DNA of 34,659 nt from Syntrophaceae bacterium UBA4778. GTDB taxonomy: Bacteria; Desulfobacterota; Syntrophia; Syntrophales; UBA4778. Numbering within the stretch: the first letter of the stretch is position 1; every line of letters starts with the position of its first letter. Shown piece after piece: positions 1-34,659 of the stretch. The stretch lies in contig DHHG01000137.1 in the NCBI GenBank assembly GCA_002403175.1, positions 1 through 34,659 on the forward strand, written 5' to 3'. Made by a program: the position numbers and the translations under genes. Below the pieces are notes generated by a model. The model searched no databases and was not told the origin of the DNA. It was given only the letters and a program-made list of their open reading frames with translations.

Positions 1-1543
1 TTCTCAAGATGAAAATCTCACCACCTTTTCCCATTGCCCCTGCCTGGATGATCATCTGAGCTGCCTCGGGTATGGTCATAAAAAAGCGATTCACCTCGGG
101 ATGGGTTACGGTAACCGGTCCCCCCTGCTCTATCTGCCGGCGGAACAGGGGAATGACAGACCCAGAAGAACCAACGACATTGCCAAATCGCACTGCCACA
201 AATTTTGTACCATTCCCCTGAAAGGCATGGAGGAGAAGTTCGGCCACCCGTTTGCTTGCCCCCATGACATTGGTCGGCTTCACCGCCTTATCGGTCGAAA
301 CCAGCACAAAACGATCCACTCCATGCTCAATGGCCAATTCCATCATGACCCGGCTTCCCTGGATGTTATTGGTAACCGCCTCCCACGGGTTAATCTCCAG
401 GATCGGCACATGTTTATAGGCTGCAGCATGAAAGACCATCTCCGGACGGAATTGCTGAAAAACGGACCTCATGAGCGCAACATCCTGAACGTGGCCAAGG
501 ACGCATTTGAACTTGTGATAATAGAGTTCTTGCTGAAGCTCCATCTGAATATGAAAAAGATTGGCCTCGCTGGCATCGACTAAAATGAGGGAACGCGGCT
601 GATATTTCACTACCTGCCGGCACAGCTCAGACCCGATGGAACCTCCGCAGCCTGTAATGAGAATAGTTCGTCCATCTATACAGTTTCTGATGCCCGTTTC
701 ATCTAAATGTACCGGGGGCCGCCCCAGCAAATCTTCATATTTCACATCCCGCAAAGATTTGATACTTACACGACCGTCAATAATCTCACCTATTCCCGGC
801 AATGTCTTGTAAAAGACATTACAGCCCTTGCAGACATCAACAATATGCCGCAGCTGTTCGCCGCTGGCCGAGGGTATGGCTATGAGCACTTCTTCAATTT
901 CTTCTCTTTGAACGATCCCGAATAAATCCTCAACGGAACCTATGACTGATACTCCATGAATCGATCGTCCCAATTTTTGGGGATCATCATCGATAAAACC
1001 TACCACATCATAGTGAAGCTGATAGTTATCAAAGATCTCCCGCAATATTTTTTCACCTGCGCCCCCGGCGCCAATTATAAGCACCTTCTTGCGATGCTTT
1101 GGATGAGAAGCATAGAACAGACCTGCCTGCATACGTTCCCGTCTTGAGAAATAAAAGCGGATAACCATCCGGAGCCCCCCCGCCAGAAGAAACGTGAATC
1201 CTCCATCAAGCACGAACACGGCCCGGGAAAATCCCATGAACCTGTACACGACAAGAATTATGGCCATGACGAAGAGCGTCGATACGATGCACGCCTGGGA
1301 GAGCTTCCAGAAATCCCTGATACTGGTATACCGCCACATGCCCCGGTAGAGACCGAAGATAAAGAACATACCAAGCTTCAAAGGGACGATCCACAAGAGC
1401 AAGGTAAATAACTGCCGCATTTCATAGTGCGTGAGATTAAATTCAAACCGGAAAAAATACGCAGCTGTCAGAGAAAGGGCAAATATAACCGCATCGGAAA
1501 AGATCATGATATAAAAATTTAGATTTTTTAACTGTCGATGCAT
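1..1543 (-). CDS. Nucleoside-diphosphate-sugar 4,6-dehydratase, WbpM/PglF/CapD-like (3' end cut by window edge)
   Basis: The reading frame starts at ATG 1543-1541, four bases after the stop of the sugar transferase gene, and stays open to the left edge (about 514 codons; family members are usually around 600-660). The N-terminal part has several hydrophobic segments and a short cytoplasmic-type stretch, as in membrane-anchored WbpM/PglF. A first nucleotide-binding motif (LIIGAGGAGEKIL) marks the CoA-binding-like domain, and a second (ILITGCGGSIGSEL) starts the catalytic SDR domain. The run STDKAVKPTNVMGASK carries Met where classical SDRs have Tyr, which is characteristic of the large PglF/WbpM branch. 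These enzymes convert UDP-GlcNAc to UDP-2-acetamido-2,6-dideoxy-4-hexulose at the inner membrane. Next to an initiating transferase, it probably makes the precursor of the first sugar. The family call is firm; the exact product is inferred. Confidence 0.93.
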   Translation of the reverse strand, partial: MHRQLKNLNFYIMIFSDAVIFALSLTAAYFFRFEFNLTHYEMRQLFTLLLWIVPLKLGMFFIFGLYRGMWRYTSIRDFWKLSQACIVSTLFVMAIILVVYRFMGFSRAVFVLDGGFTFLLAGGLRMVIRFYFSRRERMQAGLFYASHPKHRKKVLIIGAGGAGEKILREIFDNYQLHYDVVGFIDDDPQKLGRSIHGVSVIGSVEDLFGIVQREEIEEVLIAIPSASGEQLRHIVDVCKGCNVFYKTLPGIGEIIDGRVSIKSLRDVKYEDLLGRPPVHLDETGIRNCIDGRTILITGCGGSIGSELCRQVVKYQPRSLILVDASEANLFHIQMELQQELYYHKFKCVLGHVQDVALMRSVFQQFRPEMVFHAAAYKHVPILEINPWEAVTNNIQGSRVMMELAIEHGVDRFVLVSTDKAVKPTNVMGASKRVAELLLHAFQGNGTKFVAVRFGNVVGSSGSVIPLFRRQIEQGGPVTVTHPEVNRFFMTIPEAAQMIIQAGAMGKGGEIFILR

Positions 1544-1547
1544 ATTG

Positions 1548-2114
1548 CTAATGCCGAACCCCTTCTGCCCTGATAACTTTTACCACTGTCATATACAAGA
1601 TCTTTACGTCAAACACAAATGAACTGTTGTGCAAATAGTATTCATCATATTCGACTTTTTGCGGAATGGGCAAGTCATCCCGACCGTTGACCTGCGCCCA
1701 TCCGGTGATGCCGGGAATAATTTTATGGACCCCCTTCAATGTCCTCAACTCGATCAAATCATCCTGATTGTACAACGCTGGCCTCGGGCCGACAAAACTC
1801 ATATCGCCTTTCAAGATGCTCCAAAGCTGGGGTAATTCATCGAGGCTGAGTCTTCGCAAATAATACCCGAAAGTCGTCAGATACGCACTGGGATTTTTCA
1901 GGAGGTGTGTCGCCACAGCAGGGGTGTCCGTACGCATGGTACGAAATTTCGGCATCCTGAATATTTCATTGTTGATGCCCACCCTGTCGGACCAGTACAA
2001 AACGGGCCCCCTGGAATTAAGCTTGACAATCAAAGCAATGATCAGCATGGGTATGCACAACAGGCCACACAAAACCGAGGCCATAGCGATATCGAAAATG
2101 CGCTTGATATTCAC
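1548..2114 (-). CDS. Initiating sugar-phosphate transferase (PglC/WcaJ C-terminal family)
   Basis: A 188-residue protein of the bacterial sugar transferase family, which moves a sugar-1-phosphate from a UDP-sugar to undecaprenyl phosphate on the inner membrane and so starts repeat-unit assembly. One N-terminal hydrophobic segment follows the basic start VNIKR. The family signatures are present: KFRTM, RRLSLDELPQLWSILKGDMS followed by FVGPRP, and PGITGWAQVNGR. The length fits the short monotopic PglC type rather than long WbaP/WcaJ. I chose GTG at 2114-2112. It overlaps the TGA of the upstream SDR gene, has AGGAG four bases ahead, and gives the N-terminus usual for the family; an earlier in-frame GTG at 2156 would add residues inside the neighbouring gene. 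The WbpM-like dehydratase follows 4 bp downstream. Context suggests a HexNAc-type (possibly bacillosamine- or QuiNAc-type) 1-phosphate donor. Confidence 0.93.
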   Translation of the reverse strand: MNIKRIFDIAMASVLCGLLCIPMLIIALIVKLNSRGPVLYWSDRVGINNEIFRMPKFRTMRTDTPAVATHLLKNPSAYLTTFGYYLRRLSLDELPQLWSILKGDMSFVGPRPALYNQDDLIELRTLKGVHKIIPGITGWAQVNGRDDLPIPQKVEYDEYYLHNSSFVFDVKILYMTVVKVIRAEGVRH

Positions 2115-3115
2115 ACCTCTCCTGTTCGACGCATTTCCTGAACCGTTTCTCTCCACCCTGCCGCCAGATCATAGAGCGGAACGAAACCCAGCTCATTTTG
2201 AATGCGCTGGCTGTCCACGGCGATATCTTCCGTGTATTTATCGATGGTGGCGCGTACAATCGGCGGTGAAAAACCCATGATCTGCGCCGCATCTTCTACG
2301 ATTCCGGCGGCACACCGCGCCGGTCCAATCGGCAGTGACGAACGAGGCGGCTTCCTGCCAAGGGCCTGACACATAGTTGAAATAATATCATTCAAAGTAT
2401 GAAATTCACCATCAGAAACATTGAATACTTTGCCGGCGGCTTCCGGATGCGTTAATACCAATAAAGCTGCCCGGGCCACATCCTTGTCATAGACAAGGGT
2501 ACGACGGTTCTCCCCGCGACCGATGGGCAGAAAGCGGCTGCGCGCAAGGGCATGAAGGAGCCGCTGATAATTGCCCTTGATCCGGGCCCCATAGACAGCG
2601 CCCAGTCGCAACACCGTCCCCAGGGGTTTCCCCTCCTTCTGTTTCGCTGCAAGGACGATCCTCTCCGCATCGAGCTTGGTGTGCGCGTAAAACGAATCGG
2701 GAAGGGTGGGAGATTCTTCTGTCAGGACCCTCCCGGCGGAACTGCCATAGACGGCAATCGTACTGAAAAATACCAGGCGTTTGACACCTGTTTGCCGAGC
2801 CGCCTCGACGACAGTCGCCGTACCGCCGACATTGATCCGTTCATATTTTCCTTGAAGTGCCGGAGGCGGATTGACGATATGGAGCAGGGCCGCCATATGA
2901 ATGACACCGTGCACACCCTGCATGGCCGACTGAACAGCTGTTTGATCAGTTATATCACCAATTCGTGTTTCCATCCCTTTCGGCCATACGTCATCCGGCG
3001 GCGAATCAATAGACAACGTGCGTATCCGGAAGCCCGCGTCATGCAACGCCGCCACAACACGTGGTCCCACAGCGCCAGTGGCGCCGGTGACAAGGATGGT
3101 GGGAAAATAATCCAT
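2111..3115 (-). CDS. NAD-dependent nucleotide-sugar epimerase/dehydratase (extended SDR)
   Basis: A 334-residue extended short-chain dehydrogenase/reductase. The nucleotide-binding motif GATGAVG lies near residues 11-17. VIHMAALL marks the strand-4 region, and the catalytic pair is FFSTIAVYG plus YAHTKLDAE (YxxxK). The C-terminal half has the substrate-domain pattern RLGAVYG...GRGENRR...VFNVSDG. Members of this family next to a PglC-type transferase commonly act as 4-epimerases or 4-ketoreductases on UDP-HexNAc derivatives. With the neighbouring WbpM-like dehydratase it could complete a UDP-QuiNAc or UDP-FucNAc route (4-keto reduction, as for WbpV/WbpK-type enzymes); that assignment is inference. 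It starts 1 bp after the stop of the fused glycosyltransferase gene, and its stop overlaps the start of the initiating transferase, so the three are probably translated as a unit. Confidence 0.88.
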   Translation of the reverse strand: MDYFPTILVTGATGAVGPRVVAALHDAGFRIRTLSIDSPPDDVWPKGMETRIGDITDQTAVQSAMQGVHGVIHMAALLHIVNPPPALQGKYERINVGGTATVVEAARQTGVKRLVFFSTIAVYGSSAGRVLTEESPTLPDSFYAHTKLDAERIVLAAKQKEGKPLGTVLRLGAVYGARIKGNYQRLLHALARSRFLPIGRGENRRTLVYDKDVARAALLVLTHPEAAGKVFNVSDGEFHTLNDIISTMCQALGRKPPRSSLPIGPARCAAGIVEDAAQIMGFSPPIVRATIDKYTEDIAVDSQRIQNELGFVPLYDLAAGWRETVQEMRRTGEV

Positions 3116-3116
3116 G

Positions 3117-5237
3117 CTAATTCATACGATTGAAATGAGACAGGATTTGCTTGGCGGCTTTTGACACTGAGAAGGTACTCTCCAGAAGAGCCCGGGCATT
3201 TTTCCCTAAAAAACGGCGATACTCTTCGTCCCTCACCAATCGCCTGGCATGGGCGGCAAACAGCTCATCATCCCCATTCATGCACACCAACCCTGCCTGC
3301 CGGCCTTCCAGAATTTCTTTCAAATCATTGCCGGGATTAATACTCGCCAGAATGGGCATTGAATGATACATGTAGCCAAGCATCTTACCCGGAAAATTCT
3401 GAGTTTTCAAACCGCGATTGAGGGAGATCAAACCAACATCAAATTCGGAAAGCATGGACAAGTATTCTCTCTGTCCCACTGCGTCGTGTACGGCTATATT
3501 CATCAAACCCTTTGATACAATGGCCGCCCTTAATCGTGGCACTTCACTTCCGCCACCCACCATTAGAAAATAAGCAGATGATTCATCCCGTAAATTTTCC
3601 GCGAGGCGGATAATATTGTCCATGTCCTGGGCCACACCAATATTACCGCCATAAAAAAAGACGACTTTCCCCTGTAATCCCAACCTGTCCCGGTAGTCAC
3701 CCGGTTGAATATTCTCTCCTGTTAAGGCTGTCCAGTTATACAGGACTTCCAGCCGGTATTTTTCCTCCAGACCTTGTTCAGAAAAATAATTCAGATTTGC
3801 GGGAGACTGGACACCTATGATATTCGCCGAATCATAGTTCAGTTTTTCTTTGTATTCAAAAAAACGATGAATCAGACTCCCCCGATTTAAGACGCCCGTA
3901 TCCACCGCCCACTGTGGAAAGATATCACGCAAGATCAAATATGACGGGCAGCGATAGCGGCGTTTAAGCCTGGAGACGAGGGCGCCGAAAAAGATCGTCG
4001 GGGAATAATAGACTATGAGGTCACAGGGGTTTTGCATGAAAAAAGCTTTCCCCTTCCACCACATGACCGAGGAAAGCGTTATTTCCCGCCACGCTCGCAG
4101 CCACCGGGCGGCCGATTTAATCTCTCCGGCCCTGACCCGGAGAACCTTCATATCCGTGTCTTCATCCACCTCAAAGTTCTTACGGATCGCTTCATCAGGT
4201 GCGGCGATAATGACCTCATGCCCCAAGTTGCGAAATTCACGGGCCAAGTCATCGACAAGCTTTGCGCTGGACATGATGCTGGGCAGATAATAGACGACCA
4301 GAATCAGGATGCGTTTAGCAGGGCTTATTGGGACCATCTGGTGCGGTTGATGTATGTGATGCTCTTTAGATGATCTGTATATATTATTTAGTCTGGATTT
4401 CAAAAGCGTATGCTTCTTCCAATAAATCAAGGCAGATTTGATTGTTTCGAAGCGCAAGCGAAAATTGTGGTGCGTTCCCCTCACCCATTTATGTACAACT
4501 TTGACATCCGGCACATAAACAATGCGGGCAATCTGCAGCATTCTTTGTCCAATGTCTGCGTCTTCAAAATACATGAAATATTCCGGATCAAAACCTTTCA
4601 ATTGCTTTAAGAACCGCGTGCGGAAAAACATAAAACAACCGCTCGGAAATTCAACACCATCAATCATTTCGTCGTAATTTCGATCTCGCATTTCAAACAA
4701 GTCAAGTGTCGATTGAAAATAGGCGCTGAGCCAAGTTGGTGCAAAACTTCGCAAAAATAGAGTAAACAAGGTTGGATTTCGCTTGCACAAATAGTGACGT
4801 TCACCATCTTCACCGAACACTGATGGTACAAGCAAACCTACATCAGGGCTACGCTGCATGAAACGTAAAGCCTGAACAAAGCTATCCGCCTGGACGAACA
4901 AATCCGGATTAATCACGACATGGAAATCGGACTCAGCCTGTTCGATCACCAAATTATTTGCCCGGCCATAGCCTATATTGCCGGGAGAACGCAATAAGCT
5001 CACTGACCAGCATGAAAAACTTGCAGACCAACTTTTTATCCATGCATCCAAATACTCAAACCATAAGGGATCATCAGAATTATCCACCAGAGTCAATTTA
5101 AAACGAGCGGCGTAATTTTTACATACCTCTTGACCTGCGATCTCCAGTGCCTGTAGCGTTCGCCATAGCACAATAAAATCTGGCTTATAAACCACCAAGG
5201 ATGCACTAATCTTTATATCATCCAATCTACGATTCAT
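3117..5237 (-). CDS. Fused GT2-GT4 glycosyltransferase (WbbL-like + WbuB-like)
   Basis: A single 706-residue frame joins two complete glycosyltransferases. Residues about 1-285 are GT2 of the rhamnosyltransferase WbbL type, with ASLVVYKPD near the start, NIGYGRANN, VVINPDL and a C-terminal GFDPEYFMYFEDADIG acceptor-side motif. Residues about 308-706 are GT-B family GT4 resembling WbuB, with KRILILVVYYLPS, YSPTIFFGALVSRL, RDIFPQWAVDTG and a C-terminal FPGKMLGYMYHSMP donor-site segment. The linker at 286-307 is rich in His, Gln and Pro. An internal Met at residue 301 has no ribosome-binding sequence, so separate translation of the second half looks unlikely. The start overlaps the stop of the CysE-like acetyltransferase gene by 11 bp. 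WbuB-like enzymes often accompany L-FucNAc/L-QuiNAc pathways, which fits the triad upstream in this operon. It should add two consecutive sugars at the cytoplasmic face of the inner membrane. Confidence 0.9.
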   Translation of the reverse strand: MNRRLDDIKISASLVVYKPDFIVLWRTLQALEIAGQEVCKNYAARFKLTLVDNSDDPLWFEYLDAWIKSWSASFSCWSVSLLRSPGNIGYGRANNLVIEQAESDFHVVINPDLFVQADSFVQALRFMQRSPDVGLLVPSVFGEDGERHYLCKRNPTLFTLFLRSFAPTWLSAYFQSTLDLFEMRDRNYDEMIDGVEFPSGCFMFFRTRFLKQLKGFDPEYFMYFEDADIGQRMLQIARIVYVPDVKVVHKWVRGTHHNFRLRFETIKSALIYWKKHTLLKSRLNNIYRSSKEHHIHQPHQMVPISPAKRILILVVYYLPSIMSSAKLVDDLAREFRNLGHEVIIAAPDEAIRKNFEVDEDTDMKVLRVRAGEIKSAARWLRAWREITLSSVMWWKGKAFFMQNPCDLIVYYSPTIFFGALVSRLKRRYRCPSYLILRDIFPQWAVDTGVLNRGSLIHRFFEYKEKLNYDSANIIGVQSPANLNYFSEQGLEEKYRLEVLYNWTALTGENIQPGDYRDRLGLQGKVVFFYGGNIGVAQDMDNIIRLAENLRDESSAYFLMVGGGSEVPRLRAAIVSKGLMNIAVHDAVGQREYLSMLSEFDVGLISLNRGLKTQNFPGKMLGYMYHSMPILASINPGNDLKEILEGRQAGLVCMNGDDELFAAHARRLVRDEEYRRFLGKNARALLESTFSVSKAAKQILSHFNRMN

Positions 5238-5781
5238 TATTTGGTACCTTTTGTACCGGCTCTATGACTTTCGCCGCTATTCCAGCCGCAACCGCATATG
5301 GCGGCACGTCATTCAAAACCACAGCATTTGCTCCAATCCTTGCGTAATCGCCAATCGTTACCCTTCCAATAATTTTTGCGCCCGCACCAATCAGTACATG
5401 ATTTCCGATGACAGGGCGCAGCGAAACAGTGAACTGCATATCTGGCTCTCTTGTGCCCAACGTAACGCCCTGCATGATGGTCACGTTGCAACCTATCCGC
5501 TCGGCACCAATCACAGTCCCAACCGTATGCGGTAAAAATAATCCTCCCCCTATTTCCACTCTGGGCGACACTTCGATGCCAAAAAGCAGGACATTCAGCA
5601 TAGCAAAGAACTTGGCAATGATGCCCATGTGACGCCTGTAAAAAGATTGCGACAGGCGCAGTAAAACATTCGGGACAAGACGAGGGTTTAAGGAAGCTGC
5701 AAACAACTGCAGGCTGGAAAACGACTTCGGATGCCCTGCTATTTGATAGTAACGCTCTATATCAGCACGTAATTTTTTCAC
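5227..5781 (-). CDS. Serine-acetyltransferase-like hexapeptide O-acetyltransferase
   Basis: A 184-residue left-handed beta-helix acyltransferase of the CysE/EpsC/CapG type. An N-terminal helical segment is followed by isoleucine-patch hexapeptides (VEIGGGLFLPHTVGTVIG, VTIMQGVTLGTRE, HVLIGAGAKIIG, ARIGANAVVLNDVPP). The LPH histidine matches the catalytic position of serine acetyltransferases. Polysaccharide-locus members of this branch mostly acetylate sugars with acetyl-CoA rather than serine, and the location argues for that here. The start ATG overlaps the flippase stop (ATGA), and the stop lies inside the start of the fused glycosyltransferase gene, so it is tightly coupled in the operon. 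A true cysteine-biosynthesis role is less likely but cannot be excluded from sequence alone. Confidence 0.87.
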   Translation of the reverse strand: MKKLRADIERYYQIAGHPKSFSSLQLFAASLNPRLVPNVLLRLSQSFYRRHMGIIAKFFAMLNVLLFGIEVSPRVEIGGGLFLPHTVGTVIGAERIGCNVTIMQGVTLGTREPDMQFTVSLRPVIGNHVLIGAGAKIIGRVTIGDYARIGANAVVLNDVPPYAVAAGIAAKVIEPVQKVPNNES

Positions 5782-7178
5782 CGCAATACCGTCTTATGGG
5801 CATACCAGGCAAGCCCGCTGACCGAAAATCCAATAATCATCTGTATCCATTGAGCCTGATCCCAGTTTACCACGAGGGGCAACGTTGCAATAGCAACAAG
5901 AGGCCAGATTTTTCGGCGATGCATCTGGTCATTTTGCCGCCGCACATACTCTACGACAAATACCAGATAGAGAAAATTGGCAATAACAAACGACCATCCC
6001 AATGCTTCCAATGTGGGGTAATTCCGCAAACAGTACCAGACAATAGCCATCAATCCAACGTTAAAAATCAGATCAGAAAGCAGTAAAATTCGTGAGTTTC
6101 GTGTTGCTATGATTAACATTCCATACACCCATGACACCCCCCGTAAAATGACAGCGGCGGCCAAAACCATCAGCAAATCCCCCGTTGCATCGAATTCATG
6201 ACTGTAAAGAAGGTGTATCAGAGGGGTTTTAAAAAAAACCATCAGATAGCAAACCAGTGTTCCGACTGACAACACGAGATATGCCGTTTTAAGCATACAA
6301 ATCCTTTGACTCTTCAATTCGATGGAATGCGTCAAAAGCGGCAAATATATTGTGCTGCAGGCTGTGAGAAACAGTGTCGTATAGTTGAACGTCAATGTCC
6401 ATCCGGCGTCGAACAATCCGGCAAAGGCTAAACCACGCGACTCGATGATCCAGGAACGAATCAACAGTAACGCAACCGTTGTCGAAAGCGCCGCACATAA
6501 ACTTGAGAACCCGAATTTCAGAAACACTCCGGTTTCCTGGAATGCTAAACGTCCGGAAGACATCGCCGGAAATGCACGGGTCAGATGCACACACCCCCAT
6601 GCCCCGACCAAATAACTCAGACCAAAGCAAAGCACAAACAGCCATACGAGCATTTCCGGACGGTAATTTACCCTCAGGAAATATGCTGCCGCCAGCGCCA
6701 TCGCCAAACCAAGCGGACCCGCAATCTGGGAAAGCGCCATATAACGATACGCGCGGTAGCCGTTCAGCACTGCTATCACATAGGTTGCCCCGACATTCAG
6801 AAGCACTGCAAAACTAAGCCAACGGACAGAAGAGATCAGGTTTGGCGCATCGGAAGATAGGAAAAATCGCGTCAATATCGGCGCTAAAATCAGTATAAGA
6901 AGCGCCGCTACCGTTCCCGTCCCGCCGATCCAAAGACTCGCCGTTGCGCGAAAGCGCCGGCGATCCGACTCATCTTCCCGTGCGGACAGTCCCTGGACAA
7001 CTACATTCGTACCGCCAAATGTTGCTCCGATGGTTGCAGCTTGTACAATTTGCCGCAGTTGGGAATATAACCCGACCCCTGCCGGCCCGAGCCACAAGGC
7101 CACAACCTTGAAGCTCGCCAACCATAACAATGCCGAACCAAACACCCCGACGACACTGGAATAGACTCCCGATCTCAC
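5778..7178 (-). CDS. wzx: Wzx-type polysaccharide flippase (module 1)
   Basis: A 466-residue, almost entirely hydrophobic protein with repeated membrane segments, of the MOP/polysaccharide-transporter superfamily. Its N-terminus (FKVVALWLGPAGVGLYSQ, then GATFGGTNVVVQG) has the pattern common to O-antigen translocases. Wzx proteins carry undecaprenyl-diphosphate-linked repeat units across the inner membrane. The start is GTG at 7178-7176, because an in-frame TAG lies two codons upstream. The 3' end overlaps the acetyltransferase start by 4 bp. A second, unrelated-looking flippase lies at 20036-21337, so the window carries two export routes or one is a relic of recombination. Gene symbol by family only. 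Confidence 0.9.
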   Translation of the reverse strand: MRSGVYSSVVGVFGSALLWLASFKVVALWLGPAGVGLYSQLRQIVQAATIGATFGGTNVVVQGLSAREDESDRRRFRATASLWIGGTGTVAALLILILAPILTRFFLSSDAPNLISSVRWLSFAVLLNVGATYVIAVLNGYRAYRYMALSQIAGPLGLAMALAAAYFLRVNYRPEMLVWLFVLCFGLSYLVGAWGCVHLTRAFPAMSSGRLAFQETGVFLKFGFSSLCAALSTTVALLLIRSWIIESRGLAFAGLFDAGWTLTFNYTTLFLTACSTIYLPLLTHSIELKSQRICMLKTAYLVLSVGTLVCYLMVFFKTPLIHLLYSHEFDATGDLLMVLAAAVILRGVSWVYGMLIIATRNSRILLLSDLIFNVGLMAIVWYCLRNYPTLEALGWSFVIANFLYLVFVVEYVRRQNDQMHRRKIWPLVAIATLPLVVNWDQAQWIQMIIGFSVSGLAWYAHKTVLR

Positions 7179-7224
7179 GTTCTATTGATAAAACAATAAG
7201 TAAGTTTCATCATTAACTCCAACA

Positions 7225-8496
7225 TCAACAACCGCTTTCCAGGCGGGCGCGTTTAAGACTGGAGAGCAGCATTCCCCACATGAAGTATGCAAAGATGCCG
7301 GCGTATGGCTGTCGCAGGGTAACCTTTAAGTTGCTATCCACGAAAACCAGATAAAACACAATGGCCGTCAGCCAGAATAACTCTGTCGGCCATTTCTCTC
7401 TCCTTTGCCACAGTAAATATAAGGTGTAACCACTAAGGAAAATTACTGGCAACAGTGAGATAACGCCAAAATTGTAGGCCACGTCCAGATACCAATTGTG
7501 AGCACTTGTCTTTACCTCGCGAGGAAAAGGCACCGGGTGTCCTAAAAAGACCGTTTTTGCGCTTTCGACAATCCCATTACCATATAATTTCCAGTCTCCC
7601 AGGCGCTCTTCAATATTAGCCGGCGGTCTTCCCTGCTCCATACGTTCATACTTTCCAACATATTGATCTCTAAACATGTCCATAGTAGAATCTTTAAAGT
7701 CAATACAATTCTTCATAATAGCAAAATACGCCTGAATCCCTACAATTGCAGCCACAACTAGAATGATTGCCTGAATTTTTTTGACTCCCTTTAACCGGAA
7801 AAACGAAAACGTACCAATAAATGAAATGAATGCAAAGATTGTCAGGAAGGAAAAGCTTCCAACCGCATAAATGTACATGAGTGGGGCCAAAAAATAAAAT
7901 ATCTTTCTGTATGTATCCCACAGCATGGACATCGAATAGGCAAAGCCGCAAATCAAAATCAAAGGGACATATTGAAAATGCTGATAGATGCTAAAAACAT
8001 ACATGTAATGCGTGAGCCCAAAATATCCACGCAACCACCCCGCCAGAAGCTGTGCGGGTACAATCAGCAGCAAGACCCCAAGAAATGCCTTGGGAATTAT
8101 TTTGTTCTTATCCTCGACCAATTGCCCCAGCACAAGACCGGCCGTAGGCAACAGGACCTGTATAAACAAAATAACCTTTCGCAGCTCGATTCCCGGACCT
8201 GCCAGCACTAAAGAAAGAACCATCAACAGTGCCATTACCGCAACCACCTTCAATGCAAGTGTGGCCCGCCTGTAATTGGCTGCCAGCAGGAGCAGACCGC
8301 CGTAGCATGCAAGCAACGAAACCGGCAGCGGCAGCTGGCTTATCACCCCCCCGGAATCCCAAACGGGATCGAGGCTGTTATAAATTCTGCCGGACAGCTG
8401 AAAAAATAACGGAAATAGCAGCCCAGAGCCAATGACCCATAGAATCAAGCTCTTATTTCTGACGTCGGCTGTCACAAAACTGATTTTTATCATCAT
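7225..8496 (-). CDS. O-antigen polymerase/ligase family membrane protein (Wzy-like)
   Basis: A 423-residue polytopic membrane protein with hydrophobic segments along the whole length and one long hydrophilic loop (about residues 265-325). That loop ends in SAHNWYLDVAYNFGVISL, the HN-containing signature of the Wzy_C/O-antigen ligase family. Proteins of this fold either polymerise repeat units (Wzy) or ligate polymer to lipid A-core (WaaL) in the periplasm. It sits beside a flippase and sugar-precursor genes, while a better ligase candidate lies at 31653-32906, so polymerase is preferred. The start is ATG-ATG at 8496; either codon could be used. The 46-bp gap to the flippase and the 101-bp gap to the epimerase upstream contain nothing I recognise. 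Confidence 0.85.
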   Translation of the reverse strand: MMIKISFVTADVRNKSLILWVIGSGLLFPLFFQLSGRIYNSLDPVWDSGGVISQLPLPVSLLACYGGLLLLAANYRRATLALKVVAVMALLMVLSLVLAGPGIELRKVILFIQVLLPTAGLVLGQLVEDKNKIIPKAFLGVLLLIVPAQLLAGWLRGYFGLTHYMYVFSIYQHFQYVPLILICGFAYSMSMLWDTYRKIFYFLAPLMYIYAVGSFSFLTIFAFISFIGTFSFFRLKGVKKIQAIILVVAAIVGIQAYFAIMKNCIDFKDSTMDMFRDQYVGKYERMEQGRPPANIEERLGDWKLYGNGIVESAKTVFLGHPVPFPREVKTSAHNWYLDVAYNFGVISLLPVIFLSGYTLYLLWQRREKWPTELFWLTAIVFYLVFVDSNLKVTLRQPYAGIFAYFMWGMLLSSLKRARLESGC

Positions 8497-8597
8497 TAAG
8501 AATTCTTTTACCCTGCCCCAAAGTATGTACCAACTTCAAGCGGGGTTTTTGCAGTTGTAATATTGTTATGTACCTTGACAAATGGATACGGCAGGGC

Positions 8598-9725
8598 TTA
8601 CCGGAACCACACGGTCCTATTCACATAATCGGTATAGCTCATGATGATACGGACAATTTTTTTCGATACATTCTTCATCTCGTAGTCAGAAACGATATTG
8701 AATGGGCGGGTTACGCTGGCGTAATGGTCAGTGGCAACATCAATGGCCTCGAGGACCCGGTCCGCCTTCAGGCCGCACATGATCAGAGTCCCCTCGTCCA
8801 TCCCTTCCGGCCGCTCATGGGCCTGGCGTATCGTGACGGCAGGGAAGCTCAGAATGGAAGATTCCTCCGTTATGGTCCCGCTGTCGGAGACGACGCAATG
8901 GGCATGCATCTGCAGATTCACGTAATCCAAAAAGCCAAGTGGCTTTAAAAAGCTAATGCGTTGATCCAATTCGCTTATACCGAGATTTTCCATGCGGTGT
9001 CGTGTTCGTGGATGGGTGGAAACGATTAGAGGCACATCATATTTTATCGCAATAGCCTTCAACGTTGCCATCAGATCAGAAAAGTTGATATCATTATCTA
9101 TATTTTCCTCCCGATGTGCGCTGACGACAAAGTAGCGCCCCGGCACTACTTGCAGACGATCCAAAATATCTGAGGCATCGATCTGCTGTCTGTAATAGGC
9201 CAGCACTTCTTTCATGGGAGAGCCTGTCTTAATGACCGTCTCCGGCTTTAGACCCTCAGCCAACAGATAGCGGCGTGCATGCTCCGTGTAGGTCAGATTT
9301 ATATCACTGATGTGATCGATGATTTTACGATTGATCTCTTCCGGGACCCTCTGATCGAAACAGCGATTTCCTGCTTCCATGTGAAAGATGGGAATTTTAC
9401 GCCGCTTGGCGGCAATCGCGGAAAGGCAGCTATTCGTATCGCCCAACAGAAGAAATGTATCCGGACATACCTGTGCCAGTAAATCATCGGTGCGGGCAAT
9501 GACATTACCAATGGTATGAGCTGCATTTACACCTACGGCATTCAGGAAATGATCAGGTTTCCTAATGGCCAATTGCTGGAAAAAAATCTCGTTCAGCTCA
9601 TAATCGTAGTTTTGACCGGAATGAACAAAAATGTGCTCTGTATGCATGTCGAGCTGATGAATTACCCGGCTCAATTTAATTATTTCTGGTCTGGTTCCAA
9701 CAATTGTCAGTACTTTGAGAGCCAT
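8598..9725 (-). CDS. UDP-N-acetyl hexosamine C2-epimerase, WbvD/WbjD/CapG-like
   Basis: A 375-residue non-hydrolysing UDP-HexNAc 2-epimerase of GT-B fold. Visible signatures are VGTRPEIIKL at the N-terminus, VHSGQNYDYELN, LLGDTNSCLSA, FHMEAGNRCFDQRVPEEINR, VSAHREENID and SDSGTITEESSIL. The RCFDQRVPEEINR stretch is typical of the branch acting on 6-deoxy-L-HexNAc substrates (CapG/FnlC/WbjD/WbvD), not plain WecB. With the WbvR-like reductase and WbvB-like dehydratase in the same run, the likely reaction is C2 epimerisation of UDP-L-RhaNAc to UDP-L-QuiNAc, the last step of that pathway. It lies 27 bp downstream of the reductase gene. Plain ManNAc production remains an alternative but fits the context less well. 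Confidence 0.9.
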   Translation of the reverse strand: MALKVLTIVGTRPEIIKLSRVIHQLDMHTEHIFVHSGQNYDYELNEIFFQQLAIRKPDHFLNAVGVNAAHTIGNVIARTDDLLAQVCPDTFLLLGDTNSCLSAIAAKRRKIPIFHMEAGNRCFDQRVPEEINRKIIDHISDINLTYTEHARRYLLAEGLKPETVIKTGSPMKEVLAYYRQQIDASDILDRLQVVPGRYFVVSAHREENIDNDINFSDLMATLKAIAIKYDVPLIVSTHPRTRHRMENLGISELDQRISFLKPLGFLDYVNLQMHAHCVVSDSGTITEESSILSFPAVTIRQAHERPEGMDEGTLIMCGLKADRVLEAIDVATDHYASVTRPFNIVSDYEMKNVSKKIVRIIMSYTDYVNRTVWFR

Positions 9726-9752
9726 AAGCAGCCTACTTTCTTTTTTAAAAGC

Positions 9753-10652
9753 TCATGCAATATAAAAACTACGGTTAACCAGGAAATCGTTGTGCATCAA
9801 TTCAATCATTGTATCCCATGCAGGTGGTTGATAACCCGTCATTTCATGAAACATAGTGGAATCCAGGGATCGGTCCTGCACAAAATCATCGTAAGGCTCG
9901 ATCTCAATATCCTTGTCATAACGCTCCGCGACCAACCGGAGTAAGTCATATTTGGAGACCGGTTCTGATGAAACGTGATAGACACCGCGTAAATCATTAT
10001 TTGGCAGCACGTAATCGCGAATAATCCTTGCAAGTTCAATCGTAGGAAAGCCTGAGTATATGGCTTTGCGGAAACCACACACTTTTTGATTCTGGGCAAG
10101 GAACCATTCAATCAGCCCGTATCTCCCTTTTAGTTCATGCCCGATGATCGATGTCCTCAGAGTTACACAATGGGGATAGCTCACCTCACCGAGGTATTTT
10201 GTGCGGCCATAGAGATTCTCGGCATCAGATTGATCACATTCCTTGTACATGCCCTTTTTCCCGTTAAAAACACAGTCCGTGCTGATATGAATGAGACGAG
10301 CTCCGGCAGTTTGGCTGATGAGAGAAATGCGATGTGGAAGCAGCGCGTTAATAGCAATCGCCGTAAGTGGATCTTCAGCAAGAGGGAGTTGTTTAATAAT
10401 GCCAATGCAGTTGATCACAATATCCGGCTGGATAGACGCTAACGCACGAATAAGGCTTTCGAAATAATTAGCGTCAACACTATTCGGTAGAAATCGGACA
10501 AGCATATCTGGCGGAAAGTGCTTTTTCATACCCGTCAAGCTTCGCGCAGTGGCTGTCACATCATATTCTGGGAATGCGGAAAGATAGCGTAAAAGTAAGT
10601 GACCTAACATACCGGTGCCGCCGAGAATTAAAATCTTTGGCTGTTTGTTCAT
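9753..10652 (-). CDS. RmlD-like nucleotide-sugar 4-ketoreductase, WbvR-like
   Basis: A 299-residue SDR of the dTDP-4-dehydrorhamnose reductase (RmlD) family. The nucleotide-binding motif is LGGTGMLGH near residues 10-18. IVINCIGIIKQ and HISTDCVFNGKKG precede the catalytic YGRTKYLGE. In L-FucNAc pathways the matching step is done by WbjC/CapF, which carries a C-terminal cupin domain and is longer. The compact RmlD-type architecture here instead matches WbvR of the UDP-L-QuiNAc/L-RhaNAc route, reducing the 4-keto-L-sugar made by the WbvB-like dehydratase. It sits directly upstream of the 2-epimerase and downstream of a GalE-like gene. The reductase call is firm; the exact stereochemistry is inferred from neighbours. 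Confidence 0.88.
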   Translation of the reverse strand: MNKQPKILILGGTGMLGHLLLRYLSAFPEYDVTATARSLTGMKKHFPPDMLVRFLPNSVDANYFESLIRALASIQPDIVINCIGIIKQLPLAEDPLTAIAINALLPHRISLISQTAGARLIHISTDCVFNGKKGMYKECDQSDAENLYGRTKYLGEVSYPHCVTLRTSIIGHELKGRYGLIEWFLAQNQKVCGFRKAIYSGFPTIELARIIRDYVLPNNDLRGVYHVSSEPVSKYDLLRLVAERYDKDIEIEPYDDFVQDRSLDSTMFHEMTGYQPPAWDTMIELMHNDFLVNRSFYIA

Positions 10653-10680
10653 ATAGCAGTCATCCTCAAAAAAATGTCCG

Positions 10681-11619
10681 TTAAATTTCCGTTTTCGTGA
10701 TTTCAGACGCAGCCCATGCCATGTATTCCTGTAAGCCTTCCTCCATCAATACGGAAGGTTCAAAACCAATGGAATGACGCGCCTCAGATATATCCGCCAA
10801 GCTGTGCCGTACATCGCCATACCGAGGTGGACCGTACACCACTTGTGGTTCAATTCCTGAAACCGCCCACAACAGTTCCACAAGCTTGTTAATCGTAATC
10901 CTGCCGCCGCTGCCGATATTGAATGCACCGGACAAACCATTCGCCATTGCAGCTTTTATATTGGCCTGAACCACATCTTTAACATTTATGAAATCACGGG
11001 TTTGCTCGCCGTCGCCGAAAATGGTCAGTTGTTCGCCACGGAGCATCTGGAAAGCGAAGATCGGTATCACATTGCCATAAGCATCGAATCGTTGATTTGG
11101 GCCATACACATTGAAATAACGCAGGCAGACTGCTTCTAAATCGTAGAGTTTTGCATACGCCAGGCATTCCTTCTCCATACAAAGCTTCGAGCTACCATAA
11201 GGTGTATCTGGATCAACCGGGTGGTCTTCTTTAATGGGAAGTGTTTTCAGTTCACCAAAAATCCCCGCTGATGAGGACGCGACGATCTTTCTGACGCCTG
11301 CACGGCGAGCAGCTTCCAAAACTTTCAGCGTGCCCATGACATTGATATCCGCATCTATAATGGGGTGATCGATAGAACGCTTGTTGCCCACAAAAGCCGC
11401 TAGATGAAACACCACTTCAACGCCTTTGATCGATTCGGCAACAACGACTTCATCGCGGATGTCGCCTTCTATAAAACGAAGTTGAGGGAACTGATTAAGG
11501 TTTGAACGATAACCGGACAGGAGGTTATCGAGCACTGTGACCTCATTGCCGTCATCAACAAGTTGCCGCACCAAATTAGAGCCAATAAAACCAGCGCCGC
11601 CGGTTACGAGAAACTTCAA
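10681..11619 (-). CDS. UDP-sugar 4-epimerase-like SDR (GalE/WbpP family)
   Basis: A 312-residue extended SDR. The Rossmann motif FLVTGGAGFIGSNLV begins at the second residue. VVFHLAAFV and ASSSAGIFG precede the catalytic YGSSK, and RYFNVYGPNQ and FGDGEQTRDFINVKDV are classic UDP-glucose/UDP-GlcNAc 4-epimerase signatures. I start it at TTG 11619-11617, which has AGAAAGG seven bases upstream and places the Rossmann strand at the N-terminus; an earlier in-frame start at 11670 would add a 17-residue tail with no family counterpart. It probably interconverts UDP-Glc(NAc) and UDP-Gal(NAc). It interrupts the three-gene L-QuiNAc set, so it may supply another residue of the same repeat unit. NAD cofactor and cytoplasmic location are expected from the family. 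Confidence 0.88.
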   Translation of the reverse strand: MKFLVTGGAGFIGSNLVRQLVDDGNEVTVLDNLLSGYRSNLNQFPQLRFIEGDIRDEVVVAESIKGVEVVFHLAAFVGNKRSIDHPIIDADINVMGTLKVLEAARRAGVRKIVASSSAGIFGELKTLPIKEDHPVDPDTPYGSSKLCMEKECLAYAKLYDLEAVCLRYFNVYGPNQRFDAYGNVIPIFAFQMLRGEQLTIFGDGEQTRDFINVKDVVQANIKAAMANGLSGAFNIGSGGRITINKLVELLWAVSGIEPQVVYGPPRYGDVRHSLADISEARHSIGFEPSVLMEEGLQEYMAWAASEITKTEI

Positions 11620-11714
11620 TGGGAAACCTTTCTTATAGATAGATTTTATTCTGGTGTCATTCGCACGCAAACTGGAGTTGGGAATTTTAAACTATACATA
11701 CAATTCAGCTGTCA

Positions 11715-12740
11715 CTATAAAACAATCGCACCCGTTTCCAAGGTATCCTTTACCAAATCGAGTTTCAACAGCAACTCAATCAGGCCATGCTCATCCAATC
11801 GCTGTGCATTGTGAGAATGGTAATCCTCATGGCCGGAGACTTCCGTTTCACCCTCAGTAAAATAGCAGGCGTAGTTGAGATCGCGGATGTCTGCCGGTAT
11901 CCGGTAATAATTACCCATATCTTCCGCACGGGACATTTCTTCCCGTGTCAGCAGCGTTTCATAAAGTTTTTCGCCATGCCGTGTGCCAATGATGTGAATA
12001 TCATTGTCAGCGTTGAAAAGCTTTTTCAATGCAAGGGCCAGTGTTTCAATTGTCGCCGCAGGCGCCTTTTGAATAAAAAGATCACCCGGACGTCCGTTCA
12101 CAAAAGCATACGCAACAAGATTTACAGCGTCATCAATGGACATCATGAACCGGGTCATGTTTGGATCTGTAATTGTCAAGGGCTTCCCTGTCATAATCTG
12201 GCTGATAAAAAGAGGAATAACGGAACCCCTGGAACCCATGACATTGCCGTAGCGGGTACCGCAAAAGATTGTCCCTGAATCACCGTGGGTCCGCGCCTTG
12301 GCGATCATGAGCTTCTCCATTAGCGCCTTGGACATCCCCATTGCATTGATCGGATATACAGCCTTATCAGTGCTGAGCGTGATCATGTTCCTGATGTTGC
12401 AGGCTAATGCCGCTGTCATGACGTTCTCCGCGCCAATGGCGTTCGTCCGGATCGCCTCCAGGGGGAAGAATTCGCAGGACGGCACCTGTTTGAGTGCCGC
12501 CGCATGAAACACCATGTCCACGCCCTGCATGGGAGGCAGGAGGCTATCATAATCCCGGACATTTCCCAAGTAGAACTTCACTTTCGGATTCCGCAGGGCA
12601 TTGCGCATATCGTCCTGTTTTTTCTCGTCGCGCGAAAAAATCCGGATTTCCTTGATGTCGGTATTTAAAAACCGATGCAATACCGCGTTGCCAAAGGTGC
12701 CCGTACCACCTGTGATTAGCAGGACTCTGTCTTTAAACAT
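11715..12740 (-). CDS. UDP-GlcNAc 4,6-dehydratase (5-inverting), WbvB/WbjB/CapE-like
   Basis: A 341-residue SDR with LLITGGTGTFGNAVL at the N-terminus and RIFSRDEKKQDDMR, the arginine-rich NADP contact seen in CapE/WbjB/FnlA. VFHAAALKQVPSCEF and TLSTDKAVYPINAMGMSK follow; Met replaces the usual catalytic Tyr, as in CapE. These enzymes dehydrate and 5-epimerise UDP-GlcNAc to 4-keto-6-deoxy-L-sugars, the first step to UDP-L-FucNAc or UDP-L-QuiNAc. The C-terminal half continues with GTRYGNVMGSRGSVIP. The start ATG at 12740 has GAGG about seven bases upstream. This is the first gene of its module: the approximately 400 bp upstream are non-coding, so a promoter is likely there. It works with the reductase at 9753 and the epimerase at 8598. 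Confidence 0.92.
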   Translation of the reverse strand: MFKDRVLLITGGTGTFGNAVLHRFLNTDIKEIRIFSRDEKKQDDMRNALRNPKVKFYLGNVRDYDSLLPPMQGVDMVFHAAALKQVPSCEFFPLEAIRTNAIGAENVMTAALACNIRNMITLSTDKAVYPINAMGMSKALMEKLMIAKARTHGDSGTIFCGTRYGNVMGSRGSVIPLFISQIMTGKPLTITDPNMTRFMMSIDDAVNLVAYAFVNGRPGDLFIQKAPAATIETLALALKKLFNADNDIHIIGTRHGEKLYETLLTREEMSRAEDMGNYYRIPADIRDLNYACYFTEGETEVSGHEDYHSHNAQRLDEHGLIELLLKLDLVKDTLETGAIVL

Positions 12741-13138
12741 GATTAAACCTCAGTATCATATAATCTTTGTCTTTATTAATATTCGATGAGTTGATGTTTG
12801 TGTGAGGACGGTTAAAACAACCACAACTTGATGTATTACTACGGAAAGTAAACATATCAAAGTATGTCATGCATGACTCTGAATAAAGTTCAGGGCAGGC
12901 TTTGATAAGCCTGCGCCATATCCCCGCCTCAGCGAGGACAGGCTTGATACGAGTCATCAAGTTTTTTCAATGGATTCGTCAGCTTGTCCCGGACACCGTT
13001 CCGGGATTCGCCTGAATGACACATTAAAAATCTTTGTTTGGCGGAGTAATAATTCATATTTTCGTGGCGGCTTCTTATAGAATTGAGTGAGAATATACAT
13101 ACAAATACAATATCAGCGGGGATAACTAGCTGAAAAAG
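12741..13138. repeat. Non-coding gap with clustered inverted repeats between two modules
   Basis: No convincing gene lies in these 398 bp. Three dyads are visible. CAGGCTT/AAGCCTG with a 4-nt loop spans 12896-12913. CTTGAT/ATCAAG with a 7-nt loop spans 12943-12961 and is followed by six T on the plus strand. TCCCGGA/TCCGGGA with a 6-nt loop spans 12987-13006. Such GC dyads in a tract otherwise richer in A+T look like short interspersed genomic palindromes rather than one terminator; the T-tract lies on the strand without upstream genes. The stretch separates the HisF-like gene from the WbvB-like gene and probably contains the promoter of the latter, though no -35/-10 pair stands out. Confidence 0.5.
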
Positions 13139-13921
13139 TTAACATATGCGGTAATTCTCATCAATGAGTGCATCTTTTTCTGTTCTGTTTGGATAATTTA
13201 TAAGTACGGCCCTGTAAATGCCTTTGAATACGAATAAGCTACCGGCGGCAGCACCAATAATCCCATACTGACTAATTAATTGTCCAATATCATTAAGCGA
13301 CCCTGCGCCACCAAGTACAGTCATCGGGATGGTGATCTTTTTCCGGATTTTCTCAACTATCGCAAGATCATATCCTTTCATTATACCGTCATTATCTATA
13401 GAATTAACTATTACTTCACCAACACCAAATTTTTCCAGTTGCATCGCAAACTTTATTGGACATTTTCCTGTGTTCTTTTTACCGTTATGTGTCCAGATCT
13501 CATAATTTTCACCTATCAACTTTTTCTTAACATCAATAACCACAACGACACTCTGGTTGCCAACTTGTTCTGCTATTTCAGAAACTAGTTTAGGGCTATC
13601 TATGGCAGCATAACTCAATGCAACCTTTTCAACGCCCAAAGCAATGATACTTTGTGCGTGCTCCGTTGTCTTTACACCGCCACCGTAACAGAGAGGCATT
13701 CGACATTCAGCGGCTAAATTATCAATCATTTTGAAGTCCGGCTCCGTGCCATTGGTAGTGGCATTAATATCCAGAACCATCAGCTCATCAACTTCCATTT
13801 CGTTAAAAATCCGAACTGCGTTGATAGGATCACCGACATACTTGGCGTCCCTGAAATTGACGGTTTTTACAAGTCTCTTATTTTTTACGAGCAGGCAAGG
13901 AATGATTCTAGGGCGCAGCAT
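13139..13921 (-). CDS. HisF-like ammonia-channel subunit for sugar amidination (HisF2 type)
   Basis: A 260-residue TIM barrel of the imidazole-glycerol-phosphate synthase HisF family (MLRPRIIPCLLVKNKRLVKT). The first catalytic Asp of biosynthetic HisF, in the CLDV motif, is Leu here (CLLV), while the second Asp is kept (VVIDVKK). That argues against histidine synthesis. In loci with WbpG, this HisF-like partner passes ammonia from the HisH glutaminase to the sugar amidotransferase. ATG 13921 lies one base after the HisH stop and gives the normal N-terminus; an in-frame TTG at 13936 would overlap HisH. Gene order WbpG-HisH-HisF with 1-4 bp junctions matches known acetamidino-sugar cassettes. 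It is the last gene before the dyad-rich gap. Confidence 0.9.
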   Translation of the reverse strand: MLRPRIIPCLLVKNKRLVKTVNFRDAKYVGDPINAVRIFNEMEVDELMVLDINATTNGTEPDFKMIDNLAAECRMPLCYGGGVKTTEHAQSIIALGVEKVALSYAAIDSPKLVSEIAEQVGNQSVVVVIDVKKKLIGENYEIWTHNGKKNTGKCPIKFAMQLEKFGVGEVIVNSIDNDGIMKGYDLAIVEKIRKKITIPMTVLGGAGSLNDIGQLISQYGIIGAAAGSLFVFKGIYRAVLINYPNRTEKDALIDENYRIC

Positions 13922-13922
13922 C

Positions 13923-14537
13923 TTAAATTTCAGCAAAATTTTTTAAGAGAGAAATGCCCCATTGATGGCTTTTTTCCGGATGAAACTGAACGCCGAAAAT
14001 ATTCCCAAAATGGACGGCGGACGCAAACTGCCCGCCATAGTCAGTCAGTGCAAGTATATTATCCGACTGATTGCAGTGAAAATGATAAGAGTGCAAAAAA
14101 TAAAAACGGCTGTCTGCATCAATATCTTTGAATAATCTGTTTTTTATAACCAGCCGGATATTGTTCCAGCCCATATGAGGAAGAGGGCTGGAGGAAGTTA
14201 ATTTTGCCCGGTCGAATTTTTTCACCACTCCGTCAATCCACCCTAACCCTTGCCGGTTGCCTTCCTCGCTGGAATGAGCCAGAATCTGCATTCCCACGCA
14301 GACACCCAGCACCGGTAGACACCGCTCGAGTACCAGCTCATCAAGGGCGTGCGTCATACCGGATATTTCAAGTTTTTGCATGGCATGATCAAAAGCTCCG
14401 ACTCCTGGCAAAATTATTTTCGTAATATTTTTTAAATGATCAGCTTTGGATGCAATGACAAAGGGCATGCCCAATTTGCTGTAAATATTAGCAAATGCCT
14501 TAATATTTCCCAACCCGTAGTTAATTATGCCAATCAT
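13923..14537 (-). CDS. HisH-like glutamine amidotransferase for sugar amidination
   Basis: A 204-residue class-I glutaminase of the HisH family, opening MIGIINYGLGNIKAF. The nucleophile Cys sits in VLGVCVGMQ (about residues 76-84), and the His-Glu pair in VQFHPEKS near the C-terminus. PGVGAFDHAM is the oxyanion-side strand typical of HisH. It hydrolyses glutamine and feeds ammonia through the HisF-like partner encoded 1 bp downstream. Its ATG overlaps the TGA of the WbpG-like gene (ATGA), so the three products are probably made in matched amounts. The context of an amidotransferase gene and surface-sugar genes, with no other his genes nearby, makes a role in nucleotide-sugar or glycan amidination much more likely than histidine synthesis. 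Confidence 0.92.
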   Translation of the reverse strand: MIGIINYGLGNIKAFANIYSKLGMPFVIASKADHLKNITKIILPGVGAFDHAMQKLEISGMTHALDELVLERCLPVLGVCVGMQILAHSSEEGNRQGLGWIDGVVKKFDRAKLTSSSPLPHMGWNNIRLVIKNRLFKDIDADSRFYFLHSYHFHCNQSDNILALTDYGGQFASAVHFGNIFGVQFHPEKSHQWGISLLKNFAEI

Positions 14538-15676
14538 CTAATAACTCTTTTTTCCACGCCTATCATTTGCATCACTTTGGCTCCTAAATTTATCAGAAAC
14601 ATATTGTTTTTATAGTCACGGAAAGACTTGTTTTCTCCGTCATACAGTTCCTGCAACTGGGCTGTGGTTAAGTCCAGCTTTTTCGCCACATATTCAAAGT
14701 CTTCCATCATTTCTGTTTCGCTTATTTCCGGCTTTGCTACACGCAAAAGCGCCTCGTCTCGGGTCATCTGATTGGTTAAAATTAAACTCGATAGGTGAGC
14801 TTTGCGCCTTTCATAACCAAACTTTTTAGGAAGCCAGAAACACTCCACGAATCTTGTAAATCGCGATTCATGATGCTTTTGGGCATATTTTTGCCAGCCG
14901 AAACGCTCCGTCAGCAAACGTATGGCATCTTCTTTGATATAAGGCACATAATCCAGCATTCGTAGCACTTTCACGCCCTTAATATACCGGTAATAAAGTT
15001 TATATTTAAAAATGTCCGCCGTGGGGAAAGTTTTTAAGGGCACTGTGCCGAAACGGCGATGAATATCATTCACAAAACGCATATCTGTCTGATAGTAAGC
15101 ACCCCATTCAAGTGGTTCACGGACACATTCCGTTGAATAGTTTCCGCCTGTTAAGATATATTTATAATTATTTTTCGCGGCAAAGTTGTAAAGAGATGAA
15201 AAAAAGCATAAATCCTGAGGGGTATCAACATTAGCGACCTGCGCTTTAAAAAACGCCAACTGCAAGTCTTTCATCTCTGACCATTCAATAACTTCCGTAT
15301 AGAGATCAAGCCCCAGCCCATCCACCATTCTTTGAATATTATTAGCGGACACTTCTGAATTCCAGCCGCCATCGACATGGAATATCAAGGGTCTTAAACT
15401 ATATTTTTCCTTGGCAAGATATGTTACGTATGAACTGTCAACACCTCCGCTTATACCGATCAAACAATCGTGATCACGACCCTTTCCATCCTTCTTGATC
15501 TTGTCAATGAGAGGGGCAAGCATTTTTTCACCCTTTTCATTTGGATGCCAATTCGGTTGTATATTTGTATAGTAATTGCGGCAATAGTCACACCAACCCC
15601 GTTCATCAAAAGTTATATCGGGATCAGTGGTGTCCATAATGCAGTTAGAACATATTTGATTTTTTACTTGACTCAT
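14534..15676 (-). CDS. N-acetyl sugar amidotransferase, WbpG/PseA-like
   Basis: A 380-residue PP-loop ATPase of the N-acetyl sugar amidotransferase family. An N-terminal CSNC...CDYC pair suggests a zinc ribbon, followed by the PP-loop IGISGGVDSS near residues 95-104 and HVDGGWNSE. The family uses ATP to activate an acetamido group and ammonia to replace its oxygen, giving acetamidino sugars; PseA acts in pseudaminic-acid pathways and WbpG in B-band O-antigen. With HisH and HisF directly downstream the full cassette is present. The substrate is not shown by sequence; a nonulosonic acid from the neighbouring module is the attractive candidate, an amidino-HexNAc the alternative. The 48 bp to the upstream glycosyltransferase gene contain no obvious terminator. 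Confidence 0.92.
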   Translation of the reverse strand: MSQVKNQICSNCIMDTTDPDITFDERGWCDYCRNYYTNIQPNWHPNEKGEKMLAPLIDKIKKDGKGRDHDCLIGISGGVDSSYVTYLAKEKYSLRPLIFHVDGGWNSEVSANNIQRMVDGLGLDLYTEVIEWSEMKDLQLAFFKAQVANVDTPQDLCFFSSLYNFAAKNNYKYILTGGNYSTECVREPLEWGAYYQTDMRFVNDIHRRFGTVPLKTFPTADIFKYKLYYRYIKGVKVLRMLDYVPYIKEDAIRLLTERFGWQKYAQKHHESRFTRFVECFWLPKKFGYERRKAHLSSLILTNQMTRDEALLRVAKPEISETEMMEDFEYVAKKLDLTTAQLQELYDGENKSFRDYKNNMFLINLGAKVMQMIGVEKRVIR

Positions 15677-15724
15677 ATTTGATTCTCCGGCTCTAGTTAA
15701 AAAAATACGTGTATATGAACATTT

Positions 15725-16894
15725 TCAATGGAGCAGAGCCTTATAAAAAAGCTGGCGGTTTGTCTCCAGCACAGCAGGATCGAGCAAACGATTTATAATA
15801 CTGGTTTTTACTATAGTCCGCTTTTTCAAAAGATCATCATTGTTCAATAAGGCCATCCGCTCAATTATTTCGACAAAATGACCCATCTGCGTTAAATCCA
15901 CATCCCAACCTAGCCCATCAGCCTCTAGATTGCGCCACGGTGTTTCTGTACTAATTAGCACCGGCGTTCCAGAAGTTAAACACTCGGCGATCACATGACC
16001 ATAGGCCTCGCCACCAGTTGGGAATAAAAATAGATCATAACGGCTAAAGACGTTTACTACCTGATTCGCGGTAACACTACCAAGATAATTCACTTTCACA
16101 TTAGCCGGCAACTGGTCTATTAAATCTTGGCATTCTTTCCAATAAGTTTGATTTTCTGCGGGACCATAAATATCGAACACCACACTGGCATTCACCTTTT
16201 TTAAAACCCTCAAGGCGTAATCCAAATTTTTCTCGCGTGAGATTCGGGACAAAAACACAATTCTTAAACCTTCGCGATCCGTTGATGGCTCAAAAGTTAA
16301 ATCAGGAGCGACGTCTGGAATATTTTTAATAGAAAAGTCTCCCGTGATATGAATAGCGTCGGCTTTTATTTTCATGACCTTAATAATATGCATCTTTTCG
16401 AACTCGCTGGATGCACGCCAGGTCACATTCTTATAAAGCCCAACAAGTCTGGCCACTTGAATAAAAACGAACTTTTTGGGGTATTTTTGCTTTAATGAAG
16501 CCCATGCAAACTCACCCCACGGTGCGACAATCACAGGCTTAAAGGTTGCCCTACGAAGCTTTCTGTTCAATAACGCCTTTATAGTAAAAAGATCAAAAAA
16601 GCTATTTAGATAGAGTACATCATGAGGCGTACCTACTATCAAACTTAATATGTCTTTTATCGTGCTTGACGGAGGTGGCAAATAATAAACCATGGCATTG
16701 CCAACTTGTTGCCATTGATTAATCTTTATATCAGGGTAAGGTTTATTTTCCCCCACATCCCGATCTCTTGTCACTATCTTAAACTCAAACTCATCACACA
16801 AATGATCAACGGTATTAACGATAGTACGCAAAATACCACCAGCTTTATAGCCGGGGAGGTAATTGCCGACAAAGGTAAGAATAATGGGTTTCAG
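15725..16894 (-). CDS. GT4 glycosyltransferase with a non-standard start codon
   Basis: A GT-B glycosyltransferase. VAPWGEFAWASLKQKYP and the C-terminal donor site FPTGGEAYGHVIAECLTSGTPVL with SRISREKNLDYAL are typical of family GT4. The first ATG/GTG/TTG in frame is TTG at 16831, but homologous-looking sequence continues upstream as ILTFVGNYLPGYKAGGI, the conserved beta1-loop of the N-terminal domain, back to an in-frame TGA. Between that stop and TTG no ATG, GTG or TTG exists. I therefore place the start at CTG 16894-16892, eight bases after AGGAAG (389 residues); ATT six bases upstream is the other option. The gene follows the WbuB-like gene by about 40 bp. Acceptor and donor sugars are unknown. 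Confidence 0.82.
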   Translation of the reverse strand: MKPIILTFVGNYLPGYKAGGILRTIVNTVDHLCDEFEFKIVTRDRDVGENKPYPDIKINQWQQVGNAMVYYLPPPSSTIKDILSLIVGTPHDVLYLNSFFDLFTIKALLNRKLRRATFKPVIVAPWGEFAWASLKQKYPKKFVFIQVARLVGLYKNVTWRASSEFEKMHIIKVMKIKADAIHITGDFSIKNIPDVAPDLTFEPSTDREGLRIVFLSRISREKNLDYALRVLKKVNASVVFDIYGPAENQTYWKECQDLIDQLPANVKVNYLGSVTANQVVNVFSRYDLFLFPTGGEAYGHVIAECLTSGTPVLISTETPWRNLEADGLGWDVDLTQMGHFVEIIERMALLNNDDLLKKRTIVKTSIINRLLDPAVLETNRQLFYKALLH

Positions 16895-16932
16895 CGCAAT
16901 GACTTCCTGTAGATGACCTTTATCTCATACCA

Positions 16933-18186
16933 TTAATTCTGGTGGAATCGTTCGCCTTTAGAGGCTTGACAAAGCACTTCCTCATATCGCTTGGTACAGA
17001 TGGTGCGAGAAAAGTGCTGTTCAGCGAACAGTCTGGATTTTTCCCCCATCTTTTTCCTCAGCCCTTCATCCCTGCACAATTTCAACACAGCATGTGAGAA
17101 TGCTTCGACGTCACCAGGATCTACACAAAAACCACAACCAGCCTGTTTAATTATGCTTGCTGCATCCCCTTGTTGATTTACCACAGCTATGACTGGCCTA
17201 CCACAAGCCATTATTGTGGCAAGTTTGCCGGGCACAGTCGGCAAGGGGATATCGGGACTTAATGAAATCAAACACACATCGGATGCGTAAAGAAACTGCA
17301 TATACTTATTATGCGGCATTCCTGGACGTAATAGAACATTTTTTACTTTCCATTCCTGTATTAAGTTTCGCAAAGCAGCCTTTGAGGAACCCTCACCAGC
17401 TAAGAGAAATATGATATTGTCGCATTCCTTAAGATCCTCTGCTACTTTTACAACCACCTCAAGACCTTGAGCCTGCTCAATAATACCCGCATATGAGACA
17501 ACAAATTTATTGCCGATTAATTCTTCACTGCGAAAAGATCTGGCTCTATCAGAAGCACCCACAGTATGGGTATCAACCCAATTTGGGATAATATACGCTT
17601 GCTGCTTCACGCCTCGTTGAACTAGGTAATCTTTGTTTCCTTTCGAATAAACTATAAAAGTATATGCTTTTTTGTAACATATTGTCTCCATTTTTGATAA
17701 AACTCTCTTAATGAATTTGCTTTTTATTGCCCCCGAATCAAACAGAACTTTTGGATGAATATCCTGCATATTAAAAACAAATCTCGTATTTTTAGCTTTC
17801 GATATAATATAACCTGCAATACCCATATACAGAGGTGGCGAATAAACAAGAATCACATCTGGCCGTCTCACACACAAACCTCGAAATGTAAATAAAAGAA
17901 ATGAAAGAAAAAATCTCAAAGCCTTTCCGCCGGGGATTTTGGATAGAAAAGACAATGGTGATACCCTGAGCACATTTATGCCTTTTAAAAATTTTCTCGA
18001 AGACTTCTTAAGGTAGTATTCGTGCCCTTCATCTACCATGTCTATGTCATCTGGATGTTCCGTAATGACAGTTACGTTATGTCCCCTTTCGCTGAGACTC
18101 TCTGATAGTTCTGTATAGAGCCTAGAACAAGAATCTATTATTGGCGCATAACTTACGACTAGAATCATTATATTCATGGCATGCAA
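16933..18186 (-). CDS. GT4 glycosyltransferase, WbuB-like
   Basis: A 417-residue GT-B glycosyltransferase. The N-terminal IMILVVSYAPIIDSCSRL is followed by LSERGHNVTVITEHPDD, YSPPLYMGIAGYIISKA, NMQDIHPKVLFDSGAI and the donor-site run PTVPGKLATIMACGRPVIA. This pattern matches the WbuB branch, which often adds L-FucNAc/L-QuiNAc-type sugars, and is similar in layout to the second half of the fusion at 3117-5237. Two start codons are possible (ATG 18186 or ATG 18177); the second gives the tighter family N-terminus. The 284 bp upstream to the acetyltransferase gene are AT-rich and non-coding, so transcription may restart there. Its donor is not determined by sequence. Confidence 0.9.
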   Translation of the reverse strand: MHAMNIMILVVSYAPIIDSCSRLYTELSESLSERGHNVTVITEHPDDIDMVDEGHEYYLKKSSRKFLKGINVLRVSPLSFLSKIPGGKALRFFLSFLLFTFRGLCVRRPDVILVYSPPLYMGIAGYIISKAKNTRFVFNMQDIHPKVLFDSGAIKSKFIKRVLSKMETICYKKAYTFIVYSKGNKDYLVQRGVKQQAYIIPNWVDTHTVGASDRARSFRSEELIGNKFVVSYAGIIEQAQGLEVVVKVAEDLKECDNIIFLLAGEGSSKAALRNLIQEWKVKNVLLRPGMPHNKYMQFLYASDVCLISLSPDIPLPTVPGKLATIMACGRPVIAVVNQQGDAASIIKQAGCGFCVDPGDVEAFSHAVLKLCRDEGLRKKMGEKSRLFAEQHFSRTICTKRYEEVLCQASKGERFHQN

Positions 18187-18470
18187 TACTTTTTCTCTTC
18201 ACCATAATGAATCGTGGAATTAGAAAATACAAAGCACCTTGCATAATTAAAAAAAACGTTTTTTATTTTGAATAGCCTATAATGTAAGAGGATATAAAGG
18301 CAACTAACATAAAAATTGAAATGACATTAAAAGTTAAAATCTAAATAAGAGAGTAAAGTACTTTTTTTAACTTTTAGTTGGGCTAAAAAGGCAGGAGCAT
18401 CAAACATCATACAGGAATTATTCATAATTCATTTATTAAAGAAAGCATGTTTTTTTTGCATTAGAGAGTT
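18187..18470. other. AT-rich non-coding gap
   Basis: This 284-bp stretch between the acetyltransferase and the WbuB-like gene has no credible reading frame on either strand. It contains a 14-bp A/T palindrome AAAAAACGTTTTTT and many A and T runs, unlike the coding neighbours. An AT-rich leader in front of an LPS glycosyltransferase gene could hold a promoter, but I cannot pick out a reliable -35/-10 pair. It may mark a recombination join between gene sets. Confidence 0.4.
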
Positions 18471-19154
18471 TCAAAAAACCTTCATCTTTAACAATTGCTG
18501 AATATTACGAAATTTTGCTCCATTTTCCCGCAACCAGTTAATATCCCGATCCCACCATTTTAAACGATTTAGGAAATCAATTTCTGTCGGTTCGAAGCGG
18601 TATCGCAAAATAGTAGCTGACACTCCCCCCACGATGGCATAGGGAGGCACATCCTTAGTGACCACTGTACCCGCACCGACAATAGCCCCATCCCCTATCG
18701 TCACGCCATCGAGAATAATTGCCCGTGCCCCTATCCATACATCATTACCGATCTTGATTTGTGCGAATTCCTCCCAAAAAGGAGGAGATGCAAACGTAAT
18801 TTGAACCTGACGGTTCGGCGAATAAAAAATGGGATGGACGGACACGAAATCACGTGAAGGATGCTTCCCCAAACCGGAAAGAACCTCATGGCCGATGCAT
18901 GAAAATTTACCAATATCCGAATTTATAATTCTACTGTTTTCCCCGACGTAGCTAAAATCGCCCATCGTGACATTGCTCAACACAACACCGGCAGAAAGTG
19001 TATTATAGCTTCCAAATCGACAGTTAGAAAAGTTTGCCATATAACCGATTTGAAGTTTCTTGACTGTATATTTATGCTCATAGTACAACTTGCGAACCAG
19101 CCACCTTAGCCATAGCGTTATAGGATTTTTTATAAGTAATCCATTGTTCATCAT
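18471..19154 (-). CDS. CatB-type hexapeptide O-acetyltransferase
   Basis: A 227-residue left-handed beta-helix acetyltransferase of the xenobiotic/antibiotic acetyltransferase type. Hexapeptide turns run from about residue 45 (CRFGSYNTLSAGVVLSNVTM) to VWIGARAIILDGVTIGDG and VTKDVPPYAIVGGVSATI. The GKHPSRDFVSVHPIFYSP insert, with its His residues, is the usual catalytic loop of CatB-like enzymes in polysaccharide loci. It most likely O-acetylates (or N-acetylates) a sugar from acetyl-CoA in the cytoplasm. It begins 11 bp after the GT42-like gene and is followed by the AT-rich gap. An ATG-ATG pair lies at the start (19154). Confidence 0.88.
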   Translation of the reverse strand: MMNNGLLIKNPITLWLRWLVRKLYYEHKYTVKKLQIGYMANFSNCRFGSYNTLSAGVVLSNVTMGDFSYVGENSRIINSDIGKFSCIGHEVLSGLGKHPSRDFVSVHPIFYSPNRQVQITFASPPFWEEFAQIKIGNDVWIGARAIILDGVTIGDGAIVGAGTVVTKDVPPYAIVGGVSATILRYRFEPTEIDFLNRLKWWDRDINWLRENGAKFRNIQQLLKMKVF

Positions 19155-19165
19155 AATTATTAATC

Positions 19166-20032
19166 TTATCTCTTTATTATGGCACTATCAAATAATGAGT
19201 CATAGTCAACCTTAGGAAAAACATCCAGGTAGTGACTTTTATTCGCATTAGCGTTAAATACATTTTTTTTTATTGAATAAAGATATTTATACTTTCTAAA
19301 TATATTCGCATGTCTTCGCATCTGGAATTCGCTGTCGGCAAAACTCAGATCTTCTTTATCCGGTCGCAGAACATGTTCTTTACCAGGGTCGAAAAAATAA
19401 ACCAGTGTCCCATTGAACCAATCATGATCAATACCAATGAGATAAATTTCTTTAAATCCGAAATACAATGTCACTGTTAAGGCTAGCTCTGAAACCGACC
19501 ATATGTGTGGTATACACATTAAATCAATAGGCGTATCAAAATCACCATTCCACCACGCATATTCCACCCAGTGTAGGATTCTGTCTTTGAATAGTCCATT
19601 TCTCTCGATCATCTCCCTGTCGCCAATATGAAAGAACATTTCCGCATCACCAGTTGCAGCCTCCATAGCTTTCAACCATGCGTTAAATTTCGCTTCTGTA
19701 TGCATTTCGCCATGACCCTTAATAAGCGGTGGAATAACGTGATAACGCGGCTTGATGAGTTGAAAGTCGGGATGCACAAATGTATTACTCACGCTAATGA
19801 CAATCTCACCTTCAAGCTTCTTGATATCTTGCCCCTTCACGGATGAACCGGCACCGAAAATAAAGCAACGAGAATCCACATGGCGGTCTTTTAAGCTATT
19901 GTTATCTGAAAGTAGGCTCTTATCATCTACACTCGTCAGGGCAAGCTTCAGATGCGATTTAGCCATCATCAGTCTTTGCCAAACACCGGGTGGAACCAGC
20001 CATTGTTCAATCAAATGTTTCCAATCAGACAT
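19166..20032 (-). CDS. Putative GT42/DUF115-like glycosyltransferase (candidate nonulosonic acid transferase)
   Basis: A 288-residue protein with no strong textbook signature, but with the layout of bacterial GT42 sialyltransferases and the related DUF115/MptE-like proteins. A glycine-rich nucleotide motif FIFGAGSSVKGQDIKKL (from residue 57) precedes VISVSNTFVHPDF and KPRYHVI. Later comes FGFKEIYLIGIDHDW (191-205), closely resembling the ALGYKEIYLSGIDF stretch that I recall from Campylobacter Cst enzymes. GAGSS departs from the usual GNGPS. It lies 3 bp after the flippase gene and before an acetyltransferase, in an operon whose upstream part looks like a CMP-nonulosonate pathway. A role in transferring that acid to the glycan is the natural inference. 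A DUF115 motility-type or other GT-A/Rossmann role is the alternative. Confidence 0.6.
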   Translation of the reverse strand: MSDWKHLIEQWLVPPGVWQRLMMAKSHLKLALTSVDDKSLLSDNNSLKDRHVDSRCFIFGAGSSVKGQDIKKLEGEIVISVSNTFVHPDFQLIKPRYHVIPPLIKGHGEMHTEAKFNAWLKAMEAATGDAEMFFHIGDREMIERNGLFKDRILHWVEYAWWNGDFDTPIDLMCIPHIWSVSELALTVTLYFGFKEIYLIGIDHDWFNGTLVYFFDPGKEHVLRPDKEDLSFADSEFQMRRHANIFRKYKYLYSIKKNVFNANANKSHYLDVFPKVDYDSLFDSAIIKR

Positions 20033-20035
20033 AAA

Positions 20036-21337
20036 TCATAAGTCTTTGCGAAGTATAAAGTAGATTAAAGGTGCAATAAAACTCGGCAGGCATGCCATCC
20101 AAACTATCATTTTATTAACAATAATTTTTTTAAACATAAAGCAGACCATCATCAAAATGGCTATGCTATAAATCGAGAGCGTCAGCAGCTGTGCTACAGC
20201 TGCAGCAAGATAATTCGAAGTCGAGGCAAATATGTGGATAAAGATGAAATAGACGGGGAGCGCCATCGCAATCAATGCAAGGTATGGTTTCGTTTTTCCC
20301 ATGCCAATCAGCAATGCCCCTTGTGTCACCATCACCGCGCAGTTGAATAACGACAACATCAGTGGTGCATAAATCCCATTGTCAATATTATATTTTGGAA
20401 AAATTATTTCCACAATGATCGGCGCAACATAGGTTAAAATAATCCCAGACAGAATAAATACTGGAGCAGAATAGATGATCAGTTTAAAGGCATAAACAAT
20501 TGCTTTTAATTGATCCTGTTCAACTAAGCGGTAGATTTTAATGGTTTGGGGCACAAACGCTGCAATGCCCATGGAAACTACAATTTGATAGATAGAACTA
20601 ACCAATCCATATTGGGACACGACTGCCTCCGGATAAAAAAAGGCCGCATAAATTCTTCCGGAGGATAATAACTGAAGCCACAGAGTAGTAATCATACAGA
20701 GAATTAAACCTTGGGCGATATTATCTCTGATTAGCGTCCATTGAATTCTCTTGATATCAGTCAAAGAACCATACAATACATTTCTGAATCGCCGGCTGAA
20801 AAGCATCGCCACGGCACTGAACAGTTGTCCTAAAAACCAACCTTTGACTCCTGCAAGCCATGCGCACGGCAGAATCGTCATCCGCGCTAAAGACTGCGCC
20901 ATTGTTATATTTCTTACATACCGAAAATCAGATTGCACCGTTGCGTTAAGTATTACAAACATTGTAACAACGCTAAACACGACAAGCATGAATAACATAC
21001 CCGCATTCAAACCATGCGGATATCTTTGAAAATAATAAACGAAGACCGCCCCCCCAAATACCAGGGATGTGAAGAACCTGAAATGGCTCAGTGTGGAATT
21101 CCATATTCGAATCTCATCTTGTTTATTGTTGGCGTAAAGCGCGGGTAACTTACGTGTATAAACAACAGACATGCCAAGATCAGCCAATTGAATGAATGAC
21201 ACTAGTACACCCACCACTACTACTTGCGCATACTCTTCGACGCTGAGTAATAGCGGGACGACAATAGCTATCAACAGGGCAGAAATTTGCTGGACAATAT
21301 TAGCAGTGAGATTGTCTCGGCTATCTTGAAAACTCAA
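20036..21337 (-). CDS. Wzx-like polysaccharide flippase (module 2)
   Basis: A 433-residue hydrophobic protein with repeated membrane segments, of the polysaccharide-transporter/MOP superfamily. The N-terminal part (LTANIVQQISALLIAIVVPLLLSVEEYAQ, given here only as the family pattern of an amphipathic lead plus first membrane helix) is followed by QLADLGMSVVYTRKLP, typical of Wzx. The start is TTG 21337-21335, the first start codon that gives a full N-terminus; no ATG lies near it. It probably flips the repeat unit containing the sugars made by the nonulosonate-like module. Low similarity in pattern to the first flippase (5778-7178) suggests the two serve different glycans or derive from different parental loci. 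It is followed after 3 bp by the GT42-like gene. Confidence 0.87.
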   Translation of the reverse strand: MSFQDSRDNLTANIVQQISALLIAIVVPLLLSVEEYAQVVVVGVLVSFIQLADLGMSVVYTRKLPALYANNKQDEIRIWNSTLSHFRFFTSLVFGGAVFVYYFQRYPHGLNAGMLFMLVVFSVVTMFVILNATVQSDFRYVRNITMAQSLARMTILPCAWLAGVKGWFLGQLFSAVAMLFSRRFRNVLYGSLTDIKRIQWTLIRDNIAQGLILCMITTLWLQLLSSGRIYAAFFYPEAVVSQYGLVSSIYQIVVSMGIAAFVPQTIKIYRLVEQDQLKAIVYAFKLIIYSAPVFILSGIILTYVAPIIVEIIFPKYNIDNGIYAPLMLSLFNCAVMVTQGALLIGMGKTKPYLALIAMALPVYFIFIHIFASTSNYLAAAVAQLLTLSIYSIAILMMVCFMFKKIIVNKMIVWMACLPSFIAPLIYFILRKDL

Positions 21338-21400
21338 GTCGGTCAGATCCCTGCAACGCCCATAGATTTCGAATTGTTAGGACGAATGTAATATATAATA

Positions 21401-21981
21401 TCATTTTTCAACCATCGCTTTCGTGATACATTCATCGATATTACTACTGTCATTCAAAACATTTCTATGAATGCGCCTGAGCAGCATATCCGACCGCCGG
21501 CTTAATCTAGCATACAACATACGAGAAATTTTGTGCGAGGGCTGTTCGATCATGCGGTATGCTAAATAGCAAAAAACGAGAACAACGGGAATCGATAGCA
21601 ACCTTTCTCCCCACCACTCCATGCGAAACATTCGAGTCAGCTGAGTAAAAACAATCATATGAAACAAATAATAAGTGAATAGCTCCACATCTCCATCTTA
21701 TCAAACAATAAACCGCATCCATCAGGGGCAGCCGAAATTTCAGCACTCAACCAGAAAAACACGAGCAATGAGAAAGCATTCATGGTCAGGAAGTAGCCAA
21801 CAGAAGTATTGATCGTTAACCAGTATAGAGCCGACGCAGTCAGAGTAATTGAAATTCTCCACAGGTAGATATTGTTACCAGTCGCTGGATATTGTCCTGT
21901 AGCTACTCGTTCAGCGAGAATACACCCGGCAAGCCAACTCGGCAGAGCAACGAGTGAGTTACGTAACTTTTGCTTATAATC
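21401..21981 (-). pseudogene. Acyltransferase-3 (OafA-like) remnant, 5'-truncated and frameshifted
   Basis: The minus strand encodes the C-terminal half of an acyltransferase-3 family membrane protein in two frames. From about 21981 the first frame reads LPSWLAGCILAER, then hydrophobic segments and MWSYSL, before running into TGA at 21657-21655. The family sequence resumes in another frame as YLFHMIVFTQ and ends LAYRMIEQPSHKI...MVEK at 21401. The break is near 21665-21685 in TTATTATT; removing two bases there would restore SYSLYLFHM, the usual family motif. The N-terminal half, with the catalytic His, is missing, and an in-frame stop lies at 21984-21982. The fragment sits just after the PIG-L deacetylase stop, so the deletion may have occurred when the locus was rearranged. 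Confidence 0.8.
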
Positions 21982-21996
21982 TTAACATTGTGCAGC

Positions 21997-22626
21997 TTAC
22001 TGTTCCAACCACTTCACTACCTCAAATACTTCTGCTAGATTGACACCAATTCTCTGACCGGCATTTTCCGCTTCATTTTTAAAAAATCTCGCCCATTTTT
22101 TTCCTGTTCGTTCCATTTCGGAAACGTGCGCAAGAATAGCTTTTTCTTTCGTGACCCATGAATCAGTAATATCCACGTAAAAGTTGCCCTTAAAATCGAG
22201 ATTGGAATGATACCAATTACTTCTATACATCAACAGCCGTGGCACGTGACGGCAACTATGGAGGGAGGCTTTTGCAACAGCTTGATGATCATGGTGAATA
22301 TCACCAATCCAATGTGCATAAACCATATCTATACGTTTATCTTCAACGATCTTTACAATATCTGCATTCAATGCATCGTCAAATTCAACTTCCAGTGTCT
22401 TGAATTTACCACAAACGAATTGTACACCCATTATCTCCATTGCCATTTTACCTTCGGCTAAAGCTACATCGTTTGATCTCACGGTCTCATTGTTGGTATT
22501 TTTAAAACCTGACACTGTGGCTATATAAGCATAAACATTGTCTCCCTTTGCGACGTGTTTGGCCAGTGTGCCACCACACCCCAACTCAATGTCATCAAAA
22601 TGAGCGCCTATCGCTAGAATATTCAT
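21997..22626 (-). CDS. PIG-L family N-deacetylase
   Basis: A 209-residue PIG-L/LmbE-like deacetylase, a zinc hydrolase removing acetyl groups from N-acetyl sugars. The metal motif HFDDIELGCGG (HxDD) is at residues 8-18 and the second metal His lies in DIHHDHQAV. ATG 22626-22624 shares its A with the TAA of the WbqC-family gene and has AAGGAG seven bases upstream, so it is preferred over an in-frame start at 22668 inside the neighbour. The family includes GlcNAc-PI deacetylase, BshB/MshB and various lipid- or nucleotide-sugar deacetylases. Directly after WbqC, it may free an amino group on the locus sugar so that a different acyl or amino substituent can be attached; that is inference. Confidence 0.92.
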   Translation of the reverse strand: MNILAIGAHFDDIELGCGGTLAKHVAKGDNVYAYIATVSGFKNTNNETVRSNDVALAEGKMAMEIMGVQFVCGKFKTLEVEFDDALNADIVKIVEDKRIDMVYAHWIGDIHHDHQAVAKASLHSCRHVPRLLMYRSNWYHSNLDFKGNFYVDITDSWVTKEKAILAHVSEMERTGKKWARFFKNEAENAGQRIGVNLAEVFEVVKWLEQ

Positions 22627-23318
22627 TAGTAACTCCTTAGGATTTCGCGTGATTTTGCAATTCCACAATTAAATAACAGATCAATACTGCTCAGATAGGG
22701 GATGAAATCGCCATGAAGCTGTGGATAAACCGGGTGTTTGAAGTCCTGCCAGATTACTTCAATACCAGCGGCTGCAAACGGCACCGGATCATAATATGCC
22801 CTTGCGCCCACTCCAGAAAGGTATTTATCGGCCTTTACCCTTTTCAGAATATCCACCAAAAGTGCATTACTTTTCCCCACAGGATCCAAATCACTGGCCA
22901 TTTCTGTTTTAATTTTGATACCAAAAAGTTTCATCAGCACTTCAGAAGATTTTAAATTAAATTCCATGAGCCTTTTGCATTCAAATCTATAGAGGTCATT
23001 AATATATGGCATCACTTCATCAAAAAAAGGTGCCTTGCTATAACTGTTATGAACCAGATTAAGGTTGTCCCGGCGCCAATTGCTTTCAGAAAGAAAAATA
23101 TCTTTGATCGCCGTGCCAACGGGTGCCCTTTGCACAGAAACGGTTATCCACTTTTCACCTTGTGCCGTTTTAATCTTATCCCTGTTTTGCCAGCTTCTGC
23201 TGGTGCCAGATACAAACTGCACAGTATCCAGTACTACCCACATGTCAGCATTCAGGAATCTGTGAAAAAAACCCAGGTGGGAGAGAAAATCCGGTTGATG
23301 AATAACAACCGTTTTCAT
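22626..23318 (-). CDS. WbqC-family protein
   Basis: A 230-residue member of the WbqC family (PF08889). Recognisable blocks are VVIHQPDFLSHLGFF, VVLDTVQFVSGTSRSWQNR, KWITVSVQ, YLSGVGARAYYD, and HPVYPQLHGDFIPYLSSIDL with LLFNCG. The biochemical role of the family is, to my knowledge, not settled; its genes are found in polysaccharide and antibiotic clusters, often beside aminotransferase or deacetylase genes. The ATG overlaps the PseG-like stop (ATGA), and the stop overlaps the deacetylase start. Its position between a nonulosonate-type hydrolase and a deacetylase suggests an acyl- or amino-modifying step on the same sugar, possibly re-acylation after deacetylation. Confidence 0.9.
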   Translation of the reverse strand: MKTVVIHQPDFLSHLGFFHRFLNADMWVVLDTVQFVSGTSRSWQNRDKIKTAQGEKWITVSVQRAPVGTAIKDIFLSESNWRRDNLNLVHNSYSKAPFFDEVMPYINDLYRFECKRLMEFNLKSSEVLMKLFGIKIKTEMASDLDPVGKSNALLVDILKRVKADKYLSGVGARAYYDPVPFAAAGIEVIWQDFKHPVYPQLHGDFIPYLSSIDLLFNCGIAKSREILRSY

Positions 23319-24262
23319 AGAGATTTTACCTCTCTGAGAATATTTTCTACACCGTCAGTTTTAATCTTTTCAATGCCAATTTTGCTCATGTCCTTCAGAT
23401 TGTATTCCATGCTAAAGACCTTCTCTTCAAGCGTTTGATAATATCCAGCAAAAATTGAAGACCCTACTTCAGCCAGATATTGCCCGATTTCAATCTCGTG
23501 TGGTTCATTGGCGACTATTATGCAGGGAAGGCCTGAGGCATTTGCCTCAAATGGTGTTACTCCACCACCCGTGATCGCGAGATCATGATGGATATACTCT
23601 CGGATCAAAGATGGCACAGCTCTCTTTACGGTGTATCTTTCATCTATGATCTGTTCAAGTTCTGCTTGATGCTTAAAGGATTGACCAACAACAACAGTTG
23701 CTTTCTTGTTCAGTCTTTTCAGCAAAGCAACAATTTGCATCGTTACACCATAGGTGTCGCTTCCGCCAAGTGTCACCAAAATAGAGTTCAGATGTTCACG
23801 TAGGCGCCTGCAGGCTTCAATCTCCCTATTGAGCGATAGATAATGGATGCCCGTCAGTATCCGCTTCCCCCGGAGCAGCTCTTTGCCGGAAAAAACCAGG
23901 GGTGCAAAATGAAGGTCTGCCAAAGGTGCCCCTGTTCCGCGATCATCAAAAGTAACAAGTTTCACACCATGTTTCTTTACATGCTCAGCATGTCTTTTAT
24001 CAGTATCAAGTCGGTCATTGATCCAAGTGGTGATTCCATATTGTTTGATAATCGTTGTTTCCCAGTCAGATAGCGTGTCATTCAGATTTACTATTACATG
24101 TGCAACCCCTCTTTGTTTTAAGATCATTATTGACATGGGGTCGTCATTCACCATGACGACATACCGTTTCTGCGGTCCATCAAGATGTTCAATAAAATTT
24201 AAACTTTTGAAAAGATGGCCCAAGCCGCGGTTATGTGACGCTTCAATACAAAAACCTATCAC
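23315..24262 (-). CDS. PseG/SpsG-like nucleotide-sugar hydrolase
   Basis: A 315-residue GT-B-fold protein of the PseG/SpsG family. GLGHLFKSL near residues 13-21 corresponds to the G-x-GH-x-x-R region of PseG, although Lys stands in place of the usual Arg. VTFDDRGTG, ILVTLGGSDTYG, ITGGGVTPFEANASGLP and IVANEPHEIEIGQYLAE continue the family pattern (GGs, the acceptor-like loop and the Asn/Glu block). PseG cleaves UDP from the 6-deoxy diacetamido sugar before condensation with phosphoenolpyruvate by the NeuB-like synthase; SpsG is the spore-coat relative. The start is GTG 24262 overlapping the TGA of the SpsF-like gene (GTGA). It is placed as the hydrolysing step of the pathway. Confidence 0.87.
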   Translation of the reverse strand: MIGFCIEASHNRGLGHLFKSLNFIEHLDGPQKRYVVMVNDDPMSIMILKQRGVAHVIVNLNDTLSDWETTIIKQYGITTWINDRLDTDKRHAEHVKKHGVKLVTFDDRGTGAPLADLHFAPLVFSGKELLRGKRILTGIHYLSLNREIEACRRLREHLNSILVTLGGSDTYGVTMQIVALLKRLNKKATVVVGQSFKHQAELEQIIDERYTVKRAVPSLIREYIHHDLAITGGGVTPFEANASGLPCIIVANEPHEIEIGQYLAEVGSSIFAGYYQTLEEKVFSMEYNLKDMSKIGIEKIKTDGVENILREVKSL

Positions 24263-24972
24263 GGATTAGCTACTTTCCTCGCATACTCTTCAGCCAGATC
24301 AATGGCTTGCTTCGTTGTAATGTAATCCACATGACTTTTTTCGGCAATATAACAGGCTTGCTCATAATCCTCCATGGTATCCACGGTAAGTCTTAGATCA
24401 GGCCTGTTCTTGTCTTTTGCGACAGAAAGCAGCGCTGTTTTGAAAATCTGGGGATTTTCCAACAGGTACTCATTAACATGCTCGAGATGATGGGGAGCTT
24501 TGCCTTCTCGCCAACTTTTCTCCAGCGAGGCGAAAGTGAATATTTCTGCTCCCACTCCAACCGGCAGGCTTGCAAAAGAATTGGCGTAGTCTGTTCCCCC
24601 TGAGAGGTGTAAATCAATCAGGTTGTCCAGCTCCTCAATATCAGGAAACGGATTGTCACCCGTCAGGCGAACGATGTGCTCAAAACCATAAGCTTTGGCA
24701 CATTGATAATAGCGATCCAGCACATTGGCCTCGCTCCCACGGAAACAGGCTACTAAACGTTCGATGCAGAAACTCTCAACAATATTATCTTGTAATGTCT
24801 CAGAAGTAGCGATCACGGGTGTGGCAGAATGCCGTAAGCGTTTCAGACGATATAATATATGATCGAGAAGCGCTTTGTTTCCGATGGTCATCAGGACCTT
24901 ACCTGGCAGTCGTGTCGATCCAATGCGCGCCTGTAGAATAATGCCGAGCCGATTTTTTGATTTAACGCACAT
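24259..24972 (-). CDS. SpsF-like cytidylyltransferase
   Basis: A 237-residue nucleotidyltransferase of the SpsF/KdsB/NeuA-like GT-A group. IILQARIGSTRLPGK is the CTP-binding N-terminal signature; FRGSEANVLDRYYQCAK, RLTGDNPFPD (with the metal-binding Asp) and LRLTVDTMEDYEQA follow. SpsF-type enzymes occur with SpsE and SpsG in spore-coat and nonulosonate loci and are expected to form the CMP-sugar. I start at ATG 24972, with a GTG immediately upstream as alternative; either lies inside the last codons of the NeuB gene, so translation is coupled. The 3' end overlaps the PseG-like start. The reaction proposed is CTP plus nonulosonic acid to CMP-acid, by analogy with LegF/NeuA; the substrate is inferred. 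Confidence 0.88.
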   Translation of the reverse strand: MCVKSKNRLGIILQARIGSTRLPGKVLMTIGNKALLDHILYRLKRLRHSATPVIATSETLQDNIVESFCIERLVACFRGSEANVLDRYYQCAKAYGFEHIVRLTGDNPFPDIEELDNLIDLHLSGGTDYANSFASLPVGVGAEIFTFASLEKSWREGKAPHHLEHVNEYLLENPQIFKTALLSVAKDKNRPDLRLTVDTMEDYEQACYIAEKSHVDYITTKQAIDLAEEYARKVANP

Positions 24973-25975
24973 CACTCCATGTAATCACTTCATCTGCATC
25001 GAGTTGCCTGTTAAGAACACAACCGTCAATTTGTTCAAAATACTTGGGTGCTATTCCCAAGCCAGGGCGTTTGATAGCCATATCCTGGGGCGTGAGCAAA
25101 TGCCCTGCGGGTAAGCTTTTGGCAGCCACAATACTCTTACGGTTGTTGAGCCTTGTTGTATGTTCAGCGGCAGCCGGCATTTTGATGCCGTTACCGAACA
25201 TTTTCTCCAAGGTGCGGACTTGTTCAACAATGGATTTCATTTCAGCTGGATCAGCCGACAGCATATGGTCTGGACCTTCAGCGTTTTTATCGATAGTAAA
25301 ATGTTTTTCAAGTACCGCGGCGCCCATTGCTGCTGCAGCAATACAAGCTACAGTGCCAATCGTATGATCGGAGTAGCCGACCGGCAAATCGAATTCATCC
25401 ATCATCTTCTTCATGGCTAAAAGATTGACATGTTCAGGATGGGTCGGGTAACTTGTAACAGCATGTAAGAGCACAAGCTGACTGTTTCCCTCACCCAGTA
25501 TGGCAGCGACCGATTCTTTCACCTCTTCCATGGTGCACATTCCGGTTGCCAGAATGATCGGCTTACCCTTGCGAGCTATGTATTTTAAAAAGGGGATGTT
25601 GACTGCGTCGTCCGAACCGATCTTGAACGCCTTAACACCAAGCTTTTCCAACATATCCACATCGGTTTCGTGGGAGGGGGTCGAAAACCAGTCCAGTTTT
25701 TTTGTCTGAATGTAATTGAATACCTGCCAATGTAGCTTTTCATCAATCTCGTATTTTTTAAACAGGTCGAATTGGGATGTTAGTCCCGTGTTTTCCATGT
25801 CGAAAATTGCTTTCTTGCTGGATATGGTTTCGGCGCGATAGGTTTGTAACTTTATGGCGTCAACACCACAGGTTTGAGCAGCATCTATCAGAACCATCGC
25901 TTCTTTAAAAGTTGTAAAATTCCCGCCGATTTCAGCAACGATGTATATATTTTTTCTTGCCCCAAATAAATTCAT
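24962..25975 (-). CDS. NeuB/SpsE-like nonulosonic acid synthase
   Basis: A 337-residue N-acetylneuraminate/legionaminate/pseudaminate synthase family protein. IVAEIGGNF and GVDAIKLQTY open the TIM barrel. FSTPSHETDVDML, FKIGSDDAVNIPFL, PIILATGMCTMEEV, LHAVTSYPT and EKHFTIDKNAEGPDH (metal and substrate side) follow, and the last ~60 residues (NRKSIVAAKSLPAGHLLTPQD) are the SAF/antifreeze-like domain. The enzyme condenses a free six-carbon amino sugar with phosphoenolpyruvate to give a nine-carbon acid. It starts 2 bp after the hexapeptide acyltransferase and overlaps the SpsF-like gene. Which acid is formed cannot be read from sequence; upstream genes suggest a 6-deoxy precursor, hence a 9-deoxy acid such as a legionaminic/pseudaminic type or a variant. 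Confidence 0.93.
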   Translation of the reverse strand: MNLFGARKNIYIVAEIGGNFTTFKEAMVLIDAAQTCGVDAIKLQTYRAETISSKKAIFDMENTGLTSQFDLFKKYEIDEKLHWQVFNYIQTKKLDWFSTPSHETDVDMLEKLGVKAFKIGSDDAVNIPFLKYIARKGKPIILATGMCTMEEVKESVAAILGEGNSQLVLLHAVTSYPTHPEHVNLLAMKKMMDEFDLPVGYSDHTIGTVACIAAAAMGAAVLEKHFTIDKNAEGPDHMLSADPAEMKSIVEQVRTLEKMFGNGIKMPAAAEHTTRLNNRKSIVAAKSLPAGHLLTPQDMAIKRPGLGIAPKYFEQIDGCVLNRQLDADEVITWSDVR

Positions 25976-25977
25976 GA

Positions 25978-26559
25978 TTATTCGCCTCGATATTTAATTA
26001 TTTTTGCGGGAACGCCACCCACAATAGCATAGGGGGGTACGTCTTTAGTTACTACTGCATTGGAACCTATAACAGCATGGTTTCCCAACGTTACACCTTT
26101 TAAAATTCTTGCGCCTACTCCAATCCATACATCTTTGCCGATAACGACAGGTTCGATAACCGCTTCCTGATTCATAATAAGATCATCTTTGTCGAAACCA
26201 TGACCGTGGTCAATTATTTGAACGTAAGCGCCTATGCGAGTGAAATCTCCAATCGTTATAGATCCCTTTACCGCAATAATGTTGTTTCTTCCGATGACAA
26301 CATTGTCACCAATAATTAATTTTGGTTCTGGTTTTGTTAGTTGAAAAAATGCATAATTCTGTACAACGCAATGGTCACCAAAAACAATTGTTGCATTATC
26401 CGTCAATCTAAACTCAACATAACTTTTACATATGGTGCCTTTCCCATAGGCAATGCCTTTAAGTTTCATACTGAAAAGTGTTCTGATTTTGTCAACGATG
26501 GATATGTGCCTTACTCCTGCCCGATCCGCCCACTTACTTGAATCTTTCAAAGTTACCAT
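25978..26559 (-). CDS. Hexapeptide acyltransferase of the sugar-acetylating type
   Basis: A 193-residue left-handed beta-helix acyltransferase. Helix turns run from about residue 45 (GKGTICKSYVEFRLTDNATIVFG in pattern) to VWIGVGARILKGVTLG and VTKDVPPYAIVGGVPAKIIKYR, with HGHGFDK as the candidate catalytic His loop. It belongs with WcaF/DapH/CatB-like enzymes. In the usual legionaminate pathway an N-acetyltransferase (LegH) acts after the aminotransferase; here this enzyme occupies that slot although no aminotransferase is seen. O-acetylation is equally possible. ATG 26559-26557 overlaps the stop of the SDR gene and is preferred to a start at 26634 deep inside that gene. The synthase gene follows 2 bp downstream. 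Confidence 0.87.
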   Translation of the reverse strand: MVTLKDSSKWADRAGVRHISIVDKIRTLFSMKLKGIAYGKGTICKSYVEFRLTDNATIVFGDHCVVQNYAFFQLTKPEPKLIIGDNVVIGRNNIIAVKGSITIGDFTRIGAYVQIIDHGHGFDKDDLIMNQEAVIEPVVIGKDVWIGVGARILKGVTLGNHAVIGSNAVVTKDVPPYAIVGGVPAKIIKYRGE

Positions 26560-27422
26560 TTCGCTATCCCGGATAAAAAATTCGATAATGTCTTGGAACA
26601 GCGCCAACCTAAAGCCTGATAAATGGACTGGCAATCGGCAACGGTGTCTGGTATCTCATTTTGCCTGACTTCCCCGGTAGAACGCCAGCCTGCGGTATTG
26701 CCGGCTGCCTGGATAACTGTCTCGACAATTTCACGCACTGATAGTGAATAACCTGACCCCACATTGAAAATTCGGAACTGATCTGGCGCCTGCATTGCAA
26801 GAATACATGCTTCAATAAAATCGTCTACATGCAAATAGTCGCGCCGGGGGGCATCATCCTTTACAACGATTTCTTTTCCCTCCTTTGCCTGCATGATAAT
26901 CCACGGCAGAAGGAATCGTGTATCCTGCCCGGGGCCGTAAAGATTGAATCCCCGCAGGACAGTAACTTTGACCCCCATGTTCCCGGCATAAAACCGGCAG
27001 AGCTCCTCACCAAGCCACTTTGAATGCGCGTAAGGGTTGTTCGGAGCGACTGGATGATGTTCATCGATAGGTAAATATTGAGGCACCCCATAAACATATG
27101 CGCTAATGTAAATCATATGCGCGCCGACCGCACGGCAAAAATCAAGAGTGTTTTGCGTTCCCAGGAAGTTGACGGCGTAGAATTCGCCGGCATTGTTCCA
27201 ACTGTCTGGTACAAATGTGAGACCGGCCAGATGGAAAATAATATTTATGCCTTTATCCAAAAAAGGGGTAAAGGCATTTTTATCCAGAATATTATGACCA
27301 CGCGAACGAGCAAAATGATGTACGGTAGCACCACGCAAGCCAAGGCAACTGACGAGTGGCTTACCAATAAACCCGGTAGATCCCGTAACAAGAATGTTTT
27401 GTGGAATATCTTTTTTTATCAT
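26553..27422 (-). CDS. NAD-dependent nucleotide-sugar epimerase/reductase (SDR)
   Basis: A 289-residue extended SDR. ILVTGSTGFIGKPLV is the Rossmann signature, IIFHLAGLTFVPDSW follows, and the catalytic region reads YISAYVYG plus YAHSKWLGEEL. RGFNLYGPGQ, RRDYLHVDDFIEA and IFNVGSGYSLSV complete the family pattern. Similar proteins reduce 4-keto-6-deoxy nucleotide sugars (RMD/TLD type) or epimerise them. In this operon, after a LegB-like dehydratase and without a visible aminotransferase, 4-keto reduction is a plausible role and would leave a hydroxyl where legionaminic and pseudaminic acids carry nitrogen. It lies 13 bp after the radical SAM gene and overlaps the acyltransferase by a few bases. 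Confidence 0.87.
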   Translation of the reverse strand: MIKKDIPQNILVTGSTGFIGKPLVSCLGLRGATVHHFARSRGHNILDKNAFTPFLDKGINIIFHLAGLTFVPDSWNNAGEFYAVNFLGTQNTLDFCRAVGAHMIYISAYVYGVPQYLPIDEHHPVAPNNPYAHSKWLGEELCRFYAGNMGVKVTVLRGFNLYGPGQDTRFLLPWIIMQAKEGKEIVVKDDAPRRDYLHVDDFIEACILAMQAPDQFRIFNVGSGYSLSVREIVETVIQAAGNTAGWRSTGEVRQNEIPDTVADCQSIYQALGWRCSKTLSNFLSGIAKW

Positions 27423-27435
27423 GTACTGTCAGCAC

Positions 27436-28512
27436 TTACTGTCCAATGTTTTGCGCCCTGTTGACATAATTTTTAATTATAAATTTCCGGCCGTTGATCT
27501 GGGCGATCTCACTGTCTTGTGTCAACCTTGGTAGATAACATCTGCCGCAAACCGGAATTTTGAGAAATCCATTCTTCAGGCGGTGAGTGTCCCTTATCCG
27601 GTTGATCGCATCACCGTGCCAGATGTCATAAATACTCTCACGATGAGCATCACCAACGATCATTGTTCCTTCCTCGTCATTGGAACACATCATAACCTGT
27701 CCGTCCGCACCCACAACAAGACGTTGATATAATTGACAACAGGAGAAATCATTTTCATAAATAATTTCATCGTCCTTACCCAGATAGTCGATGAGTGGAT
27801 TGAAGGCGATCAAATCCACGTGCGGCGCAATTGTATTATAGAACTTTTCGGGATTTTCCTTAATGGAAGGCCAGATGGCTTGAACTTTAATAACGGGCCT
27901 GTGGGCTTTGGCCTCATCCTTGATTCTCTTGATGTCCTGCAGCTTACGTAACATTTCACTAAATTTCAGCGGCTTGCGGATGCTCTCATACATATCGTCC
28001 AGTCCATCCACCGAAATGGTAATCCAGTCGATGCCAGCATCCATCATTTTCTTGAAGAAATCTGCCGAAAGTTTACTGCCATTGGTCAGCATCGAAACCT
28101 CGCGCACACCCTTTCCTTTGGCATATTCGACACATTCAATAAACTTCGGGTGTATGGTTGGTTCGCCTCTCAAGCTCAATCTGATAGCCGGTACCTTTCC
28201 GTCTGTTTCATCAATTATTTTTGTAAAAAGTCCCCAATCCATTAGGCAGGCCTTCACCTTCTGCTTGAATTCTTCAGTTATGGTGTAGCACATCGGACAG
28301 TGTAGGTTGCACAGCGTTGAGAGTTCCAGATCTACAAGGAGCGGATATTCAGAAATGTATTGTTTTTTCGGATAGTCCGACCAATTACTACGATAGCGTA
28401 AGTATTCCGTTTCCCAACCCTCTCCACGATATTTCTCAAACAGGGCTTCGCGCTCGGGAGTTTCCATGGAGTAATTGCCTTTATTGATCGGCATATTTCC
28501 AGATAGGGTCAT
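27436..28512 (-). CDS. Radical SAM/SPASM-like protein in nucleotide-sugar operon
   Basis: A 358-residue radical SAM enzyme. The [4Fe-4S]/SAM motif CNLHCPMC (Cys68, Cys72, Cys75; CxxxCxxC) lies near the start of the barrel; GEPTIHP (116-122) and MLTNGSKL (141-148) are the expected GGE-like and loop motifs. A C-terminal SPASM/twitch-like region carries Cys258, Cys259, Cys276, Cys322 and Cys325 (VCGRC), enough for an auxiliary iron-sulfur cluster. The ATG is 7 bp after AAGG and 4 bp downstream of the nucleotidyltransferase stop. Known relatives modify peptides, sugars (for example dehydrogenation, deoxygenation or epimerisation in aminoglycoside pathways) or tRNA. Embedded between nucleotide-sugar enzymes, it most likely performs a radical step on the pathway sugar; the reaction is unknown. 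Confidence 0.92.
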   Translation of the reverse strand: MTLSGNMPINKGNYSMETPEREALFEKYRGEGWETEYLRYRSNWSDYPKKQYISEYPLLVDLELSTLCNLHCPMCYTITEEFKQKVKACLMDWGLFTKIIDETDGKVPAIRLSLRGEPTIHPKFIECVEYAKGKGVREVSMLTNGSKLSADFFKKMMDAGIDWITISVDGLDDMYESIRKPLKFSEMLRKLQDIKRIKDEAKAHRPVIKVQAIWPSIKENPEKFYNTIAPHVDLIAFNPLIDYLGKDDEIIYENDFSCCQLYQRLVVGADGQVMMCSNDEEGTMIVGDAHRESIYDIWHGDAINRIRDTHRLKNGFLKIPVCGRCYLPRLTQDSEIAQINGRKFIIKNYVNRAQNIGQ

Positions 28513-28516
28513 AGCG

Positions 28517-29221
28517 CTACCTTAAGAATCTGCCCTTTAAAATTTCAAATTCATCAATTGCCTTGCTGTAATCGTCCGATCGCCCGATATCAAGCCAGTA
28601 TCCGTCAAACTTCTTGACCGCCGCAGGATGCTTGTCAGAAATGAGATCGATCATAAGATTATCAAAGCCATAAGCTTGATCTGCGGGAATATACGACAAC
28701 ACATCCCTGCTGACCATATAAACACCCATACTCACATCGTATCTGATGACCGGCTTTTCCTTAAACCCCGTCATTCGTCCCGAGTCGTCAAGCTCCAGTA
28801 CCCCGAATTCGGAGGGCACTTCACGCTGGTAGGCGGAAATAGTAAATAAGTTTTGCTGTTTAATATGGAAGTTAAAAAAATCCCTGAAATCAAGGTCAGT
28901 CAGGATATCGCCATTCATCAGGAGAAAGTTATCCGGCAGATCATGAATCAGCTTCAAAGGACCAATTGTACCCAGTGGCTGGCTTTCCAATGAATAATCG
29001 ATTTTTACCCCCCACTTGTTACCGTTTTCAAAAAATGCCTTAATGATATCAGCCTGATGATTAACAGCCAGCGTAATGTGGCTGAACCCATAATATGCTA
29101 GTTGCCTAATAATGACTTCAAGGATAGGATACTCACCGATGGGCATCAGCGGCTTAGGCAAAACAACCGTGTATGGTCGCAGCCGTGTTCCTTTACCACC
29201 CGACAAAATAACTGCACGCAT
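28517..29221 (-). CDS. Sugar-1-phosphate nucleotidyltransferase
   Basis: A 234-residue NTP transferase of the RmlA/ManC/GlmU-N type. The N-terminal signature is MRAVILSGGKGTRLRPYT with PKPLMPIGEYP; LNGD-like LLMNGDILTDLD carries the metal Asp; FKEKP and GYWLDIGRSDDY are the usual downstream motifs. It lacks the N-terminal CBS domains of PtmE, which makes GDP-GlcN(Ac) for Campylobacter legionaminic acid, yet it occupies the equivalent position next to a LegB-like dehydratase. It probably activates the hexosamine that the dehydratase uses; whether the nucleotide is UDP, GDP or other is not decided by sequence. It starts at ATG 29221, after a 246-bp non-coding gap that follows the LegB-like gene. 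Confidence 0.88.
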   Translation of the reverse strand: MRAVILSGGKGTRLRPYTVVLPKPLMPIGEYPILEVIIRQLAYYGFSHITLAVNHQADIIKAFFENGNKWGVKIDYSLESQPLGTIGPLKLIHDLPDNFLLMNGDILTDLDFRDFFNFHIKQQNLFTISAYQREVPSEFGVLELDDSGRMTGFKEKPVIRYDVSMGVYMVSRDVLSYIPADQAYGFDNLMIDLISDKHPAAVKKFDGYWLDIGRSDDYSKAIDEFEILKGRFLR

Positions 29222-29467
29222 AATGAACTCTCTCTTGCTAATCCAATTTAAAATTCATTCACTGCTATGTAAGTGAACCCAAATTCAGCAGAAACTTTGA
29301 AACCATTGAAAAACTATCAATTATGTTGTTTTTATCTATGTAAGGATTCTTTATCAAGTGCAAATATTTTAGCTATCCAGATGTTATTACTCCCAGAAAT
29401 AACATATTCAAAAGTTTCGTAATAAAAACATCTCAAGTCTATAATGCTATCGATACGCAGCGGCACT
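29222..29467. other. Non-coding gap with one inverted repeat
   Basis: No gene is visible in these 246 bp. A perfect 8-bp inverted repeat, ATGTTATT at 29381-29388 and AATAACAT at 29398-29405 with a 9-nt loop, lies about 60 bp after the LegB-like stop on the transcribed strand. It has no run of T after it, so it is at most a weak processing or pausing hairpin. In comparable legionaminate loci an aminotransferase gene follows LegB, and this gap is where one would be expected. Confidence 0.35.
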
Positions 29468-30478
29468 TCAGATATTATATTGTGCCGACTTGTATTGCTT
29501 TAAATTCTCAGTATTTGTAAACCATACAACCGTTTCCTGCAAACCCCTTTGAAGTCCTTCAATGCCAGCATAGACAGGTGCCCAACCAGCTATTTTTTGG
29601 GCTTTACTGTTATCAGCCCAGAGTCGCGCTACTTCACTATTTTCAGGCCTGATGCGTTGTTCATCACATTCAATATCAATGTGCGTGCCCATGATATCGG
29701 CTATAGTTTTTACAGTTTCGCCGACAGAGATTTCATAGTTACTGCCTATATTAATAACTTCCCCAATGGCCTGATCTGACACCGCCACGGCAATGAAACC
29801 CTTCACGGTGTCATTCACATAATTGAAATCCCTTGTCGGATGTAATGAGCCTAATTTTATTTTTCTGGCACTGCTGGCAATCTGTATAATGACACTCGGG
29901 ATAACCGCTCGGGCCGATTGTCTGGGCCCGTAAGTATTAAAAGGCCGAACAATACTTACTGGCGTATTAAAAGCATGGTAAAAAGACATTGCAATCTGAT
30001 CCGCCCCAATTTTGCTTGCAGAATAGGGAGATTGTCCCTGTAATGGATGATCTTCTGTAATTGGCACAAATCTGGCCGTCCCATAGACTTCACTAGTGGA
30101 TGTATGAATGACTTTGGATATTCCAAGTTCCCGTGCGGCCTGAACAATATTGAGAGTTCCTTTTACATTTGTATCAATGTAGGTATCCGGCGAATGATAT
30201 GAGTAAGGGATAGAAATCAAAGCTGCAAGGTGGAAAACAACATCACACCCTTTCATGGCATGTCTGACACCATAGGGATCACGCACATCCCCTGCAATAA
30301 TTTCAATACTCTTTTTAATATCAGGATCAGAATGATCAAGCCATCCCCACGAATTAAATGAATTATACAGGACGAAGGCGCGTATGGCATGCCCGCGTCT
30401 GACAAGTTCCTCCGTAAGGTGAGAGCCTATGAAGCCATCAGCACCAGTGATAAGGATTCTTTTGTTTTTTAACTCCAT
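29468..30478 (-). CDS. LegB-like NDP-sugar 4,6-dehydratase
   Basis: A 336-residue SDR very close in pattern to LegB-type 4,6-dehydratases. It has ILITGADGFIGSHLTEELVR, then RAFVLYNSFNSWGWLDH, a stretch I associate with the LegB group. VVFHLAALISIPYSYHSP, HTSTSEVYGTARFVPI, the catalytic YSASKIGAD, and RPFNTYGPRQSARAVIP follow. LegB converts GDP-GlcNAc to the 4-keto-6-deoxy sugar on the way to legionaminic acid. It is the first biosynthetic gene after the regulator, about 430 bp downstream of it. LegC would normally follow but is not in the window. Family call firm, nucleotide preference inferred. Confidence 0.92.
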   Translation of the reverse strand: MELKNKRILITGADGFIGSHLTEELVRRGHAIRAFVLYNSFNSWGWLDHSDPDIKKSIEIIAGDVRDPYGVRHAMKGCDVVFHLAALISIPYSYHSPDTYIDTNVKGTLNIVQAARELGISKVIHTSTSEVYGTARFVPITEDHPLQGQSPYSASKIGADQIAMSFYHAFNTPVSIVRPFNTYGPRQSARAVIPSVIIQIASSARKIKLGSLHPTRDFNYVNDTVKGFIAVAVSDQAIGEVINIGSNYEISVGETVKTIADIMGTHIDIECDEQRIRPENSEVARLWADNSKAQKIAGWAPVYAGIEGLQRGLQETVVWFTNTENLKQYKSAQYNI

Positions 30479-30910
30479 TTTAACGAATCATTTCTTTAAA
30501 GTAGCGTTAGATGACGGCATTATTTAAAATAGTTCTAACATTCGACGATGTCGAAGGGAAGGCCGGTCATTTTAACTTTTCTCATCTGCCCTTTTCCTAT
30601 GACTCTGGAAGATCGAGGCTTTTGAAATTACTCTCCACAAGGATCTCCCCGATTTCATTCTGGTGCTGTTTCACCGCCTCCTGGAAGTGTTACCACTGGC
30701 ATTGTTTGTAGTTTTCTCGGTCTTTCCATATGACCACCGGGAACATTGTCAGTTGTTCAAACCTCTCGTGTAGATACAGCTCCGCCCTCTGACTTCCACC
30801 AGGCTTTAATATTCTTTATCGAATCGCTTTTTGATAATGTTCTGAAACCGTTAATAATTTGAAAAATCCGGTACCGCATCTATTCTTTCTTCAAAAAAAA
30901 GCGCAGTTCC
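30479..30910 (-). pseudogene. Decayed short reading frames of unknown origin
   Basis: These 432 bp between the regulator and the LegB-like gene hold no intact gene. On the minus strand an ATG at 30879 with GAAAG upstream opens about 38 codons (MRYRIFQIINGFRTL...) ending in TGA. An overlapping frame then gives a longer protein-like run (ELYLHERFEQLTMFPVVIW, DRENYKQCQW) broken by TAA and continuing as HFQEAVKQHQNEIGEIL to TAG. Changing the TAA to a Tyr codon would join the two pieces. The composition looks like former coding sequence with a frameshift and a nonsense change, but I do not recognise the family. A leader or promoter for the LegB-like operon may also be here. Confidence 0.3.
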
Positions 30911-31273
30911 TTATTTTTCCTCTTGCACCGCTGTTTCGCCCACTTCCTCTTTCAGCCGCCGGATCTCCTGTTCAAGATCTTCGTATTCCTTCATCTTTCT
31001 CTTCAGAAAACGGTAGGTAAACCTCGCCTTCTCCTCCATTCCTTTGGGGGTGAGATAATATAAATATGCTGATTTATTGTTTGATTTCTTGAAGTTGTCG
31101 ACCTTGACATGGCCTTTGTCGATTAACGCTTTAAGCAGAAAATTCACTTTGCCGAGGCTGATGCCTAAACTTGAGGACAATTCCCGCTGGGTCATCTCCG
31201 GACGTTTTTTGATTTCATCAAGCAACCGGAGAACTTCTTCACTTTCGAGGTTTGCTTTTTGGTGGTTCGCCAT
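30911..31273 (-). CDS. MarR-type EPS-associated transcriptional regulator
   Basis: A 120-residue winged-helix protein matching the small MarR-like regulators found at the head of exopolysaccharide loci. The first third ([40 protein letters not shown]) is a clear helix-turn-helix with recognition helix; [21 protein letters not shown] is the wing; the charged C-terminal part ([20 protein letters not shown]) looks like a coiled coil for dimerisation. It faces left and could be co-transcribed with the biosynthetic genes, while the divergent plus-strand LPS genes start beyond it. An 8-bp-arm inverted repeat ends 11 bp before the ATG and is a candidate site for autoregulation. Whether it activates or represses is unknown. 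Confidence 0.9.
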
Positions 31274-31283
31274 ACATTATCCT

Positions 31284-31304
31284 TGTGTTCATCACGTGAA
31301 CACA
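31284..31304. promoter_or_regulatory. Candidate operator: perfect inverted repeat upstream of the MarR-like gene
   Basis: TGTGTTCA (31284-31291) and TGAACACA (31297-31304) form a perfect 8-bp inverted repeat with a 5-nt centre. It begins 11 bp before the regulator's start codon, in the spacer between the divergent transcripts. Size and symmetry fit a dimeric winged-helix repressor site; assignment to this regulator is inferred from position. Confidence 0.55.
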
Positions 31305-31438
31305 GGAAATATACATAATGATGTACCCGGAGAATGTCAAGGAAAATTTTTTGTTGCTGGATAGGGAAAGAGGATAAAAATGGTCAAAGTGATTGACGCT
31401 TGACCTGAGGGGCTTCTTATGCGAATAGACGATACTGT

Positions 31439-31651
31439 ATGATAGAGAAGTCCTTTTCTACAAAAATCATCCTGGAGATCATCAGGACAGACGATCGCGA
31501 ATCAGACGTATGCGAAAATACTCAGAAGTATACAACAATCATTGAAGCCATGGTCAGAAGATGTCCAGACCAGTGGTTCCGGGTTCACCAGCGCTGAAAG
31601 ACCCGCCCCTGTCAGGTTACAAAAGAACAGACCCGGGTGATGGCATTTTGA
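31439..31651 (+). pseudogene. LpxL/HtrB lipid A acyltransferase C-terminal remnant
   Basis: The plus strand reads the last ~70 codons of a lipid A acyltransferase: LEIIRTDDRESDVCENTQKY, then TTIIEAMVRRCPDQWFRVHQR, a stop, and KTRP. Intact family members end in ...NTQ.F...IE..IRR.P.QW.W.H.RWKTRP, so the TGA at the break is most simply a one-base change of the conserved Trp codon TGG. The N-terminal three quarters, including the HX4D active site, are absent. The remnant ends with TGA at 31649-31651, one base before the ATG of the ligase-like gene, which preserves the old operon spacing. The promoter of the ligase-like gene probably lies in or before the remnant. Confidence 0.8.
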
Positions 31652-31652
31652 A

Positions 31653-32906
31653 ATGAAAGAGAAAATTTCTCAACTTACCGAATGGTTGCTCGTTGCCTTT
31701 GCTTTTGCAATTCCCGTATCGACGGCTTTGGACAGCATCCTGTTGCTGATGCTTCTGTTATTGTGGGTTCTGGGGGGAGATTACCGTTTAAAAATCTTTA
31801 AAATACGTAGCAACCCTGTTGCCATGGCATCCTTGATTATGCTCGGAATCATGATGGTGGGATTGACCTATGGTGTCTGGGATAAACATACTCTTTCCAA
31901 CACTGCCCGCTTTCTTGTGCTACCGCTTCTTCTGTCCCTGTTTACCCATCATACAAATAGGAACGCTATCCTGGGGGGCTTTCTGGCCGCCATGGTTCTG
32001 GCATTGGTTCTTTCTTATTTCGTGTGGTCAGGGATCATTCCATCCGATCCAATGTTAAGACGAATAGGAACTCCTGATAACCCTTTTGTGTTTCACAGGC
32101 ATATCGTGTACAGTATTTTTATGGCGTATGCTGCTTTTTGTTTCGTTGTTCTTGGAAAATTTGAAGAAAAACCATTTCGCAAGAGTCTTTTCTTTGTGTT
32201 GTCGCTCCTGATGATGGGCAATGTTCTTATACTTGTGGATGGTAAGACAGGTCACGTCATTCTTATGATTCTATTAGCCTATGTATCATGGGCCTTCTTC
32301 CGCTGGAGAGCTATTATCATTGGAACTCTGATGATAGCCGTTCTCGTCTATGCAGCGTACTCCATCTTTCCAAAGGCTGCTTTTATACAATGGATCAACC
32401 CGGTGGCACGGGTACTATCCCAATGGCAGCCATCGGCACGCCAAGAGATTCCAATATCCCCTCACCCTTCAAACGTCGGAATAGTTCGTCACGATGTATC
32501 TACAGGGTTACGGATGGAATTTTATTACAACAGCAGTCAGATTTTTTTGCAAAACCCCATCTTCGGTGTGGGGACAGGCAGGTTTCCTGAAACTTATGCA
32601 AAACAAGTCAGCGGCACAGGGCAAGTCGCGACCGATAACCCCCACAATCAATATTTGTTAATCGGCGTTGAAACAGGCATCATCGGGATTCTGGCCCTGC
32701 TTTATCTTTTTTTCACACAATGGCGGAATTCGCGGGTGTTATGTGATAAGGAAAGGTTCCTTGCTCAGGGTATGCTTTTGACCATCATGACTGCCTGTAT
32801 CTTTAATTCATCCCTTGCCGACCATCCAGAGTCGACATTGTATCTGTTGATGAGCGCCTTGTTCTTCTCACAGACAGGAGTTCCAATAGACAAGAAATTT
32901 TATTGA
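31653..32906 (+). CDS. O-antigen ligase family protein (WaaL-like)
   Basis: A 417-residue polytopic membrane protein. Hydrophobic segments run throughout, with a large periplasmic loop at about residues 245-330 that contains RMEFYYNSSQIFLQNPIFG and VGTGRF, then NPHNQYLLIGVETGIIGIL, the His-containing signature of the Wzy_C/O-antigen ligase family. WaaL transfers undecaprenyl-linked polymer to lipid A-core in the periplasm. Its neighbours are a lipid A acyltransferase remnant upstream and LPS-kinase-like and core-type glycosyltransferase genes downstream, favouring ligase over polymerase; the other family member at 7225-8496 is the better polymerase. ATG 31653 lies one base after the remnant's stop. 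Confidence 0.87.
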   Translation: MKEKISQLTEWLLVAFAFAIPVSTALDSILLLMLLLLWVLGGDYRLKIFKIRSNPVAMASLIMLGIMMVGLTYGVWDKHTLSNTARFLVLPLLLSLFTHHTNRNAILGGFLAAMVLALVLSYFVWSGIIPSDPMLRRIGTPDNPFVFHRHIVYSIFMAYAAFCFVVLGKFEEKPFRKSLFFVLSLLMMGNVLILVDGKTGHVILMILLAYVSWAFFRWRAIIIGTLMIAVLVYAAYSIFPKAAFIQWINPVARVLSQWQPSARQEIPISPHPSNVGIVRHDVSTGLRMEFYYNSSQIFLQNPIFGVGTGRFPETYAKQVSGTGQVATDNPHNQYLLIGVETGIIGILALLYLFFTQWRNSRVLCDKERFLAQGMLLTIMTACIFNSSLADHPESTLYLLMSALFFSQTGVPIDKKFY

Positions 32907-33020
32907 AATCTTAAGGATTTATTATTGCACAGTCGGACAAATACCGGTTGCCTGATATAGTTAAAAGATTCACCCGTAAAAATCTATACAAACCTATAAG
33001 GAGAAATGTAATTTCCGAAA

Positions 33021-33677
33021 ATGCCTCTCAACAATATCACCCAATCGACTGATCAGCTGTCCTCAATTCCTCCCAGAGAAGAACTGGATATCTATTCGGA
33101 TGGTCATCATGTCATGGCGTTTTCCAAGACGGAGTGGAATTTCGTCGTGAAAATTTTAAAGGAGGAGAATGATCCTCTGCTTCTTAGGCGTCATGAAGAG
33201 GCATTGGATCATCTGAAGGGATTGGTTCCTGACTTTCAGATTTTGAAAGACCATGGAAAAGTCTTGGTTATTCAGGAAAAGATCCATTGCCTGTTAGATG
33301 AAAAATTAAGGCAAAAGGTATCAGAAGGAAATCTGATAGAGGCCAAGAAGTTGGTTGAGGATTACATCGATCTTAATACAAAACTCTGGAGCAGGGGCTA
33401 CTTCGATTGGCATTTTAGAATTAACCATTGTGGTGTGGACTCGGAGGGAAGACTTCTTCTTTTCGATATAGGAGGGATAAGGGGTAATCCAACCTTCAGG
33501 GAAAGAATCAAATGGATATTCGGGTTCTTCGGAAGAAGGCATAAGAAAAACAAAGAAATCTTGCAGAACATTCATCCTGAACTTTCTGTTCTTTATAATC
33601 GGTTAGCAGACAAGAAATTAACCCGGCATTCAGCAGAGGAAACACTATTCAATTATTACCGCAACAAAAAATTATGA
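33021..33677 (+). CDS. LPS-kinase-like (WaaP/Kdo-kinase type) protein
   Basis: A 218-residue protein with a small kinase-like fold pattern. The C-terminal lobe reads RGYFDWHFRINHCGVDSEG followed by LLLFDIGGIRG, resembling the catalytic-loop Asp...Asn and metal-binding DxG arrangement of WaaP/RdoA/RIO-type LPS core kinases. A conserved Lys in VVKILKEEND and IQEKIH are N-lobe candidates. Such kinases phosphorylate core heptose or Kdo using ATP in the cytoplasm. The first in-frame ATG (33021) lies 17 bases after AAGGAG; a closer ATG at the proper spacing is immediately followed by TAA, so initiation may be weak. It shares direction with the ligase-like gene 114 bp upstream. The fold call is moderately sure, the substrate unknown. 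Confidence 0.65.
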   Translation: MPLNNITQSTDQLSSIPPREELDIYSDGHHVMAFSKTEWNFVVKILKEENDPLLLRRHEEALDHLKGLVPDFQILKDHGKVLVIQEKIHCLLDEKLRQKVSEGNLIEAKKLVEDYIDLNTKLWSRGYFDWHFRINHCGVDSEGRLLLFDIGGIRGNPTFRERIKWIFGFFGRRHKKNKEILQNIHPELSVLYNRLADKKLTRHSAEETLFNYYRNKKL

Positions 33678-33709
33678 TGTAAAGTCAAGAATCTCCTTGG
33701 CATATACAT

Positions 33710-34525
33710 TTACAGATGCTGTCGGACGCCGAAACGTGCGCAGATTTCCCTCGATTGCAGGCGCGCCTCCAGGCGGCGGCGGTTTTCGGCCAGACTCGAC
33801 CGGTCGTTCTCTTTGTGCCACAGATGAAGGACGGGGGCAGCGAACCGGGCACTTTTGCGTTTGAGAGCCGATTGAATCAGCCGGATAACCAGGTCGGAAT
33901 CTTCCAGCCCCCACCCCGAATAGATCTCATCAAAACCGTTCACGAACAGCAGGTCTTCCCTCCAGGCAGACAGGTTGCAGGTCATGGCGCCTTCCCATCG
34001 CTGATTTCTCCATTTACGGAGGGAGGACGCAACCGGCAGAGGCAGTAAAGGCAACCAGCGGTTGGCATGTCCATGCAATCTGGCATCCAGCCATTGCCAA
34101 ACGCTCCAGGCATGGACTGGCACATGATCCGAAAGAACGCGATTCGTGAACGTCTCACTCAGCAGAATGCGGTTTCCCACAACGAACCAGCCTTTTTCCG
34201 CCAGTTGACGATGACGAGCAACGAAATCGGGAAGGGGGATGCAGTCTCCATCACTGAAAATGATGTAATCCGCTCCCGTTATCATCAGGGCTCGGTTTCG
34301 AATCGCCGCGGCACGGAACCCCTGATCTTCCTGCCATACATGCGCCAGAGGAAATGCCGCCCGCCTTCCATAGGTGAGCACCACCTCCTTCGTATCTTTC
34401 TTTGATCCGTCATCGGCAATGATCAGATCAAATTGACGGTCCGATTGCGCCAGATATCCTTCAAGAACGGCGGCAAGGGCATCCGGACGGTTGTAGGTCG
34501 TGATGATTACGGAAATATGCATCAT
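33710..34525 (-). CDS. GT2 glycosyltransferase with GT27-like C-terminal domain
   Basis: A 271-residue family GT2 enzyme. ISVIITTYNRPDAL opens the GT-A fold, LIIADDGSKKDT holds the nucleotide-binding Asp, IFSDGDCIPLPDF has the DxD-type metal site, and NGFDEIYSGWGLEDSDLVIR is the C-terminal galactosyltransferase/GT27-type block with the catalytic-side ED. Proteins of this layout add hexoses to lipopolysaccharide core or to capsule repeat units. It is convergent with the kinase-like gene (32 bp between stops) and probably belongs to an LPS-core set extending off the right edge. Start ATG-ATG at 34525. No terminator hairpin is seen between the converging genes. Confidence 0.9.
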   Translation of the reverse strand: MMHISVIITTYNRPDALAAVLEGYLAQSDRQFDLIIADDGSKKDTKEVVLTYGRRAAFPLAHVWQEDQGFRAAAIRNRALMITGADYIIFSDGDCIPLPDFVARHRQLAEKGWFVVGNRILLSETFTNRVLSDHVPVHAWSVWQWLDARLHGHANRWLPLLPLPVASSLRKWRNQRWEGAMTCNLSAWREDLLFVNGFDEIYSGWGLEDSDLVIRLIQSALKRKSARFAAPVLHLWHKENDRSSLAENRRRLEARLQSREICARFGVRQHL

Positions 34526-34572
34526 TTTTCCATGGCGATCGCGGTGAGCGTGATTGTGTATAATACAAATTC

Positions 34573-34659
34573 ATGAAGTCAGTGAAAATGCTTTTCTCAA
34601 TAACGATACTTTTTTTGATCTTTTTTCATCATCTATCAAAACCCAATTTTTCGGATTAC
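34573..34659 (+). CDS. Partial ORF with hydrophobic N-terminus at the right edge
   Basis: From ATG 34573 the plus strand is open to the end of the window (29 codons). It begins MKSVKMLFSITILFLIFFHH, basic residues followed by a strongly hydrophobic stretch, as in a signal peptide or membrane anchor. A TATAAT hexamer at 34559-34564 lies close upstream but leaves little leader, and no -35 is evident. The product cannot be identified from this fragment, and chance openness cannot be excluded. Confidence 0.35.
   Translation, partial: MKSVKMLFSITILFLIFFHHLSKPNFSDY

Follow-up and report, generated by a model that had tools for sequence, protein, structure and literature searches.

The nonulosonic acids that shape bacterial surfaces have genes that are commonly assigned to one of three routes, Leg, Pse and Neu. 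An operon for such an acid in Syntrophaceae bacterium UBA4778 lacks the aminotransferase that normally installs the C4 nitrogen, which raises the question of what becomes of the 4-keto group of the sugar. The window analyzed here is the whole stretch of 34,659 nucleotides (contig DHHG01000137.1) in which this operon lies.

All genes that an earlier note had named in the operon were present at its coordinates, and their families were assigned with Pfam and NCBIfam profiles (Table 1). The minus-strand operon was longer than first noted, extending from 30478 to 21997 rather than ending at 23315, as genes for a WbqC-family protein and a PIG-L family protein overlap onward and are part of the conserved cassette. 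The ORFs, overlapping or nearly adjacent, run from 30478 in the order LegB, nucleotidyltransferase, radical SAM/SPASM enzyme, SDR, acyltransferase, NeuB, SpsF-like, PseG-like, WbqC and PIG-L. The window LegB scored 72 bits against PseB (cut-off, 407.75), and the motif STSEVYG was present in 42 of 43 cassette LegBs. An FnlA-like protein elsewhere in the window was also below the PseB cut-off (310.4), and a WecB-like protein scored 83.5 bits against NeuC (cut-off, 235.9). The best NCBIfam match of the nucleotidyltransferase was mannose-1-phosphate guanylyltransferase, followed by Arch_glmU and guanylyltransferase HddC, all below their own cut-offs. Both the CxxxCxxC motif and the SPASM domain of the radical SAM/SPASM group were found in the radical SAM enzyme.

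Table 1. Features of the nonulosonate operon and a nearby gene, in order along the minus strand.
Feature	Position	Strand	Basis
LegB-type NAD-dependent 4,6-dehydratase, 336 aa	29468..30478	-	TIGR04180 536.2 bits, cut-off 475
Sugar-1-phosphate nucleotidyltransferase, 234 aa, possibly GDP-forming	28517..29221	-	PF00483 (NTP_transferase) 142 bits
Radical SAM/SPASM enzyme, 358 aa; putative, optional tailoring step	27436..28512	-	PF04055 52.9 bits and PF13186 43.1 bits, both above cut-off; cluster motif CNLHCPMCY
Extended SDR (Epimerase family), 289 aa, proposed 4-ketoreductase on LegB product	26553..27422	-	Profile match, motifs, DegT swap
Hexapeptide acyltransferase, 218 aa, optional	25978..26634	-	PF00132
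NeuB-family nonulosonate synthase, 337 aa, with SAF	24962..25975	-	PF03102 286.5 bits; KIGSDDAVN
SpsF-like CMP-nonulosonate cytidylyltransferase, 238 aa	24259..24975	-	PF02348 (CTP_transf_3) 102 bits
PseG/SpsG-like nucleotide-sugar hydrolase, 315 aa	23315..24262	-	TIGR03590 72.4 bits, below cut-off 153.55; no Pfam family
WbqC-family protein, 230 aa; fold possibly BshC-like; proposed amino-acid ligase	22626..23318	-	PF08889
PIG-L family sugar N-deacetylase, 223 aa, BshB-like	21997..22668	-	PF02585 64.4 bits, cut-off 28.2; metal motif HFDDIE
288-aa protein, possible Maf/MptE-like nonulosonate transferase	19166..20032	-	PF01973 only 20.1 bits, below cut-off 34.6

The absence of a PLP aminotransferase from the window held for the DegT type. 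A profile of 20 DegT proteins, DegT/DnrJ/EryC1 being the sole aminotransferase family sought in this way, gave no match at E<=10 in 601 six-frame stretches of at least 30 aa, and tblastn with 73 DegT proteins reached a best E value of 0.028. Further, Pfam or NCBIfam scans of the cassette ORFs, and of many more of the long ORFs in the window, revealed no aminotransferase.

The survey of other genomes that the earlier note proposed was carried out. The gene set is conserved far beyond chance, and the cassette was found in many phyla. All nine core genes (LegB, nucleotidyltransferase, SDR, radical SAM, NeuB, SpsF, PseG, WbqC and PIG-L) were present in the fetched stretch of 32 of 80 radical SAM loci, 11 of these 32 being from Rhizobium; the 80 loci were kept from 168 found in genome contigs. 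A relative of the acyltransferase lay inside 6 of 39 SDR cassettes, and its slot in other loci held a methyltransferase (L019) or an acyltransferase-3 (L018) or was empty. Relatives of the 288-aa protein were encoded 3' of PIG-L in many cassettes. The radical SAM enzyme was also found in a second type of NeuB cluster (L041, L057 and others), which contained Fe-ADH, DegT, fused cytidylyltransferase-like and PseG-like parts, DUF4910 and a FemAB-like protein.

The best solved match of the SDR profile was GDP-6-deoxy-D-mannose reductase (RMD; 6x3b, E 1.6e-55), although C4-epimerases fill much of its PDB match list and fit the SDR motif too. The window SDR has SAYVYG and YxxxK and lacks the dehydratase Asp-Glu pair; a Ser-Tyr-Lys set without this pair is what we take to be the mark of an extended SDR 4-ketoreductase. 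Within the family, an S-x-[YCP]-x-YG type motif was present in 44 of 46 members and Y[AG]x[ST]K in 43 of 46. LegB, nucleotidyltransferase and SDR also occurred as a unit with no NeuB nearby in four loci found independently of the radical SAM search (L118, L121, L122 and L123), a PF00534 glycosyltransferase being encoded near each of them and a Bac_transf near L118 as well, and SDR-nucleotidyltransferase pairs were identified in two more genomes without any NeuB match. On the opposing side, the genome carrying the L118 unit (G723) encodes a 39% NeuB about 26 kb away.

Sequence comparison showed that SDR and aminotransferase do not occur together in the cassette and replace each other. Within the span of the cassette genes, none of the 39 SDR loci had a DegT (profile >300 bits; 28 loci without the 11 from Rhizobium), whereas five loci (L036, L065, L067, L069 and L072) had a DegT inside the cassette and no SDR. 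Three of these five cassettes contained an additional gene for an N-acyl- or formyltransferase, namely a GNAT protein (L065 and L069) or a formyltransferase (L067). In the C4-C6 region, the SDR-type NeuBs were unlike four of the five DegT-type NeuBs; the fifth, L036, had a DegT with an SDR-type NeuB region and no N-acyltransferase, its neighbors being a methyltransferase and a sulfotransferase. Several loci with an Asp-type NeuB (described below) had neither SDR nor DegT inside (L002, L003, L031, L054, L059, L066, L074, L075 and L077); L066 among them is a short contig, and a different, more distant SDR is present in L002 and L003. Two changes of the DegT label are needed on the NeuB tree, a single change being allowed in 0% of 200 bootstrap trees, but only one change is required when the strongly supported branches alone are considered. 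Fisher's test gave p = 0.006 for 43 dereplicated loci, with kinship ignored and the input numbers entered by hand.

WbqC and PIG-L, which the earlier note had missed, are the more unusual part of the operon and suggest that the remaining nitrogen of the sugar carries an unusual group. At the NeuB position for the C2 substituent, taken from section 7 of PMC7371886, the references had Gly (Neu, Leg) or Phe (Pse), a pattern that matches the position in that section, whereas Asp was present in the window NeuB and in all cassette NeuBs aligned. Among 51 Asp-NeuB loci, 49 encoded WbqC and the other two are short contigs, compared with 0 of 16 loci without Asp, an association that follows one clade. 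HxDDxE was present in 43 of 45 PIG-Ls from Asp-NeuB loci, and the best NCBIfam match of PIG-L was BshB1 (72.8 bits, below the cut-off of 182.5). The WbqC model resembled bacillithiol synthase BshC as a fold match at 10% identity, with no Foldseek match at E<=0.001, and class I LysRS scored 11.8 in the fold comparison. At the sequence level, PF08889 was the only Pfam family matched by WbqC, NCBIfam gave no match at E<=0.001, and WbqC profile A2 had no match among PDB chains at E<=1. No paper on WbqC function was found, as judged by titles or abstract openings. The BshC-like WbqC model, the BshB-like PIG-L and the occurrence of Asp-NeuB where WbqC occurs are new here.

An aminotransferase encoded elsewhere could supply the C4 nitrogen, giving an ordinary legionaminic- or pseudaminic-type 5,7-diamino acid and leaving the SDR with some other task, but this appears very unlikely. 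The genome search for LegC- and PseC-type aminotransferases was performed with genomes of relatives standing in for the window's own, a point in favor of this alternative. The L067 DegT as query had matches of 47-71% (365 bits or more) in the four other DegT-type genomes, but no close relative in 36 SDR-type genomes (best, 41% identity and 243.7 bits). This direct search was made because the tested cassette DegTs also score below the LegC cut-off, so that the lack of LegC above cut-off in 45 relatives' genomes (against 1 of 14 control genomes with one) is weak alone and was rejected as sole proof of absence. In favor of an aminotransferase elsewhere, 7 of the 38 SDR-type genomes in this set of 45 had a PseC above cut-off, and DegT family members were present in all 21 genomes tested. 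In loci L001-L080 the DegT profile identified 54 DegT ORFs. An aminated product also calls for an N-acyltransferase, for which 14 of the 39 SDR cassettes hold no candidate, since they contain no extra gene apart from relatives of the 288-aa protein. In Rhizobium and a number of further loci, a DegT lies roughly 3 kb upstream of LegB. It was considered as the missing LegC and rejected from its context in L021, where its neighbors are RmlA and an ABC exporter gene and its PseC score is only 177.5 bits; the other loci were judged from the same gene order. Reduction of the 4-keto group instead of its amination, one of the two readings in the earlier note, is most likely, because the SDR and DegT swap, SDR-type genomes lack a cassette-type DegT, and LegB-nucleotidyltransferase-SDR occurs as a unit; the RMD relative of the SDR also supports it. 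The product would be a 9-deoxy, 7-hydroxy acid.

The SDR might instead be a C4-epimerase or have another role, with the key reaction at C4 or a neighboring carbon carried out by the radical SAM enzyme. BtrN acts on an aminocyclitol and DesII on an amino sugar, and these two, in this order, were the closest structural matches of the AlphaFold model of the radical SAM enzyme; radical SAM-SDR fusion proteins (P0041 and P0108) and the epimerases among the SDR relatives would also suit such a role. It is nevertheless unlikely, as the radical SAM enzyme was missing from the complete cassettes L116 and L117, checked over whole genomes with positive controls, and from four further genomes with LegB-nucleotidyltransferase-SDR (eight genomes searched, two with positive controls), and it accompanies the DegT cassettes as well as a different NeuB cluster. 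Its presence beside DegT in all five DegT-type loci and its absence from L116 and L117 led us to reject it as an aminotransferase substitute; of the two enzymes that the earlier note placed in the aminotransferase's position, only the SDR keeps it. A further alternative accepts the proposed core but assigns PIG-L and WbqC to another polysaccharide sugar or to a function unrelated to N5 aminoacylation. This is possible, though the less favored reading: a fold match is no proof of function, and L051, whose NeuB lacks Asp, has a weak PIG-L relative (28%), but both proteins are core members of the SDR-type, DegT-type and radical SAM-less cassettes and WbqC tracks Asp-NeuB.

In comparison with the CMP-legionaminic acid pathway (LegB, LegC, LegH, LegG, LegI and LegF of C. 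jejuni; sps of B. subtilis), the cassette has LegB, nucleotidyltransferase, NeuB-type synthase and SpsF-like cytidylyltransferase in common, lacks LegC, a clear LegH and the LegG hydrolyzing epimerase, has a NeuB with Asp instead of Gly, and adds SDR, WbqC, PIG-L and the radical SAM enzyme. SpsG of B. subtilis is PseG-like, and in place of LegG only a PseG-like hydrolase is encoded in the operon. According to PMC7439481, legionaminic acid of B. subtilis requires SpsG. For the pseudaminic pathway, neither PseB nor PseC was found in the operon, and the PseG-like protein was below the PseG equivalog cut-off. RMD (6x3b, 2pk3), with 6x3b as the best-matching solved structure for the SDR family, acts on a substrate that has no 2-acetamido group; the reaction of the cassette SDR is a predicted one. 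The bacillithiol enzymes BshB and BshC form a comparable pair, a sugar N-deacetylase with the protein whose fold the WbqC model resembles, but the cassette PIG-L is below the BshB1 cut-off and WbqC has 230 aa against 540 aa for BshC. Literature searches joining nonulosonic acid with radical SAM and aminotransferase, or legionaminic acid with radical SAM, returned no paper, and none naming BshC was among the matches listed for BshC with polysaccharide and nonulosonic acid. The acid predicted here belongs to the skeleton class of fusaminic acid, described in its published record as a natural 3,5,9-trideoxy nonulosonic acid with a single nitrogen at C5 and therefore with oxygen at C7. The suggestion of a possibly new acid was accordingly narrowed: the 7-hydroxy, 9-deoxy class is rare, but one member is already in print. 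Titles and abstract openings revealed no gene cluster for fusaminic acid. F. nucleatum ATCC 25586 was considered as a possible cassette carrier; 120 of 7618 SDR relatives were listed, most of them without a name, and the organisms named included Leptospira but no Fusobacterium.

Taken together, the operon probably directs the synthesis and activation of a 9-deoxy nonulosonic acid that carries oxygen at C7, with PIG-L and WbqC exchanging the group on N5. Comparison of sequences established the gene content, the exchange of SDR and aminotransferase, the LegB-nucleotidyltransferase-SDR unit, the association of Asp-NeuB with WbqC and the fold resemblance; from these we infer the reactions of this route, and with them the nucleotide, the stereochemistry, the PIG-L/WbqC order and the amino acid. 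The nucleotidyltransferase would form NDP-GlcNAc, perhaps with GDP, which LegB would convert to the 4-keto-6-deoxy sugar. At the step where LegC or PseC aminates, the SDR would reduce the keto group at C4 to a hydroxyl, and an NDP-2-acetamido-2,6-dideoxyhexose would result. The sugar would be released by the PseG-like enzyme, condensed with phosphoenolpyruvate by NeuB to the 5-amino-3,5,9-trideoxy-nonulosonate skeleton and converted to its CMP form by the SpsF-like enzyme. At some stage PIG-L may remove the 2-N-acetyl group, and WbqC may add another group, most likely an amino acid, to the freed nitrogen, which corresponds to N5 in the acid; tailoring would fall to the radical SAM enzyme and the acyltransferase. 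A bolder version, which we put forward tentatively and hold doubtful, is an undescribed, widespread pathway in which the 4-keto group is reduced, the BshB-like PIG-L frees the C2 amine before or around the NeuB step, with the NeuB Asp fitting that amine, WbqC attaches an amino acid as a BshC-like ligase, and the SPASM radical SAM enzyme then modifies the attached group in most lineages seen. If true, this would be the first functional role for WbqC.

The cassette would pass for an incomplete legionaminic acid set. Read as proposed, LegB-nucleotidyltransferase-SDR-NeuB-SpsF-PseG-WbqC-PIG-L may serve as a gene signature for the rare 7-hydroxy, 9-deoxy class and as a candidate route to fusaminic-type acids. 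The exchange of SDR for aminotransferase is open to in vitro testing, and the cassette provides a functional hypothesis for the WbqC family.

A minus-strand nonulosonate operon, which an earlier note had placed at 30478-23315, was present in the window, and the families named for it were confirmed. The operon runs on beyond 23315 into overlapping genes for WbqC and a PIG-L deacetylase (see the table). The claim that no PLP aminotransferase lies in the window held for the DegT family, of which the 34,659 bases encode no member: a DegT profile found nothing at E ≤ 10 among 601 six-frame stretches, and the lowest E value in a tblastn search with 73 DegT proteins was 0.028. The proposal considered here is that the 4-keto group is reduced by the short-chain dehydrogenase/reductase (SDR) instead of being aminated, which would give a 9-deoxy, 7-hydroxy nonulosonic acid.

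Features of the window beyond the previously described operon end, and neighbouring sugar genes
Feature	Position	Strand	Remark
WbqC	23318-22626	-	overlaps neighbouring genes
PIG-L deacetylase	22668-21997	-	overlaps neighbour
433-aa protein	20036-21337		no Pfam family matched
WbuX-type N-acetyl sugar amidotransferase	within 13139-15676		304.6 bits (cut-off 203.2)
HisH	within 13139-15676		228.4 bits (cut-off 105.4)
AglZ/HisF2 acetamidino protein	within 13139-15676		377.8 bits (cut-off 310)
FnlA-like dehydratase, RmlD-like reductase, WecB-like epimerase	8598-12740		

The flanks of the cassette resemble an O-antigen locus: besides the genes tabulated, they hold glycosyltransferases and a domain of the O-antigen ligase type. 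The WbuX, HisH and HisF2 genes form a predicted acetamidino-forming set, and the FnlA-like, RmlD-like and WecB-like trio corresponds to the usual UDP-L-FucNAc set. A short broken stretch between the PIG-L gene and the next gene (21401-21980, minus strand) resembled, by eye, the remains of a membrane acyltransferase.

Among solved structures, the profile of 26 SDRs matched GDP-6-deoxy-D-mannose reductase best (6x3b; E = 1.6e-55), followed by MoeE5, other epimerases/dehydratases and GalE proteins. The family carried Ser-x-Tyr-x-Tyr-Gly in 44/46 and YxxxK in 43/46 sequences. It lacked the Asp-Glu pair of dehydratases, whereas LegB had STSEVYG in 42/43.

The radical SAM protein of the cassette had 1844 relatives at E ≤ 0.001. 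A profile search of genome contigs with a 27-sequence radical SAM alignment yielded 168 loci, of which the best 80 were kept. All nine of LegB, nucleotidyltransferase (NT), SDR, radical SAM enzyme, NeuB, SpsF, PseG, WbqC and PIG-L were found within the fetched stretch in 32 of these 80, 11 of them from Rhizobium. The best 80 included Rhizobiales, Burkholderiales, Nitrospira, Nitrospina, Chlorobiaceae, Bacteroidetes, Lachnospiraceae-type and many other organisms. Leptospira interrogans, L. bouyouniensis and Leptospira sp. were named for three SDR relatives (P0236, P0198, P0202); the available passages of two papers speak only of legionaminic, neuraminic and pseudaminic sets in Leptospira (PMC3438082, PMC4758666).

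SDR loci, defined by a score above 300 bits with the SDR family profile, numbered 39 (28 without the Rhizobium set), and the outermost cassette genes enclosed a DegT gene in 0/39. In 14 of them (8 Rhizobium), the cassette span held no further ORF of at least 90 aa save a relative of the window's 288-aa protein; 6/39 cassettes contained a protein related to the hexapeptide acyltransferase seen in the window. Five loci had DegT inside and no SDR (L036, L065, L067, L069 and L072, the last a short contig), and L076, with a more divergent gene set, also had radical SAM-DegT-WbqC. The cassette DegT was followed by a GNAT gene in L065 and L069 and a formyltransferase gene in L067; in L036 neither was present behind it, and methyltransferase and sulfotransferase genes adjoined instead. 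Nine loci whose NeuB has Asp at the C2-substituent position had neither SDR nor DegT inside (L002, L003, L031, L054, L059, L066, L074, L075, L077). In some loci a DegT gene was located upstream of LegB; that of L021, preceded by RmlA and followed by an ABC exporter gene, scored 177.5 bits with the PseC model, and the cassette DegTs of L067, L069 and L036 scored 319-351.

In dereplicated, hand-compiled counts that ignore kinship, DegT occurred in 0/30 SDR loci versus 4/13 others (Fisher p = 0.006); L072, with a NeuB ORF of a length unsuitable for the NeuB tree (too long), was left out of these counts. Cassette NeuBs formed one supported group in that tree (43 rows, 99/93, with a long-branch warning). 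The DegT label required two changes, and one change was allowed by 0% of 200 bootstrap trees; strongly supported branches alone forced only one.

The alternative, that an aminotransferase is encoded elsewhere, was addressed by the genome search for LegC/PseC homologues that the earlier note had suggested, run on relatives. LegC exceeded its cut-off in 0/45 relatives' genomes versus 1/14 control genomes, which taken alone favours reduction weakly; PseC did so in 10/45 (by the author's sorting 7/38 SDR-type, 2/5 DegT-type and 1/2 with neither), and the 7 SDR-type genomes speak for the alternative. In L013, PseC adjoins the cassette and another SpsF-like gene comes after it, an arrangement suggestive of a pseudaminic route distinct from the cassette. 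Since the cassette DegTs themselves fell below the LegC and PseC cut-offs, 41 genomes were searched directly with the L067 DegT. It matched the four other DegT-type genomes at 47-71% identity (365-618 bits), versus at best 41% identity (243.7 bits) in 36 SDR-type genomes.

Because loci found through the radical SAM enzyme are biased, an independent search was made with the SDR profile over 299, 398, 296 and 298 genomes, in which 3, 5, 6 and 1 matched, 7 of the 15 being already known. The eight new genomes held three kinds of locus: a complete cassette without radical SAM (L116, L117), a LegB-NT-SDR unit without NeuB nearby (L118, L121, L122, L123), and SDR-NT only (L119, L120). NeuB searches of the L119 and L120 genomes gave no match. 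The L118 genome (G723) had a NeuB of 39% identity about 26 kb away, and three others had only relatives of 31-32%. A PF00534 glycosyltransferase adjoined the unit in all four loci (upstream in L122), accompanied by Bac_transf in L118. Judging from this gene content, the SDR belongs to a unit that should yield a complete nucleotide sugar, in keeping with its proposed role as a 4-ketoreductase.

The radical SAM enzyme had been read as standing in the aminotransferase's place, and as such a stand-in for LegC it was rejected. Of the L116/L117 genomes, G174 gave no match to it and G126 only a distant one of 65 bits (controls 609 and 637 bits); DegT cassettes do carry it, as does a NeuB cluster of a second kind. 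A search over eight genomes, run without controls, gave none at E ≤ 1e-20. This distribution points to a putative tailoring enzyme. The closest structures to its predicted model (pLDDT 86) were BtrN and DesII, and SDR-radical SAM fusion proteins occur (P0041, P0108).

The second kind of cluster (L041, L038, L039, L046, L051, L053, L057 and others) contained Fe-ADH, DegT, SpsF, NeuB, a DUF4910/DUF2172 protein, a FemAB-like protein and the radical SAM enzyme. Its PseG-like part was preceded by a cytidylyltransferase-like start, and Ser or Ala occupied the C2 position of its NeuB. As FemAB relatives transfer amino acids, the FemAB-like gene again hints, by analogy, at aminoacyl groups near the radical SAM enzyme. 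In L010, from a Lachnospiraceae genome, radical SAM and NeuB genes lay beside ORFs that resemble, by eye, an AMP ligase and a DUF4910-type protein, together with one about the size of a carrier protein.

Passages of the sources cited describe tetradeoxy acids as the commonest nonulosonic acids of bacteria, with one trideoxy compound on record (PMC7371886), namely fusaminic acid from F. nucleatum ATCC 25586 (PMC13014188; mentioned also in PMC5595891 and PMC10915975); spsG is described as required for legionaminic acid in B. subtilis (PMC7439481). A gene route to the fusaminic-type skeleton was not found in the open-access literature searched, partly among best-ranked matches only. The earlier suggestion of a possibly new acid calls for qualification: as fusaminic acid has been reported, the trideoxy skeleton class proposed for the operon is known chemistry. 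Since fusaminic acid bears a 5-acetimidoyl group, the nonulosonate is one possible substrate of the window's acetamidino set, and the FucNAc-type sugar made next door is another.
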